Shown here piece by piece: positions 1 to 53,382 of a stretch of 53,382 nucleotides of DNA; the first letter of the stretch is position 1, and every line of letters starts with the position of its first letter. A program made the position numbers and the translations under genes. The notes below the pieces were generated by a model. It saw only the letters and a program-made list of their open reading frames with translations. It was not told the origin of the DNA and made no database searches. This DNA comes from a virus: positions 1-53,382 of the IMG/VR virus record IMGVR_UViG_3300046535_001175; one strand, given 5' to 3'.

Positions 1-2029
1 CCACCATGCCGACCACGAGCGAGCGCTGATACGGTGCCCACTCGAGTGCGGACCACTCGCTGTCACTGACGTCCCAAAACGAGTCGCTGATCTCGGAGTA
101 GACGTAGCTCAGTGTGGCGCCGCCGCTACGGAAGCTGAGCCACACCTCGCGGTGGAGCTCGTCACACGCCACGAACGTATCCCATGTGTCCGCGTAGGCA
201 GCGCCGGGGAGCAAGTTCGCGATCACCGGACGCGCGATGTCTTTGATGTTGCCGGCGCTGTCGATCGAGACGAACCCGCGGTTCGTATACGCGTACACGG
301 TGGGGCCGCAGACGGATACAGCGTTTCTGCCGGCGAGAATCAGGCGCGAGTCCACAGGATCCACGCGGTAGTTGTCCTCGTCGCCGCTCAGGCGCGATAG
401 ACCATCGCTTGCGAACAGCCACACGCAGTCGCGGGTCGAGATGCCGCGATAGTGCACGCCGGTGCCATAGATCTCTTCTTGCTGCGGCGGCACGGCTTCG
501 GGCTGCTGGGGCTTACCCCATTGGATGCGGTTGAAACGCTCGTCGGTATCGCCGTTGGTGACTGCGCCTGAGAAGTCGGTGAGTGGCGGGTCGTAGTTCT
601 GCGGGTTGGTCGCGCGGATGGTGAGCGCTCCAAGTCCGTAGCGCGCCATGCGCAGATCCATCGTGACGTTCACGGCATTGTCCGCGTCGGTTGGACCGTA
701 GGCAGCCGCTCTGTTTGCCTGAATAACAAGAGACGTCGCCGCTTCAACCAAGCTCGAAAAGAAGTTGATCGTGTACTTCACGCCGTTGATTTCGATGCGA
801 TCGGTGATGCCGAAGATGTCGGCCGTTGTTGCGATCGCGTTTTGACTAAGAGTAATGGTCGTTGCGGTCTTGGATATGACCGTTGCACCGATGAATCCGT
901 TGACAGCGTTGTTCGTTACGATCTGACCCGCATAGATTCCCGTTGTCGTCGAGCAGCCAGCGACGATCGGGCTACCGATTGTCGTATTTCCGGTAAGCGC
1001 CCGTAGCCCAATCCCAGATGCATATTCGGCCTCAGTGAGCAAAGACCCCCACTTGCCAGAAATGCGCAGCTTCTTGTGCGCGGCTAGCTTCTGCATCGCG
1101 TAGAAGGTTTGCGTCTTATACGTCCACGTGTCAGTCGCAAGCGCTGGCGGCGTGTTCACGTACGAGCCGCCAACGCCGACGATAGCCGGCACCGGGCGCC
1201 CTGGGTTGGCGTAGAGCTCCTCGCCGAGTGCGGTATCGGGCAACGTGTCCTTGATCGTCGTGCTGAACGCAGCGGCGATTCCGCCGGTCACCGTGACCGC
1301 CAAATCAGCGTAATAGGTGCCGACCGCATCACTTCCCGACGGGAACGCTTTGGTTCGCCACAAGCGCAAGATGTCGCCCGACTGAACGTCCCACCCGAGC
1401 GGGAACGCAACCTTGAGTGTGACGTCAACCGCGTTGGATCCATTGTTCGTGTACAACACCGGATTGCTCGGCTCGCTGATCAGCTCGTAGCCGTCCGATT
1501 GCACACGCGAGATGGTGGCGCGCCACTGCGTGGCCATGTGACTGTCGAGACATGTTCCGACTACTGTGATCGCCGAAAATGTCAGCTGCGGAGCAGGCAT
1601 CCCCGCTGCGCGCGCAGTCGCACCACCCTCGCTGTCGAGCGCCATGACGCCGTTGTTCAGCGACGTGAAGAAGAACCGCGAACGCGCTCGCGCGGCTTGT
1701 GACTTGGCCGTGTCGACCGTCGCGGCACTCATGCCCGGCGGCGTGATCGCGATGCTGGTATTGCTGCCCGTCGTGCTCCACCGCGCTTGCCACGCGCCTG
1801 CGTTGTCGCCGAACGAGAGCACGCTCGAGTCGCCCGCAAAGAGCCGGCGAATGGTGTAACTCGCGCTCATGATGTTGGCCTGAAACGAGCGCCGCGCCGG
1901 CATGCTCGTGATCACGCCCGGGTCGCGCAGAGCAACGTTGCGACATGTGCTCATCGCGCCGGCCGAGTACTGGCCGTACTTGTTCGGCGAGGTGACGAGC
2001 CCGCGCGGTCTGACGATGACCTCACGCAT
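1..2029 (-). CDS. tail nozzle-like beta-rich protein, 3' end missing
   Basis: Reads without a stop from an ATG at 2029 off the left edge, giving 676 visible codons. The N-terminus (REVIVRPRGLVTSPNKYGQY) opens like podoviral tail-tube proteins that describe a list of sites. The last 130 or so visible residues carry repeated short blade-like segments (VWLFASDGLSRLSG, VYAYTNRGFVSID, HREVWLSF) typical of beta-propeller nozzle or tail-tubular-B proteins. It lies directly downstream of the adaptor gene, where a nozzle is expected. The family call is inference from fold-like repeats and order. The C-terminus may be the 12-codon fragment at the right edge if the genome is circular. Confidence 0.6.
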   Translation of the reverse strand, partial: MREVIVRPRGLVTSPNKYGQYSAGAMSTCRNVALRDPGVITSMPARRSFQANIMSASYTIRRLFAGDSSVLSFGDNAGAWQARWSTTGSNTSIAITPPGMSAATVDTAKSQAARARSRFFFTSLNNGVMALDSEGGATARAAGMPAPQLTFSAITVVGTCLDSHMATQWRATISRVQSDGYELISEPSNPVLYTNNGSNAVDVTLKVAFPLGWDVQSGDILRLWRTKAFPSGSDAVGTYYADLAVTVTGGIAAAFSTTIKDTLPDTALGEELYANPGRPVPAIVGVGGSYVNTPPALATDTWTYKTQTFYAMQKLAAHKKLRISGKWGSLLTEAEYASGIGLRALTGNTTIGSPIVAGCSTTTGIYAGQIVTNNAVNGFIGATVISKTATTITLSQNAIATTADIFGITDRIEINGVKYTINFFSSLVEAATSLVIQANRAAAYGPTDADNAVNVTMDLRMARYGLGALTIRATNPQNYDPPLTDFSGAVTNGDTDERFNRIQWGKPQQPEAVPPQQEEIYGTGVHYRGISTRDCVWLFASDGLSRLSGDEDNYRVDPVDSRLILAGRNAVSVCGPTVYAYTNRGFVSIDSAGNIKDIARPVIANLLPGAAYADTWDTFVACDELHREVWLSFRSGGATLSYVYSEISDSFWDVSDSEWSALEWAPYQRSLVVGMV

Positions 2030-2044
2030 GGTGTGCACCGCTCC

Positions 2045-3046
2045 TCATCGCGGCCACCACGAGTAGGGCCGGCCGTAGATGATGCCGGACCGGCGTGCAA
2101 CGACCTTCGGCGAGTTCTTGATTCGCGGCTCGAGCGTCTCCATGAAGCGGGCAAGGTCGGTGCCGCGCTTACGCTCGCCTTCTTCGGTGAGTCCGATTTT
2201 CTGCGCGAGCGCCCCCGCCTTCGACGTCATGCCGAGTGCGAGCATGATCCGCACCGCGGTCGCATCGCAGAGCGTCTGGTGCCACTCGTCGGCGAGCGCT
2301 GGCCAGTCCGTTTGCTCGGCCGCACGCACGAAGTCGCCGACCTCGATGTCCTGCATGGTGTCCGTGCCACCCACAGTGATTACCAGCGCGGCAATCGTCT
2401 GCGTGGCTCCTACAAGCGCGACTTCGTACCAGCCGCTTGGGTGCACCACGTCGATCTGCTGCACAGCGCTGGTGATGGCCGCGGGCGTGCCGAGCTCCTC
2501 ATCGAACGGGAGCGCGTTGACCGTGATTGTGCGCGCGACGGTATCGACCGCGGTGATCTGCCCGCGCACGGTGCCGCCGCCGAGCGTCGTGCTCTGCTGC
2601 GGTACGAAGCGGCTCGGTCGCAGGTAGTACTCCATCTGCAGCGTGTACCCGGCCGCAGTCGGCGCAGGCAGCATCACGAGCTGGTCGCCCGCGATGTCGT
2701 ACTGCCGCGGGATCGCGATGTTGCTGTTGGCGTCGCCCTGCACGATCGGCACTTCGGCTGCCGTGGCCAGCGTCAACGGGGTGAAGCGCCCAGTCGTGTC
2801 GCCCCATCGCGCTGCCTCAATGCCGCACGCGCGCGCAGGGAGCCTGTAGCGAGCTCGGAGCGCGACTGACGGCACGTTCTTCGTCTTGACCCAGAAGCCA
2901 CTGCGCGCGGTAGTCACGGGCTTGACGAAGACATTGCTCATCGTGCGGTTGAGCTCGTCGAGCACGACGGCGTCCGTGTACTCGGAGTGCGCGTCCGGGA
3001 TGAACGCCGCTCGGCGAGTCGCAACGATGAGCTGGTCAGAGCGCAT
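2045..3046 (-). CDS. head-tail adaptor-like protein
   Basis: A 333-residue protein lying between the capsid block and the nozzle gene. Its N-terminal half is helical and its middle reads LRARYRLPARACGIEAARW, then GDQLVMLPAP followed by LQMEYYLRPS. This pattern occurs in short adaptor/connector proteins of podoviruses that rebuild a uniform interface below the portal. The ATG at 3046 lies 6 nt after the preceding stop. The gene probably shares one transcript with capsid and nozzle genes. Assignment rests on position and motif style; a minor tail-tube protein is the main alternative. Confidence 0.55.
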   Translation of the reverse strand: MRSDQLIVATRRAAFIPDAHSEYTDAVVLDELNRTMSNVFVKPVTTARSGFWVKTKNVPSVALRARYRLPARACGIEAARWGDTTGRFTPLTLATAAEVPIVQGDANSNIAIPRQYDIAGDQLVMLPAPTAAGYTLQMEYYLRPSRFVPQQSTTLGGGTVRGQITAVDTVARTITVNALPFDEELGTPAAITSAVQQIDVVHPSGWYEVALVGATQTIAALVITVGGTDTMQDIEVGDFVRAAEQTDWPALADEWHQTLCDATAVRIMLALGMTSKAGALAQKIGLTEEGERKRGTDLARFMETLEPRIKNSPKVVARRSGIIYGRPYSWWPR

Positions 3047-3052
3047 GCGTGA

Positions 3053-4138
3053 TTACTTCATCCAGCGTCCAACGAGACCGCTCAGACCGGGTCCGCCCAT
3101 GCGGTTGTTGATATTTCGATTCTGGCGCGCGGCCTCGACGCCGTACCGCGGAAACTCGCCCTGCGATTGGCCGTATTGCATGCCGATGTTGGCGGCCGCG
3201 TCCCGGCGCATCTGCCGCTCCTGCTGGTGCGCGGCGAGCGCGTTTGCGATTGGTCCAAGCCACGCCATGGGGCCCGCGGCTGCCTTGCCAGCGAGGCCGG
3301 CTGCGGGCGCCGCTGCTGGGACCGCCGGGGCGCCTGTGGCGACGGTGGCCGCAGTGGGCTTGGTGAGCGCGGCCGCAGCGCCTGCGACGCGCGGTGACGG
3401 GCCTGCGCCTGGGGCCGGTGGGACGCCGCCCGTGCTCGCGAAGGCGCCGCTCGGAATCTTGGGCGGGGCGGGCACTTCGTCGCCGTCGCCGTCATTGAGC
3501 TGCGCTTGGCCGCGCGTATCGCCGGTCAGGCCAACGCCTGCGAGACCGCCGCGTTGCTGGCTGCTGCCCGTGGCGCCCGCGAGCTGGTTCTGGTTGCTGG
3601 TCGCGAAGGGCTTGTCTTCTTGGTCCTGGTTGTCGTCGAACATGGGCTTGCCTTTCAACTGGGCTTCTCGATCTCGGAATCGGGCGCCGGGCATGTCCTC
3701 GCGCGTCCACATGGTCGGTCGGTACGACGGGCTCTGCATCTGCTCGGCGCCGTAGTTGTGCATCGCGATTGCGGCCTGATCGGCCATGTCTGGCGACGAG
3801 TACACGCCAAGGTGGCCGCCGGTGCGGTCGGCCTCGTCTTGCGCTTTGCCGGGGTCGTAGATGACGCGCCCATCGGCCGTGATCTGCGGTACCAGGCGCT
3901 CTCCGCGCGACGTGCCCTCAGACGAACTCCACAGAGAACTGTGTTGGTCGTAGGGATCGTTCGGATCTGCGACGCGCAGCACGTCCGGGCGCCGCATCGG
4001 GTCGAGCGTCGGAGCCTCGATCGCGCCGTAGTCGTTGCCAGCGCTCGGGACAGCCGCGCGCGAGCCGAGCCGACGCTTGTCGAGATCGGAAAGGGCCCAT
4101 GGGTCGCTGTAGAGAGCTGGCTTCATCATGTTTCCCAT
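3053..4138 (-). CDS. virion-associated protein with GGHLGVYSS motif
   Basis: A 361-residue protein of unknown role. Residues about 75-120 contain VIYDPGKAQDEADRTGGHLG followed by a short helix with YGAEQM, a segment resembling the GKHLGIFDTPENA-type motif scattered through large podoviral internal and tail proteins. Residues about 200-300 are an Ala/Pro/Gly-rich low-complexity linker. The C-terminus is basic and Asn/Gly-rich. It sits between the capsid and adaptor genes, so a structural or internal virion role is likely, but no enzymatic motif is visible. Confidence 0.5.
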   Translation of the reverse strand: MGNMMKPALYSDPWALSDLDKRRLGSRAAVPSAGNDYGAIEAPTLDPMRRPDVLRVADPNDPYDQHSSLWSSSEGTSRGERLVPQITADGRVIYDPGKAQDEADRTGGHLGVYSSPDMADQAAIAMHNYGAEQMQSPSYRPTMWTREDMPGARFRDREAQLKGKPMFDDNQDQEDKPFATSNQNQLAGATGSSQQRGGLAGVGLTGDTRGQAQLNDGDGDEVPAPPKIPSGAFASTGGVPPAPGAGPSPRVAGAAAALTKPTAATVATGAPAVPAAAPAAGLAGKAAAGPMAWLGPIANALAAHQQERQMRRDAAANIGMQYGQSQGEFPRYGVEAARQNRNINNRMGGPGLSGLVGRWMK

Positions 4139-4194
4139 CCCCGGCCGCGGCGAGAAGAGCGCTCAACACCGCGACCGGGGACAGAAGGTTTTGT

Positions 4195-5502
4195 TCAGCT
4201 CGGCAGCGTGTCTGCGTTGCTGGTGACGCCCGTGATCCACGAGCACATCCAGGGGATTTGCAGGATCGGGGCTTGGTGCGAGTAGCCGCGGATACGCGCG
4301 CCGGTCGAGCCCTCGAGCGGCCGGAACATCATGCCGCCGCGACGCTCGTCGAACGTGAAGTCAGTGGACCCCACGCGCTTGCCGACCGAGCCCGAGCCGT
4401 TCGGGTTGTTCGCGAGGAAGAACATGAAGCCCTGTTTCCAGAACAGGTGACTCTTCACGACGATGTCGCCGCACGCGGTCGTGTAGATCAGCCGCGAAGT
4501 GCCCTGCTTTTTCACGCCGGGCGTCTTCTCGTCGACCATGACGCGACCATTCGCGTCGATCTCCTCGCTCAGGTCCGCGAGCACGCTCGAGCAGCAGTAC
4601 AGCGTGCCGCCCTTCTTCACGCCGCGGTTCTTCAGCTTGGCAGCGAGCTGCACGATCTTCGCACGCGTCGGAGCGCCGAAACTCGTGGTGCTCTGTACGC
4701 GCCACACGATGTTCGCGAGAGCATCGATGTTGAACAACGTGCCCGTGTTCTCGCCGATCGCCTGGATCCCGTAGCAGCTCTTGGTGCGAGCACCGGCAAG
4801 CTGAATGCGATCGTTGGCGGCGACGGTTGCGACCGACGCGGTCTTGAACAGCTGGAGGCGGTTCTTGGTCTCGTCGGTGATCGTCTGCATCGTCACGCTG
4901 GTGTCGCGCACCGTCGTGCCGTCCGCTTGGAAGATGTCCACCAATGCGTTCTGCATCAGCGGCCACAGACCAGGCATCCAGCTCGCGCGCGTGATGCTCA
5001 CGACCTGCGGGGCCGCGAGGTTTGCGCCAGAGATCGATGCGCTCACCACGCCGATGTCCGCCGCGATCGCAGCGCCGGTGCCCGGGCCAAAGCCGAGCAT
5101 GACTTCGCGGCCGCGCTCGCCGAGCAACATCGCCTGCTCCATCTTGAGATCGGGGATCTCCCAAAAGGCCGGGTCGTTGTTGCTCGTCTGGCTCGCGCCG
5201 TTCGCACTGCGCGAGAGCTCGTTGGCGCTCATGTCGACGGTGACGGCGATCTCGGCGCCATCGATCTGCGCTTCCTTGATCACCGCGTCGATGCTCGCGT
5301 TCGTCGTGAACGTCGAGCCGTCTGAGTTGAACGTGATGCCCTGCTCTTGGCTGGTCAGCACGGGGAATGCGTACTGTCCGCCCTGACGTCGCTCACGCTC
5401 GACGAAGTCCATGTCTTCGGCGAGGGTGTCCTCGGAGGGCATGGGATCGATCCACGGTCCGTAACGCTTTCGGAAATTTGGACTGGAATTGGTCAGCGCC
5501 AT
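4195..5502 (-). CDS. major capsid protein
   Basis: A 435-residue protein directly after scaffold-type genes in the order portal, scaffold, capsid. It is a balanced alpha/beta sequence without low complexity. Notable parts are a charged N-terminal arm (DTLAEDMDFVERERRQGGQY), a middle region of two helices (LKMEQAMLLGERGREVMLG) and a C-terminal domain ending near HQAPILQIPWMCSWITGV. Length and position fit an HK97-fold coat protein. The ATG at 5502 is preferred over an in-frame GTG at 5511 because GAAAGG lies 8 nt upstream of the ATG. A 198-nt leader precedes it, so a promoter or processing site for high expression is possible. Confidence 0.75.
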   Translation of the reverse strand: MALTNSSPNFRKRYGPWIDPMPSEDTLAEDMDFVERERRQGGQYAFPVLTSQEQGITFNSDGSTFTTNASIDAVIKEAQIDGAEIAVTVDMSANELSRSANGASQTSNNDPAFWEIPDLKMEQAMLLGERGREVMLGFGPGTGAAIAADIGVVSASISGANLAAPQVVSITRASWMPGLWPLMQNALVDIFQADGTTVRDTSVTMQTITDETKNRLQLFKTASVATVAANDRIQLAGARTKSCYGIQAIGENTGTLFNIDALANIVWRVQSTTSFGAPTRAKIVQLAAKLKNRGVKKGGTLYCCSSVLADLSEEIDANGRVMVDEKTPGVKKQGTSRLIYTTACGDIVVKSHLFWKQGFMFFLANNPNGSGSVGKRVGSTDFTFDERRGGMMFRPLEGSTGARIRGYSHQAPILQIPWMCSWITGVTSNADTLPS

Positions 5503-5700
5503 GATCGGCACCTTTCAGAGTTGAGGGGTTGCGGTCTCCCTCGCTCCTGGGTGCCGTTGCAGCGCCTAACTCACGCGTCCCTTGTCCACGCTCGCATCAG
5601 TGTGCCGTTGCCGGGCTGACGTCGATGTGGGTGGTGCGGTCTTGTTAGCCAGTCGGTCCGTTCGCGGGTGTGTTTACAAAGCTACAGTGACAAGTGTCTC
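5503..5700 (-). other. 198-nt leader upstream of the capsid gene
   Basis: The longest untranslated stretch inside the head operon. It ends in a good ribosome-binding site (GAAAGG) for the capsid ATG. A TTGTCA hexamer near its upstream end could be a -35 box, but no convincing -10 follows at 16-18 nt. No terminator with a U tract was seen. It may hold a capsid-specific promoter or an mRNA processing site; this is inference from its size only. Confidence 0.3.
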
Positions 5701-5901
5701 CTATTTCGTCAATCGGGCTCGGGCCATCGCTGAACCGAACTCCGAAACCTTGCGCCGCGATGGCGGTGTTGCGCGCACACGCTCGGGGAGCTTCTTGCCA
5801 GGCGGTCCCTTGTGAAACTCGCTCGCGACTTCGGGCGAGATGTCACCGCGCGCCTCGGCGGCATACGACCAGCGCACCTGAGCCTTGCTCTTGGCTGGCA
5901 C
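5701..5901 (-). CDS. DUF3008-like small basic protein
   Basis: A 66-residue protein opening MPAKSKAQVRW and containing HKGPPGKKLPERV. DUF3008 proteins characteristically open MPAKSKAQ and end with a KHKGLPEKV-like motif, and both halves are recognisable here in the right order. The family is widespread in phages and bacteria, and its function is unknown to me. The insertion between the kinase-like gene and the capsid gene suggests it is made late. Confidence 0.6.
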   Translation of the reverse strand: MPAKSKAQVRWSYAAEARGDISPEVASEFHKGPPGKKLPERVRATPPSRRKVSEFGSAMARARLTK

Positions 5902-5902
5902 T

Positions 5903-6325
5903 TCAGCGCATTGCCTCGACTTCCTCGTCTGTCAGCACCGGCGGGACCACGAGCGCCACACCACGGCGCGCGAGTTGCGGTAGCACTTCATTCCAGACCG
6001 TCAGACAGCCCTTGGCCATAGTCGATTGACCCGGCGACAGCGGCACAAATGCCGAGTTGAGCCACATGATCTGATCGCACGGCTTTCCGAGTGTGTTGCG
6101 GTCCAGCCACTTGCGCAGCGCGCGCGGCACGGCGACGCCTTCGATCACCCACGATCCGCCGTCGTCGAACCAGTGGGATGCGGCTTCAGATGCCGCTGAC
6201 CAGTCGTGCTTGCCGATCAGTTCGTCGGTACTGCGTGGCGTCACTCCGAGTTCGCGTGCGACGCGCGCTGCCAGCGTGGTCTTCCCACCGCGCGGAATGC
6301 CAGCGATGCAGATCCGCAGTCCCAT
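5903..6325 (-). CDS. P-loop NTPase, small kinase-like
   Basis: A 140-residue protein with a clear Walker A loop near the N-terminus (GIPRGGKTT, residues 9-17). The motif GSWVIEGVAV follows, as in nucleoside or adenylate-kinase-like folds, and then a hydrophobic strand (ALVVPPVL). It probably binds ATP and may phosphorylate a nucleotide or other small substrate. The ATG at 6325 has GAGGA 5 nt upstream and forms a TGATG junction with the scaffold gene; a GTG at 6328 is possible. A kinase-like gene inside the head operon is unusual. The substrate is not readable from the sequence. Confidence 0.6.
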   Translation of the reverse strand: MGLRICIAGIPRGGKTTLAARVARELGVTPRSTDELIGKHDWSAASEAASHWFDDGGSWVIEGVAVPRALRKWLDRNTLGKPCDQIMWLNSAFVPLSPGQSTMAKGCLTVWNEVLPQLARRGVALVVPPVLTDEEVEAMR

Positions 6326-7578
6326 CACCGTCCTCGGTTGAGTTTCTGCATGGCGACACCAAATCCGCTGATGCGTGCGCGCTCGCTACCATTGGTCGGT
6401 CGCGCGGGACCCGTTCGCGGCGCTCCGGGTAGCGCAGTCGGCGGCGGCGGACCGGGTGCGCGCGTGCGCGGCGTCATGACACCTTGGCGCGGCTGCGTTT
6501 GTGGCTGCGCTGCTGGCTGCTGCGCGTCGCCCGCGGGCAGATACCCGGACTGCGCCATCTCTTGCAGCGTTTCGACCGTCAGACGCGTGGCCATGTCGAT
6601 GATCTCGTCGTTCAGACCATCGAAGCGCTCGAGCTGATCGACCACTTTGCCGAGATGGCCCTTGAACAAGTCCTGCGCGAGCTTGCTGTCGTGCAGTTGA
6701 TGACGCTCGAAGCTGCGCGGCACCATCTCGGTGAGATCTTGCTCATGCTTGCGGCGAAACTGATCGTGCCGGATGGCTTGATCGCGCTGGTTGATCTCCT
6801 GCTCGCGCGTCTGCAGCTTGCGCTCGCGCTCTTCGTTCGCGAGTTGCCGATCGTACGCGTCGCGCTGCTCCGGGCTCATCGCCTGATACGATGAGACCTC
6901 GGATGCGAGCGATTCGGCGGCACGAAAGAACGGCTCAAACATGCCGTTATCCTCGATCCACCGGCGCATTCCCTTGCCCGTCGGATCGCGCATCGTCTGC
7001 AGCTCGTTCTGACGTGCCTGCAGCATGCCTTGTGCCTGCTTGCGCTCTTGGGCGGCGGCTTCGGTTTTGCGTGAGTAGTCGATGTTGCGCAGAAAGCCGC
7101 GGTGGAGCTCCACGAGGTTCACGCGCTGCGTGCGACCGTTGCCGATCGGCACATCGACGAAGAGCTGCTCGGCGACCGACTTCGGGAGCTGGCCGTTGCG
7201 CAGCATGCCGAGCAGTTCATCTGGCTTCATGCCGAGCACGGGCTCGAGGTTCGGGTCGGTCGGCTCTTCGGGAGGGAGATCTTCCTCGAGCGGCTCCGGC
7301 TCGGCGGGATCCTCGACCGGCGCTTCCGGCTCTGCCTCTGGCGGCTCGGTCGGTGCGGTCTCGGGGTCGGTATCCGGCTCATCGCCGGGCTGGTCGACGG
7401 CCAGCGTGGGGTCGCTCGGCACGCTGGACTTGCTGAGGTCGGATAGGGCGCCCGGGCGCGCGCGCTGTACGGGCGGCGTCTGACGCAGCGCTGCGGGGCG
7501 GGCTGATGGGACCGCGCCCGGAGCGGCGGGCGCTGCCGGGGCGGTGACTGGGGCTGCTGCGGGTGCTGCGTCTGCCAT
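6325..7578 (-). CDS. scaffolding protein
   Basis: A 417-residue protein that probably templates procapsid assembly. It has an Ala/Pro-rich N-terminus, a long acidic Pro/Glu stretch (about residues 60-130), a globular segment containing MLRNGQLPKSVAEQLFVDVP, and a charged coiled-coil region rich in Gln/Arg/Glu (about 180-330). A flexible tail ends in a basic helix (ISGFGVAMQKLNRGR), which is the usual coat-binding end of scaffolds. It lies between portal and capsid. The ATG at 7578 follows the upstream stop by 2 nt; the open frame extends further but would overlap that gene. Confidence 0.7.
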   Translation of the reverse strand: MADAAPAAAPVTAPAAPAAPGAVPSARPAALRQTPPVQRARPGALSDLSKSSVPSDPTLAVDQPGDEPDTDPETAPTEPPEAEPEAPVEDPAEPEPLEEDLPPEEPTDPNLEPVLGMKPDELLGMLRNGQLPKSVAEQLFVDVPIGNGRTQRVNLVELHRGFLRNIDYSRKTEAAAQERKQAQGMLQARQNELQTMRDPTGKGMRRWIEDNGMFEPFFRAAESLASEVSSYQAMSPEQRDAYDRQLANEERERKLQTREQEINQRDQAIRHDQFRRKHEQDLTEMVPRSFERHQLHDSKLAQDLFKGHLGKVVDQLERFDGLNDEIIDMATRLTVETLQEMAQSGYLPAGDAQQPAAQPQTQPRQGVMTPRTRAPGPPPPTALPGAPRTGPARPTNGSERARISGFGVAMQKLNRGR

Positions 7579-7580
7579 GG

Positions 7581-7946
7581 CTATGCGCTCTCTTCCGCGG
7601 TCTGTGCCGCGCTCATGTCGATGGGTTCCTCGGTCGGCTCGGCCTCTGCGATCGCCGCTGCGAGCTCGTTGACGTCGACGCTCTTCTGCGCCTTGGCCCA
7701 CTCGGGTTGCGGCGGTTCGACGCCGAGCCATAGGCGATCGTGACGCTTCTGGCGGAGCTCGAGCCGTTGCGCGCGTGTGCAGCCGAGCTTTTCGGCCTTC
7801 AGGCGGTTGCGGCGCGAGGAGCTGACGATCGCTTCTTCCTTGAGCTCGCTCATGTAGCCGCCGCCGACTGTGAGCGGCCGCGTCAGTAGCTTCAGCTTGA
7901 TCTCGAGGTCGCGCTCACGCAGCGCGCGTGTCTTTTCACTCGGCAT
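7581..7946 (-). CDS. unknown charged protein between portal and scaffold
   Basis: A 121-residue highly charged protein. It is basic and helical in the first 75 residues (RRNRLKAEKLGCTRAQRLEL, RQKRHDRLW) with an acidic Ala/Glu C-terminus. Its ATG overlaps the portal stop by one base (TAATG), so it is translationally coupled to portal. No family recognised. Its place suggests an assembly cofactor, but no domain supports that directly. Confidence 0.6.
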   Translation of the reverse strand: MPSEKTRALRERDLEIKLKLLTRPLTVGGGYMSELKEEAIVSSSRRNRLKAEKLGCTRAQRLELRQKRHDRLWLGVEPPQPEWAKAQKSVDVNELAAAIAEAEPTEEPIDMSAAQTAEESA

Positions 7947-10243
7947 TACTGCGGCGCTCCACCGCCGACGGTCGGCTGCGCATTGGGTGGCGGTTTCGCC
8001 GGCTGCGGCTGCTTCGAGCCGAGCCGGTCAGCGGGCGCTGACGTGTCACCCGTCGGCAGCACGGGCGCATTCGCGCCGGGCCCGCTCTGCGGCACAGGCG
8101 CAGGCTGTTGCGGCTGCGGTGGCGTCGGCGGCGGCTGAAACTTCAGCAGCGCGGCGAGTTGAGGATCGACCCGGTAGTACTGCTCGAGGTGATCTTGAAT
8201 GTGCGTCAACACGCAGTCGATCGCCGACGCATTCTCTTCCGGGTTCTGCGCGAGCTGGTTGTACAGCTTCACGTGCTCGGGCAAGTCCTTGAAGGGATCG
8301 TTTGTCGCGGCGACCTGGACGCCGAGCTGCTCCTTGATCGCTTTCGCCTTGATCTCGACCGGGTTCGGCGGCTTCGGCGCATTCGGGTCCGGCGGCGCAT
8401 TCGGATCTGGCGGAGGCGGTGGCGGCGGGATCGCCGGCATCTGGCAGCCCTTCGCGAGCTGTTCGTTTTCCCACTTGATGCGGATCCACTCGGCGCTGTC
8501 CGTCTGTCCGACCTGCTTGAACTGGCCGGTCGTGATCATCAGAATCGCCGCAGCGCGCTGCTCGGGCGGCAGACCGTTCACGAGTTGAAAGAGCTGCATG
8601 CGGCCGGCTTGGCTGCGCATCATCGGTGTGACCGTCTGCAAGTCGATGCGCTTGATGCCCTTGAGCTGCTCGGCGCGGAACGTCTGCACGTACGGGCGCT
8701 CGTCGGTGCCGGTGATCTGCACGAGCAGGTCGAGCTCGGCATTGAGCATGATGAGGTCGGCCACGATGTTCGCGCTGTGCCGGCGGCCTTCGTCGAGCGT
8801 CATCTGCGTGTCGCTGTTGAACTCGACCGCGAGATTGGTGAAGAGCGCAGCCATCTCGCCGCTCGAGATGTTCGGCGGCGGCGTGCCGCGCGTGGTCGCG
8901 TTCATGCCGGTGATCGACTGCTTCATCTTGCCGCAGTGCTCGACCATCCATGGCGCGGCCTGTGGCATCGCCGGGGGCTGCATGAAGCCCGGTGCGCGCT
9001 GCGCGGTCTCGGGCACGAAGAACACGCCACCGCCGGCGGCGACCTGATCGAGATCGATATCCGTGCCTTCGTCGGCGAACATGTTCTGTCGCCCGAAGAT
9101 CGCCAGGTTCGAGAGGATGTCACTCACGACCTGGTCTTCGCCCTGCTGCACCGCGAGCACGTCCCACATGTCCGCGTAGCCGAACGCGATGTCGTGGAAC
9201 CGCGCGCTGAGCAGTTCGACGATCGGGAGGCCCGTGCGCCGCGAGACCGGCAAGCGGCCGCTGAAGAGCACCTTCGTCCCGGCGATCGCAACGTAGCGCC
9301 CGGAGCGCATCGGATTCGCGGTGTCGTTCGGATCGCCGATCGGCACGTGATAGAAGTGCCGCACCACGACGTCGTCTTCGTTGCCATACCAGTCCGAGCC
9401 GAACATGTCCTGCTCGATCATCGAGTGCTCGTTCTGCAGGCCCTGAAGCTCGCTGGCTAGATGCGGGTAGAGCGCCATCAGCTCCCACTTGCTTCGTCGC
9501 TCACGAATGCCGCGCCACAAGTGCTTGCCGAGCTGGAACGGCTCGTGGAACTCTTCCCACGGGTGCAAGATCAACGCGGTGGGCGCGCCCGCGGGCCCGA
9601 AGATGTCGATCGGCGCGGTCGAATCGGGCGCGTTCGGTACCGGAACTTGCTCGACGCCGATCTTGACGTCATCGCCCGCGTATCGATCCCAGCGCCACCA
9701 CGCGTATCCGGCGCCGTACCAGCGATCGCTCTCGACCCACGAGCGCTCCTTGGAGTCCGGCATCTCCGAGCGATAGAAGTAGTCCACCGCGGCGTCGACC
9801 ACGGGCGCCATCGCGATGCTGGCGGTGTCGGTGTTGAGCGCGACCGCTTGGAACGCAGCGCGCTGACCGGTCGCCATCGTGATCTGTTGCCGGCCGTAGC
9901 TGCGCGGCTCGTTCACGCGAAATCGAAGCTGCTCGCCGTGCACGCCTTCGACGCCGATCACCTGCGTGTCGAACTCGGTCGGTGCTTGCGGGTTGCGGCC
10001 GAACAACTGCGCGTGCGCGAGCCGCCACATGAACGAGAGCCCGCGCCGGCGCACGACTTCGAAGCACGCCTTTTCCTTGTTGATGATGTGCTGCGCGAGT
10101 TCTTCGTCAGGTGCAGCGGCCCAGTAGGTATAGAGCGGGTCGGGCTCTTCTTCGACGGGCTCGGCCGCGATGGCGGTGTCATCGACCGGCTCGAGCGGCG
10201 CTGGTGGCGAGCCGTAGAAGTCGCCTGCGGTGCTGCCGATCAC
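7946..10243 (-). CDS. portal protein
   Basis: A 765-residue protein fitting large podoviral portals, the dodecameric ring through which DNA is packaged and ejected. After an acidic N-terminal arm come typical portal features: a helical wing segment (FMWRLAHAQLFGRNP), RAAFQAVALNTDTASIAMAP, an aromatic patch (YGAGYAWWRWDRY), and a long helical stem with QITGTDERPYVQTF. The C-terminal 150 residues are Pro/Gln/Ala-rich and probably disordered. It starts with GTG at 10243 with only a weak ribosome-binding site. It follows TerL in the operon and precedes scaffold and capsid, as usual. Confidence 0.8.
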   Translation of the reverse strand: MIGSTAGDFYGSPPAPLEPVDDTAIAAEPVEEEPDPLYTYWAAAPDEELAQHIINKEKACFEVVRRRGLSFMWRLAHAQLFGRNPQAPTEFDTQVIGVEGVHGEQLRFRVNEPRSYGRQQITMATGQRAAFQAVALNTDTASIAMAPVVDAAVDYFYRSEMPDSKERSWVESDRWYGAGYAWWRWDRYAGDDVKIGVEQVPVPNAPDSTAPIDIFGPAGAPTALILHPWEEFHEPFQLGKHLWRGIRERRSKWELMALYPHLASELQGLQNEHSMIEQDMFGSDWYGNEDDVVVRHFYHVPIGDPNDTANPMRSGRYVAIAGTKVLFSGRLPVSRRTGLPIVELLSARFHDIAFGYADMWDVLAVQQGEDQVVSDILSNLAIFGRQNMFADEGTDIDLDQVAAGGGVFFVPETAQRAPGFMQPPAMPQAAPWMVEHCGKMKQSITGMNATTRGTPPPNISSGEMAALFTNLAVEFNSDTQMTLDEGRRHSANIVADLIMLNAELDLLVQITGTDERPYVQTFRAEQLKGIKRIDLQTVTPMMRSQAGRMQLFQLVNGLPPEQRAAAILMITTGQFKQVGQTDSAEWIRIKWENEQLAKGCQMPAIPPPPPPPDPNAPPDPNAPKPPNPVEIKAKAIKEQLGVQVAATNDPFKDLPEHVKLYNQLAQNPEENASAIDCVLTHIQDHLEQYYRVDPQLAALLKFQPPPTPPQPQQPAPVPQSGPGANAPVLPTGDTSAPADRLGSKQPQPAKPPPNAQPTVGGGAPQ

Positions 10244-10266
10244 GGCGACACCACGCGAGGGGAGAG

Positions 10267-10312
10267 CCCGGCGCCGAGCACGCTGGTCCGGTGTGCATGC
10301 ACCGGCGCCGGG
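10267..10312 (-). repeat. strong inverted repeat upstream of portal
   Basis: Perfect 10-bp arms CCCGGCGCCG (10267-10276) and CGGCGCCGGG (10303-10312) enclose a second inverted repeat, CCGGTG (10288-10293) and CACCGG (10300-10305). The element lies in the 102-nt gap before the portal start. No U tract follows on either strand, so an intrinsic terminator is unlikely. An mRNA processing or stabilising hairpin, or a protein-binding site, would fit. Confidence 0.55.
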
Positions 10313-10345
10313 AAAAGACTCGAGCGCCGGGATGTCGATGACGCG

Positions 10346-10825
10346 CTACACGTCACGCTCCGAACGCTTCCCCGGACCAGGGAGAATACGTGTCACACCA
10401 GGCAGATCGCGGCACCACGCCCAAGCGGTGGGCTCGCCGAAGCTGACGATCATGCGCTCATATGTTTGCTGCCACCCAGGCGCGTCGATGCCGAGCAGCG
10501 GCTCTCGAAGGACGGGCGCGTTGAGACTGAAGGCTGTATCGGCGCTGTAGCTTTCGAGACCGTGCTCTGTGCTGAGCATGACCGGATAGTTGTACGCGCC
10601 GCGCGATACGGCGTTCATACCGCTCACGGCGTCGAAATACGCGTCTGCTTCCTTCGTGGGCATCGGCTGCCATCCAGTGCGCGCGTTTACTTCGGAGGAG
10701 CCGATGCGTCGAAGGGCTGGCGGAGCAAGCGTCGGCACAGGCTTCGCCCGCGACAAGAGCGCAACGCCCGGCACGATCGCCGCGAGCGCCTTCAGAAATG
10801 ACCGCTTGCCGAGCTTCTCAGCCAT
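10346..10825 (-). CDS. unknown protein with Tat-like N-terminal signal
   Basis: A 159-residue protein starting MAEKLGKRSFLKALAAIVPG, then VALLSRAKPVP. The KRSFLK followed by a hydrophobic run resembles a twin-arginine export signal with K for the first R, or an N-terminal membrane anchor. The remainder is soluble with many Trp/Tyr and no recognised domain. The ATG at 10825 has GGGAG 5 nt upstream and overlaps the previous gene by 8 nt. An exported or membrane-tethered protein between TerL and portal is unexpected. Confidence 0.6.
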   Translation of the reverse strand: MAEKLGKRSFLKALAAIVPGVALLSRAKPVPTLAPPALRRIGSSEVNARTGWQPMPTKEADAYFDAVSGMNAVSRGAYNYPVMLSTEHGLESYSADTAFSLNAPVLREPLLGIDAPGWQQTYERMIVSFGEPTAWAWCRDLPGVTRILPGPGKRSERDV

Positions 10826-10988
10826 TGCCGCTCCCCACCTGGCGCGACAGAGTGAACTCATCGTCGCACTGTGCAAGCATGACCTGCGCTACTACCCACC
10901 GTCCGCCGAGAGTGTTGAGAAGCGCCAGCCGCTCACGCATCGCGTTGAGAGTGAGTGGCTTAGATGCCGACGTGTATCCCCAGGACAT
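10818..10988 (-). CDS. small unknown protein
   Basis: A 56-residue protein (MSWGYTSASKPLTLNAMRER onward). The ATG at 10988 is preceded by GGGGG at 7 nt and lies 5 nt after the previous stop; a longer form from 11018 would overlap that gene. One helix and two strands may be present. No family recognised. Confidence 0.5.
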   Translation of the reverse strand: MSWGYTSASKPLTLNAMRERLALLNTLGGRWVVAQVMLAQCDDEFTLSRQVGSGNG

Positions 10989-10993
10989 CACGT

Positions 10994-11500
10994 CTACCCC
11001 CACCGCAGTTGCAGCCACTCAGTGTGATTGCCCTTGCCGTCGCCGCGGCGCTGAATGCGCGGAGCGGCCGGCATGCAGACTTGCGCGAGTCGGTTCACGA
11101 GCGCGTTCTTGTCGAGACTGCCATCGCCTTCGAGGTCTCCCGGAGCGGCGTCGCGGCAGAAGTCGCCGAGCTCGACGGGCGTGCACTCGCGCACGGCGCC
11201 ATGGTGCTCGTCGGTGCGAAAGCGCCCGTTGATCTCCTTGGGCTCGTTGCGGTCCTGGTTGATGTTGCGCACCACGCAGATGATCACCCAGTTCTCGCGC
11301 GCGCGGTCGAGACGGATCTCGCTCACCTTGCGCACCGTGGCTACGCGCGCATCGGGCGCGTCGTCGGCGTACTTCTCCAAGTACTTCATCGCGTGCTTGT
11401 GCTCGAGGTCGCCCTCGTTCACGTAGAGATAGATCCGCAGCTTGCCGTCGCGCTCGGGGCGCTCTTGCTGCTGCGGTGCTGCTGTTTGGGGCTGTGCCAT
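10994..11500 (-). CDS. unknown protein
   Basis: A 168-residue soluble protein. It has a Gln/Pro-rich N-terminal 18 residues, then an alpha/beta region (KLRIYLYVNEGDLEHKHAMK, ENWVIICVVRNINQDRNEP) and a C-terminus ending NHTEWLQLRWG. It is the first of four small genes between 10.8 and 12.1 kb that precede portal. No catalytic motif or known family was identified. A late accessory or minor virion role is only positional inference. Confidence 0.6.
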   Translation of the reverse strand: MAQPQTAAPQQQERPERDGKLRIYLYVNEGDLEHKHAMKYLEKYADDAPDARVATVRKVSEIRLDRARENWVIICVVRNINQDRNEPKEINGRFRTDEHHGAVRECTPVELGDFCRDAAPGDLEGDGSLDKNALVNRLAQVCMPAAPRIQRRGDGKGNHTEWLQLRWG

Positions 11501-11525
11501 GTGCGCTCTTTTCTGCCTGTGCTGC

Positions 11526-11834
11526 TTAGCCGTCCATCAGACGCAACGTGCGCTGCATGACGGGGACTTCGACCGTCTGGCCGTCGGCCACGATCTTCTT
11601 CTTGCCGAGCTCGAACTCGTCGATCTTCACGCGCGCCGGGGCGCACTGCGATGCGAACGCGTTCACGAACTTGCCGGAGTCGCCGTCGTAGGAGACCGGC
11701 TCGCCGTCGCGATAAGCGACCTGCATGCCGGACTCGAGCACCACGGTGCTGACGTAGGGCGCGCGCGCCTCGCCGTGCGTGAGCCGCACCACTGCCGCGG
11801 CCGGCGCTGCTGCTGACTTGTCTTCCTTGGCCAT
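11526..11834 (-). CDS. unknown small protein
   Basis: A 102-residue, mostly beta protein after a Lys/Ala-rich start (MAKEDKSAAAPAAAV). Alternating strands (VSTVVLESGMQVAYRDGEPV, KIVADGQTVEVPVMQ) suggest a compact beta barrel or sandwich. No family recognised. A minor structural or decoration protein is possible. Confidence 0.6.
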   Translation of the reverse strand: MAKEDKSAAAPAAAVVRLTHGEARAPYVSTVVLESGMQVAYRDGEPVSYDGDSGKFVNAFASQCAPARVKIDEFELGKKKIVADGQTVEVPVMQRTLRLMDG

Positions 11835-11838
11835 CTGC

Positions 11839-12132
11839 CTACCCTTCCTTGCGTTGCTTGGCCGGGTTATCCGGCACGGCGTTCAGCACGGCCCTGCGCA
11901 CCGGCGCCAACAGCGCGCGCATCTCTTGGAGCGCGTTGATCAGCGCGTCTTCCTGCGTCTTGGTGCGCGCGGTGAGCGTCGCGACGTCGGCCTTGAGCGC
12001 TTCGAGCTCGGGACCGTGGTCGCTCGCTTGGCTCGCGGCGGCGCGGCGTCTGATCTCGCGGCGGGCGACGTCCCACGCCAGGAATGCGGCCATGCAGCCG
12101 ACCAGGCCGAGCGCGATTGCCACGTAAAGCAT
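11839..12132 (-). CDS. membrane protein with cytoplasmic coiled coil
   Basis: A 97-residue protein. The N-terminal transmembrane segment (MLYVAIALGLVGCMAAFLAW) is followed by a basic stop-transfer (RREIRRR) and a coiled coil (ELEALKADVATLTARTKTQE). The ATG at 12132 puts the membrane segment at the extreme N-terminus; an alternative ATG at 12234 would add about 34 odd residues. A spanin- or holin-like role is possible but far from the endolysin; function unknown. Confidence 0.55.
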   Translation of the reverse strand: MLYVAIALGLVGCMAAFLAWDVARREIRRRAAASQASDHGPELEALKADVATLTARTKTQEDALINALQEMRALLAPVRRAVLNAVPDNPAKQRKEG

Positions 12133-12213
12133 GCTCTCGCGTAGGCTGAGCGCGGAATTTGCCGTTGTCAAGGGTGTGTGACGCCACGGGGTCCATCCGT
12201 GCACCCTCCGAAT

Positions 12214-12253
12214 GCGTAGCGGCTCGAGCGCCATGGCCGGCTTGCCGCTACGC
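12214..12253. repeat. inverted repeat in intergenic gap
   Basis: Perfect 10-bp arms GCGTAGCGGC (12214-12223) and GCCGCTACGC (12244-12253) around a 20-nt loop. It sits in the 210-nt gap between the small gene at 12343-12480 and the membrane-protein gene. No U run follows. On the minus strand, TTGACA (12171 to 12166) lies just downstream of the hairpin, so the stem may precede a promoter or mark an operator. Confidence 0.5.
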
Positions 12254-12342
12254 ACGCTGCCCTTAGCTAGGGGCCTTCCCTATGGGTCCGTGCAGCTCGC
12301 GCCGTCGGTTGCCCGGTCAGACAGGATTGTTGAAAGCATATA

Positions 12343-12480
12343 TCAGCAGCGCGACCAAAACCATGCGACCAGCGCATCGCCGTTCTCGTCGGGCCACGCG
12401 AGCAGATTTTGCCCGTACCACCAAGCCCGAGCGAGGTCATCGACCTGAAGGATGTAGGGGCCGCACCCGAGCCTGAGCAT
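12343..12480 (-). CDS. 45-residue Trp-rich protein, overlooked small gene
   Basis: Its ATG overlaps the stop of the preceding gene by one base (TGATG), the junction type used throughout this genome. The product begins MLRLGCGPYILQVDDLARAW and ends ALVAWFWSRC, with five Trp and no low complexity. It fills what would otherwise be an unusual gap. No family recognised; a membrane-interacting peptide is conceivable from the aromatic content. Confidence 0.5.
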   Translation of the reverse strand: MLRLGCGPYILQVDDLARAWWYGQNLLAWPDENGDALVAWFWSRC

Positions 12481-12833
12481 CACGCCTCCGCCGTGCCCAG
12501 CTTCGCGCGCACCCGCTCAAGCACCGCCTCGCTGAACACGCGCACGACCTGGATCTCGACCTCGCCGACATCGACTTCGATCTCTGGGAACTTCGCGTAG
12601 ATGACGGCCAGCCGCGTTCCATCCTTGTCGACCACCTTGACCGGGTGCTGTTCGCTGCCGAGCGGATAGCCTTGCTCGACCTCGATGTGGTCGGGCGTGA
12701 AGCCGAGCAGCATGCAGCGGCCGATCGTGTTCTCGAGCGCGCTGTCGAAGCCGTGGCGGAGTTCTTCGGCGGCGGATTCGATCTCGGCCTGTATGTCGCG
12801 CTCGGCGATTGGTGGTTCAAGGGGTTTGATCAT
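12480..12833 (-). CDS. unknown acidic protein
   Basis: A 117-residue alpha/beta protein. Residues 10-40 are helical (ERDIQAEIESAAEELRHGFD), followed by strands (HPVKVVDKDGTRLAVIYAKF, IEVDVGEVEIQVVRVF) and a final helix. It overlaps the upstream gene by 4 nt and the downstream 45-residue gene by one base. No family recognised. Confidence 0.65.
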   Translation of the reverse strand: MIKPLEPPIAERDIQAEIESAAEELRHGFDSALENTIGRCMLLGFTPDHIEVEQGYPLGSEQHPVKVVDKDGTRLAVIYAKFPEIEVDVGEVEIQVVRVFSEAVLERVRAKLGTAEA

Positions 12834-13147
12834 CGACCGTCTCCATACTTTTTGCTCAGGCGCTCGTATTCCGCACGGTCGCGATGCTCGTCGAGCTCTC
12901 TCTGATGCTCTCGTTCGCGCTTGGACTCCTCATCGAGCCATTGCTCGATGAGGGACTTGTCGACCGTATCGGCGATGTAGATCGCGTGTGCTTCCCATCC
13001 ATCTTTTTCGATACGTCGCAGAAACCAGTAGCGCGCATCAGCCAAAACACCAGCGGCGTCGGTTTTGTCAGAGCCGTATACACGACACTCGTCGTCACGT
13101 ACCAAAACGATCGTCTTCACGATCAGTGCATCACCACTTTTGTTCAT
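12830..13147 (-). CDS. unknown protein with charged C-terminal helix
   Basis: A 105-residue protein. The N-terminal 60 residues look like a small alpha/beta fold (ALIVKTIVLVRDDECRVYGS). The rest is a long Glu/Arg-rich helix (ESKREREHQRELDEHRDRAE), possibly coiled coil. The ATG at 13147 overlaps the TerL stop by 17 nt. Immediately after TerL, an adaptor or packaging cofactor is possible but unsupported by any motif. Confidence 0.6.
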   Translation of the reverse strand: MNKSGDALIVKTIVLVRDDECRVYGSDKTDAAGVLADARYWFLRRIEKDGWEAHAIYIADTVDKSLIEQWLDEESKREREHQRELDEHRDRAEYERLSKKYGDGR

Positions 13148-14942
13148 CGTCAGTCCCCGTTGCGATCGCTGGCATCGGCGGCGCCACGCCACCGGTGTTT
13201 CGATACAGCCACTTGTCGCGGCAAGCCTCCGAGCATGTCAGCTGACCATTAGTCCACACGGTACACGCTTTGACCTTGCTGCACACCGGGCACCGCGTCG
13301 GGCGACGTCGAACCCCCGCGCCCGGCACACCCTTCCCCGTGATGGCGGCGCGGAACTTGTCGGCTTTGGAGAGTGGGGCCACGTAGTTCGGACCGATCAC
13401 CAGGTCTTGCGAGCGCACGGCGGTCACCGGGCGATTGGGGTTCACGTTACGCCAGCGCTGCACGGCTGCCCATCCATAAACGGTCGCGAGCAGACAATCC
13501 GCGTGACCGTACTTCGGCGTGCGTTGCAGGTCGGTCCGCGTGGCGTTCCAGCGCGCATGCTGCAGGTGATCGGCGAGCGGCCCGCTGTCGGGCTCGATGA
13601 TGATGCGCGGCCGCGCGACCTGACCGTCTTCTTCGACCACCTCCCGGAGCGCGTTGCGGAGCTTGTAGAACTTGGCTTCGCCCACGCCGTGGTTGCGCAC
13701 GCTCTTATCCGCTGCGTGCACCACCATCCCGTGGTCGGTGCGCATGTCGTGGATGAGTCGCGGGTCGGTGTCGCTGATGTGGCAGCCCGGGTTGCGCTTT
13801 TCGATCGGCCCGTCCCACCAGCGAAGCTCCGCGCCTGGCTGCTCCCACAGCTCTGCGTTGGTCGCGGCGATCACCTCGGCAACCTCGCCGGTGCCGGCGT
13901 TGCGCTTGGCCCAACTGCGCTGGATCACCAGCATCTGCAGCTCGAAGTGCCAGTAGCCCCACACGACGGCGAAAAGATCGCGATGGCCCGGGTCCTGGAA
14001 CACGCAGCCGATCGCGTAGGGCGGCGTCTCCACCGTGCCGATGTGGCGCGATGGGTTGTATTCTGGGACCGCGATGGCTATCGGGTCCCGCCTGCGGATT
14101 CCGTAGTATTCGAGTTGGGCGCCGGGACTGTCCTTGCCGCCCGCTTCGCGCAATGCCTTTGCCTTCTCGTCTTCCGAGAGCGTGGTGTTGTCGTCGATCG
14201 TTGCGAACACGTACGCGTCGCGAAGCTTCGCATCGGGAACGAACTCGACATCGTAGTCATGGTCGAGCTCGTTCGGCCCGGTGCTCTCGAGAATGAGCCG
14301 CGCCCACGGTCGCTGCTGGAACTGCGGCAGAAACACGCTGGTGACGTTGCTATGCAGATCCTTCATGTGACCGGCTTCCGAGAAGACGCCGCCGTCCGAG
14401 CCCTCGCCGCGGAGCCGGTGCGGGTCCTTGTCGACGCCGACAAGCTTGATCACGCTGCCCCCAGCGCCCGCGGGGAAGTACAGCCCCTCGCCCATGCCCT
14501 CGTGACTGCCGTAGTGCTTGGGCGCGAGCGCGAACGGCGCATCAGCGGTCAGCATGCGGTGAATCGGCAGCACGATGCGCTTGATTTGGTCCTTCTCGCG
14601 CGTCGCGTACGTGAGGATCGCGCCGCGCCCGATGCGTTTGGGCAGCGTGATCGCCCAGATGTATAGGATGATGAGACAGAGCGTGGTCTTGCCCCAGCGA
14701 CGCGCGATATCCAGCACGAACACCGAGTCGTACAGCGCGCCGAGCTCGACGCTATCGGGCGGCTCCGCGATCCACTGCATGATCCGGTCGAACACCGGCT
14801 CTTGGTGCGGCTGCAGCTTGTAGCGCAGCGCTCCAGTCGCCCAACCGTTTGCCTTAGTGCCGGTCGCCGAGGTCTCGAGGCGCGCCCGCTCCCTCGCCGC
14901 GGTTTGCTGCAAGGTCGGTAAGAGCGCGTACGACTTCCGCAT
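13131..14942 (-). CDS. terL: terminase large subunit with C-terminal zinc finger
   Basis: A 603-residue packaging motor: ATPase plus headful or site-specific nuclease. The Walker A-type loop ARRWGKTT spans residues 80-87. A Walker B-like GGVFSEAG lies around 184-191, and the coupling motif ESTG around 219-222. The RNase H-like nuclease domain opens with VFQDPGHRDLFAVV and ends with KYGHADCLLA, supplying the expected acidic residues. Beyond the nuclease is an added Cys cluster (C551, C554, C560, C570, C574) that could bind zinc; this tail is not usual for TerL. The 5' end overlaps the TerS candidate by 89 nt. Confidence 0.9.
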   Translation of the reverse strand: MRKSYALLPTLQQTAARERARLETSATGTKANGWATGALRYKLQPHQEPVFDRIMQWIAEPPDSVELGALYDSVFVLDIARRWGKTTLCLIILYIWAITLPKRIGRGAILTYATREKDQIKRIVLPIHRMLTADAPFALAPKHYGSHEGMGEGLYFPAGAGGSVIKLVGVDKDPHRLRGEGSDGGVFSEAGHMKDLHSNVTSVFLPQFQQRPWARLILESTGPNELDHDYDVEFVPDAKLRDAYVFATIDDNTTLSEDEKAKALREAGGKDSPGAQLEYYGIRRRDPIAIAVPEYNPSRHIGTVETPPYAIGCVFQDPGHRDLFAVVWGYWHFELQMLVIQRSWAKRNAGTGEVAEVIAATNAELWEQPGAELRWWDGPIEKRNPGCHISDTDPRLIHDMRTDHGMVVHAADKSVRNHGVGEAKFYKLRNALREVVEEDGQVARPRIIIEPDSGPLADHLQHARWNATRTDLQRTPKYGHADCLLATVYGWAAVQRWRNVNPNRPVTAVRSQDLVIGPNYVAPLSKADKFRAAITGKGVPGAGVRRRPTRCPVCSKVKACTVWTNGQLTCSEACRDKWLYRNTGGVAPPMPAIATGTDDEQKW

Positions 14943-15198
14943 AGCTTTGCTCGCTCAGTTTGCCTCGAAGCGCGCCCAAAAGCTCTGTGTGCCGCTGATC
15001 TGCCGCCGCGGCCCCGATTCCAGCGATCTCGAGCACGAACCGCGCGACCATCAATTGAAACTTGGCCGTGCCGAGGCGGTTCTTCACCACGTGCGGGGAG
15101 AGGTGGAGCACTTCGAGCACGATGCCCGCGGCGTACGGAGCGGCGTCGACCAGGAGATCGAGGGCTTCTTCGGCTTTTGGTTTCACAAAAATTCCCAT
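14854..15198 (-). CDS. candidate terminase small subunit
   Basis: A 114-residue, largely helical protein immediately upstream of and overlapping TerL (89 nt). That is the usual place of the DNA-recognition subunit of the packaging motor. Segments such as AGIVLEVLHLSPHVVKNRLG and KFQLMVARFVLEIAGIGAAA could form a helical oligomerisation core. No clear HTH is visible, so the call rests on position, size and helical content. A small packaging accessory protein is the alternative. Confidence 0.45.
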   Translation of the reverse strand: MGIFVKPKAEEALDLLVDAAPYAAGIVLEVLHLSPHVVKNRLGTAKFQLMVARFVLEIAGIGAAAADQRHTELLGALRGKLSEQSYAEVVRALTDLAANRGEGAGAPRDLGDRH

Positions 15199-15545
15199 CG
15201 CGCAGAACCGCGCGTCTCTTCAGGTGGCAGCAAAACGCGCAGATCATCGATCATGAACGCGTGATCCCAGTGCTCGATTGCGTATTGCTCGAGCGCGTCG
15301 AGCGGAATCTTCGCGACCCATGTGTAGGGGCGGCGTTCGGCGCACGATGCGCACGGTCGCACCCAGCCCATAATTGTATTTATCGCGATGAATCCTGGCC
15401 CTGGGTGTAGTTTCCCGGACCGTGGCTGCTCGCACTTCTTACAGTCCGGATCCGGGACGACGCGCCCAGCAATCTCTGCGCGCTGCGCTTCGAGTCCGGC
15501 GTGGAGTCGCGCGATCTCTTCGTGGGTCGGCATTGTCCGCGTCAT
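15183..15545 (-). CDS. unknown Cys-containing protein
   Basis: A 120-residue protein with two CxxC pairs, DCKKCEQPRSGK and RPCASCAERRP, about 35 residues apart and suitable for one zinc site. The C-terminal half is helical and acidic. It starts at an ATG overlapping the upstream stop (ATGA) and overlaps the TerS candidate by 16 nt. No family recognised; a nucleic-acid or protein adaptor role is possible. Confidence 0.6.
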   Translation of the reverse strand: MTRTMPTHEEIARLHAGLEAQRAEIAGRVVPDPDCKKCEQPRSGKLHPGPGFIAINTIMGWVRPCASCAERRPYTWVAKIPLDALEQYAIEHWDHAFMIDDLRVLLPPEETRGSARWEFL

Positions 15546-15802
15546 TCTGCCCAGTACCTATCTGCGAGCGGCTGTGCGCCGAGCCATCGCTGAAACGTGC
15601 CGAACAACGCGTCGTGAATCAAGTCGCCGAGGGTGAGCGCGACGCCGTCACGCGACCTATCCGCGATCTGCGCGTCCACGTCGCGCCAAAGGATGACTCT
15701 GATCGCCCAGCGCTCGGGCCGCTCGTGCGCCTCGATGTGCCAGCCAGCCGGCAGGTCGATTCCGATGGCTGCCGCAACTTCGTCGGTCGACGGCATCTTC
15801 AC
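15542..15802 (-). CDS. unknown small protein
   Basis: An 86-residue protein (KMPSTDEVAAAIGIDLPAGW at the start, FGTFQRWLGAQPLADRYWAE at the end). GTG at 15802 overlaps the upstream stop in the common GTGA manner; ATG at 15796 is the alternative. Mixed alpha/beta, no recognised family. Confidence 0.55.
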   Translation of the reverse strand: MKMPSTDEVAAAIGIDLPAGWHIEAHERPERWAIRVILWRDVDAQIADRSRDGVALTLGDLIHDALFGTFQRWLGAQPLADRYWAE

Positions 15803-16011
15803 GGTTCAAGCTCCGAAATGCGCTCGTGGCAATCACACTCGTGGCAATCACACGCGTAGTAGTCCTGCGATGGCTGAGCCACTACCTCGAGTGCCGACGC
15901 CTTCATGCTCTCGCGCCCGGCTTGATACTCTTCGTATTGCTGTTCGCACTCATAGCACGTCGTGCATTCCCGCATTGGATGCCTGGCGCGTTTCCACTCC
16001 TCGAATGTCAC
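15799..16011 (-). CDS. Cys/His-rich small protein
   Basis: A 70-residue protein with 7 Cys. There is an N-terminal ECTTCYECEQQ and a C-terminal CDCHECDCHE, the latter a tandem duplication visible in DNA. It probably binds zinc or another metal. It begins with GTG at 16011 overlapping the upstream stop. Function unknown. Confidence 0.6.
   Translation of the reverse strand: MTFEEWKRARHPMRECTTCYECEQQYEEYQAGRESMKASALEVVAQPSQDYYACDCHECDCHERISELEP
15824..15853 (-). repeat. two tandem copies of a 15-bp repeat
   Basis: TCGTGGCAATCACAC occurs twice back to back (15824-15838, 15839-15853). It is in frame within the Cys/His-rich gene and gives the doubled CDCHE peptide. An in-frame duplication adds a second metal-ligand pair. 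Confidence 0.8.
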
Positions 16012-16349
16012 GGTTTCACTCCGACGATCTTGGCGACGTTCTCCGGGTGCGGTTCGACCACGCGCTCGCCGTCAACGCGTAGCCACTCGTCTACTTCGTG
16101 GGTGACCAATCTGATCAGCAGATTGCGAATCAAGTGCGCTCGGGCTATTTCTGACATCGCCTCCCATGCGACGGGGGTAAGTCGCTCACGCTGGATGGTC
16201 TCCGGCGGTGGATTGTTCAGTCCGTTGACGTCGTGCTCGGCTTGCAGGCGCGCATCGATGAGTACGTAGTCAGTAAACGCGTCTCCCTGGACGATTGCGC
16301 GTAGGCTGCGGATTCCGAACTTGCCGAGCGTGACCTTGGGAGGCTTCAT
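16008..16349 (-). CDS. unknown protein
   Basis: A 113-residue protein starting MKPPKVTLGKFGIRSLRAIV. It has a central helical region (VAWEAMSEIARAHLIRNLLI) and ends NVAKIVGVKP. It shares a GTGA junction with the Cys/His-rich gene. No family recognised. Confidence 0.6.
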   Translation of the reverse strand: MKPPKVTLGKFGIRSLRAIVQGDAFTDYVLIDARLQAEHDVNGLNNPPPETIQRERLTPVAWEAMSEIARAHLIRNLLIRLVTHEVDEWLRVDGERVVEPHPENVAKIVGVKP

Positions 16350-16355
16350 GGCCGC

Positions 16356-16523
16356 TCACCCGCAGTGCACGAAGTGGGCTCCGAAGACGATGAGCGTGAC
16401 CGCCGCGACGACCCATCCGACTGCGTTTGCGACGGGCTGCGGCGTCAGCTTGGCGATCCACGCATGGGCGAAGATCGCGAGTGCGACCAGCAATAGGCCC
16501 GTGCCGTCAGTTGCGATTCTCAT
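16356..16523 (-). CDS. small protein with two membrane segments
   Basis: A 55-residue protein of two hydrophobic helices (GLLLVALAIFAHAWIAKL and NAVGWVVAAVTLIVFGAHFV). The ATG overlaps the methyltransferase stop (ATGA). Size and topology resemble small phage membrane proteins, including class II holins, but the gene is far from the endolysin. Function unknown. Confidence 0.6.
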   Translation of the reverse strand: MRIATDGTGLLLVALAIFAHAWIAKLTPQPVANAVGWVVAAVTLIVFGAHFVHCG

Positions 16524-17242
16524 GTGGTGTCTTCTTCCACGAACATCGGTAAGGTGTATCCGCGGGCGATGCGTCGCTGCGCCTGCGCAAACGTCTCGGG
16601 GTCCATCTCGGCGCCGACTGCGCGCCGACCTTCCATCGCCGCCGCAAGCAGCGTCGTCGCGCCGCCCGCGCACGGGTCGCAGATAAGATCGCCCGGCCGC
16701 GAGTAGTCCCGCACAAGCGCCCGCATGAGCCACAGCGGCTTGCCGCCCTTGATCATGCGGTCAGACTGCACACCTGTCCCCGTGGTAGGAACGTAGGCGC
16801 CTGGCAGCGATGCCCATCTTGAGTATGCGATGGTCGTCGGTCGAGCAACCACGATCCAACATGTCCAGCTAGCTGGACCGTCGCCGGTGAGTCTCGGCTG
16901 CTTTCCGAGCTCGACAAACGGCAATGGCGCAAACGAGTAACGCCCATGCATCTCGAGACGAGCGGCAAACACCGGCGCCAGAATGTGATCCGTGATGATG
17001 ACGATCCATCCGAGCGTGTTTTTGTGCCAGTGGTCAACGAATACCTGTGCATCTTCGGCGTCCCATCGCGCGTATTCGACGCCAACGCGCGTATATGGGT
17101 TACCGCTGCCAGTGACAGCCGCGCCAACTCTCATTCCCGCATGCGTCCTCTCGCTATACGGCGGATCCGTGATCAACGTGCTGCATTGCACTTCGCTCAG
17201 CGCGTCTTGCCAGCGTCCGCAGCGCAGGTCGATGTCGCTCAT
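16520..17242 (-). CDS. DNA methyltransferase, N6-adenine/N4-cytosine type
   Basis: A 240-residue SAM-dependent enzyme. The catalytic motif DPPY is at residues 26-29. The SAM-binding motif DPCAGGATT followed by AAAMEGRRAVGAEMD is near the C-terminus. This catalytic-first order is that of the beta class, acting on adenine N6 or cytosine N4. The ATG at 17242 overlaps the upstream small membrane-protein gene (ATGA). No restriction partner lies nearby, so a solitary phage enzyme that modifies phage DNA against host restriction is the simplest reading. Target sequence unknown. Confidence 0.85.
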   Translation of the reverse strand: MSDIDLRCGRWQDALSEVQCSTLITDPPYSERTHAGMRVGAAVTGSGNPYTRVGVEYARWDAEDAQVFVDHWHKNTLGWIVIITDHILAPVFAARLEMHGRYSFAPLPFVELGKQPRLTGDGPASWTCWIVVARPTTIAYSRWASLPGAYVPTTGTGVQSDRMIKGGKPLWLMRALVRDYSRPGDLICDPCAGGATTLLAAAMEGRRAVGAEMDPETFAQAQRRIARGYTLPMFVEEDTT

Positions 17243-17382
17243 ACGACCGTGCCCCACACCACGCGCCTGACCGCGCCCACCGCCGACCGGCGCGCGAGCT
17301 CGGCCAGCGCGAGCGGCAGCGACACCACGGCGACGCCGAGCACGATCGCGAGGCCGCACAGAATGTACACCGCGTCGATCAT
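17239..17382 (-). CDS. 47-residue membrane protein
   Basis: A single membrane segment (VYILCGLAIVLGVAVVSLPL) followed by a basic tail (LARRSAVGAVRRVVW). ATGA overlaps join it to both neighbours, which strongly supports translation despite its size. Function unknown. Confidence 0.6.
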   Translation of the reverse strand: MIDAVYILCGLAIVLGVAVVSLPLALAELARRSAVGAVRRVVWGTVV

Positions 17383-17891
17383 GCCTTCTTGCCGCCGGAA
17401 TACGATTTTTCTTTTGGCTCGAGCGTGCCCTCGCCTCGGGCCAATGCAGCGGCTTGCTTCTCGGCATCCTCAAGAGCGGGCACCAAGTCATTGCCGTGCA
17501 ATCTGTAGCGATGCGCCGCTCCGTAACCCGCGTTGCCGTTCTCTGCATGAACCAACCAGACACCGCCACCGACGCCGATCACGAGCGGTGCTGTAGTCAG
17601 CACGGTTCCGGCATCGATGTCGCACTCGACGCGACGCGCGAAGATGATGGGCGTCATTGAGATGCGCACCCAGTCGTTGCACAAGCCTGCCGCTTGAAGC
17701 TTCTCCCAATCACTAGACCACTGCGGCTCTCTCATGTGCAGCCGAACTGGCGCATAGGCCAAGCTCATGTGGTCCGCGCAGAACATGCACGTGCTCGCGA
17801 AATCGAGACCCAGACTCGGCTGATTGCAGCCATGGAAGTCGCAGCTCAGCAGAGATGACACAAGATCTGCAATCCTGATCGTCTTCTTCAC
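17379..17891 (-). CDS. unknown Cys-rich protein
   Basis: A 170-residue protein. Its N-terminal half has a likely zinc site built from CDFHGC (residues 17-22) and CMFCADH (35-41). The rest is a beta-rich region (DAGTVLTTAPLVIGVGGGVW) and a basic tail. No family recognised. An ATGA overlap links it to the downstream small membrane-protein gene. Confidence 0.6.
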   Translation of the reverse strand: MKKTIRIADLVSSLLSCDFHGCNQPSLGLDFASTCMFCADHMSLAYAPVRLHMREPQWSSDWEKLQAAGLCNDWVRISMTPIIFARRVECDIDAGTVLTTAPLVIGVGGGVWLVHAENGNAGYGAAHRYRLHGNDLVPALEDAEKQAAALARGEGTLEPKEKSYSGGKKA

Positions 17892-18124
17892 CGCGCGCCC
17901 CTATTCTCTCTCTGCAGCGCCTGCGTGTCGTCGCTGATCTCGGCCAGCTGCGCGCGCAGTTCTTCGACCTCGACGCGGAGTCGCGCGTACTCTTCGAGCA
18001 AACGGCCAAGCATCGATGCCGGAAACGATGGCTCCGACGCTGGCAGCGGCGCAAGGAAGTACATCGGGTGCGCCGAGCACCACTGAGCGATCTCGTTCCA
18101 TTCTGCGAGTTCTTCCGGTCTCAT
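17888..18124 (-). CDS. coiled-coil small protein
   Basis: A 78-residue protein. The first half is compact (MRPEELAEWNEIAQWCSAHP). The second half is a heptad-patterned helix (LLEEYARLRVEVEELRAQLA), likely a coiled-coil dimer. It has 4-nt overlaps with both neighbours. Function unknown. Confidence 0.6.
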   Translation of the reverse strand: MRPEELAEWNEIAQWCSAHPMYFLAPLPASEPSFPASMLGRLLEEYARLRVEVEELRAQLAEISDDTQALQRENRGAR

Positions 18125-19056
18125 CGCGCCCTCGCGACGGCGTAGACGCTCCAGAAACCATCATTCAGCAGTTTGCCCGGCGCACAGTACAACCGCCGAA
18201 GCCCATGCCGCGTCGCCCACTTCATATCGCGCGTGCTGGTAATCGAGCCCCATGTCACCGGCGCGATCTCGCACGGACGCGCTCGCACTCGACCGCTCGC
18301 CAGCGAATCAGCCGTGGCGAGCACTGACAGCCAAGCGTCGCGTCGATGCAACTCCCACCAATCAGGCTGCACGCCGCGGGCGGCCAATGCTGGTGGTAGC
18401 GCGCCGGTCTCGTCGAGCTGCCACGTCCAATCGCAGTTGCCGATGCCGTCACAGGGCTTGAGACCGAGCGCCCGCGGACTATGCAACTGTAGCCACTCGA
18501 GCCGCTTCTGCGCTGTGACCGCTACCGTCTCGACAACTTGCCAGATCAGCGAGACTTCGTACGGGCTGTGCAACGCGCCTTCGTTCGCTGCGACTTGGGC
18601 GACCGCGAGGATGAGCGCTGACAGCGTAGTTACCGAGCGGGCCGGTGTTGCGTCACCGGCACCGCTCAGTGAGGTTCGCGCGTCGCTGGGGGGCAACGCT
18701 GCGCCAGCCTCCAAGATGACCGGGAGCGGTACTGTTTTCGGATCCGCCTCCCGGGTAGGCATCGATGCGGTTCCACCGTGGAGCGCGTCGACGCGAACAT
18801 AGTGCCGGCCTCTCACCGGCTCGCGCAGCACGCTGCGTCCCGGGCGGTGTGCAGCCCCACTTGCGAGGGGTTGTGCTTGCGGTCCTTCGCCGCCATTCCC
18901 GATCGTGCTGTCCCGCACGTATGCGAGGCCAACAGACTTTGATTGCGCATGCGCCTTGCGCGCGTCGCACGAGTTGGCGATCGCGGCGATACCGATCAGC
19001 ACCAGCCACAGCGTGCAGCAGAGCTGAAGGACGCGGTATGAATCGCGCGGCGTCAT
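18121..19056 (-). CDS. membrane-anchored protein with possible lysozyme-like domain
   Basis: A 311-residue protein. The N-terminal membrane or signal segment is LCCTLWLVLIGIAAIANSCD. A variable linker follows, then a conserved-looking C-terminal domain: VAANEGALHSPYEVSLIWQV, then LEWLQLHSPRALG, GNCDWTWQLDETG and GVQPDWW. A similar E-to-W layout recurs in uncharacterised phage proteins that I associate with peptidoglycan-hydrolase-like folds; Glu in ANEGALHSP would be the candidate catalytic residue. This is tentative. An exported muralytic or virion enzyme would fit the anchor. TGATG junction with the upstream gene. Confidence 0.55.
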   Translation of the reverse strand: MTPRDSYRVLQLCCTLWLVLIGIAAIANSCDARKAHAQSKSVGLAYVRDSTIGNGGEGPQAQPLASGAAHRPGRSVLREPVRGRHYVRVDALHGGTASMPTREADPKTVPLPVILEAGAALPPSDARTSLSGAGDATPARSVTTLSALILAVAQVAANEGALHSPYEVSLIWQVVETVAVTAQKRLEWLQLHSPRALGLKPCDGIGNCDWTWQLDETGALPPALAARGVQPDWWELHRRDAWLSVLATADSLASGRVRARPCEIAPVTWGSITSTRDMKWATRHGLRRLYCAPGKLLNDGFWSVYAVARAR

Positions 19057-19856
19057 CAGCGCGCCTCCTGTTCGACTGCGTTCGCGCTCGCTAGCCCGCG
19101 CCGCATGACGTAGCACCGCAGGCAGTTCCACTCGACGCTACTCTTGTGCGGTCGAAAGTGCGGACACGTAGCGTGCTGCTTGCACTCGAATGCGCGGTAT
19201 TCCCACACGCTCTCGGTGCCGTGCTCGGCGTCGGGTTCGACGTTCTGTGCGAACGCCCGGGTGACTTGCCAGCCGTACTGGCCTTCGCGTTGCACGTCTT
19301 CTTTTGTTGGCTCGGTGAATTGCTCTCGAAACAACTCTGGCGGGTACTTCCTGGAAAGGCCTTCGCAGCGCGCACAGACACATCCATGCGCATGCGGCGC
19401 TTCTGCGTTCTTTGCTTGCAGCAGCCCCGGATACGTCTCGGGCGGTAACGGCGATAACTTCGGTCGCTCGGCCGTGCGTTCTGCGGGTTTACTGCGCGCT
19501 TCGATCGCCGCAAGAACCTCGCGCGATTGTTCGCATTTGTGACATGGCGTGCAATCGCAGTGATCGCCCGCGCGCGCTAGGTCACAACACAGAACAGAAA
19601 CGTCCGGCCGCGGATCGCTCTCACGATCGATTTTGTCTAGCTTTGCCGCCTCCTGCTCAATGAGTCGCACCGTCATCCGGTCCCACTCGTCCGCGCGCGT
19701 GCGCACGATGTCCACCATGCGCTCAGGGAACCGCTCGGCGAGCATGTGCAACTGCACTTTGCGCTGCGCTTGTGCGGCGTCCCACATCACGCCGAATAGC
19801 CGACGCGTGGACTCGTGCTTGCTCGCGAGTTCGGCGCAGTCGAGTAGGTTTTTCAT
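19056..19856 (-). CDS. unknown Cys-rich protein
   Basis: A 266-residue protein with many Cys/His clusters: CCDLARAGDHCDCTPCHKCE in the middle, HAHGCVCARCEG, and C-terminal ECKQHATCPHF with NCLRCYVM. At least two zinc sites are likely. The N-terminal 90 residues are helical. The ATG at 19856 overlaps the upstream stop (ATGA) with a good AAGGAAAG site; longer starts would overlap further. Probably a nucleic-acid or protein binder; no family recognised. Confidence 0.6.
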   Translation of the reverse strand: MKNLLDCAELASKHESTRRLFGVMWDAAQAQRKVQLHMLAERFPERMVDIVRTRADEWDRMTVRLIEQEAAKLDKIDRESDPRPDVSVLCCDLARAGDHCDCTPCHKCEQSREVLAAIEARSKPAERTAERPKLSPLPPETYPGLLQAKNAEAPHAHGCVCARCEGLSRKYPPELFREQFTEPTKEDVQREGQYGWQVTRAFAQNVEPDAEHGTESVWEYRAFECKQHATCPHFRPHKSSVEWNCLRCYVMRRGLASANAVEQEAR

Positions 19857-20149
19857 GTCCCACTTTCCTTCCGACGCTGACATGCTGCCTTCATCACGGT
19901 CACCTTGCGCGCGATAGTTCCGATCTCCGCGCGCGTCGCGAGCTGCTTGGTATCGCCGCGCCGCTGCAGCGTCTTCAGCACGGTGTCGAGCCACACGACC
20001 TCATCTTCGCTAAAGCTTTGGCTTGCGCCCTTGTGCTGCTTGCCGAGCCACGTGCGGCCGCTCCCATCGGGGCAGCGGCGGTTGGCTTCGTGGTCGGCGT
20101 AGCCGCGACCGCAGCGTCGGCATGGGGTGGCTGGGCGCGGGTCGGTCAC
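19853..20149 (-). CDS. zinc-binding small protein
   Basis: A 98-residue protein with GTG start and GTGA junction. The N-terminus carries PCRRCGRGYADHEANRRCPD, a Cys/His motif repeatedly seen in tiny phage proteins. A helical region follows (EVVWLDTVLKTLQRRGDTKQ). A zinc-dependent adaptor is likely; function unknown. Confidence 0.6.
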   Translation of the reverse strand: MTDPRPATPCRRCGRGYADHEANRRCPDGSGRTWLGKQHKGASQSFSEDEVVWLDTVLKTLQRRGDTKQLATRAEIGTIARKVTVMKAACQRRKESGT

Positions 20150-20487
20150 GGCTTCGCTCCGTGCTTGCGCCAGACGTCGATCATCGCCGCCCACAGCTCC
20201 GCGCTCCAGCGCTCGCGCGCGCATGACGCCACGACTTCGCGCGCGGCTGGCGGCACACCCCTTCGATCGATCCACCAGCCGCCTTGCTGTTCCTCGTACG
20301 CTTCGAGCAGCGGGGCGAGCGGCACGCGCAGCTCCCGCGCAATGCGCTTGATGTGCTCGGGCCCGAACGGCGGACGTTGGCCACGTTCGACATCGCTCCA
20401 GTACGACTTCGACAGCCCGACCGCGCGAGCGACAGAGCTGGCCGAGCGAGCGCCGCGGAGCTTTCGGAGTAGCGGTCCAAAGGTCAT
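20146..20487 (-). CDS. XRE-family HTH regulator
   Basis: A 113-residue protein whose first 60 residues form a lambda-repressor-like HTH: FGPLLRKLRGARSASSVARA, then VGLSKSYWSDVERGQRPPFG and HIKRIARELRVPLAPLLEAY. The ending differs from CI-type repressors and lacks a LexA-like peptidase domain. It sits inside an operon rather than at a divergent promoter, so it may be a delayed regulator of the minus-strand genes. GTGA overlap downstream. Confidence 0.75.
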   Translation of the reverse strand: MTFGPLLRKLRGARSASSVARAVGLSKSYWSDVERGQRPPFGPEHIKRIARELRVPLAPLLEAYEEQQGGWWIDRRGVPPAAREVVASCARERWSAELWAAMIDVWRKHGAKP

Positions 20488-20759
20488 GGCGCGCTCTCTC
20501 GGATGCGCTTGGCTACATTACCGGAATAAATCGTGACTCCAATCCCGTCGAACATCCGTGCAATCCGCTCGCGCTCTTTCTCGGCTCCAGCAAGATACGC
20601 TTGTTTCAATGCTTCGGCGGCAGGCGTGAAGCTCGGCCGATGCATCTGCTCGATCGCCTGACACAGCGCTTCGATGGCACCGCTCAGCGAGGCAGCTTCC
20701 GCCATGGTACCGTAAGCCATGTTTCGCGCCTCGGCGAGCAACTCTTGCACCGTCTTCAT
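20484..20759 (-). CDS. tandem-duplicated small protein, copy B
   Basis: A 91-residue protein beginning MKTVQELLAEARNMAYG and ending KRIRESAP. Its start region and C-terminus match the adjacent upstream gene (20756-21061), while the centre diverges (EQMHRPSFTPAAEALKQAYL here). Both have ERERIA.MFD. Helical and acidic. The 4-nt overlap and near-identical junctions show a recent duplication. Function unknown. Confidence 0.65.
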   Translation of the reverse strand: MKTVQELLAEARNMAYGTMAEAASLSGAIEALCQAIEQMHRPSFTPAAEALKQAYLAGAEKERERIARMFDGIGVTIYSGNVAKRIRESAP

Positions 20760-20765
20760 GGCGCG
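20725..20765. repeat. 41-bp direct repeat, first copy
   Basis: The 41 bases here recur exactly at 21027-21067. They cover the 5' end and start codon of each of the two paralogous genes. A 23-bp piece beginning CATGGCGCGCTCTCTCGG also recurs at 20485-20507 and 20757-20779, marking the other edge of the duplicated unit. Confidence 0.85.
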
Positions 20766-21061
20766 CTCTCTCGGATGCGGCGTGCGGCATCTCTGCACGT
20801 CCAGCCGACGCCAGGCGCCATGTCGTCGAACATGCATGCAATCCGCTCTCGCTCAAGGACGCGTCCGGCAGCGATGCCTTTCCGAAAGCACGGATTGTCC
20901 TCGTCTAGGTCGCGTTCACACTTCGCGCCGCATGGTGTCGGCTGCATCTGCTCGATCGCGTCACATAACCACAGCACAGCATCGTGCGTACCGGGATCTG
21001 ACGCCGTGCCATTCTTGGCGCACCGCCGCGCCTCGGCGAGCAACTCTTGCACCGTCTTCAT
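20756..21061 (-). CDS. tandem-duplicated small protein, copy A
   Basis: A 101-residue paralogue of the next gene, sharing MKTVQELLAEAR at the start, IEQM in the middle, ERERIA.MFDD and RRIRESAP at the end. It differs by an inserted Cys-containing centre (PCGAKCERDLDEDNPC) that the other copy lacks. The start is fixed by the shared MKTVQELL and by the ATG matching the copy's. Function unknown. Confidence 0.65.
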   Translation of the reverse strand: MKTVQELLAEARRCAKNGTASDPGTHDAVLWLCDAIEQMQPTPCGAKCERDLDEDNPCFRKGIAAGRVLERERIACMFDDMAPGVGWTCRDAARRIRESAP

Positions 21062-21067
21062 GGCGCG
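21027..21067. repeat. 41-bp direct repeat, second copy
   Basis: Exact second copy of 20725-20765, at the 5' end of the upstream paralogue. Its presence with almost no drift indicates a recent duplication by unequal exchange. Confidence 0.85.
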
Positions 21068-21071
21068 TACC

Positions 21072-21275
21072 CTACTCCGCTGACTTGCGTACGTCAACGG
21101 CGGGCGGGGCGGTCTCACGCGTCACATGGTCAAGCGCTCGCGCTAAGTTGGCCCCGATGCCGATCAACAGCCAGCAAAGAAGCAAGCCCATCGGGCCCGC
21201 TACTGAGATGACGACCCATACCGCGGCGACCATCAGCACAAGCCACAGGCCCAGCCACCAGTGCGCTGGTGTCAC
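21072..21275 (-). CDS. small protein with two membrane segments
   Basis: A 67-residue protein, almost entirely hydrophobic (WWLGLWLVLMVAAVWVVISV, then GLLLCWLLIGIGANLARAL), with a hydrophilic C-terminus. GTG start in a GTGA junction with the resolvase gene. Function unknown. Confidence 0.6.
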   Translation of the reverse strand: MTPAHWWLGLWLVLMVAAVWVVISVAGPMGLLLCWLLIGIGANLARALDHVTRETAPPAVDVRKSAE

Positions 21276-21949
21276 GGCGCCCGCCACGCGGCGATGCTCG
21301 CCGCTTTCGCACGCTTGCCGAGCAGCCTCCCGACTTCGCCCGCACGCGTGCCCCACCAGCCAATGCACACGCCCGCGGCTTCGTCTCCGCCGAGCTGCAT
21401 GCCCGGCTTGCACCCCACCAAGCCCGCCGCCATCGCCTGCTCAACCGGCCGCACTTGCTCGCGCGGTGCCGACGCCCACGCGCCGCCAAGCACCGCCGCG
21501 CGCCAGGTCGACGGCGACACGAGCACGACTTTGCCGACGTTGCCAGTCGCGAGCTCGCGCCACGGTGCCAGCCAGCGCTCGCGGGTCGCGCCGAGTGCGG
21601 CGACCACGTTGACGTTTCCTCCGTAGGGTTTTTCGAGCACGAGCACGCAGGGCAGCGCGTGCGCCTGGCCGACTTCGAGCGCGTCTGCGACGACGCTTCG
21701 CAACGCACTGGCGTTGAGCGTGTCGAGCTCACCGTGCGCGATCCACTTGCCGGCTGACCACACGCTCCACCCGCTCACGCGCGCCGTGTCGACCCCGAGG
21801 ATCACTGCGGACCAAGCGCGCGGCGCCGGCGTGGGGCCCTTGCGCGTGCGGCTGCGGGTGACGGCGCCTCGCCATGCCCGGCGGGTACGCTCGGTGCTCG
21901 AGGCGCCCAGCAGCGGGAGTTGGGTGGCGCGGGCGCGGCGGTTAGGCAT
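21272..21949 (-). CDS. RuvC-like Holliday-junction resolvase
   Basis: A 225-residue protein with an RNase H-like fold. The first strand is ILGVDTARVSGWSVWS with catalytic Asp. The second acidic motif is VLVLEKPYGGNVNV, and the last is GGDEAAGVCIGWWG, whose DE pair and following helix match the end of RuvC domains. It probably resolves branched recombination or replication intermediates before packaging. The basic N-terminal 45 residues are an extension. It overlaps the DUF3307-like gene by 8 nt. Confidence 0.75.
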   Translation of the reverse strand: MPNRRARATQLPLLGASSTERTRRAWRGAVTRSRTRKGPTPAPRAWSAVILGVDTARVSGWSVWSAGKWIAHGELDTLNASALRSVVADALEVGQAHALPCVLVLEKPYGGNVNVVAALGATRERWLAPWRELATGNVGKVVLVSPSTWRAAVLGGAWASAPREQVRPVEQAMAAGLVGCKPGMQLGGDEAAGVCIGWWGTRAGEVGRLLGKRAKAASIAAWRAP

Positions 21950-22346
21950 GACACCACCGAAGTGCTGCGGCGTTGATCAGAATGTGACAGATGTTGTCGG
22001 CGATGATCAGCAGCCATACCGCGAGCCACGCTGGTTTGTCCGGCGCATACCCGGTGGCCGAACACTCACGCCAAGGTGGCGGCCGCCGACCGAGCCAGTT
22101 CTTCACCCACACGACGTAGCGCGCGAGGCGCCAGCGATCGATCACGAAGTGAGTCGACGCGATGATGGCGAGCGCACGCGCCTCCGTGGTCAAGAACAGA
22201 AACGGGACCGTGTATGCGACCGCATGGACGGCAGCCGCGAAGCTGCGCCGCGTCTTCTCCGTGGCCATCCAATCGGACTGGAGCAGGTAGTCTCCGACTG
22301 CGTGCGCGACGAGCTGGTCGGCGGTGACAAAGGGCAGATCAGGCAT
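21942..22346 (-). CDS. DUF3307-like membrane protein
   Basis: A 134-residue protein. The N-terminal LVAHAVGDYLLQSDWMATEK is the signature of DUF3307 (H..GD.LLQ.dWMa..K). Hydrophobic segments follow (HAVAYTVPFLFLTT, ALAIIASTHFVID, LAVWLLIIADNICHILI), giving three or four membrane helices. The family is found in phages and bacteria; function unknown to me. ATG at 22346. Confidence 0.7.
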   Translation of the reverse strand: MPDLPFVTADQLVAHAVGDYLLQSDWMATEKTRRSFAAAVHAVAYTVPFLFLTTEARALAIIASTHFVIDRWRLARYVVWVKNWLGRRPPPWRECSATGYAPDKPAWLAVWLLIIADNICHILINAAALRWCHA

Positions 22347-22968
22347 GGTCGACGAGTCCTTCCGCGGACGGCTGGCGCGCCGATTGCGCGAGTTCGCAGA
22401 GCCAGCGGGCGAACGCTGGCGGGGTGCGCCGGCGTTGCTGGGCCGAGCACACTTTGATGCCGGGCGGCACCACTCCGCCGCTTCCCTTGCGCGTGTGCAG
22501 GCGACCGCCACTCACCCAATGCGTCGGGTCACGCGGCGGCGGATTTAACCCGGTATCGCGCACGCCGACCAGGTAGAGCCACGTTCGCTTGCGCGCGACG
22601 TGGCCGAATCGGACTTGCTCGACTTCGATCGTCACGCCGCCGAAATCGTCGGGCAGTTCACCAGGCTTGGGCGCGCCGCACAGCGCAAACAGCAGCGAGC
22701 CCTTCGGCTGCTCGAGAACGCCGCCGTAGCGGCGCACGTGCTCGAAGGCTATCGGGCCGCACGCGGCTTCGTTGGCCCGTCGTTCACGATTTGGTACGGC
22801 CATGTGTCGCAGCGAGCCGTATGCTCCACACGGAGGATGAGCGACAACCGGCAACGGTCCCGCGTATTTACGCGCGTCGCGCTGCTCATCCCACCAGTCC
22901 GCGACCATCCCAGGATATGGACCTCGCGGGTCCACAAAGAGCGCCGCGACCTGGTAAAGCTCACTCAC
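22339..22968 (-). CDS. Dcm-like (cytosine methylase-related) phage protein
   Basis: A 209-residue protein starting VSELYQVAALFVDPRGPYPG. It carries VVAHPPCGAYG, the PPC motif of C5-cytosine methylases, and GGVLEQPKGSLLF in place of the ENV/ENP motif. Related phage proteins are common, and whether they methylate is unclear because the usual N-terminal SAM motif is reduced. The GTG at 22968 is chosen for its GGGG site 6 nt upstream; the frame opens further but the extra residues are low complexity. Confidence 0.55.
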   Translation of the reverse strand: MSELYQVAALFVDPRGPYPGMVADWWDEQRDARKYAGPLPVVAHPPCGAYGSLRHMAVPNRERRANEAACGPIAFEHVRRYGGVLEQPKGSLLFALCGAPKPGELPDDFGGVTIEVEQVRFGHVARKRTWLYLVGVRDTGLNPPPRDPTHWVSGGRLHTRKGSGGVVPPGIKVCSAQQRRRTPPAFARWLCELAQSARQPSAEGLVDHA

Positions 22969-23087
22969 GCCACACCCCAATTTGCCACCGCGCTCGCGCG
23001 AGACACCCCCGCCCTTGCCCGCACGGTCCCGGACCACACGCATTACCCCCGGACCGCTCGAGGCCGCAGAGAGGCGCACAGGGCCGG

Positions 23088-23585
23088 CTACGCATGACAT
23101 CCTTGCAGCGGCGTTGAGTAGGGCAGCATCAGCGGGTGTCGCGGCATGCCGTCGGCGGTTTGCCCGAGACAGGCGACAAGCGGGATGGCGCAGGCGCGAC
23201 CGAGGTGTCGCAGTGGCTTCGGCAGCGCGTTACCCCATGCGACGACCACCATCGACCAACGCGCGCGCGGCATCATCAGCAAATTCAGCACCGAGGCTAA
23301 CTCGCGCTCGTTTTCGGGGCCCACCGGATCGTCTGCGGCCAGCAGTTCGCGCGGGTTCGTAGCCCGGAGCGCGCACAGATTGACCACGCTGATCGCTTCG
23401 TACCCCCAGTGGCGCGCGAAGCCCATGCACTTGCGAATGGTTGGATCGTCCTCGTCGGCATTCGCGGTGCTTGGGTTGCACATGATCCACGTCATCGAGC
23501 TGCGCGCCTCGCCCCATGCGCGCCAGAGGTTGTAGCGGTAGCGACCGCAGGCGCTGATGCGTGCACCGCCGCAGACCTCGGTCAT
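23088..23585 (-). CDS. DUF1643 family protein
   Basis: A 165-residue protein matching the DUF1643 layout: CGRYRYNLWRAWGE, then SMTWIMCNPSTANADEDDPT with IRKCMGFARHWGYEAISVVN, and LCALRATNPRELL. The MxNPSTA and following D.T.....FA.....V.NL pattern is characteristic. The family is common in phages and in some bacterial islands; its biochemical role is not established to my knowledge. The ATG overlaps the zinc-ribbon gene stop (ATGA). Confidence 0.8.
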   Translation of the reverse strand: MTEVCGGARISACGRYRYNLWRAWGEARSSMTWIMCNPSTANADEDDPTIRKCMGFARHWGYEAISVVNLCALRATNPRELLAADDPVGPENERELASVLNLLMMPRARWSMVVVAWGNALPKPLRHLGRACAIPLVACLGQTADGMPRHPLMLPYSTPLQGCHA

Positions 23586-23767
23586 GGCGCCGGCCCCCTC
23601 TCCACGACCAGCGCGCGGAACCGGCGGCCCCGGTGCTGTATGGGCGCGTACGTGCCGTGGCGGTGGCACCAGCAGCAACGCCAACGGTCGTGCTCGAGCA
23701 CGAGCGCGCCGTCGCACTCGAAGCACCAGGGTTGTGATTCGTACAGCGCGCGGATAGCGGGGCTCAT
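23582..23767 (-). CDS. zinc-ribbon small protein
   Basis: A 61-residue protein with a four-Cys ribbon: PWCFECDGALVLE and WRCCWCHRHGTY. The knuckle spacing (CxxC-x14-CxxC, with an extra Cys) fits one zinc. ATGA junctions on both sides. Probably a nucleic-acid or protein adaptor. Confidence 0.65.
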   Translation of the reverse strand: MSPAIRALYESQPWCFECDGALVLEHDRWRCCWCHRHGTYAPIQHRGRRFRALVVERGPAP

Positions 23768-23943
23768 GCGTTGCCTCCGTGCTTGCTGTCGCGCAGCCGG
23801 TCGATGGCGGCGCGGTTGTCTCGTGAGGCTTCCCAGAGGCGCATGGTCGCGTCGGTGCCGTGCTGCTCGCCGAGCACCCAGCCGACGACGAACGTGACGA
23901 CTGTGACGTCAAGCGCGAGCGTCGCGAGGCAGAAGAAAATCAT
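23764..23943 (-). CDS. small single-pass membrane protein
   Basis: A 59-residue protein. The N-terminal membrane segment (IFFCLATLALDVTVVTFVVG) is followed by a charged cytoplasmic tail (LWEASRDNRAAIDRLRDSKH). ATGA overlaps on both sides support it. Function unknown. Confidence 0.6.
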   Translation of the reverse strand: MIFFCLATLALDVTVVTFVVGWVLGEQHGTDATMRLWEASRDNRAAIDRLRDSKHGGNA

Positions 23944-24152
23944 CGCTTCACTCCCGCCACCGCGAGCTTCGGCTCCGCGTGCGCCATCGCCGTGCGCGCC
24001 CACTGCTCGCGTAGTGCGTGCAGCTCGTCGGCGAGCGCGTGGTGGCCGTGCGCGCGTAGTGATGTGATCGCGTCGGCCATCAGCGGGAGCGGGCGTTGCG
24101 CGAGTAGGCGGATCACGTCGCCGGGGGTCCCTTGCCAGAGTGCGGTGGTCAT
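23940..24152 (-). CDS. unknown small helical protein
   Basis: A 70-residue protein, MTTALWQGTPGDVIRLLAQR followed by helical segments (DAITSLRAHGHHALADELHA, LREQW). Its layout resembles the next upstream gene (helix, H...DLAAK..ALR.EW), so the two may be distant paralogues. ATGA start. Function unknown. Confidence 0.55.
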   Translation of the reverse strand: MTTALWQGTPGDVIRLLAQRPLPLMADAITSLRAHGHHALADELHALREQWARTAMAHAEPKLAVAGVKR

Positions 24153-24310
24153 TCGCTGCGCCCCGTTCTTTCGTCGCGCACAGCAGCATCGCTCGCGCTG
24201 CGCCACTCAGCGCGCAACGCTGCGACCTTCGCCGCGAGATCAGTTCGACCGCGCCTGAGCAAGTGCCGATGCAACGTCAAAAAAAGCGTGTTCAAGGTTG
24301 CATCGCTCAC
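24149..24310 (-). CDS. unknown 53-residue helical protein
   Basis: GTG start in a GTGA junction. The protein reads VSDATLNTLFLTLHRHLLRR, then GRTDLAAKVAALRAEWRSAS. It shares the G/H..DLA.....LR..W pattern with the following gene. Function unknown. Confidence 0.5.
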   Translation of the reverse strand: MSDATLNTLFLTLHRHLLRRGRTDLAAKVAALRAEWRSASDAAVRDERTGRSE

Positions 24311-24717
24311 GTTGCCAACTCCCTCTGCTGCGGTTCTCTTCGCGGTTCGCTCGCCCCGGCGCGCAACCACACCGCCGACGCTGCGAGTTCGGTGCGCAGT
24401 TGCAACGAGTCAGGCACGACTGCGATTCGCCACGCGCGCAAGAGCAGCGCCTTGTCCGCGGCGATCGCTTCCGCGCACTCCGCATCGCTCGGATCTTCCG
24501 CGTAGCATTTTTGTAACGTGATCAGATTCCACATGAGTCCGCGCAGTCGGCTCTCGTTCTCGCTGATCGCGCCCGTGTGATCGAACTTGCTTTGCAGATC
24601 GTAGTCGCGCGCTGGAAAAATCGGCACTGGCGTGCATGCGTGTTCAAGCCAGCCAGCGTTGCGGTGTATGGCGAGTGCGAGATCGCGCGGTGACTTGCAG
24701 AGTTGTGCGAGATTCAT
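24307..24717 (-). CDS. unknown protein
   Basis: A 136-residue protein, mostly helical, with MNLAQLCKSPRDLALAIHRN at the start and ENESRLRGLMWNLITLQKCY in the middle. It is followed by an acidic segment and an Ala-rich C-terminus. It overlaps the O-like gene by 4 nt. A replication-associated role is only contextual. Confidence 0.6.
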   Translation of the reverse strand: MNLAQLCKSPRDLALAIHRNAGWLEHACTPVPIFPARDYDLQSKFDHTGAISENESRLRGLMWNLITLQKCYAEDPSDAECAEAIAADKALLLRAWRIAVVPDSLQLRTELAASAVWLRAGASEPRREPQQRELAT

Positions 24718-25610
24718 TGGCCCCTCAGAAATGCTTGCCGATCGCGTTCTTGCTCGGCCGTGAGCGGCGACATCGTCGCATGCTTGGGTTGCTCGCCGCT
24801 CGCGTGCTCGGGCGGCGCTGCCCACTCGCCGAACTGATCGATCAGCCATCGCAGCACGGGGCGCTTGCTTTTGGATTCGCAGTCAGCAGCGAAAACTTTT
24901 GCGGATCGCACGAACAGCGCCCCGGGTCCGATGCGCTGCCTTTCCGCCGTGTCGCAGAGCACGCCGAGTAGGGGCTCGAACTCGCCGGCCTTCAGCTTCT
25001 GCCCGGTGTGTTGCTGCCACAGTGCCGCCAGCCTCGAGCACAAGTCGGGATCGGGCTCCGGGTCCGCATTCGGGATCTGAAAAACCGGGGGGGGGCCGAA
25101 TCCGGAAGCAACCGAGCCGTTCGCGCTCTTTGCTGCAAGCTCTGCAGTAGGCCCCCCCCGTGGATCTGGATCTGGATCTGGATCTGGATCTGCCTCTGCT
25201 ATGGGTGGACATTTGGGACGCGTCCGATTACGTCCGACATCGTCCGGACGCTTAGCTCGAGCGCGACGTTTTCGTTCTGCGTCGCGCTGCAGGTAGTCTT
25301 CTCGGCTTGCAAGCTGGCGATACTTCTCGTGATTTAGAAGAGCCCATCCGCCATCAATCGGCTCGATGCGTCTGCCGTCATGCTCTTTGGTGCGCGAGTA
25401 AGTGTCAGGCGCACAAAGGAACACAATGGCGGCATCGCAGGACTCTAACGGCACATTTGCGAGCGCTGCGAGTCCGGGTATGGAGGCCATCACCTCGCCG
25501 TGACGGTTGGCGAGCGCGAGCATGGTGATCCACACCAGGCGCACGTGGTCTGGTGCACGCCAAACAGTCGAAGTGATGATTTGTGCATGCAATTTGGTGA
25601 AGCCTTCCAT
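24714..25610 (-). CDS. O-like phage replication protein
   Basis: A 298-residue protein. The N-terminal 100 residues are a winged-helix replication-organiser type domain: FTKLHAQIITSTVWRAPDHV, then RLVWITMLALANRHGEVMAS, IPGLAALANVP and DGGWALLNHEKYR. A disordered linker follows with five Asp-Pro repeats and a triple Pro. The C-terminal helical domain (LCSRLAALWQQHTGQKLKAG onward, ending RPVLRWLIDQFGEW) may bind the helicase. It probably loads host DnaB at the phage origin, because no helicase or polymerase gene is present. Homopolymer runs of 9 G and 8 C lie in its linker. A shorter paralogue follows at 25625. Confidence 0.7.
   Translation of the reverse strand: MEGFTKLHAQIITSTVWRAPDHVRLVWITMLALANRHGEVMASIPGLAALANVPLESCDAAIVFLCAPDTYSRTKEHDGRRIEPIDGGWALLNHEKYRQLASREDYLQRDAERKRRARAKRPDDVGRNRTRPKCPPIAEADPDPDPDPDPRGGPTAELAAKSANGSVASGFGPPPVFQIPNADPEPDPDLCSRLAALWQQHTGQKLKAGEFEPLLGVLCDTAERQRIGPGALFVRSAKVFAADCESKSKRPVLRWLIDQFGEWAAPPEHASGEQPKHATMSPLTAEQERDRQAFLRGQ
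25087..25159. repeat. G9 and C8 tracts forming an inverted repeat
   Basis: Nine G (25087-25095, flanked by CC) and eight C (25152-25159, preceded by GG) lie inside the O-like gene and can pair as stem arms. Five tandem GGATCT units (25162-25191) follow. Both homopolymers are in codons of the disordered linker, so they are candidate slippage sites. Confidence 0.7.
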
Positions 25611-25624
25611 GCGATGTCCGGACG

Positions 25625-26032
25625 CTATCGGACAAGTCCGCTCTTGTCCTGGTTTGTCGCCTTGTCACGCTCATATTTCCGGCGTTGCCGAGCCGCCGCG
25701 CTCACGCGTTTGTTGCATGCTGATGCTTTACGCGAGTACTTCTCGTGATTTAGAAGGTGCCAGCCACCGTCGGCCTGCTGAATGCGGCGACCTTCGAAGT
25801 CCTTCGAGCGACTGTGCTCGTCCGGACTCAAGAAGATCCGCAACGCCGATTCACACTCGGGCTGCGAGACGTTGGCGCGCCTGGCGAGAGCGGGGATGGA
25901 TGCCTCGACGACCCCGAAACGATTGGCCATGAGAAGCATCGTGATCCACACTACCCGCGTCGAAGACGAAGCCTGCCAAAGGCAGGAATCTAGAAGAGTT
26001 CCGAATAGCTTGATGTCGTTTGCCATAAGCAT
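25625..26032 (-). CDS. O-like protein paralogue, N-terminal domain only
   Basis: A 135-residue protein closely paralleling the first 105 residues of the O-like protein: WQASSSTRVVWITMLLMANR, then ASIPALARRANVSQPEC, GRRIQQADGGWHLLNHEKYS. A basic tail replaces the linker and C-terminal domain. It probably binds DNA but lacks the helicase-loading half, so it may be a regulator, competitor or origin-marking partner. Start taken at the ATG at 26032; the ATG at 26026 (MANDIKLFG) is equally possible. Confidence 0.65.
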   Translation of the reverse strand: MLMANDIKLFGTLLDSCLWQASSSTRVVWITMLLMANRFGVVEASIPALARRANVSQPECESALRIFLSPDEHSRSKDFEGRRIQQADGGWHLLNHEKYSRKASACNKRVSAAARQRRKYERDKATNQDKSGLVR

Positions 26033-26058
26033 CACGCTAACTCACGCATAATCACGCG

Positions 26059-26307
26059 TCAACCGTCACCTTTGAGCGTTTCGGACACGCCACGGACCCG
26101 CTCCGGCGGTAGCCGATAGTTCTGCGTGTGATTTGGTCCGCGCTCCATGAGCACGTGCCCAGACGCCTCGAGTTCGGCAAGCAGCGCGCGCCCGCGTTCC
26201 TGTCGAATCCGAGCGCGCGCGAGGACCTCTTTCTTGCCGGCGCCAGGGTTGAGCTTGATGACGGTCAGCAACCGCTGGACGTCTCGCTCTCTGGCGTCAA
26301 CCGTCAT
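26059..26307 (-). CDS. winged-helix DNA-binding protein
   Basis: An 82-residue protein. VQRLLTVIKLNPGAGKKEVL followed by ARARIRQERGRALLAELEAS and GHVLMERGPNHTQNYRLPPE reads as helix, helix-turn-helix and beta wing, i.e. a MarR- or IclR-like mini winged helix. Probably binds DNA, as a transcription or replication regulator. Confidence 0.65.
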   Translation of the reverse strand: MTVDARERDVQRLLTVIKLNPGAGKKEVLARARIRQERGRALLAELEASGHVLMERGPNHTQNYRLPPERVRGVSETLKGDG

Positions 26308-26319
26308 ACGTGCGTACTC

Positions 26320-27234
26320 CTACTGCTCGGGCATCCCAACAAACACCGGCAAACCAGTCTCCTTGCGCACGAGGTCGCACGCCTCACCGAACGCGTGATC
26401 GAACACGAGGTCAGTGCGATAGAGCTTCAGTGTCCACGTCAGCCGCCCGGTGCCCGGCTCGACTCGGTACCGCAACCGCACCGCGATCTTGTACGGCGGC
26501 CCGCCACGAAACACGGGAATGGCAACGCCGAAGCCACCGGGCACCTTGATCGGCGCGCCCGCGGCGTCGGCGTGCTTGGTCTCGAATCGAATGCGCCCCT
26601 CGCCGCTCGAAAGGCTGACGTTCTCCGAAACCTTGCTCTCGACGTTGACGCTGAGTCCGCGGCTGAGCTCGACGAGCTGCGCCGGCGTAGCCACCATCGT
26701 CCCGAGCAACTCAGCCGCGCTCCAGACCGTATCACCGCCCTGCGCCGGGTCGAGCACGTCGCCCACGCGCTCCTCGATGAACTCGGCGAACTGCCGTTGC
26801 GGCATCGCCACGCTGTCGACTGCAGCCCACGCAGCCCACGCTTCCGACAGCGGAAAATCATAGCGTCCGCGGTGCTCGCAGAACCGTGGCGAGCCCGTGC
26901 CGCCGGCGTGGTAGTCGAGTACAGAGAGCAGCTTCGGCGCCTTCGGCGTGTCGTCTGCGAAGACTGCGCTCTCGGCGTCCTTGAAGCGATTGGTGTGCTC
27001 GATGAAAGACGCGAGCGAAGTCAGCTTCGCGGTGCCGCGCTTTCGTTCGGGGGCGGTGAGGTACTCGTCGAGCAGCGGCTTGAGGGAATGCACCGACAAG
27101 TCCCGCGGAAGGATGAGCACTTGGCTTGCTTCCGGTGCGCCGCGCTCGATGTCGATCAACCGGTTCGCGAGCTGCTCTTTCGCAAACGCGATCAGCGCCG
27201 CATTCTCGGACAGTTCACCATCATCGTTGCTCAC
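26320..27234 (-). CDS. DUF2303 family protein
   Basis: A 304-residue protein fitting DUF2303. The characteristic middle is LLSVLDYHAGG followed by PRFCEHRGRYDFPLSEAWAA and QFAEFIEERVGDVLD. The C-terminal half is a beta-rich domain (GGFGVAIPVFRGGPPYKIAV, then LRYRVEPGTGRLTWTLKLYR). The family is found in many phages, usually near recombination or replication genes; biochemical activity unknown to me. It shares a short overlap with the gene at 27231. Confidence 0.8.
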   Translation of the reverse strand: MSNDDGELSENAALIAFAKEQLANRLIDIERGAPEASQVLILPRDLSVHSLKPLLDEYLTAPERKRGTAKLTSLASFIEHTNRFKDAESAVFADDTPKAPKLLSVLDYHAGGTGSPRFCEHRGRYDFPLSEAWAAWAAVDSVAMPQRQFAEFIEERVGDVLDPAQGGDTVWSAAELLGTMVATPAQLVELSRGLSVNVESKVSENVSLSSGEGRIRFETKHADAAGAPIKVPGGFGVAIPVFRGGPPYKIAVRLRYRVEPGTGRLTWTLKLYRTDLVFDHAFGEACDLVRKETGLPVFVGMPEQ

Positions 27235-27638
27235 GGTGTCACCTCACGCGGCTCTTGCTCGTCGTCTTCGATGCCAAACACCGCGCGCTTGAGTTCGACT
27301 TCGCGAATCCCGGGAAGCGTCTGCTGCTTCGGATCCTCGCGCGTCATGTTGCCGGCTTTGGTGATCCAGAAGACAGAGCCAGTCTTCGGCGTGGCGGGCG
27401 GCTTGCTCTTCACGTCGTAGGTGACGATGCACGGGCCATCGCCATCAGTCGCGAACTTGAGCGAGAGTGTGAGTTCGCCCTTGAGCTTGCCGCCCCGGTC
27501 GATCTGCAGCTTTCTGATCTGCCGACCGAGCTCGAACAATTTGTCGCTGAGTTCGGTGTGGCACTCGCCGTAGTTGAGCTGCTCGATGAATCGAGCTGCA
27601 GAACGCGGGCCTTCGGTATCGCGGGCGTCGTCAGGCAT
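27231..27638 (-). CDS. unknown protein paired with DUF2303
   Basis: A 135-residue protein. An N-terminal helical region (FIEQLNYGECHTELSDKLFE) is followed by beta strands (LKGELTLSLKFATDGDGPCI, VTYDVKSKPP, TGSVFWITKAGNMTR) and an acidic tail. I associate this type of protein with the neighbourhood of DUF2303 genes, and the 4-nt overlap here fits a co-translated pair. Function unknown. Confidence 0.6.
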   Translation of the reverse strand: MPDDARDTEGPRSAARFIEQLNYGECHTELSDKLFELGRQIRKLQIDRGGKLKGELTLSLKFATDGDGPCIVTYDVKSKPPATPKTGSVFWITKAGNMTREDPKQQTLPGIREVELKRAVFGIEDDEQEPREVTP

Positions 27639-27689
27639 CTTTCACTCTCCCTCTATGGCGCCCAACAACAGCGCCGGTGATCGGTTAGG

Positions 27690-27902
27690 TCACTTCGTCG
27701 GCGCACTCCGCTCGCGCAAGCGCGCGGTGTACTCGTCAGCAAGGTGCTGCCGCGCAATCGACCAACATAGCCGAGCGGCCGCACGGTGCGCCTCGGACTC
27801 AAGCGCGTGCCAGGTCTCGATGTGGATCGAGTCGGTCGTGACTTCGACGCAGTGCGGGCGCGCGGGGCGCCGGTCATCGCGACGATGCTCCACGCGGGTC
27901 AT
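27690..27902 (-). CDS. unknown small protein
   Basis: A 70-residue basic protein, with a strand (HCVEVTTDSIHIETW) then a helix (ALESEAHRAAARLCWSIARQ). The ATG overlaps the HTH gene stop (ATGA). Function unknown. Confidence 0.55.
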   Translation of the reverse strand: MTRVEHRRDDRRPARPHCVEVTTDSIHIETWHALESEAHRAAARLCWSIARQHLADEYTARLRERSAPTK

Positions 27903-28177
27903 GCCGTCACCGCCGCGGCACGATACAACGTGCGCGAACCGCGCGCCTTGCTCGGGCTGCCGAGCACCAGGCCCGCGCTCTGCAGGCGTTGCAACGCGCC
28001 CGAGACGCTGCATGGTCGGTTCTTTGCTCGTGCTTCGTAGCCGATGATGGTGCGGAGTGACTGCGCGGAGATGGGGCCGTGACGCTGCACCAGCTCGAGC
28101 ACGCTCACGTCGAAGGTTGCTCGCACGGTGCGCCAGGATGGACGCGCGGCGCTGCTAGATTGGATGCCTAGAGTCAT
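27899..28177 (-). CDS. winged-helix DNA-binding protein
   Basis: A 92-residue protein. ATFDVSVLELVQRHGPISAQ, then SLRTIIGYEARAKNRPCSVS and GALQRLQSAGLVLGSPSK read as a winged helix with an inserted basic turn. Probably a transcriptional regulator of early genes. ATGA overlaps on both sides. Confidence 0.6.
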   Translation of the reverse strand: MTLGIQSSSAARPSWRTVRATFDVSVLELVQRHGPISAQSLRTIIGYEARAKNRPCSVSGALQRLQSAGLVLGSPSKARGSRTLYRAAAVTA

Positions 28178-28554
28178 GCAGTCCCCGTCGCGCCTGCAAA
28201 ATCACGGCTCGCGTCGAATGTCGCGCGCGGGATGCACCGGTCCGCTTCGTAGCAGGCATTCAACCAGTCACAATCGGTGCGCGTCCATTGGCGTCGGTCC
28301 TCTGGAAGCCGCAAAGATGCCTCGTCTGCTACGGCCAGCGCCGTGGCAAGATCGCTGAATGTGATCAGGGCATGATCCTTCACGAGCAGCACAGACCATG
28401 CTCGGGCCGGTCGATGCCAACCTCGAGTGCGCGAGACGACCGTCGCTGCGGCTGGCGACTCGAACACGAACCAGGCGCCAACCTGCAGCCCGCGCACGCG
28501 TTGCACAACGCCAGTCAGATCGCGCAACACGGTCTCGTCGCTGCCGAAACTCAT
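28174..28554 (-). CDS. unknown protein
   Basis: A 126-residue protein. Strands at the N-terminus (LQVGAWFVFESPAAATVVSR) and centre (RAWSVLLVKDHALITFSDLA) are followed by a helical C-terminus rich in Arg/Asp/Trp. No family recognised. It lies between two HTH genes in the control-proximal operon. Confidence 0.55.
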   Translation of the reverse strand: MSFGSDETVLRDLTGVVQRVRGLQVGAWFVFESPAAATVVSRTRGWHRPARAWSVLLVKDHALITFSDLATALAVADEASLRLPEDRRQWTRTDCDWLNACYEADRCIPRATFDASRDFAGATGTA

Positions 28555-28826
28555 CGCGCTGCCCTCGCGCTGACTCGCCTGATCGATCGCAGCCCGCAAG
28601 CGCGGTCGACTGCACGCAACACGTTGCGCGCGCTGCCTCCGCAGTGCTCGGCCTGCAGTACCGCGAGCTCAAGCGTCGGCGTGTGGTGGCCGCGCTCAGT
28701 GCGCCCGATGATCGGGCGGTGCGTGCCTGTGCGCCGCGCGAGTTCGGCCTGCGTGAAGCCAGCGGCGAGCCGCAGGCGGCAGAGTTCAGCGCCGACGCTG
28801 ACGGCGATGCGGGCGGCGAGGGTCAT
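28551..28826 (-). CDS. XRE-family HTH regulator
   Basis: A 91-residue protein. VGAELCRLRLAAGFTQAELA followed by RRTGTHRPIIGRTERGHHTP and TLELAVLQAEHCGG is a standard lambda-repressor-like HTH. It is small and single-domain. As the second gene from the divergent control region it is the best candidate, with its neighbour, for a repressor of the rightward promoters. Confidence 0.75.
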   Translation of the reverse strand: MTLAARIAVSVGAELCRLRLAAGFTQAELARRTGTHRPIIGRTERGHHTPTLELAVLQAEHCGGSARNVLRAVDRACGLRSIRRVSARAAR

Positions 28827-29080
28827 CCTGCCGCCTCCGGTCGCGGCACAGGCTGCGTCGGCGCGTCCTCGAGCTCGGCCAGTACTACCGGCTCGCAGAG
28901 CTCCTTGACCGACACAACGCCGCCGGTCGCGTCGCTGATGCGCTTGGCGCAGTCGTAGACCTCGATCAGCTTGCCGTGCGTCGCCGCGCGCTGAACCGTC
29001 GTAAACGCAAGTCCGGTTTCGCGCACGATTCGCGAAATCTCACCGCGCCCCTTCATTGCGCACCACTCGCCGAGTCGCAT
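28823..29080 (-). CDS. Cro-like HTH protein, first leftward gene
   Basis: An 85-residue protein. MRLGEWCAMKGRGEISRIVR, then ETGLAFTTVQRAATHGKLIE and YDCAKRISDATGG form a Cro/YdaS-like HTH, as in proteins choosing between growth modes. It faces the rightward operon across the 174-nt control region. The ATG at 29080 has little upstream ribosome-binding sequence, so leaderless or weak translation is possible. Its likely target is the repeat-rich region at 29087-29231. Confidence 0.7.
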   Translation of the reverse strand: MRLGEWCAMKGRGEISRIVRETGLAFTTVQRAATHGKLIEVYDCAKRISDATGGVVSVKELCEPVVLAELEDAPTQPVPRPEAAG

Positions 29081-29254
29081 ATGCTGTTGACTCTGTTCCG
29101 TAGTGACGCCTAAAGTCAAGCCTTCGCTGGAAAATCGACAATCGCACATCATGCTACATATTTTCAAGAATCGACACGCGAAGGCTTGCGACTATATTCT
29201 GGCGGCTATAATCTCTATGTGTGGTCGCAAGAGACGCGGCCCAGGAGAGCGCAG
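29081..29254. promoter_or_regulatory. divergent control region
   Basis: Lies between the Cro-like gene (left) and the first rightward gene. It contains an 11-bp inverted repeat, CAAGCCTTCGC (29117-29127) and GCGAAGGCTTG (29178-29188). There is a second inverted pair TTGACT (29087-29092) and AGTCAA (29114-29119), and a third, CTTGCGAC (29185-29192) and GTCGCAAG (29224-29231), around the rightward promoter. AATCGACA-type elements occur at 29134 and 29170. The 11-bp arms place the same sequence against the -35 position on each side, so one protein could sense both directions. Confidence 0.7.
29186..29212 (+). promoter_or_regulatory. rightward promoter P1
   Basis: TTGCGA (29186-29191) and a perfect TATAAT (29207-29212) are separated by 15 nt, shorter than the usual 16-18. 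A CTATAAT context and the following AGGAG ribosome-binding site before the ATG at 29255 support it. The same arrangement recurs at 31184. Confidence 0.6.
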
Positions 29255-29545
29255 ATGACTTCGTCCAACCCGCCCACCATCCACGTAGACCGGCTCTCGA
29301 GCCGCCCCGCCGTTGCACGTGCAACCGGCAAGACGCTCGAGGCGCTGGCCCGGGACCGCAAGGTCGCGAAGCTGCTGGCGGTGCTCGAGCGCGCCGCGTT
29401 CGCCGCCGGCGTGCCCGTGCTGACCGCCGAGCACGTAGACGGCACCGACTGGGCCGCGGTCGCCCGCATCGCTGACTGCAACCCGCCCAGCGCGCTCACG
29501 GTCGCCCTGCTCCGCCGCCGGCTGGCGCTCGGGGGTGCACTGTGA
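29255..29545 (+). CDS. unknown protein, paralogue of the 32055 gene
   Basis: A 96-residue protein. Its helical core (LARDRKVAKLLAVLERAAFA, then AGVPVLTAEHVDGTDWAAVA and PPSALTVALLRRRL) aligns with the gene at 32055: RERKV..ILA, D....LDWA, PPSE.T...IR.R. Excellent AGGAG site 7 nt before the ATG. First gene of the rightward operon, so expressed earliest. Function unknown. Confidence 0.65.
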   Translation: MTSSNPPTIHVDRLSSRPAVARATGKTLEALARDRKVAKLLAVLERAAFAAGVPVLTAEHVDGTDWAAVARIADCNPPSALTVALLRRRLALGGAL

Positions 29546-29745
29546 TTATCACCCGCAACTACGCAATGCGCTTGGTGCGCGCTGGCAAAGCGACGATTGA
29601 GGATTGCTGCACGATCGATTCCGAGGGCGCCGTTTGGCAGATCGTAACGCGGCACGACTTGCTTCGCGTGGACCATTTTCGTGCGCTGTGCGGTAACGCT
29701 GGCCTGCCACGCCCAGAGCCGAGGCAGATCGGGGGTGCGCTGTGA
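29542..29745 (+). CDS. unknown small protein
   Basis: A 67-residue protein with GTG start in a GTGA junction. The core reads RNYAMRLVRAGKATIEDCCT then a strand (AVWQIVTRHDLLRVDHF). It resembles tiny phage proteins with a compact beta-hairpin; function unknown. Confidence 0.55.
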   Translation: MIITRNYAMRLVRAGKATIEDCCTIDSEGAVWQIVTRHDLLRVDHFRALCGNAGLPRPEPRQIGGAL

Positions 29746-29996
29746 ACCGCGCCGCCGCCGCCTACGGTTGGGAAGATGCACACACGTTCATGCGGGAAAA
29801 CGACCGCGATACCTGGACGGATACGCTTACAGGGTCGCCGTCAGAGGCTTTGATCAACGCTCTCACCGTCAACAAGACGGCCGATCTGTTTCAGGTCGAT
29901 CCGGAAGCGCCCGAGTTCTGCGACGCGCTCGCCGACTACGATGCCGAATGGCGGCGCGCGATCAAAACGACCCTCGCAAAGGACGTGACGCCATGA
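29742..29996 (+). CDS. unknown small acidic protein
   Basis: An 84-residue protein with GTG start overlapping the previous stop. Helical and acidic (DTWTDTLTGSPSEALINALT, then EFCDALADYDAEWRRAI). Net negative charge and small size are compatible with a DNA-mimic or inhibitor, but nothing specific supports that. Confidence 0.55.
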   Translation: MNRAAAAYGWEDAHTFMRENDRDTWTDTLTGSPSEALINALTVNKTADLFQVDPEAPEFCDALADYDAEWRRAIKTTLAKDVTP

Positions 29997-30163
29997 CCGC
30001 CGACCGCCTCCAAGCCGCCACGCTGGTCGAGCTGCTCGCCGAGCGCCGCGAGAACGTGCTCGAGCGCAGCCACGAGTGCGACCGCACCGCGAAGGCGATG
30101 ATCGCGCATCACATCGCCACGATCGACGCCGAGCTCGCACGCCGCAGACAGGTGACATCATGA
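29993..30163 (+). CDS. unknown 56-residue helical protein
   Basis: ATGA start. A helical hairpin (LVELLAERRENVLERSHECD, then RTAKAMIAHHIATIDAELAR) ends in RQVTS. Its final 17 bases are nearly identical to the end of the next gene. Function unknown. Confidence 0.55.
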   Translation: MTADRLQAATLVELLAERRENVLERSHECDRTAKAMIAHHIATIDAELARRRQVTS

Positions 30164-30303
30164 AACAGCTCAAGAAACTACACCGCGCCTCACGCGCGCT
30201 TGGCGACAAGCGTAGCCTGAAAACGTTCGTTCGCTCGCTGCTGCCGGGCATGTTCATCATCTGGCCAGCCAAGGCGATTCGCATCCGACAGGTGACGTCA
30301 TGA
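30160..30303 (+). CDS. unknown 47-residue basic protein
   Basis: ATGA start. Strongly basic (MKQLKKLHRASRALGDKRSL) with a hydrophobic middle (LLPGMFIIWPA), so possibly membrane- or nucleic-acid-associated. It ends IRIRQVTS like the preceding gene. Function unknown. Confidence 0.5.
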   Translation: MKQLKKLHRASRALGDKRSLKTFVRSLLPGMFIIWPAKAIRIRQVTS

Positions 30304-30488
30304 CACCGCGCGAACGTCGCGAGCTAATCGCCGCGCATGTTCTATCCGGACTGCTCGCGTCCGACGCCGGAGAACGAACCATGAGCCGGCAAGACTATTA
30401 CGCCTTCGAACCGGATAAAGCCGCCTTGATAGCCGTCGAGCTGGCCGACGCATTGATCAAACGCCTCGACGCCACGGAGTACCCATGA
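30300..30488 (+). CDS. unknown 62-residue protein
   Basis: ATGA start. TPRERRELIAAHVLSGLLAS then YAFEPDKAALIAVELADALI: two helices in the pattern (VxxAVxxADALI) seen in many uncharacterised phage gene products. Function unknown. Confidence 0.55.
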   Translation: MTPRERRELIAAHVLSGLLASDAGERTMSRQDYYAFEPDKAALIAVELADALIKRLDATEYP

Positions 30489-30697
30489 ACTCGCACTTCC
30501 CAGCACCCCAAGACGCCCGTACCCTCGCCCAGTTTCGCGCGCTCGGCGCGCCCACCCCCGCTCCGAAGCCCCGCCGGCGCGAAGACCGCTGCGAGCACTG
30601 CAAACGCGTCGTTACCGCCTTCGAGTCCGGCTACTGTGACCTGAAAACCGGGCGCGTGTGGTGCAAGCGCTCGAGCTGCCGCCCGGTGTCTTCGTGA
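30485..30697 (+). CDS. zinc-binding small protein
   Basis: A 70-residue protein. The C-terminal half carries DRCEHCKRVV then YCDLKTGRVWCKRSSC, five Cys suitable for one zinc site. The N-terminus is Pro-rich. GTGA junction with the lipoprotein gene. Function unknown. Confidence 0.55.
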   Translation: MNSHFPAPQDARTLAQFRALGAPTPAPKPRRREDRCEHCKRVVTAFESGYCDLKTGRVWCKRSSCRPVSS

Positions 30698-30876
30698 ACC
30701 GCGCGCTTACCTGGTTGGTCGCGCTCGCGCTCGCCGGCTGCGCTGCGCCGGTGCCCGAGTCGCACAAGCACCACGACGAGCACTCGTTGCTCGGCGACCC
30801 CTGCGAGCTCGACAGCGATTGCCGTGACGACGCGCTGTACTGCCTCTATCAGATTTGCACGCAGGTGAAGCAGTGA
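30694..30876 (+). CDS. small lipoprotein with Cys-rich secreted domain
   Basis: A 60-residue protein. The signal peptide ALTWLVALALAGC has an LAGC lipobox, so the mature form would begin at Cys and be lipid-anchored outside the inner membrane. The remainder, after a His-rich spacer (SHKHHDEHS), is CELDSDCRDDALYCLYQICT, a four-Cys pattern common in secreted myxobacterial proteins and probably disulphide-bonded. Being in the rightward early operon, it is more likely a superinfection-exclusion or receptor-masking lipoprotein than an outer spanin. GTG start. Confidence 0.6.
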   Translation: MNRALTWLVALALAGCAAPVPESHKHHDEHSLLGDPCELDSDCRDDALYCLYQICTQVKQ

Positions 30877-31157
30877 TCTACGGCGCAGGCGCACTCGACT
30901 TCGAAGAGCAGTTCGCGGCGCAGCGGGTCCAGCGCACGCTCTCTGCGTCGGAGTTCCGCGACGGCGTGTTCTTCGCGCGACTGATCATGATATTCGCGCA
31001 GGGTGCCCGCATCGCCGCCGAAGCTGACAACCCGGTCGAGCAAGGCCGCTGGCTTGGCGGGGCCTACGCGCTCGCACTCGAGGCGCTCGAGAACGGCGCC
31101 AACCCGCGCGACCTGAAGGCGCTGCTGGCTAAGGCTGTGCCAAAAGAATCGACGTAG
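30873..31157 (+). CDS. unknown helical protein
   Basis: A 94-residue protein with GTG start overlapping the lipoprotein stop. Helical core FRDGVFFARLIMIFAQGARI then GRWLGGAYALALEALENGAN, with ALLAKAVPKEST at the end. Last gene before the second promoter region. Function unknown. Confidence 0.55.
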   Translation: MIYGAGALDFEEQFAAQRVQRTLSASEFRDGVFFARLIMIFAQGARIAAEADNPVEQGRWLGGAYALALEALENGANPRDLKALLAKAVPKEST

Positions 31158-31254
31158 CCCGGTCGATTCCTGGCGAAGCAACCTTGCAATACGAGTAGCC
31201 CGGTACTATCTTAGATGAGTGGTCGCAAGGCGCGACACAGAGGAGAGCGGGAAG
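31154..31254 (+). promoter_or_regulatory. second rightward control region and promoter P2
   Basis: Copy of the leader at 29186. TTGCAA (31184-31189) lies exactly 35 nt before GTGGTCGCAAG (31219-31229), as TTGCGA does in P1. AGGAGAGCG and the ATG at 31255 follow. Here the -10 is weaker (TATCTT, 31207-31212, 17-nt spacer). The 10-bp sequence GTAGCCCGGT occurs twice (31154-31163, 31195-31204), one copy inside the promoter spacer, a likely operator pair 41 bp apart. Confidence 0.6.
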
Positions 31255-31515
31255 ATGGAAATCAAGTCAGCGAAGCAGAACTCGACGCATGACGTGATCA
31301 CGAGTCAAGCTGATGAGCTTGGCGACCTCATCACCTACGCGGTGCCATGCTACGTGCCGCGAGCTGGCTACTCGATCAACGACGTCGTCGCAGAACTCGG
31401 CGGAATTACGTATCTGCCTTCGCAGACAGCCGAGCGCCGCGCTGCCATTGACGAGCGCCGAGTCTTTGCGTGTGTGTGCGAAGAAGGCCAGGGAAAATTG
31501 GTCGCGCGATCATGA
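31255..31515 (+). CDS. unknown small protein
   Basis: An 86-residue protein, MEIKSAKQNSTHDVITSQAD, with a central beta-rich segment (YVPRAGYSINDVVAELGGIT) and a C-terminal Cys pair (CVCEE). AGGAGAG lies upstream of the ATG. First gene after P2. Function unknown. Confidence 0.55.
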   Translation: MEIKSAKQNSTHDVITSQADELGDLITYAVPCYVPRAGYSINDVVAELGGITYLPSQTAERRAAIDERRVFACVCEEGQGKLVARS

Positions 31516-31697
31516 TCGATCGCTCGCAAATCACCGTAACCCTGCAGGTCACCGCCGAGCAGCGCGCCGCGTACGATGCCGCGGCCGAGCGTTGCGGCGA
31601 TATGAGCCGCCAAGCGTGGTGCAAGGCCGTGCTCGACGCCGCGGCCGGCCTGAGCGAGCTACCGAAGCAAATGAAACGAGCAGGAGTGAAACCATGA
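31512..31697 (+). CDS. ribbon-helix-helix-like small protein
   Basis: A 61-residue protein. The strand SQITVTLQVTAEQRAAYDAA followed by AERCGDMSRQAWCKAVLDAA matches the one-strand, two-helix order of CopG/Arc-type dimers that bind DNA through paired strands. ATGA start. Probably a regulator; target unknown. Confidence 0.55.
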   Translation: MIDRSQITVTLQVTAEQRAAYDAAAERCGDMSRQAWCKAVLDAAAGLSELPKQMKRAGVKP

Positions 31698-31885
31698 GCG
31701 ACCCTGACGACAACTTCGAGGCCGAGCAACTGATCGGCGATCCGCACGATTGGAAGTGCCCCGAGTGCGGCTACCCAAATCACGGCGAAGACGACAAGTG
31801 CTTCGACTGCGGGCAAGAGCGCAACTCCGAGCCCGAGACATGGCAGCTCGCGGCGATCGCGTTGGCGGGGAAGACCGGGCCATGA
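31694..31885 (+). CDS. RanBP2-type zinc-finger protein
   Basis: A 63-residue protein with WKCPECGYPNHGEDDKCFDC starting near residue 21. It fits W-x-C-x2-C-x3-N-x6-C-x2-C exactly, the RanBP2/NZF consensus known for binding single-stranded RNA or ubiquitin. The flanks are acidic. It is small enough that the finger is nearly the whole protein. In a phage with no ubiquitin target, RNA or protein binding is more likely. ATGA junctions on both sides. Confidence 0.65.
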   Translation: MSDPDDNFEAEQLIGDPHDWKCPECGYPNHGEDDKCFDCGQERNSEPETWQLAAIALAGKTGP

Positions 31886-32058
31886 GCGCCGAGCGACGTG
31901 CAGAGATTCGCGCCAAGACGATCGTTGTCCGGGACCGGCTCGCGCGGATCTCGGGCGCCGAGGGTCCGATCAAGCTGCTTGCGGAGGCGTTCGGCTGCAT
32001 CCATGCCCTGGCGGAAGCGGTTGAGCTCCTGCTCGACGAAACGAAGGAACGGTCATGA
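31882..32058 (+). CDS. unknown 58-residue helical protein
   Basis: ATGA start. Two helices: RRAEIRAKTIVVRDRLARIS, then LLAEAFGCIHALAEAVELLL. Likely a small oligomeric helical bundle. Function unknown. Confidence 0.5.
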   Translation: MSAERRAEIRAKTIVVRDRLARISGAEGPIKLLAEAFGCIHALAEAVELLLDETKERS

Positions 32059-32414
32059 CGCGCGAATCCCGCATCGCCATCGCGCGCGAGCGCAAGGTGG
32101 TCGCCATCCTCGCCGAACTCATGCACCAAGCGCGCCGCTCCGGAGTCGAACTCACGGTCGACGTGCTCGAAGGACTCGACTGGGCCCGCGCCGCGCTGCT
32201 AGCCGGTGTGCGCCCGCCGAGCGAGACCACGATCTCGGTCATTCGGGAACGTGTGCGCACCGGGCAGACGGGACGGCGGGCAGCAGTGAACGCGCCGACA
32301 TGCCGATGCGGTCGAGCGCTAGTGCCTGGCACGACGGAATGCGCGGAACACTCGGTCTCGGACGCGGAGCTGATGGAGACGCTACGCAACGTCAGACAGG
32401 AGGGGCCGGTATGA
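32055..32414 (+). CDS. unknown protein, paralogue of the 29255 gene, with zinc knuckle
   Basis: A 119-residue protein. Residues 5-70 align with the first rightward gene (IARERKVVAILAELMHQARR, then LDWARAALLAGVRPPSETTI). Residues 75-95 add CRCGRALVPGTTECAEH, a probable zinc knuckle that the shorter copy lacks. Its last helix is acidic. ATGA start. Function unknown. Confidence 0.6.
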   Translation: MTRESRIAIARERKVVAILAELMHQARRSGVELTVDVLEGLDWARAALLAGVRPPSETTISVIRERVRTGQTGRRAAVNAPTCRCGRALVPGTTECAEHSVSDAELMETLRNVRQEGPV

Positions 32415-32623
32415 CGCCAGAAAAATGCATCGCGCTAATACGCGCGCAGGTGCACAGCGCGAAATCAATTCTTGATGCGTGTCGTGCATTAGGAGAGATT
32501 GAAAGGTTGCTCGACGAATACGATGAGTCTGATTCTAGCGCGCAAGGCAATGTAGGGACCGAAACACGGACGGTGATACTTCTGGGCCCACCAAAAGCGC
32601 CAGATGCTAAGGATCAACTGTGA
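32411..32623 (+). CDS. unknown 70-residue protein
   Basis: ATGA start with AGGAGGGG upstream. The N-terminal helical region (CIALIRAQVHSAKSILDACR, then ALGEIERLLDEYDES) is followed by a flexible tail ending PPKAPDAKDQL. It directly precedes the nuclease gene with a 4-nt overlap. Function unknown. Confidence 0.5.
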   Translation: MTPEKCIALIRAQVHSAKSILDACRALGEIERLLDEYDESDSSAQGNVGTETRTVILLGPPKAPDAKDQL

Positions 32624-33729
32624 CCATCTACCGAGCCAGCGAGATGCCGCTCGCCTTCAAGTGCGGCGGATCCGTGCGCCTCCCCGTCGTACGCGCGCGC
32701 GAAACGCACGACGCGGCCGACGTCGGCACGGCCGTGCACGCCGCGCTGCGCTCGCTGGTCGAAACCGGATCGGTCAACTGGGACGCCCTGCCCGGCATCG
32801 CCGCGAGCTACGGCGCCAACTACGACGAAGTCCGCATGCTGGTCGCGATCGGCGCGAAACTGTGGCCGCAGATCGAGGCGAGTTTCCCGGATGCGCTGAC
32901 AGAAGTTCCGCTTTGGGTTGCCCTTGAGAAGGATCTCACCGGTCACGCCGACATTCTTTCGATCGTCGAAGATGTGGGCCGTATCGGCGATTGGAAGTCC
33001 GGTCGAAAAGACGCAAACTATCAGCACCAAATGCGCGCGTATGGAGCATTGCTCCTGGAATCATACGCAAGCCTCCGAGAGTGCACTGTTACGCTCATCT
33101 GGCTGCGAGATCAGGAGATCGAGAATTACACGGTCACCCGTGCCGATGCCGAGTCGTGGTGGTTGGAATACGACACACGCGTAGTCAACTGGGATGGCAT
33201 CTTCCGCGTCGGCGCACACTGCCAGCACTGCCCGCGTTCTCACGAGTGCGAGGCCGCAAACGCGATGGTGCGCCGCGACGTGGCCGCGTTCACCGATTCG
33301 CCGATCGTGACGCGCGTCGAGTCCGAGCTCGCGGTGATGGCACCGGAGCAGATCATCGATCTCTACGAAAAGGCTGCGCTGGTCGAATCGTACGCCGAGC
33401 GCGTGCGGCGCGCGATCAAGCATTACGTGCAGGCTGGTCACCAGGTCGAAGCCGCCGACGGCAGCAAGCTCGAGCTGAAGACCGAGAACCGCCGCTCACT
33501 CGAGCCGCTCAAGGCGTGGCCGGTGCTCGAGGACACCGCGGCTTTCACATCGCAGGACTTCGCCGCGTGCATCGATATGCGGATTTCGCGAGTCGAGAAG
33601 GTGCTCGCATCCAAATCACCAAGAGGGCAAGGCGCGGCGGCGGTCCGGAAGCTGTCGGCCGCGCTCGAGGCCGCTGGTGCGATCGAAACTACCGAAGTGC
33701 AAACGCTCGCCGTCAAGCGGGCTCGATAG
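32620..33729 (+). CDS. Cas4/AddB-like PD-(D/E)XK nuclease
   Basis: A 369-residue protein. PD-(D/E)XK motifs: GTAVHAAL (H40), LTGHADILS (D111), IGDWKSGRK (D124, K126), then YQHQMRAYG. The N-terminal RASEMPLAFKCGGS gives a Cys at 15 and the C-terminal CQHCPRSHEC gives Cys at 201, 204 and 210. One Cys before and three after the catalytic core is the iron-sulphur arrangement of Cas4 and AddB. It probably degrades DNA ends 5'-3' or 3'-5' to make single strands for recombination. The C-terminal 120 residues (from about 240) are an extra helical region. GTG start. Confidence 0.8.
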   Translation: MTIYRASEMPLAFKCGGSVRLPVVRARETHDAADVGTAVHAALRSLVETGSVNWDALPGIAASYGANYDEVRMLVAIGAKLWPQIEASFPDALTEVPLWVALEKDLTGHADILSIVEDVGRIGDWKSGRKDANYQHQMRAYGALLLESYASLRECTVTLIWLRDQEIENYTVTRADAESWWLEYDTRVVNWDGIFRVGAHCQHCPRSHECEAANAMVRRDVAAFTDSPIVTRVESELAVMAPEQIIDLYEKAALVESYAERVRRAIKHYVQAGHQVEAADGSKLELKTENRRSLEPLKAWPVLEDTAAFTSQDFAACIDMRISRVEKVLASKSPRGQGAAAVRKLSAALEAAGAIETTEVQTLAVKRAR

Positions 33730-33743
33730 AACGGGAGAGAATC

Positions 33744-34667
33744 ATGGCAAACGACGCTCAGGTATTGGATCCGATCGACGCGCTGACGCTCGGCGCGGAA
33801 GAGGGCGACTTGGTGTCGCGGATGGACACAACGGCCATCGCGGCTATCACCAGAAGCGAGGTCGAGTCACAGATCACCGCGGCGCACAAGTACCCGCGGT
33901 CGATCGCACGTTTCCTGAAGGATGCCCGGACACTCGCAACCATCACGCAGGACGTCGCCGAGAGCTGCATCTACTCGATTCCGCGCGATGGCAAGCTGAT
34001 CGCAGGACCGTCAGTACGTCTCGCCGAGCTCTGCGCGAGTGCATACGGTAATCTGCATGTTGCAGCTCGCGTGCTCGATCCGGAAGCCCGTGACATCGGA
34101 GCGCAGGGTGTGGCATGGGATCTTGAGCGCAATCTGCGTGTGACCGTCGAGACTCGACGCAGAATCGTCGGCCGCAATGGCAAGCGCTACAACGACGATC
34201 TGATAATTCTCACCGGCAACGCAGCCGCCAGCATCGCGCTGCGCAACGCAATCTTCCGCGTGATCCCTCGGAGCTATGTGCAGCTCATCTACGACGCCGC
34301 GCGCAAGGTATCTGTCGGCGACGCGAAGACGCTCGACGCGCGCCGCACGGAGATCGCCGATCGCTTGCAGAAGATCGGTGTGCCGTTCGAGCGCGTGCTC
34401 GCCAAGCTCGGCAAGACCGGCATCGAAGACATCGGGCTCGAGGATCTCGAGGTATTGATCGGACTCGGCTCGGCGATCAAGAACGGCGAGGCGCAGATCG
34501 ACGACTTGTTCCCGCCCGCGGCACCAGCGCCCGCAGCACCAGCCGACGACGGCAAGCGCATCTCGCTCAAGGGCAACAAGAACGATGCGCCTGCGGCTGC
34601 GAAGGACGAGCAGGGCTCGCTCGAGTCGCAGTTGCAAGCGTCGGTCGATCGCGGGAAGGCCAAGTGA
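33744..34667 (+). CDS. conserved phage protein, recombination partner candidate
   Basis: A 307-residue protein of a type recurrent in phages. Segments seen: RSEVESQITAAHKYPRSIAR, then TQDVAESCIYSIPRDGKLIA, GPSVRLAELCASAYGN, DLERNLRVTVETRRRI and LTGNAAASIALRNAIFRVIP. The C-terminus is a helical region (GIEDIGLEDLEVLIGLG) and an Ala/Pro linker. Its place straight after a Cas4-like exonuclease is where a single-strand annealing protein would sit, and the GPSVRLAE plus basic helices could form such a fold. That is inference; I cannot name the family. GGGAGAG site before the ATG. Confidence 0.6.
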   Translation: MANDAQVLDPIDALTLGAEEGDLVSRMDTTAIAAITRSEVESQITAAHKYPRSIARFLKDARTLATITQDVAESCIYSIPRDGKLIAGPSVRLAELCASAYGNLHVAARVLDPEARDIGAQGVAWDLERNLRVTVETRRRIVGRNGKRYNDDLIILTGNAAASIALRNAIFRVIPRSYVQLIYDAARKVSVGDAKTLDARRTEIADRLQKIGVPFERVLAKLGKTGIEDIGLEDLEVLIGLGSAIKNGEAQIDDLFPPAAPAPAAPADDGKRISLKGNKNDAPAAAKDEQGSLESQLQASVDRGKAK

Positions 34668-34939
34668 CCATGGCGCACGACAACAAGCCACCCGCCCGGC
34701 AACCGGACCCAGAGTCGCTCGCACCGCCGAAGAAGCCACGACGCACGCGTGAAGAGCGCATCGCCGAGCTGCAGGCGTTGCAAGCGCGCGACATGCTGCG
34801 CGAGGAGCTCAAGATCGCGATGGAGCAACTCGCAAGCACGATTCGCGAAGCCAAGGCGGGAACAGTTCCGTGGCTGAGCGCGGTGCATCAGTGTGAGAGC
34901 GTGATGGAAGCGCTTCGGAAGATCGAGGCGTTACCGTGA
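34664..34939 (+). CDS. unknown charged helical protein
   Basis: A 91-residue protein with a basic Pro-rich start (PARQPDPESLAPPKKPRRTR) and a coiled-coil-like helix (EERIAELQALQARDMLREEL). It starts with GTG in a GTGA junction, or ATG at 34670. A 4-nt overlap follows. Function unknown; possibly an accessory to the recombination pair. Confidence 0.55.
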   Translation: MTMAHDNKPPARQPDPESLAPPKKPRRTREERIAELQALQARDMLREELKIAMEQLASTIREAKAGTVPWLSAVHQCESVMEALRKIEALP

Positions 34940-35730
34940 TCGATCTGCCCAAAGACATCACCCTGATTTCCGGAGTCGGCGAGCGCGAAGAGCATACCGC
35001 CTGTCTCATGTCCGCAGCGGCCTGGTTCGCCGGCCAAGACGAAAGCGTTGGCGACGCGCCACCGTGCGTCAGCCGAGTCGTGCGGCCGATCGCGATTCAG
35101 CTGAACGATGGCCCATGGTGGACCGACAATGCCGAGCGCACGGATCAGCTCTTGCCGCTCGCGCTGCGGCTTGTCGGTACCGCGAGCACGCCGGAGATCG
35201 AGGCGCAGCGACTGTGCTTGCTACTGCATCGGTCGCTGTGCGTCTGGCTGCCCGATGGGCTTGAGCATGTTGCCTCGGCAATCGAAGCGAAGAACAAAGC
35301 GCGCGCAACTGAACTGCGAACGCACGCCGTAACGCTTCGGGCGTTTCCGATCGAGCGATTGCAACCGGCGCTCGCTGACCTCGCTGACCTCACTGACCTC
35401 GCTGACCTCGCTGACCTCACTGACCTCGCTGACCTCGCTGACCTCGCTGCCCTCGCTGACCTCGCTGACCTCGCTGCCCTCGCTGCCCGCGCTTACCTCG
35501 CTGCCCGCGCTGTCCGCGCTGTCCGCGCTGACCTCGCTGACCTCGCTGCCCTCACTGACTTCGCTGCCCGCGCTGCCCGCGCTTACCTCGCTGCCCTCGC
35601 TGACTTCGCTGCCCTCGCTGACTTCGCTGACTTCGCTGATTCAACAGCACTGGCCAAGAGACAACGTGAAGCGCGCGAGCTGTTGCGGCAGCTGATCGAG
35701 GACATGATCGCGATCAAGGATCCAGCATGA
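34936..35730 (+). CDS. protein with 30 tripeptide repeats
   Basis: A 264-residue protein. Residues 1-143 are an ordinary globular domain (PWWTDNAERTDQLLPLALRL, then PEIEAQRLCLLLHRSLCVWL). Residues 147-236 are 30 consecutive triplets of the form A-x-L/F/R (ADL, TDL, AAL, ADF and variants), encoded by a near-perfect 9-bp tandem array. The last 28 residues are a charged helix (KRQREARELLRQLIEDMIAI). A continuous Ala-Asp-Leu helix with one hydrophobic face per turn is plausible. Function unknown. ATGA overlap with the next gene. Confidence 0.65.
   Translation: MIDLPKDITLISGVGEREEHTACLMSAAAWFAGQDESVGDAPPCVSRVVRPIAIQLNDGPWWTDNAERTDQLLPLALRLVGTASTPEIEAQRLCLLLHRSLCVWLPDGLEHVASAIEAKNKARATELRTHAVTLRAFPIERLQPALADLADLTDLADLADLTDLADLADLAALADLADLAALAARAYLAARAVRAVRADLADLAALTDFAARAARAYLAALADFAALADFADFADSTALAKRQREARELLRQLIEDMIAIKDPA
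35374..35643 (+). repeat. 30-unit 9-bp tandem repeat
   Basis: Units resemble GCTGACCTC, with variants changing one to three bases (GCTGCCCTC, GCTGACTTC, GCTGCCCGC). Thirty units occupy 270 bp and stay in frame with the gene. The 5' part is most uniform and the 3' part more diverged. Length change by slippage would shift the protein by whole triplets without a frameshift. Confidence 0.85.
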
Positions 35731-36038
35731 AGGTCAAACTATTCGAGATCCGCGACGCGGCCACGTTCTTCCCCGCGATCGCGATTCAGGTGTCTGGCGC
35801 CGATGGCTATCTCGCACGACGTGCCGGATACGGAGCGCCCTGCGTGCTCTTCGCGCATCTACATGGCAGTCGCCCTATCGAGTACGACTGTTACAACTGG
35901 AACGACCGGACGTACAAGGTTGCGCACAAGCACATCATCGAGCATTTCGACGAACTCGAGGACGGCGCGGTGATCGACGTCGAGTACATCCTCGGCGAGA
36001 CAGAAGCACCGAAGAAGTCCGAGAGCGAATCCCCATGA
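35727..36038 (+). CDS. unknown protein
   Basis: A 103-residue alpha/beta protein: MKVKLFEIRDAATFFPAIAI, then GYGAPCVLFAHLHGSRPIEY and YKVAHKHIIEHFDELEDGAV. Ends in a Ser/Glu tail. The small-domain pattern resembles conserved hypothetical proteins of many phages. ATGA start. Function unknown. Confidence 0.6.
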   Translation: MKVKLFEIRDAATFFPAIAIQVSGADGYLARRAGYGAPCVLFAHLHGSRPIEYDCYNWNDRTYKVAHKHIIEHFDELEDGAVIDVEYILGETEAPKKSESESP

Positions 36039-36238
36039 GGAACGGCAACGACCGTCAACTGCACGGCCGGTGCCGAGCGTGCGCGCTGATCTACTCGTGG
36101 ACAGGCGCACCCAAGCACCGTGACGCGCGCTGCAAGCGCTGCGGTGGACCACTCGGCCGCGGGACTGTGCTCGGCATGGAGAAGCACGTGTTCGAGCGGC
36201 CTGACGACGTCAACGCAGGGAAGGTACTCGCGTCATGA
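36035..36238 (+). CDS. zinc-ribbon small protein
   Basis: A 67-residue protein with HGRCRACALIYSWTG and DARCKRCGGPLGRG, a four-Cys ribbon (CxxC-x17-CxxC). ATGA start. Likely binds nucleic acid or a host protein. Function unknown. Confidence 0.6.
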   Translation: MRNGNDRQLHGRCRACALIYSWTGAPKHRDARCKRCGGPLGRGTVLGMEKHVFERPDDVNAGKVLAS

Positions 36239-36522
36239 GCATGAGCGACGAGCAATATCTGAACGTCCAGAGCCAGGTCATGCTGTTCGGCGCGCTCGTC
36301 CGAGGCCTCGACCTCAACGGGTTCATCGAACGCGCAGAGCGAGCTGACGCGGTCGGCGCACTGTTAGCGCCGTCGCATTGGATCGCGGGCAAGGACAAGC
36401 TCGAGCTCGTCCTGACGCTCGCGAGAAAACTGCGTGCGTTTCAGGCGGCGCTCCCGTCCGAGGCAGAGGCAGAGCGGCTCGATGCAGAGGCGAACGCGCT
36501 GCGGGTGAGGCTGGGTGTATGA
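36235..36522 (+). CDS. unknown helical protein
   Basis: A 95-residue protein, MSMSDEQYLNVQSQVMLFGA, with helical segments (RGLDLNGFIERAERADAVGA, LELVLTLARKLRAFQ) and an acidic C-terminus. ATGA start. Function unknown. Confidence 0.55.
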   Translation: MSMSDEQYLNVQSQVMLFGALVRGLDLNGFIERAERADAVGALLAPSHWIAGKDKLELVLTLARKLRAFQAALPSEAEAERLDAEANALRVRLGV

Positions 36523-36752
36523 GCAAGTCGCGGGCGATGAGCATCCAGAACGCGCTCGGGCTCAACCCGCTCGAAGTGCAAGCGCTGCGTGAAGCCGCAC
36601 GCGACGCGCACCTACCCTTCGAGATGTACTGCCGGGTGATGCTGCTCGCGGCCGCCGGGTTCGGCGGTGTCGTCGAGCATCTCGATCGCGTGGTCGACGC
36701 GTCGTACAAGGTGGATAGGACGCACACCAAGCTGGCGGTGAAGCGTGGCTGA
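36519..36752 (+). CDS. unknown small protein
   Basis: A 77-residue protein: MSIQNALGLNPLEVQALREA then ARDAHLPFEMYCRVMLLAAA, two helices and a basic tail. ATGA start; its 3' end overlaps the DUF5131 gene by 8 nt. Function unknown. Confidence 0.55.
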   Translation: MSKSRAMSIQNALGLNPLEVQALREAARDAHLPFEMYCRVMLLAAAGFGGVVEHLDRVVDASYKVDRTHTKLAVKRG

Positions 36753-37785
36753 CACATCCATAGAGTGGACCGACGTAACCTGGAACCCCGTGAGGGGTTG
36801 CGCGCGGGTCTCGCCGGGCTGCGAGCACTGCTACGCCGAGCGCCAGGCGCACCGCTTCTCCGGATTCGGTCAACCTTACGAGGGGCTGACGGTGCTGGGC
36901 AAGCACGGACCGCGCTGGACCGGAACCGCGCGCTTCGTGCCCGAGATGCTGGATGCGCCGCTGCGGTGGAGTAAGCCGCGGCGCGTGTTCGTGAACTCCA
37001 TGAGCGATCTGTTTCACGAGGACATCACCAATGGGCAGATCCTGCGAGTGTTCGATGTCATGCGCGACGCGCGGCAGCATACGTTTCAGATCTTGACTAA
37101 GCGCCCGGCGAGAATGCTGGAGTGGTTTCGTCGTTGGTCCGACCTTACGGGGGAGATCAACGACGCAAAGCTAGTAGGCGGTCCGGAGGAGCAGCGTAAA
37201 GCGCATCCATCGCCGCGCGGGCAGATGTTCGCGGAGTATCTGGAGACGCTTGGTGAAGCTCCGCCGCACGGTTGCGCGTGGCCAACCTTCGACTGGATGC
37301 AAGGCATGCGCTGGTGGCCCACCGAGATGCGGCTGCCGAACGTGCATCTCGGCGTCAGCTGCGAAGACCAGCAGCGCGCAGACGAACGAATACCGCTGCT
37401 GCTCGAGTGCCCTGCGGCCGTTAGGTTCGTGTCGCTTGAGCCGTTGCTCGGGCCGATCGACTTCACGATTCGAGGCTCGCGCGTTGAGGGTTGGGACGAG
37501 GATTGGAAGTACGACACGTTGCGCGGACGCGAGTGGGCATCACCACGCGACGACGATGAGCCGAACTCAGCTAGGCTATCGTGGGCGATTATCGGCTCCG
37601 AATCCGGCCCCGGCGCCCGCCCGATGCGAATCGAGTGGGCGCGCTCAATCGTGCAGCAGTGCCGCGATGCTGGCGTCCCCGTGTTCACCAAGCAGATCGC
37701 GAACGCGGTTGACCGCAAAGGCGGGAACCCGGAGCACTGGCCGCCCGGCGACTGGCCGCGCGAGTTCCCGGAGCCGCGGTCGTGA
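36745..37785 (+). CDS. DUF5131 (phage Gp37/Gp68) protein
   Basis: A 346-residue protein matching the phage Gp37/Gp68 family: IEWTDVTWNPVRGC, then VSPGCEHCYAERQA, and later VFVNSMSDLFHEDI, FQILTKRPARMLEW, LGVSCEDQQRADERI, FVSLEPLLGPIDF and WAIIGSESGPGARP. Cys at 19, 26 and 29 give C-x6-C-x2-C, suggestive of a radical-SAM-like metal cluster, but enzymatic activity is unproven. GTG start, 8-nt overlap. Its substrate is not readable here. Confidence 0.85.
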   Translation: MADTSIEWTDVTWNPVRGCARVSPGCEHCYAERQAHRFSGFGQPYEGLTVLGKHGPRWTGTARFVPEMLDAPLRWSKPRRVFVNSMSDLFHEDITNGQILRVFDVMRDARQHTFQILTKRPARMLEWFRRWSDLTGEINDAKLVGGPEEQRKAHPSPRGQMFAEYLETLGEAPPHGCAWPTFDWMQGMRWWPTEMRLPNVHLGVSCEDQQRADERIPLLLECPAAVRFVSLEPLLGPIDFTIRGSRVEGWDEDWKYDTLRGREWASPRDDDEPNSARLSWAIIGSESGPGARPMRIEWARSIVQQCRDAGVPVFTKQIANAVDRKGGNPEHWPPGDWPREFPEPRS

Positions 37786-37994
37786 CCGACGAGCGTGTAA
37801 ACCACCCGGCGCATTACAACTTCGGCGCCATCGAAGTCATCGACGCGATCGAAGCGTGGGGGCTCGGCTTCTCGCTCGGCAATGCGGTGAAGTACATCGC
37901 GCGGTCCGCGCACAAGGGCTCGAGACTCGAGGACTTGAAGAAAGCTCGCTGGTATCTCGAGCGCGAGATCTCCAACGCCGAGAAGACCGAATGA
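37782..37994 (+). CDS. DUF3310 small protein
   Basis: A 70-residue protein: VNHPAHYNFGAIEVIDAIEA, then FSLGNAVKYIARSAHKGSRL and DLKKARWYLEREI. This is the DUF3310 signature (HP.HY......E.ID.I......LGNA.KYI.R...K......DL.KA..YL). Family members are sometimes labelled nucleotide-kinase-like, but no P-loop is visible. GTG start in a GTGA junction. Confidence 0.85.
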   Translation: MTDERVNHPAHYNFGAIEVIDAIEAWGLGFSLGNAVKYIARSAHKGSRLEDLKKARWYLEREISNAEKTE

Positions 37995-38164
37995 GACCGG
38001 TGTTGCGCGACTTCTTCTGCGAGTACGAGCGTTGCTGCCGGCTTATCGAGGTGCGTGCGGAACTCGACCAGCGTCGGCGGTACTGTAGCAAGCGTTGCAA
38101 GCACCTGGACGCCGACAAGCGCTACCGAGAACGAATGCGGTTCGCGAAGGAGCAGAACACATGA
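37991..38164 (+). CDS. Cys-rich 57-residue protein
   Basis: ATGA start. FFCEYERCCRLIEVRAELDQ then RRYCSKRCKHLDADKRYRER gives five Cys in a zinc-finger-like spacing with a basic C-terminal helix. Probably nucleic-acid binding. Function unknown. Confidence 0.55.
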   Translation: MRPVLRDFFCEYERCCRLIEVRAELDQRRRYCSKRCKHLDADKRYRERMRFAKEQNT

Positions 38165-38418
38165 GCATCGACCCACCATTCTGGGATGACGACGAGATCG
38201 ACGGCGACTGCTCCTACGATCTCGGCGTTGTGAAGCTGCTGATCTTCGCCGCTGAGGCGTACGAAGAGCCGGGACCAGTACAGTGGGAGTGTCTCTGGAA
38301 CGACAACTCCGAGCGCGGCATCGCGCCAACCGCAGCACAAGCCAAGCGCGACGCGAAGGCATTTGCGCTCACGCTGCTCGAGCAAGTCACCGCACAACTC
38401 AAAAGGCTTGAGCCGTGA
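38161..38418 (+). CDS. unknown acidic protein
   Basis: An 85-residue protein with an acidic N-terminus (PPFWDDDEIDGDCSYDLGVV) and a helical C-terminus (AKRDAKAFALTLLEQVTAQL). ATGA start. Function unknown. Confidence 0.55.
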   Translation: MSIDPPFWDDDEIDGDCSYDLGVVKLLIFAAEAYEEPGPVQWECLWNDNSERGIAPTAAQAKRDAKAFALTLLEQVTAQLKRLEP

Positions 38419-38468
38419 GCGTACCGCGGGTTGGTGCTACGGATAGACTCACAAAAGGAGCGCAGATC

Positions 38469-39341
38469 ATGAAACCATTCTGGAACGCAGCTCGAGCTCG
38501 ACAGCAGCAGACACCGCACAAGCGAAGCGTGTTCGCGCCGGTCAAACCCAAGTCTGTGTTTTGGCTTGTCACCGATCGCGATCCCAGACCAGCGCATGCA
38601 GCGATGCGCCACGACGGCGATTTCCCGAGTTGCGTCAGGTGCGGATACCAAGCCTGTTTTTGCGCGGTGACCGTGAGAGAACAGAGAAGGCCGTTCGACC
38701 CGATGACGGGGTGGAAGGAGGCCGTCGTCCCGGGCTGCTACAAGCACGTCTCTGGGGCATTCGTTGGGAAGGATTTGGGGCACGGGTTCTGTTGGGCCGC
38801 GGGCCCCAGAGGCGACATCGTCGATCACCGGGAGTGGAAGCCCACGCTCGAGGAAGCGATGGCCGCGGCGCTCGGATACTTTACGTGGCACAGACCAGAC
38901 GGCACACATTCTCTGGTATCGACAGCCAAAAACCAGAGGGCTTGCGAATATCACGATCGTACCCAATGGCCAGATGCACGCTCCGCCGCGCTCGCGGCGC
39001 TCGAGTTCGACGCGCACGACCGCGGGCTCTACTTCGACTCTGACAAGAGAGTTGGCGAGACGCTCGAACGCGTGCCAGAAGCCGTTAGGTCGCGCGATGA
39101 TGATGCGGATCTTCCGCCCGGATGGCAGAGAGATCGTGTGTATGAGAGCGCCAATCATCCGCGCGTGTTCGGAAATCGAACTCTGCATCTGACGGTATGG
39201 CTAATGAGAGATGACCGATGGAGCACAGTGGTCGCGCCCGGAGAAAAGGAATACTTTTACTCCCGCAAGGCCGCGATGGCCGCCGCTGAAGCCTCAGTGC
39301 TACACCTACCGCGTGCCGCCGCAGTGGCCAAAGATCAGTGA
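38469..39341 (+). CDS. unknown protein of phage-restricted type
   Basis: A 290-residue protein. The ATG at 38469 has AGGAG 9 nt upstream and is preferred over an in-frame GTG at 38415. It contains a Cys motif (CVRCGYQACFC) and two short repeats of an Ala-rich helix after an aromatic strand (WKPTLEEAMAAALGYFTWHR and DARSAALAALEFDAHDRGLY). A third similar element (EYFYSRKAAMAAAEA) ends the protein, suggesting an internal repeat of a short alpha-beta unit. Function unknown. Confidence 0.6.
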   Translation: MKPFWNAARARQQQTPHKRSVFAPVKPKSVFWLVTDRDPRPAHAAMRHDGDFPSCVRCGYQACFCAVTVREQRRPFDPMTGWKEAVVPGCYKHVSGAFVGKDLGHGFCWAAGPRGDIVDHREWKPTLEEAMAAALGYFTWHRPDGTHSLVSTAKNQRACEYHDRTQWPDARSAALAALEFDAHDRGLYFDSDKRVGETLERVPEAVRSRDDDADLPPGWQRDRVYESANHPRVFGNRTLHLTVWLMRDDRWSTVVAPGEKEYFYSRKAAMAAAEASVLHLPRAAAVAKDQ

Positions 39342-39534
39342 CTTCCCGCCGCGTTGGGAAAACGCCGACCTCGGCGCGATCGAGGACAGCGGCCCGGGCT
39401 TCAGCGCACAGCCCAAGTGCGGGCATCACTTCACGCTGCTGAGCTTCGTCGACGCCGCGCGCGCGCTGAGCGAGCAGGACGGGCTGTGCTTGGCGTGCTG
39501 CAACGATCACGGCTTGCGCGGGCGTCGGCCATAG
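39313..39534 (+). CDS. unknown small protein, last rightward gene
   Basis: A 73-residue protein from a GTG at 39313 (VPPQWPKISDFPPRWENADL), 29 nt before the previous stop; a start at 39211 is possible but overlaps by 131 nt. The C-terminal half (PKCGHHFTLLSFVDAARALS, then CLACCNDH) could bind a metal. Convergent with the leftward gene at 39507. Confidence 0.45.
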   Translation: MPPQWPKISDFPPRWENADLGAIEDSGPGFSAQPKCGHHFTLLSFVDAARALSEQDGLCLACCNDHGLRGRRP

Positions 39535-39800
39535 ATGCTCTCGATACGCGTGACTTCGTCGAGCTCGTCGTCCATCAACGTGTACCGGCCCGACTCCTCG
39601 AACGGCGGAGCGCGCAGCGTGATGGCTGCCGCCTGGTCTGCGGCGTGCTGGACGCCCTGCCCGTGCTGCAGCGCCAGGTCGGTCACGGCGGCGATCACCT
39701 TCGGGGGGAGCTGCTCCGGGCGCAGGAAAAAGCATTCAGCGATCACGCCGAGACAAATCTCCAGCGGACTCCGCGCCTCCACTGCTAGGTAAGCTCGCAC
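39507..39800 (-). CDS. unknown protein downstream of the late terminator
   Basis: About 97 residues: VRAYLAVEARSPLEICLGVI, then LRPEQLPPKVIAAVTDLALQ and DDELDEVTRIESIYGRRPRK at the end. Start uncertain: GTG at 39800 or 39782; the frame extends back through the terminator stem. It would need its own promoter or read-through. The 28-nt overlap with the convergent gene lowers confidence in both ends. Confidence 0.4.
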   Translation of the reverse strand: MRAYLAVEARSPLEICLGVIAECFFLRPEQLPPKVIAAVTDLALQHGQGVQHAADQAAAITLRAPPFEESGRYTLMDDELDEVTRIESIYGRRPRKP

Positions 39801-39802
39801 AC

Positions 39803-39829
39803 ACAAAAACGCCCCGCTAGCCGCGGGTG
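39803..39829 (-). terminator. intrinsic terminator of the leftward late unit
   Basis: On the minus strand CCCGC, loop GGCTA, GCGGG is followed after GC by a run of five T. Stem bases are 39823-39827 and 39813-39817, with the U tract at 39809-39805. It lies just beyond the last lysis gene, so it probably ends the ejection-fibre-lysis transcript. Confidence 0.65.
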
Positions 39830-39866
39830 GCAATGGTGCGATATGCCCCGCAATTGGACGCTATTT

Positions 39867-40400
39867 TCAGCGCATGGGGATCGGCGTCTCGAGCGCTTCC
39901 TGCGCCGCCTTCTCTGGCGGGTCCCCGTAGTCGATGCCGCGGTCGAAGCGCCCCACAGCCTCCCGAGCGGCCGCAGCTCGCAGAGCGGGCCTGTGCTCGG
40001 TCGTGGCGGCCGCGATGCTCACCATCCGCCTGTAGAGCAGCGTGTCGTGCCGCGCCTGCTCCTTGTCACGGCAGCGCACCCAGCGGTCGACGCGTCGCTC
40101 ACGGTCCTGCAGCGAGGCATCGAACGGCGCCGGCGGCACGTCTTCGTCGCAGCCGAGTTGGCGGTCCGGCTTCGGGCCGAGCGCGGTCTCGATCTCGCCG
40201 ACGCGCTTTGTGAGCTTCTGGGCACTCTCGACGTCGTAGCGTGTGGTGATCCACAGCCACGCGGGAATCGCGATGCCGCCGAGCACGAGCGGTCCGAGCC
40301 AGCGCAAGAGGCCGAGCACCCACGCTCGAGCTCGGGAAGACTTGGCGACCGCGATCAGATGAGGTGAGAGCGAATCTCCTGGCTCTTGGTACTCCGGCAC
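39867..40400 (-). CDS. inner-membrane spanin-like protein
   Basis: A 177-residue protein. An N-terminal 27-residue cytoplasmic part is followed by one membrane helix (WVLGLLRWLGPLVLGGIAIP). A long charged periplasmic helical region follows (YDVESAQKLTKRVGEIETAL, DRERRVDRWVRCRDKEQ). This topology and its place after the endolysin resemble inner spanins (Rz). No outer-spanin gene is nested within it as far as I can see. GTG start 3 nt after the previous stop. Other membrane roles are possible. Confidence 0.5.
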   Translation of the reverse strand: MPEYQEPGDSLSPHLIAVAKSSRARAWVLGLLRWLGPLVLGGIAIPAWLWITTRYDVESAQKLTKRVGEIETALGPKPDRQLGCDEDVPPAPFDASLQDRERRVDRWVRCRDKEQARHDTLLYRRMVSIAAATTEHRPALRAAAAREAVGRFDRGIDYGDPPEKAAQEALETPIPMR

Positions 40401-40403
40401 AGC

Positions 40404-40718
40404 TCACCGCATCGCCCAAAGCTGCCGCAAGAGCAGCGCGAGCAAGTTGACGATCGCCAGAATCAGCGCCCAGCGCACGAGCTTAGGCGGCAGCGGCTTG
40501 CGCGAACGCAGCACGGCGATCGAGTTGCTCATCAGTTTGAACGTCTGCTCGATGCGCGCGAGCACGATCGCGACGGCCGTGGCGCTCGTGCGGGCTTCGA
40601 CCTGCATCATGCGCAGCTGTTGCCTGATCGGCGCTGACGCCTCGCCCTGTCCGTGCACGCGCTCGACGGGCGTGTCTTCGTCATCGGGCCCGGGCAGCGG
40701 TGGCGGTTTGTCAGGCAT
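40404..40718 (-). CDS. holin-like protein (XhlA-type topology)
   Basis: A 104-residue protein. A charged N-terminus with a helical stretch (SATAVAIVLARIEQTFKLMS) is followed by a basic spacer and a single C-terminal membrane helix (WALILAIVNLLALLLRQLW). This resembles XhlA-type holin components. It overlaps the endolysin stop by 8 nt, which supports a lysis role. A scaffold for spanin assembly is the alternative. Confidence 0.5.
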   Translation of the reverse strand: MPDKPPPLPGPDDEDTPVERVHGQGEASAPIRQQLRMMQVEARTSATAVAIVLARIEQTFKLMSNSIAVLRSRKPLPPKLVRWALILAIVNLLALLLRQLWAMR

Positions 40719-41502
40719 TGGATTCCTTGTAGCGCAATGCTGCGTCGACGCGCGCCAGGTACCAGCTCAGAGGAAAATTTCCTCCCGGGTCGGTGTGCGA
40801 AGAGCGGTGGAAAGCCTGCGTCACCTGCATGTGTGTCGTGATGCCGCGTCGCTTCGCGAGCAGTTCGCCGGCGCTCACGAACACCGGCGGGATGTGCCAC
40901 TTGACGCACAACCGCGCGGCAAGCTCGGCAGACAGCGAGAGCATGCGCGAGCCAAACTCATCGAGCCAATCGGCTTTGCTCTGTCGCACGAAGCCAGCGT
41001 GCTCGATGCCAATGCCGTTGCGGTTGGCTCCGGGCGCGTGCCACGCAACGCCGTCGTCTGGCACGCCTTGGACGATCGAATCGCAGTCCACGAAGTAGTG
41101 ACAGCTGCGCGGCGTCTCGGTGGGCGGCAGAGTCGCGAGATAATGCGCACAGTTCTCGGCGGTCGACGTCGTCTCGGGCGCCTCCATGCAGTGCGGCACG
41201 ATCAGATCGACTGCCGTGCGGTGCACGTCGCGATCCCAGCACCGGCACTCGACGTACGGGATGGTCTCCGGGAATACCGGCGCCTCACGCGTCGGCCAGA
41301 CCTTGAGTCCCACGCGCGCAGCTTCCCATTCGGCTTGCCCCACCTGTCCGGTCGCGCGCAGTCCGGCGGCGGCTTGCAGCGCGAGCGTCGCGTGGTGCGT
41401 GTCCTCACCGAAGACGCCATCGACGGCGACGACGTGACTCGTCTGGACGAGTTCCTCTTGCCAGCGGGAGACTTCCGAGCCGATGTCGCCGAGTTTGATC
41501 AT
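40711..41502 (-). CDS. endolysin: N-acetylmuramoyl-L-alanine amidase with peptidoglycan-binding domain
   Basis: A 263-residue lytic enzyme. Residues 1-65 are a PG_binding_1-like repeat (LGDIGSEVSRWQEELVQTSH, then VDGVFGEDTHHATLALQAAA). From about residue 95 comes an amidase_2 domain: IVPHCMEAPETTSTAENCAH, HYFVDCDSIVQGVPDDGVAW, HAPGANRNGIGIEHAGF and GITTHMQVTQAFHRSSHTDP. The His of IVPH, the His near the end and HTDPG would supply zinc ligands and the catalytic site. It cleaves the amide joining sugar and stem peptide. No signal peptide, so release needs a holin. ATGA start at 41502. Confidence 0.85.
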   Translation of the reverse strand: MIKLGDIGSEVSRWQEELVQTSHVVAVDGVFGEDTHHATLALQAAAGLRATGQVGQAEWEAARVGLKVWPTREAPVFPETIPYVECRCWDRDVHRTAVDLIVPHCMEAPETTSTAENCAHYLATLPPTETPRSCHYFVDCDSIVQGVPDDGVAWHAPGANRNGIGIEHAGFVRQSKADWLDEFGSRMLSLSAELAARLCVKWHIPPVFVSAGELLAKRRGITTHMQVTQAFHRSSHTDPGGNFPLSWYLARVDAALRYKESNA

Positions 41503-42062
41503 GAGATCTCGATGGCCGTCATTGCGATGTTTTTGACCTGCCCGGTGCCGCCAACAACAGCGCTTACGGCCAAGTCGTACCAATATGCCGTGCCGATGGT
41601 CAGACCTGTAATCAGCCAGTGCAAACTGAGACCTTGTAGGTCGCTAGCCGTCGCACGCTCGAGCACGCTCGTCACGATGGGGCCGACTTGTATACCAGTG
41701 AGCGTCGCAGCGTTTGCAGGGGCGGCGCCCGTTCCGTAGGAGAGCTGCGCCCGCACACCGTCGCCCGCGGTTGCCGTGGAGTTAGTTCCGTTGAACGAGA
41801 ATAGCACCAGCACGTTGCCTGACTTCGTCGGCGTGAACGTGCCGGCGAGTCCCATCATCGTGAGAGTAGTGGTGGCATTGCCGGTTGGGTCCGCCGGATT
41901 GGTGGAAGCCCCCGCGCCGCCACCGATGAGCTTGACGGTAGTGCCGCCATTCTTTGTCTGCTGCAGGTTGCCGTTAGAGTCTGCGCTCAGCCTCCCGGTT
42001 CCAGAGGCAGGCGCGCCAGGATCCGTGCCGCCCCCGATGTCATGGTAAAATGAAGTTGTCAT
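41499..42062 (-). CDS. tail-associated Gly/Thr-rich beta protein
   Basis: A 187-residue protein with a Gly/Thr/Asn-rich N-terminus (MTTSFYHDIGGGTDPGAPAS) and a beta-sandwich-like middle (TKSGNVLVLFSFNGTNSTAT, LSLHWLITGLTIGTAYWYDL). It resembles small receptor-binding or fibre-tip proteins. ATGA overlaps link it with the fibre gene upstream and the endolysin downstream. Role inferred from context. Confidence 0.55.
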   Translation of the reverse strand: MTTSFYHDIGGGTDPGAPASGTGRLSADSNGNLQQTKNGGTTVKLIGGGAGASTNPADPTGNATTTLTMMGLAGTFTPTKSGNVLVLFSFNGTNSTATAGDGVRAQLSYGTGAAPANAATLTGIQVGPIVTSVLERATASDLQGLSLHWLITGLTIGTAYWYDLAVSAVVGGTGQVKNIAMTAIEIS

Positions 42063-43306
42063 GCCACCGCACACCCGTACTTTCTTGAGAGCATATGCGC
42101 CACCGCCATCATCCTGGATGGACTCAGCGCCGGAGAGAACAACGCGTAACTCGCGATTTCGCCGGTCAGCAACAGGCTGGCGGCGTTGTTGCGACTACCG
42201 ATGTTCAGCGTCTGCGTGGTGGAGCTTGTGCCTGGATCTGAAGTGCCAGACCCGCCAGCCGTGTGAGCCGTAAGAGCGTTACCCCTAAGCCACACCATGT
42301 GCTGCACATGGGTGCCAAAGAAGAAGTGACAAATAATGAGAGGCTCAAGTCCCGCTGCCCAAGACGTCACGTTCTTGCTCGACACGACCCCGCGCCGAAC
42401 GAGAATGGAGTCGCCCGACGATCCGGATGTCAAAAAATGTCCGCGGGTCGTGCCGTCTCCGTGCTCTGCGATTATCTTGACCGCGTCAGTCATGTTTTGA
42501 CAGACCACAAACTCCGTGAACGTGCTTACGCTCAAGTTCGGAACTTGGATGCATTCCGCGCCCGCGAACTTGAGCGTCGAGTTGCCGTTCAGCGCGGCCG
42601 TGAATACGACCGGACGCTTCCCGGCCGTGACCTGCGTTCCGCTGTTTCCTTTAGGGCTGCGATCGGTCCAAGTGGAGACCTTGCTCGACGTCAGCCCAAC
42701 GTGATCGCCATCGAAGTAACAGAGCACTTCCGGGAACGCGAGCACATCCGACTCATTGAGAATCAGGAACGCCGTATCAGCCGGCGCGGCGAGTTGCGTT
42801 ACAGACGAGCCAGCCGGGCACGTGAGACTGCCGCCCGCGGAGAGCGTCAGCGGTGTGTCGATGATGACGTTTCTGTTGGCTGCCACAGTGCGCGCGGTAG
42901 AGATCGAGCTCGGAGCTCCCACGTTGAACTCGTCGTAATCGCCGTCGGCTGGCGTCACAGTTCCCACGCGCCCGTTGAAGCTGAACACGCTGCCCGCGAA
43001 GATGGTGTTGAGCGCGTCCTTGACGGTTGCGCCGGCCCAGCTCGAATCATTGGTGATCAGGCTTGCCGCGTAGTCTCCGAGCGTCGCAACAACGATGCCA
43101 ATGCGCCCGAACACGCTGGTCACCGGAGCGCCGCCAATCTGCGAGAATGTCGCGACGCCCGCAGAGCTTACGCTCGTGATCAGATAGTACGTTGGCGGCG
43201 TACCAGTAACCGTTACCCACTGACCGATATCGCGCGCGTTGTAGACGTGCGCGTCCCGCGTTGCGGTGCTCGAGAACGACGGCAATCGGAGCCACGCGGC
43301 GCTCAT
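42059..43306 (-). CDS. tail fibre-like protein with lectin (LamG-type) domain
   Basis: A 415-residue protein. The N-terminal region carries two copies of the tail-fibre motif PVTSVFGRIGIVVATLGDYA and VFSFNGRVGTVTPADGDYDE. From about residue 205, a LamG-like lectin fold follows: CYFDGDHVGLTSSKVSTWTD, RSPKGNSGTQVTAGKRPVVF and TLKFAGAECIQV, ending in IASYALFSPALSPSRMMAVA. It probably binds cell-surface sugars. It lies 4 nt after the esterase gene stop; ATG at 43306. Confidence 0.65.
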   Translation of the reverse strand: MSAAWLRLPSFSSTATRDAHVYNARDIGQWVTVTGTPPTYYLITSVSSAGVATFSQIGGAPVTSVFGRIGIVVATLGDYAASLITNDSSWAGATVKDALNTIFAGSVFSFNGRVGTVTPADGDYDEFNVGAPSSISTARTVAANRNVIIDTPLTLSAGGSLTCPAGSSVTQLAAPADTAFLILNESDVLAFPEVLCYFDGDHVGLTSSKVSTWTDRSPKGNSGTQVTAGKRPVVFTAALNGNSTLKFAGAECIQVPNLSVSTFTEFVVCQNMTDAVKIIAEHGDGTTRGHFLTSGSSGDSILVRRGVVSSKNVTSWAAGLEPLIICHFFFGTHVQHMVWLRGNALTAHTAGGSGTSDPGTSSTTQTLNIGSRNNAASLLLTGEIASYALFSPALSPSRMMAVAHMLSRKYGCAVA

Positions 43307-43310
43307 GGCT

Positions 43311-44774
43311 TCACCATGCAGCGTCTCCGAAGTACGTGCGCGCCGCGGCACGACAGCGCGCGAGCACCACCTCGTATTGTGCTGGCCAGAAATGCAGGCC
43401 GTCGTGCGGGGCAGGCAAATCGTCGATATCGATCAAGACTCTTCGCGCGCTCTCGGCGCACAACTGCTGCTCGGCAGCGCGAACGCCTCCGCTGGTGCCC
43501 GCGCCAGCAATGTGCTCTTGTACGATTAGCCACAGCAGGTCCGACCGGCCGGATCCAGACTCGACGTAAGCCTGCAGCTCCACGAAGAGATCGTGATACT
43601 GCGCTTGATTGTCGGGATCGCTTTCTCCCTGCCACCAGACGACCACGCTTTGCGGACTAGCCGCCTGCGAGTCGATGCTGTCTTTCAGGTTGAGCGCAAG
43701 GTTGCTGCTGTTGCCCGGAACCCAATCGACCTGCAGGCTCGTGCTGCTTTCGCTCGCGTCCCAATAGCCTTGATTGTTGTGGATGTTGGGCGGTCCAAGC
43801 GTGCTCACGCGATTGAGAAAACGCTTGTGTGCAATCGGCCAATTGTTCGGCTCGGTCAGATACGTCATGAACATCCCGTTACTCTGACCGGCCACCGTAA
43901 GCTGCCGACCACCTGTGGCGCCACTGTCGAAGCCGATGCCGTATCGAGAGCGCGCGTACTGGCGCATTGACATCTTCTGCGCGTCAGTCGGTTCGGAACG
44001 CGTCCAAACGATCTCCGCGATTCGTAGATTGCTTGCGGTCGCAAGGTTGCCGTTGTTGTCTGCCCAGAACCAGAGTGCCGAAACATTGCCAGCCATCACA
44101 GACGGCGTATCTGGCGACAGCTGAATCATTTTCACGCCATTGCGGATCATCAGATCGGCGGAGACTCCCCACGATGCTTCGAACACGACTGGCGTTGTGA
44201 GGATCTTGGCCTTGCCGAGCCCGTACGAACTCGTGGCAATGCTGCATATGCTGGTCAGATCTGGATCGCTCGCGTCAAAGACGTATTCATAGACACCCAT
44301 GACCGCGGGGCCGCCGTCGTAGAAACCCAACCACTGGTGACCGGACTGCACCGTGATCGAAGGCTTTTGCAGCACCAGCCAAAACCACGGCCGCGAGCCA
44401 CCAGCAATCGGGCTGCCGACGAGGCTCACACTCATCCTGTGGTTCGAGCCGTCGCCGAGTAGCGCAGCCATCGAGCCTAGACCAGCGGCCTCGAAGACGG
44501 GCCGGCTGCTTGCGTCGGGAGCTTGTAGAGCCGGGCCACCAAGCCGATCGGGAACGCTATCGCCGTGGCCGCTTACGACAATGGCGTCATCCATGCGGTA
44601 CCAGCCGCCACCGCCGACACTCGCGAAGCCGGCGTCGAGAATGGTGTCAGGTGTTCCCGTGAACGCCGCTGCTGATTGAAACATCGCGGGCGGCTGTCCT
44701 ACCCTAGCCATAGGAGGGCCGTTGCACTCGGGCAGCGCGCACAGAACAGAGAGCGCTGCAACGATTGCGATCAT
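43311..44774 (-). CDS. tail protein: lectin-like plus SGNH/sialate-esterase domain
   Basis: A 487-residue protein. The N-terminus MIAIVAALSVLCALPEC looks like a signal or membrane segment, unusual for a tail protein. Residues 40-280 are a lectin-like beta region (LGSMAALLGDGSNHRMSVSL, SRPWFWLVLQKPSITVQS). From about 295, an SGNH esterase: block I QLTVAGQSNGMFMTYL (Ser of GQSN), VVVWWQGESDPDNQ (block III-like QGES) and the His block LPAPHDGLHFWPAQY. These match CE6/sialate O-acetylesterase-type domains, which remove acetyl groups from surface polysaccharide. ATGA start. Confidence 0.75.
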   Translation of the reverse strand: MIAIVAALSVLCALPECNGPPMARVGQPPAMFQSAAAFTGTPDTILDAGFASVGGGGWYRMDDAIVVSGHGDSVPDRLGGPALQAPDASSRPVFEAAGLGSMAALLGDGSNHRMSVSLVGSPIAGGSRPWFWLVLQKPSITVQSGHQWLGFYDGGPAVMGVYEYVFDASDPDLTSICSIATSSYGLGKAKILTTPVVFEASWGVSADLMIRNGVKMIQLSPDTPSVMAGNVSALWFWADNNGNLATASNLRIAEIVWTRSEPTDAQKMSMRQYARSRYGIGFDSGATGGRQLTVAGQSNGMFMTYLTEPNNWPIAHKRFLNRVSTLGPPNIHNNQGYWDASESSTSLQVDWVPGNSSNLALNLKDSIDSQAASPQSVVVWWQGESDPDNQAQYHDLFVELQAYVESGSGRSDLLWLIVQEHIAGAGTSGGVRAAEQQLCAESARRVLIDIDDLPAPHDGLHFWPAQYEVVLARCRAAARTYFGDAAW

Positions 44775-45541
44775 GGCAGTCCATACGAGTTCGCCGTGTA
44801 GCCCGGGAAGTTCGCGCCTCTCAGGAAGGCGCGCATATTTGTAATCTGCTGCGCGGTCACATCGGAAGCCAAGATTGCGTGTGCGAATATACAGTTGTTG
44901 AAGCTGCTCAATGCTGCGAACCCGCACAACTCCATAGCGGAGAGAGAATGTGCCAGAGCGATATTCCCGTTGTTCACAGAGGTTCCGTTGACCGTTATCA
45001 CGGCAGTGCCGCCGACGGGCCACCCGACCTCTACGAGAGCCTTTCCGGTGCGCGATACTGTGCTATCGGTAAACTCGTCCGCTCCGCTCACTCGACGCGA
45101 TGTCCAGTCACCATTACCACTATTGTCGCTCAGCACGTTGAACCAAGTATCCGCCAGCGGAGCGTCCCGCACGGTGGCGCAATACTTCGTGCCTGCTTGA
45201 CCATCCTGCATGACGAGCCACAGATACGGTCGGTGCGTGTTCGTGATCGGCGCGTTGAATGCGGAGACTAGAATATCGTTCGATCCGTCACCTTGAAATG
45301 CCGGGCCGCCGTTGAATCCGGTCGCGAGGTATGCGGGCTGCTGATTTGCCGTTCCATTCGTGGCATTGGACGCGTCGTTGCCGTAGTTGTGCAGCGTCTG
45401 AACGTTTCCAGCGTTGAGGACCTTGAGCGGGTCGTTCGCGCGAAACTCAGAATGAAGAGAAGCGCCGAGAATCGTGGACGGACTGGTAGTTGTACCGCCG
45501 TGGCTGTTCGCAAGAGCCGGTGGGAAGCCGGGTCGCGTCAT
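44771..45541 (-). CDS. lectin-like tail protein
   Basis: A 256-residue protein with a LamG-like pattern: LGASLHSEFRANDPLKVLNA, NGTANQQPAYLATGFNGGPA, FQGDGSNDILVSAFNAP, HRPYLWLVMQDG, and AHAILASDVTAQQITNMRAF near the end. The middle is alike in layout to the N-terminal part of the adjacent esterase protein (DGSNHRM and DGSNDIL, followed by RPWFWLVLQ and RPYLWLVMQ). Probably a surface-binding tail component. ATGA start. Confidence 0.65.
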   Translation of the reverse strand: MTRPGFPPALANSHGGTTTSPSTILGASLHSEFRANDPLKVLNAGNVQTLHNYGNDASNATNGTANQQPAYLATGFNGGPAFQGDGSNDILVSAFNAPITNTHRPYLWLVMQDGQAGTKYCATVRDAPLADTWFNVLSDNSGNGDWTSRRVSGADEFTDSTVSRTGKALVEVGWPVGGTAVITVNGTSVNNGNIALAHSLSAMELCGFAALSSFNNCIFAHAILASDVTAQQITNMRAFLRGANFPGYTANSYGLP

Positions 45542-46080
45542 GTTACCGCCAGCGCCGCGCCCGTGTTCATCCAGAATCGAACGCACGCGTCGACGCTCGT
45601 GTAGAGCGCGTACGTGAGAATGCACTTGTTGTTCGCGACCAGCATATTGGTCGTGTTGATCGTGGTGAGGGCGTCGTCCATCTCCTTGGTGCGTCCAGAG
45701 ACAGTGATGCCGGTGATCTTCTTTCCGCCGGCTGCGGCTTGCTTGAATATGAACGTGCCGCAGTCGCCGTCTTTGCCGTTGGTCAGTGTCAACGCGAAAT
45801 CCGCCGTGACGATGTCCGTCATCTGCCACGAGTTGCTCTGACTGAGATCGAGCGTGATTGCCGAGGCGTAGACGACCTGCTTGGGGACTTGCCGGATCGA
45901 GCCGAGCTGGCTGCACAGCGCAGGAGCTATACCTGATCCCATGCACGTGTAAACGTTGCCCAACTGGTCGTCGAAGACCGTCGCGCCGAGGTCTTCTGGC
46001 ACGAACGGATACGCCAGCATTTCGGCCGTGGTGTCGAAGTGGAAGACGTAGAGTTGCTGACCTTCTTTTTTGTATCCCAT
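45538..46080 (-). CDS. tail protein, paralogue of the 46094 gene
   Basis: A 180-residue protein. After a short alpha/beta N-terminus (GQQLYVFHFDTTAEMLAYPF), residues 75-170 repeat the layout of the adjacent upstream gene: ADFALTLTNGKDGDCGTFIF, then KQAAAGGKKITGITVSGRTK. The middle resembles the beta-sandwich of short fibre proteins. Likely a minor tail or fibre component. ATGA overlap downstream. Confidence 0.6.
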   Translation of the reverse strand: MGYKKEGQQLYVFHFDTTAEMLAYPFVPEDLGATVFDDQLGNVYTCMGSGIAPALCSQLGSIRQVPKQVVYASAITLDLSQSNSWQMTDIVTADFALTLTNGKDGDCGTFIFKQAAAGGKKITGITVSGRTKEMDDALTTINTTNMLVANNKCILTYALYTSVDACVRFWMNTGAALAVT

Positions 46081-46093
46081 GGAGTTTCTCCGC

Positions 46094-46612
46094 TCAGGTA
46101 AACGTCTTCGCTTCGAGCACGAGGTAATCGACAGCGTTCAGCGTAACGAACGCGTAGTTCACCAGGAAAAGCGCGTTGGCTGTTGCTGGAATCGCCACGC
46201 CGCCAACCATTTTCACCGTGCGACCTGCTGCGACGATCGTGACCGCGCGCCCGGTCGCATCCTGCTGAAAGTACAGCGTGCCCCGCTTGGTGTTGTCGCC
46301 GTTGGTCAGCGTGACTGCGAGAGCAGCGGTCAGCGTGTCGGTCTCCCCGTAGTTGGCGTGCGTGGAGACGTCCACGTTAATCGCTGCGCCGCCGCCAGAT
46401 GCGAACGTGCCGAGCGTGGCCGGAGAGCCGCCGCCGAGCGTGGCGAGCATCTCAGTCGTCGTTGCGTCGTCGAGCACGGTTTGCGCCGCTGCGGTGACCG
46501 CGAAGGAGAGCTTCGAGGGAGTAGCGCCGCCGTCCTTGAGCTCGAGCTTTTTGCTGACGTCGTTCCAGTGAACGCCGGCTTCGTCTGCGTGGTCTTTGAG
46601 TTCGTTTGCCAT
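46094..46612 (-). CDS. tail protein, paralogue of the 45538 gene
   Basis: A 172-residue protein with a short adaptor-like N-terminus (ANELKDHADEAGVHWNDVSK) and a beta-rich C-terminal domain: TLTAALAVTLTNGDNTKRGT, then LYFQQDATGRAVTIVAAGRT. It matches the LTLTNG...GT..F.Q......T..V.GRT pattern of the next gene. Likely a fibre or tail-decoration component. TGATG junction with the acidic gene upstream. Confidence 0.6.
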   Translation of the reverse strand: MANELKDHADEAGVHWNDVSKKLELKDGGATPSKLSFAVTAAAQTVLDDATTTEMLATLGGGSPATLGTFASGGGAAINVDVSTHANYGETDTLTAALAVTLTNGDNTKRGTLYFQQDATGRAVTIVAAGRTVKMVGGVAIPATANALFLVNYAFVTLNAVDYLVLEAKTFT

Positions 46613-46761
46613 CAGCTCACCTGCACGTCATCGCCATCGACTTGGACTTGATCGCCGTCGACCGTCAGCAGACCCGTCGGAGGCGCAGCACCATCGGCCC
46701 CGCTCTCATTGTTCGAGTCGTTGTCGGACAGATCGATCGAGACGTTGGTTGCGAGCGACAT
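46612..46761 (-). CDS. 49-residue acidic protein
   Basis: MSLATNVSIDLSDNDSNNES and LLTVDGDQVQVDGDDVQVS: Asp/Asn-rich, with a doubled VDGDxVQV motif. ATG at 46761 is 2 nt after the previous stop, and its stop forms TGATG with the next start. Probably a small tail accessory or metal-binding peptide. Function unknown. Confidence 0.5.
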   Translation of the reverse strand: MSLATNVSIDLSDNDSNNESGADGAAPPTGLLTVDGDQVQVDGDDVQVS

Positions 46762-46763
46762 GA

Positions 46764-47153
46764 TTACCGCGCCCTTCCGAAGATCTGCACGAAGAACTGC
46801 GACGCGCCGCCGCCAGCGCCGCGCGTGTACTTGAGTCGCTCGAGCGCTTGCCCCTCGCTCGTGTTGACCAACGCCGCCGCAGCGATCGCGCCCACCGTCG
46901 GCCACGTGCCGTGAGACACGGTGATCGTCAGCGGCACCACGGGGTTGTTGGGCACGAACGTGGTGTCGAGAATCTGCGTCGGGTCGTTGGTGCCCTCGAG
47001 ACTCAGCGTGCCCGCGGTCGCAGCCACAGCGGTCCACCAGACGTTCCAGCTAAGCAAGTGCCACTTTTCGCGATCATACCAAGGTGACACCCAGCTCGCG
47101 GCGCCGGACTGACCGTTCACGAGCAATAGGGGGACTAGGATTCCAGCTGACAT
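46764..47153 (-). CDS. phage structural beta-sandwich protein
   Basis: A 129-residue protein of a type common in tail regions: WVSPWYDREKWHLLSWNVWW, then AGTLSLEGTNDPTQI and VVPLTITVSHGTWPTVGAIA, ending LKYTRGAGGGASQFFVQIFG. Central SLEGTNDP and terminal Y-R-G-x-G are typical of discoidin-like minor tail proteins. Probably a virion-surface or fibre-adaptor protein. Confidence 0.6.
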   Translation of the reverse strand: MSAGILVPLLLVNGQSGAASWVSPWYDREKWHLLSWNVWWTAVAATAGTLSLEGTNDPTQILDTTFVPNNPVVPLTITVSHGTWPTVGAIAAAALVNTSEGQALERLKYTRGAGGGASQFFVQIFGRAR

Positions 47154-47165
47154 GACAAATCTCCT

Positions 47166-49583
47166 TCACTCGCGACGCGTCATTTGTCGCAGCCGCGGAA
47201 GCACGGTGCGCGAAAACTCTGGATCACTCTCGAGCCGAGAGAGCTCGGCGGCAAACTGGCCTTCACCACGCTGCCGAGCCTGCAACAGATTCTCGGCGTA
47301 CGGGCCGAAGGCTTGCGGGTCCTGCTTGTACAAGCTCCACGCGGCGTCTGGTAGCATCTGACCGCGCGTGCCGGTGGTGTCATCGGGCGCGCGGTCTTGC
47401 TGGGCGAGCGCAGCGCCCGCAGGCGCTGGGCGCGGGGTGATGCCGCGGAACGGTGCGGGCGTGGCTGCGGCGGCAGCGCCAGCGGCGGCGGGCGAGGATG
47501 CCGGCCCGAGCGCGAGGCGGCGGAGATCGGCGCCGGGACCACGCGCGAACGCTCGAGCGGCGCCTGCGCCGGCTTCATTGGCACCCGCCCGCGCGCGCAG
47601 GAAGCTGGCCAGTGCGTCGCGACCGCGGGAACGGACTACGTGTTCTCCAGCGGCGAGCGCCGCTCCACCGATTGGATGACCGGCCAGCACGCCAAAGCCA
47701 GCTGTCATCATCTCGTTGGAGCGGAGCGGTCCACCGGTAAGGTCACGAAGCTCTTGGCCGCTCGCTGCATCGCGAATGCGCATCATGCGGTGCTGCTGCT
47801 CTTTGAGCGCTCGCCAGTTCGTGCCGGCGCCTGGCTGCGCTTCGTTCGCGGCGTTCTCGAGTCCTTCGTTGATCGCGCCATACGCGCGGCCGCGAACTTG
47901 CTGGGAAGGCGCTGGATTGAGCGCGTCCCACTTGCCTTGATCGGCGAGTTCTTGCAACTCAGCAACGCCGCGACTGAACGGCATCGATCGATATGCTGGC
48001 GGCAGCATAGCATTGCGATTGGGCGGCACGTCTTCGACTGGTGCAGGGAACTCGCGCAGTGTGTCGACGCTCGATGCCATCTCGGGAGCGCTCGCCTGCG
48101 CGCGCCCGCGACCCGGGCGCATCGTCTTGCTCGCGCTTGCCTGCGTGTTCGGCGCGGCGATTTCGGGGACATCGCCCGTCGCGGTCGCGCCTTCCTTCGT
48201 CACAAACGTCGCCTGGCGCGTCTTGATAGGCGGCGGCGATCGCAGGTTGGGCACGGCCGGAGGAAGATCGGCGAAATCGTTCACGCCGGGCGCGAGCGGG
48301 TTTCCCACCTCGCCAGGCCCGCCAAACGAACGCCAAAGCTTGGCCTTCTCCGCGATGGCCTCACGCTTCGCGGCGCCCTCGCCGGGAGGGTAGGCTTGCT
48401 GCTCTTGCTCGATGCGATTCGCGAGCACGTCGGTATCGACTGGCGCATCAGCGAGCGCCGCCTCGAGCGCTGACTTCTGGGCTTCCGCGGTCCGCACGGC
48501 TTCGCCGGCACGCTCGTTGTAGAAGTCGGCGTTGCGCGGAATCAGGCGCTTGAGCAAGGGCTGTTTCGTGCGCAGTTCTTCGGCCGCGCTGGCATAGCGG
48601 CCAAACGGCAACTCTGCGCCACCTGGGTCGCGCATTCGGTCGATTTGACCTTTGGTGGCACCCGCCGCACGCAAGCGGTTCACGTCCGCTCGGTTGTTGA
48701 ACTTGGCGGCCGCCGCTTCGCCACCCGCCGCTGCCGCCTCTGCCGCCGGCGCCAGCCCCGCAGCAGTCATCGTCAGCCCGCTAGCGGTGCCCGCGCCGAG
48801 CAGCGCGTCCTTGAGAGCTTCCTTGTTGGACGCGCCGCTGCCCTTGGCCATCGTGCCCGAGATGGCGGCTCCCTGAGCTGCGTTGAACGCCGTGCGGGCG
48901 GCGAGGGCGGCGTCAGTCGCCTCTGCGCCGGCGGCGGCTTCCGGCACCAGCCCGCCGGTGGCGATGGCTAGCGGCGTCACGCCAGCCATCTCGCCGACTC
49001 CGTACATCTTCGGCTGCGATGCCTGCGCCTCGGCGTTGTCGCGCCGCATCTGCGCCTGCATCGCGGCTTGCGGACTGCCCTCGGCGTACTCGCGCGTGAT
49101 GCCCGTGGTGTCGGTGGCGTCTGGGACGAGTCGGCTCGAGATTTCGTCGCCAAAGCGCAACGTCGCACCCTGGCCACCGCCGCGCGCGAGCGCTTCCCAC
49201 GGGCTCACGTAATGCGATGTCGGGCCCTGCACTTCGGGCTCGGGCTTGGCTTCGCGCGCGTGTAGATCGGAGTACGCGGCGTTGCCGGCTTTCGCCATTC
49301 GTGCGGCCAGCGATTCCTCGCCCGCGTTCGGATCGCCTTCGATCTTGACCGGGTCGAGCGTCGTTTCGTGGATGTTGGTGGGCGGAGTGGCTGCGATCGG
49401 ATTGCCGGCGGCATCGAGCTCGTCAGGGTTCGGATCGGTCGCGGGCGGATGATCGGCTTCCCACGCGCGCAGATCATCGGCGACCTGGCGCATGAAGCCT
49501 TCACCATGCTTGCCGGAGTCATCGGCAATCGCCGCGCGCGCACGAGCCGCCTTTGCCTCGGAATCGATGGGATTGCCAGGCAT
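47166..49583 (-). CDS. internal virion / ejection protein, C
   Basis: An 805-residue protein. A charged N-terminal region (EGFMRQVADDLRAWEADHPP) precedes a long hydrophobic Ala/Gly-rich core (roughly residues 195-300), with several segments able to enter a membrane (VTPLAIATGGLVPEAAAGAE). Coiled-coil and proline-rich regions follow, then an Ala-rich tail with MLPDAAWSLYKQDPQAFGPY. This composition fits podoviral proteins ejected with the DNA that make a channel through the cell envelope. TGATG junction upstream. Confidence 0.6.
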   Translation of the reverse strand: MPGNPIDSEAKAARARAAIADDSGKHGEGFMRQVADDLRAWEADHPPATDPNPDELDAAGNPIAATPPTNIHETTLDPVKIEGDPNAGEESLAARMAKAGNAAYSDLHAREAKPEPEVQGPTSHYVSPWEALARGGGQGATLRFGDEISSRLVPDATDTTGITREYAEGSPQAAMQAQMRRDNAEAQASQPKMYGVGEMAGVTPLAIATGGLVPEAAAGAEATDAALAARTAFNAAQGAAISGTMAKGSGASNKEALKDALLGAGTASGLTMTAAGLAPAAEAAAAGGEAAAAKFNNRADVNRLRAAGATKGQIDRMRDPGGAELPFGRYASAAEELRTKQPLLKRLIPRNADFYNERAGEAVRTAEAQKSALEAALADAPVDTDVLANRIEQEQQAYPPGEGAAKREAIAEKAKLWRSFGGPGEVGNPLAPGVNDFADLPPAVPNLRSPPPIKTRQATFVTKEGATATGDVPEIAAPNTQASASKTMRPGRGRAQASAPEMASSVDTLREFPAPVEDVPPNRNAMLPPAYRSMPFSRGVAELQELADQGKWDALNPAPSQQVRGRAYGAINEGLENAANEAQPGAGTNWRALKEQQHRMMRIRDAASGQELRDLTGGPLRSNEMMTAGFGVLAGHPIGGAALAAGEHVVRSRGRDALASFLRARAGANEAGAGAARAFARGPGADLRRLALGPASSPAAAGAAAAATPAPFRGITPRPAPAGAALAQQDRAPDDTTGTRGQMLPDAAWSLYKQDPQAFGPYAENLLQARQRGEGQFAAELSRLESDPEFSRTVLPRLRQMTRRE

Positions 49584-51190
49584 CAGTAACCAAGCTCCTT
49601 AGCTAGATCGAGATCGGCATCTGTCATGCCGCCTGGATCTATGGGCGCGCGCGGAGTGGGTGGTGCTGGTCGTTTGGCTGCGGGAACGTTCACCGACGCG
49701 CGCGGGACCGTGTTGACGCGGCCTTGAGGCGCAACCGGCGCGCGTGATTGCTGTGCCGCGCCTTCGACACGCGCTTCGTGCTCGCCAGGCTCGTCTGGCA
49801 CCATGCCGGCGGTCGAGAGATTCGCGGCGGTGTTGAGTCGCAACATGTTCCGTGTACCGGCCAATCGCGCCGATGCTGTGAAGTTGCCAATTCCCGGCAT
49901 TGCTGCTGTCGCCTCTTGACGTTCAGCTGTTGAACCAGCGGTCTGCTTGATTCTATTCTTCACGCCTTCGACTTCCGTCATAAGCTCGTGGTAGTTCTGC
50001 TCGAGCTCAGCAGCGCGCTGATAGTCGTCGTATTCAGGAGTGCCAGGCGCGAACTGATTCATCTGCTCGGCGATCCATGACGAGACACCGCTCTTCGGGG
50101 CGTACTTCGAGATTCCCAATGCCTTCCAACTGCGCTCGATCCTACTGAGATCGTCGAGCGCGTCGAGAGCACGGTTGTTCGACTTGATGTCGTCGATGAT
50201 CTGTTGCGCGCCGCGCGGATTGATCTGCAAGCGTGCGCGCATGGCGTTGCCATCGTCTCGGAAGTGCGCGCGCAATGTTGGGTCAGTTTTGTACGACTCG
50301 ATCAGCGCATCGATCGGTTGCGTCTTGACGTCCTGTGCGCCCTGCGCGCCAGCGCGCGCGATGTCGATCTTGTCCTGCTTCGTCGCCGACGAGATCGACG
50401 CGGCCTTGTTGGTCGCCTGCTTGATGTCGGCTTCTGCGAGCGAGCCAGTGCGCTGCGCGCCGAAGTTGATCGAGGGCGCGAGCTTTCCGATCTCCGCAGC
50501 CGTCTTTCCGTGGACCATGTTCCGGTCCAATCCGTTGGCAACCGCGATCTCTTCGTACCGGAGTGCGGTCGCGTTGCCTGGCGTGTTCTGATCTTCCCAG
50601 TGCGCTTGCGAGTTCTTGAGCGCCTGCTTTTTGCGCTCCTCGTCGGTGAGTGCAAGCCCCAGTCGGTCCTTGCCCTGATCCAGCCTTTTCTTCGCAAGCA
50701 ACGCCTGCAATGGGTTCAGTCCGGCCGCGCCATGTCGTGGAGCCGTCAACGCGTAGCGCGTGCGCGCGTAGTCGGACATGCGCTTCCAATTTTCATAGTC
50801 GGTGTCGCCCTTGTCGCCGAACTGCGCGATCATCTGTGGCACGTTGCGCCCGCGGTTCAGCAGCACATCGAGAATCGTCCCAAGCACGGCCGGGCCTTCG
50901 CTCTGTTCCTGCTTGAGCGGCGGCGGCGCGAGGTCGAACGGTGGCGGCTGCACGGCGGGCGTGGCCTGTTGCTGCCGAATCAGATCGTTGATGCTCTGAT
51001 CGAGCGGATCATCGGACTTCGCTGCAGGCTCTGGCGTCGTGGTCGCCGTCTCGGTCGCGGGCGTCGCCGCTTGCGGTGCCGGCGTAGCTTCGGGTGCCGG
51101 CGCAGCGTCCGCTCCGCCATCGGGCGGCACGAGTCCACCGAGCGGGTTCTGCTCGGGGTCATCGAGGTACTGTGAGAACTGGTACGCCAT
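49583..51190 (-). CDS. internal virion / ejection protein, B
   Basis: A 535-residue protein. N-terminal Pro/Ala/Thr-rich linker (residues 20-75), then a helical body (NWKRMSDYARTRYALTAPRH, QALLAKKRLDQGKDRLGLAL) with long charged helices (ELEQNYHELMTEVEGVKNRI), and a disordered basic Pro-rich C-terminus. It is one of three consecutive large helical proteins. Role inferred from position and composition. ATG at 51190 is chosen over a TTG at 51196 because it lies 2 nt after the previous stop. Confidence 0.55.
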   Translation of the reverse strand: MAYQFSQYLDDPEQNPLGGLVPPDGGADAAPAPEATPAPQAATPATETATTTPEPAAKSDDPLDQSINDLIRQQQATPAVQPPPFDLAPPPLKQEQSEGPAVLGTILDVLLNRGRNVPQMIAQFGDKGDTDYENWKRMSDYARTRYALTAPRHGAAGLNPLQALLAKKRLDQGKDRLGLALTDEERKKQALKNSQAHWEDQNTPGNATALRYEEIAVANGLDRNMVHGKTAAEIGKLAPSINFGAQRTGSLAEADIKQATNKAASISSATKQDKIDIARAGAQGAQDVKTQPIDALIESYKTDPTLRAHFRDDGNAMRARLQINPRGAQQIIDDIKSNNRALDALDDLSRIERSWKALGISKYAPKSGVSSWIAEQMNQFAPGTPEYDDYQRAAELEQNYHELMTEVEGVKNRIKQTAGSTAERQEATAAMPGIGNFTASARLAGTRNMLRLNTAANLSTAGMVPDEPGEHEARVEGAAQQSRAPVAPQGRVNTVPRASVNVPAAKRPAPPTPRAPIDPGGMTDADLDLAKELGY

Positions 51191-51192
51191 GA

Positions 51193-52989
51193 TCAAACCC
51201 CGATCAGCCCGAGCAAGCTCGGATCCTTGGTGAGGTTGGCCTCTGCGCGATCCGCTTCGTTCTTCGCGATCACGTCGCCGAGCGCGCCTGCGACCGGTTG
51301 CGCGGCCTGGCCCGTGCTGATGTTGGCTGCTTGCGAGGCCGCGTCGAACGACTGACCGGCGCCGCTGAGTGCGTCCTTGAGCGATGCGCGCTGATCGGCT
51401 TCGGTGCCCTGCGTGCGCTGGAATCCTTGCTGTGTTGCGGCCGTTTGCGCACCGACCACGTCCTTGTTTCGACCGTAGTCGGCTGCGTTCGCGCCCTGCG
51501 CCGCGGTCGCGTAGTTATTCATGATGCCTTGGCCGGCTGCGGTGACTCCGAGCGCGGTATCGGCCATCGTCTTCGCTTTGTTGGTGTAGGCGTCCGAGCG
51601 GTTCTGCTGGGATGCGATGTTCGCTTGCTCGTTGCCGAGATTCGTCTGGTTGGTGCTCTGCCCGGCCTTGGTTGCGTCCTGAGCGCGACCGTAGACGTCT
51701 TGCGTGTTGCCGAGCGTCGTGGCCGCGACTTGCTGCGCGCGACCGAATCCGGCCTGCGCCTGCTGCGCAGCTTGCTGTTGCTGGTAGTTCTGCTGCGTCA
51801 GGCCCTGAGTCTTGTTGAACTGCGAGACCGCGTCTTGCGCTTGCCCGGGTTGCAACGTTTCAGTGAAGCTCTGACCACGCGAGCCGGTGGACAGGTTGCC
51901 GCGGGCTTCTTGCGCTTGAATCGCGCGCTGCGATGCAGCCGCGAGCGCTGCCTGGTCCTGGATCGCGCGGGTCTGCGCGGTGTTCTGCTCCGAGCCCAAG
52001 AGCGCGCCGATCTCCGCGCCGCCGCTGCGGATGCCTCGAGCGCCCAGATTGGAGAGCGTGGCCTCGAGTGCGGCGCGTCGGTCCTGCTCTTCGTTGCGCC
52101 GCGCGAGCTCCATGTTGTAGCTCTCTTGCGGCGTGAGCGCGCCGGTGGACTCGGCGGCGAGCTGGTCCATCACCTCGTGCTGCGCGGCGATGTCACGCGG
52201 GTCGGCTGCTGCTTGACCGGCTTTCGAGACGACGTCCGGCCCATAGTTCGCAGCGCCGTAGTAGCCAACGTCCTTGTTGGCCTGGTTGAGCGCGGCGATC
52301 GTGTCCGAGTCGGTTGCGTTCGCTGCTTTGCCACCCTGCAACAAGCTCTGCAGCGCTGCCTTGTTCGCGTCGTTCGTGTCACCTGTGGCTCCCTGCAGCT
52401 GTTGCAAGCCTTGCAGGTCCATTAGGTTTGACGTGGTGAGCTCGTTGCCCATCTCGCCGGCGATGGCGCGGTTTTGCGCGTCGGTGTTGGCGCCATATTG
52501 GCCAAGCTGCGCAATCAGTCCGCGGTCGGTTGCGTTCGCTTGGCTCGCGCCTACGCCGAGGCCCGAGACGGCACGCTGATCGGCAGCGTTCGCGCCTTGG
52601 GCTGCAGTGCGCTCGCGCGCGATGGAGTCGGCGCCCTGCATGATGGCGCCGATCGTGAGGTTATTGAGATTGCCCGCGTCCGTGCGCAGCGTTGCCGCGG
52701 CATCCTGACGCAGTTTCTGCCCCTCGATGCCCTGCACTGCCGCAAGAGCGGTGCGAAGCGAAACCGCTTGCTCCGTGCTGATGGGCTGTCCGCTCTTGAT
52801 CCGCCCCAAGATCTGCTGCGCGACATCGCCTGGCGTATTCAGTTCGGGAGGCGAGACGGTGAAACCTCCCTGAGTCTCGTCGATCGTGCCGGTCAGACCT
52901 GCTTCGCGTAGATTGGACGCCTTTTGACGCGCCGCATCCGCGGCTGCTTGCGCCTCTTCTGGAGTTGCGGTGCCGTCAGGGTTTGGCAT
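51193..52989 (-). CDS. internal virion / ejection protein, A
   Basis: A 598-residue protein. It is extremely rich in Ala, Gln, Asn and Gly, with Gln-dense helices (LTQQNYQQQQAAQQAQAGFG) and repeated short segments (AAQGANAADQRAV, AAQGANAADYGRN). No Cys are evident. The layout fits podoviral core or ejection proteins that must unfold to pass through the portal. It ends NLTKDPSLLGLIGV. Function inferred only. Confidence 0.6.
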   Translation of the reverse strand: MPNPDGTATPEEAQAAADAARQKASNLREAGLTGTIDETQGGFTVSPPELNTPGDVAQQILGRIKSGQPISTEQAVSLRTALAAVQGIEGQKLRQDAAATLRTDAGNLNNLTIGAIMQGADSIARERTAAQGANAADQRAVSGLGVGASQANATDRGLIAQLGQYGANTDAQNRAIAGEMGNELTTSNLMDLQGLQQLQGATGDTNDANKAALQSLLQGGKAANATDSDTIAALNQANKDVGYYGAANYGPDVVSKAGQAAADPRDIAAQHEVMDQLAAESTGALTPQESYNMELARRNEEQDRRAALEATLSNLGARGIRSGGAEIGALLGSEQNTAQTRAIQDQAALAAASQRAIQAQEARGNLSTGSRGQSFTETLQPGQAQDAVSQFNKTQGLTQQNYQQQQAAQQAQAGFGRAQQVAATTLGNTQDVYGRAQDATKAGQSTNQTNLGNEQANIASQQNRSDAYTNKAKTMADTALGVTAAGQGIMNNYATAAQGANAADYGRNKDVVGAQTAATQQGFQRTQGTEADQRASLKDALSGAGQSFDAASQAANISTGQAAQPVAGALGDVIAKNEADRAEANLTKDPSLLGLIGV

Positions 52990-52990
52990 G

Positions 52991-53347
52991 TCAGCCCACC
53001 ATCAGCATGTTGAAGCGGTATTTCGTGCCGACGGTGAGCCCGTCGATCTCATAGATCACCACGTTGCGCGCGCTCGAATCGTAGCTGTAGGCCGCGTTGC
53101 TCGAGATGATCGCGGTCTCTGGCGTCGCATCGAGTCGCGAGCGGCCCACGACTACCATCTTCGGCTCGTGATCGAACCCGACGAGCAACGGCTCGCGATA
53201 CGTATCGGTGAACTCCACCAGCTTGGTCGGAATGATCTGATCGAGCACATCCGACACATCGCGCGCGAACTCGCCAAGCACGCGGTCGAGCTCCTTGTTG
53301 CCCGTGTCGAACAGTCGTCGCCGAAGCTGGTTGAGGATCACGCTCAC
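52991..53347 (-). CDS. tail-associated small protein
   Basis: A 118-residue protein. Its N-terminal helix (NKELDRVLGEFARDVSDVLD) is followed by a beta domain (EPLLVGFDHEPKMVVVGRSR, then NVVIYEIDGLTVGTKYRFNM). It is compatible with a tail or ejection-complex adaptor. GTG start at 53347 in a GTGA overlap with the fragment at the right edge. Function unknown. Confidence 0.6.
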   Translation of the reverse strand: MSVILNQLRRRLFDTGNKELDRVLGEFARDVSDVLDQIIPTKLVEFTDTYREPLLVGFDHEPKMVVVGRSRLDATPETAIISSNAAYSYDSSARNVVIYEIDGLTVGTKYRFNMLMVG

Positions 53348-53382
53348 CTGCGGACCCCCAGTTCTTCGCTCAGCACGACGTA
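53344..53382 (-). CDS. C-terminal fragment of a gene cut by the right edge
   Basis: Twelve codons and a TGA: YVVLSEELGVRR. The GTGA overlap with the next start argues it is real coding sequence. In the order of genes it would be the end of the nozzle gene if the genome is circular, but the reading frame at a direct end-to-end join is off by one class (see findings). Confidence 0.5.
   Translation of the reverse strand, partial: YVVLSEELGVRR

Follow-up and report, generated by a model that had tools for sequence, protein, structure and literature searches.

A putative early promoter cassette present in two copies 2 kb apart in a phage genome

The window analyzed here is a virus record of 53,382 bases (64% GC), in which terminase, portal, and head genes were found and the region from ~26 to 41 kb is the early region. 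Two similar segments of this region, copy 1 and copy 2, lie ~2 kb apart (Table 1), one in the main control region and the other at the head of the DNA-recombination genes. Copy 1 points rightward out of a divergent region, the leftward side of which contains the gene for an 85-aa protein and an XRE/HTH_3 regulator gene. Searches with the 85-aa protein and its predicted structure, using phmmer and Foldseek, gave no significant match. Copy 2 is located within a 97-nt gap, ahead of genes that run to a DUF2800 exonuclease and a phrog_3657 protein. Judging from this gene pairing, the phrog_3657 protein is probably the DNA-annealing partner of the nuclease.

The gene that follows copy 1 and a gene of the copy 2 operon, 32055–32414, encode small paralogous proteins (42% over 64 aa), and the cassette may have been duplicated together with this gene. 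Adjacent paralogue pairs are also observed at 24714–25610 and 25625–26032 and at 45538–46080 and 46094–46612, with identities of 47 and 37%, respectively. The gene at 34936–35730 contains ~27 overlapping 9-nt repeat units (35314–35682) encoding a three-residue repeat of the Ala-Asp-Leu type, and two poorly annotated gaps, 30154–30667 and 39332–39516, display inverted similarity (score of 37 versus a null maximum of 32).

Table 1. Features of the two copies and of the flanking genes (positions in the window)
Feature	Position	Strand	Remarks
XRE/HTH_3 regulator gene, 91 aa	28551..28826	-	candidate common factor; Pfam HTH_3 1.6e-9; PHROGs transcription regulators
85-aa gene, first leftward	28823..29080	-	four-helix model; possible regulator; no family match
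GCGAAGGCTTG box, mirror copy	29117..29127	-	overlaps possible leftward -35 (TTGACT)
GCGAAGGCTTG box	29178..29188	+	overlaps -35 of copy 1
Copy 1 -35-like box TTGCGA	29186..29191	+	
Copy 1 -10 TATAAT	29207..29212	+	15-nt spacer from TTGCGA (short)
Copy 1 leader element GTGGTCGCAAG	29221..29231	+	predicted +1 to +11
Copy 1 Shine-Dalgarno block AGGAGAGCG	29243..29251	+	
Copy 1 start codon ATG	29255	+	
96-aa gene, first 3' of copy 1	29255..29545	+	paralogue of 32055-32414
GTAGCCCGGT, first copy	31154..31163	+	within AATCGAC-N8-GTCGATT palindrome (31147-31168)
GCGAAGCAACCTTG box	31173..31186	+	diverged match to GCGAAGGCTTG; alone not significant
Copy 2 -35-like box TTGCAA	31184..31189	+	
GTAGCCCGGT, second copy	31195..31204	+	in -35/-10 spacer of copy 2; 41 bp from first
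Copy 2 -10 region	31204..31212	+	TACTAT or TATCTT
Copy 2 leader element GTGGTCGCAAG	31219..31229	+	predicted +1 to +11
Copy 2 Shine-Dalgarno block AGGAGAGCG	31241..31249	+	
Copy 2 start codon ATG	31255	+	
86-aa gene, first 3' of copy 2	31255..31515	+	heads gene run to nuclease
DUF2800/PD-(D/E)XK exonuclease	32620..33729	+	copy 2 operon
phrog_3657 protein	33744..34667	+	copy 2 operon

The two copies have a common architecture. As the initial annotation had stated, a TTGCxA box and GTGGTCGCAAG are spaced by exactly 35 nt, TTGC to GTGG, in both copies (29186/29221 and 31184/31219) and are followed by AGGAGAGCG and an ATG, which lies 34 or 36 nt past the GTG of GTGGTCGCAAG. Both GTGGTCGCAAG and AGGAGAGCG occur exactly twice in the window. 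Identity between the copies is unevenly distributed: 16/35 positions agree from -35 to -1, the -35 box being the weaker part of the match, compared with 11/11 in GTGGTCGCAAG, 3/11 in the next 11 nt, and 9/9 in AGGAGAGCG. The two leader blocks are thus identical at 20/20 positions while the promoter part has diverged, which suggests, from sequence comparison, that the leader has a role beyond that of the promoter.

Promoters of the sigma-70 type have -35 and -10 hexamers that are 16–18 nt apart, and their transcripts start 6–9 nt past the -10 hexamer. The hexamers of copy 1 are TTGCGA-15-TATAAT and those of copy 2 are TTGCAA-17-TATCTT or TTGCAA-14-TACTAT, such that the best -10 hexamers have spacers off the optimum, 15 nt in copy 1 and 14 nt in copy 2. 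The TATAAT first described for copy 1 is present, and the poorer -10 described for copy 2 is here corrected to TACTAT or TATCTT, each a 4/6 match. A promoter scan ranked TCGACA-16-TATATT (29171–29198) above TTGCGA/TATAAT for copy 1 and listed no promoter for copy 2. Since 35 nt is the distance expected from a -35 box to the start of transcription, GTGGTCGCAAG probably forms the first 11 nt (+1 to +11) of two early transcripts. The spacing is read in this way because the operon-side start codon in the relatives described below lies 35–37 nt from the -35 TTG, the same distance as GTGG in the window. The earlier suggestion that GTGGTCGCAAG belongs to the mRNA leader is therefore consistent with the promoter geometry, with the start itself predicted.

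The resemblance of the two copies was compared with that of other gene starts in the window. When upstream regions are aligned by their start codons, the copy 1/copy 2 pair has the highest score, 17, among 4,276 pairs; in 40 resampled genomes, the best pair averages 14.1, with a maximum of 16. Considered alone, the score of the pair was reached in 0 of 20,000 null runs. A gapped alignment of the segment between -70 and the ATG gives 30.25, compared with at most 26.5 in 5,000 null runs (p below 2e-4).

Upstream of the hexamers, the divergent region of copy 1 significantly matches its own reverse complement (p = 0.003), with GCGAAGGCTTG present in both orientations (Table 1). Boxes common to the upstream parts of both copies, AAGAATCGAC and GCGAAG-CTTG, are not significant on their own (p = 0.19). 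The only two exact matches to GTAGCCCGGT are both in copy 2, and this pair, a candidate operator, would suit an extra repression of copy 2.

The exact element was not recovered elsewhere. BLAST of both copies against annotated phages gave nothing except one 18-nt chance match. A search of IMG/VR with TTGCxA-N29-GTGGTCGCAAG, the pattern put forward in the initial annotation, yielded no true relative; its five matches were coincidental, none being followed by a Shine-Dalgarno sequence and ATG. In IMG/VR, GTGGTCGCAAG with a Shine-Dalgarno sequence was found in six stretches, and GTGGTCGCAAG with a Shine-Dalgarno sequence and ATG was found 31 times versus 26 times for a scrambled control, which is the level of chance. 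Because GTGGTCGCAAG matches in IMG/VR are mainly coding (Gly-Arg-Lys codons), they do not point to a widespread element. Two unrelated phages, L003 (~8942–8976, minus strand) and L077 (1384–1418), have in common a terminator-like hairpin leader, TGTGGTCGCAA..GGGGCTTT..CAGGAGA, before an ATG, with TGTGGTCGCAA in the loop. These are probably generic hairpins of the GCAA-loop, terminator type that were selected by the search pattern.

The relatives considered here are 30 IMG/VR loci fetched with the phrog_3657 alignment, in which genes were called with a simple codon-usage caller; queries with the DUF2800 protein and the 85-aa leftward protein found no relatives. The exact element of the window is in none of the 30 loci. 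Four among the closest loci, L018, L019, L021, and L009, share the nuclease/annealing-type operon and carry a promoter element at exactly two places per record, about 2.9–3.1 kb apart, and the sequence of this element is private to each phage. In all four, as in the window, one of the two copies precedes the nuclease operon. The other copy of L018, L019, and L021 is at the leftward promoter of the regulator region, and the two copies are in opposite orientation. The L018 element is a perfect 22-nt repeat with TTGACA, GCCGGCTTGACATCGTGATGCC being the sequence at both of its sites, and L018 also encodes a repressor-like protein (4243–4803); the layout recurs with other sequences in L019 and L021. 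In L009, the two copies are on the same strand, 3.07 kb apart, and the duplication covers the promoter and the first codons. Its second copy, located well ahead of the nuclease, leads a long run of genes, and a regulator gene was not identified next to the first. L020 and L023 contain no clear duplicated element. The operon copies of the four relatives are near-leaderless, whereas the window has a 34–36-nt leader with a Shine-Dalgarno sequence. These two-copy elements are parallels of layout and not cases of sequence conservation.

Two further observations were made among the relatives. In L009, a gene (470–1216) for a sigma-70 family protein with regions 2, 3, and 4 lies immediately ahead of the first duplicated promoter, and this phage sigma factor might read the duplicated promoters. 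In L031, an AT-rich relative, a 26-nt CATAA..TTTATGTA repeat precedes two genes (upstream regions of 6802 and 8045).

On balance, we consider it fairly likely that the two segments are a duplicated early promoter cassette through which one phage regulator drives two operons together. The duplicated sequence, its placement, and the analogous two-copy layouts in four relatives are direct observations; promoter activity, transcript starts, regulator binding, and co-regulation are what we infer from them. Each of these paralogous cassettes would comprise a -35-like TTGC(G/A)A, a -10, a start at or beside GTGGTCGCAAG, a leader of ~34–36 nt, and a strong Shine-Dalgarno sequence. Copy 1 would fire rightward from the divergent regulator region, and copy 2 would begin the gene run to the DUF2800 exonuclease and the protein presumed to be its annealing partner. 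Duplication of the cassette would have been followed by sequence drift, and a single phage regulator that acts at common sites near the -35 box would switch both operons together; the recombination genes would therefore not depend on read-through over 2 kb of small genes. The initial proposal of a duplicated promoter with a common leader is thus the best reading, the copies being the best pair among gene-start regions, with the promoters predicted. Its single common factor is backed by the two-copy elements of L018, L019, L021, and L009: since the layout recurs in several relatives despite markedly different sequences, both gene sets are probably under one regulator, whose binding at these sites is putative. 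The strength or timing of the two copies may differ, as was also proposed initially.

The conservation of the leader could have other origins. GUGGUCGC and the variable stretch that follows it could form a 5'-terminal hairpin that protects or regulates both mRNAs and leaves the Shine-Dalgarno sequence free. The higher conservation of the leader blocks relative to the promoter would suit such an element, and a 5' hairpin folds in both leaders with a z of about -2. However, shuffling the variable 11 nt that provide the 3' arm gives equally stable folds in 36 and 23% of cases, the hairpin arms are shifted by 2 nt between the copies, and no Rfam covariance model for a known structured RNA leader matches either copy. 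A hairpin in the leaders is possible, with support not above chance, and we regard a regulatory role for it as unlikely. Since shuffling does not support the hairpin, the leader may instead be conserved as the downstream half of an operator, as a factor-binding leader, or for a favourable translation start. For the second of these, GTGGTCGCAAG-N11-AGGAGAGCG would be a sequence-specific leader element, kept unchanged in both mRNAs as their promoters drifted, at which a phage-encoded factor acts after transcription start, at the RNA level or on elongation; this too we take to be doubtful.

For the first, TTGCGA and GTGGTCGCAAG would represent a single operator in opposite orientations (CTTGCGAC and GTCGCAAG), bound by a pair of repressors flanking the -10. 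Copy 1 contains a perfect 8-bp inverted pair, a 46-bp stretch of it matches its own reverse complement with two mismatches under the search pattern, and CCTTGC/GCAAGG is kept in copy 2. Yet the dyad of copy 2 is just 6 bp, an 8-bp dyad is not rare somewhere in a 90-bp region, and the site shared by the relatives is at the -35 only, which makes this arrangement improbable.

A short upstream reading frame, starting at ATG 29217 (MCGRKRRGPGERR, with a stop overlapping ATG 29255) and at ATG 31215 (MSGRKARHRGERE...), is a very improbable source of the conservation: the first 13 codons are open and alike in both frames, but the differences show no preference for third codon positions, the second frame runs past the gene start without a stop, and the ATG, 31 nt from the TTG, is probably 5' of the transcript start. 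A chance likeness of two Shine-Dalgarno regions with a repeated 11-mer is hardly credible, for although such an 11-mer is unremarkable in 53 kb at 64% GC and 35-nt matches of 74% are found elsewhere too, the null comparisons above and the parallel duplications in four relatives speak against it.

The probable promoter cassette suggests a recurring design in an uncharacterized phage group, in which a phage-private promoter/operator element is placed at exactly two positions, including one ahead of the recombination operon. As the sequence of the element changes between phages and the layout stays, this design offers a route to matching unknown phage regulators to their sites by sequence analysis only. 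In lambda, one phage regulator acts on two early promoters a few kilobases apart through repeated sites, OL/pL and OR/pR, one of which is by the regulator genes. Like lambda, the window repeats one site at two predicted early promoters, the first of which is next to regulator genes, with a candidate XRE gene nearby. The main differences are that both copies in the window have the same direction, that the transcribed leader is shared as well, that the regulator is putative, and that the sequence is unrelated. In cluster K mycobacteriophages, the SAS, GGGATAGGAGCCC, is found before start codons in 11–19 copies per genome; SAS and ESAS are AGGAG-containing repeats that immediately precede start codons in the non-structural half, and some of them have an inverted repeat upstream (PMC3203893). 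The element in the window is not an SAS, as it has a different sequence, is present in two copies, and is attached to a promoter. The operators and stoperators of cluster A mycobacteriophages are repeated regulator sites that control early promoters, the stoperators being numerous and genome-wide (PMC9283540). In contrast, the window has two exact sites, restricted to the early region, and each relative's record has two places. The logic of one regulator and two early promoters is thus known from lambda; what is new are the sequences and the recurrence of the two-place layout.
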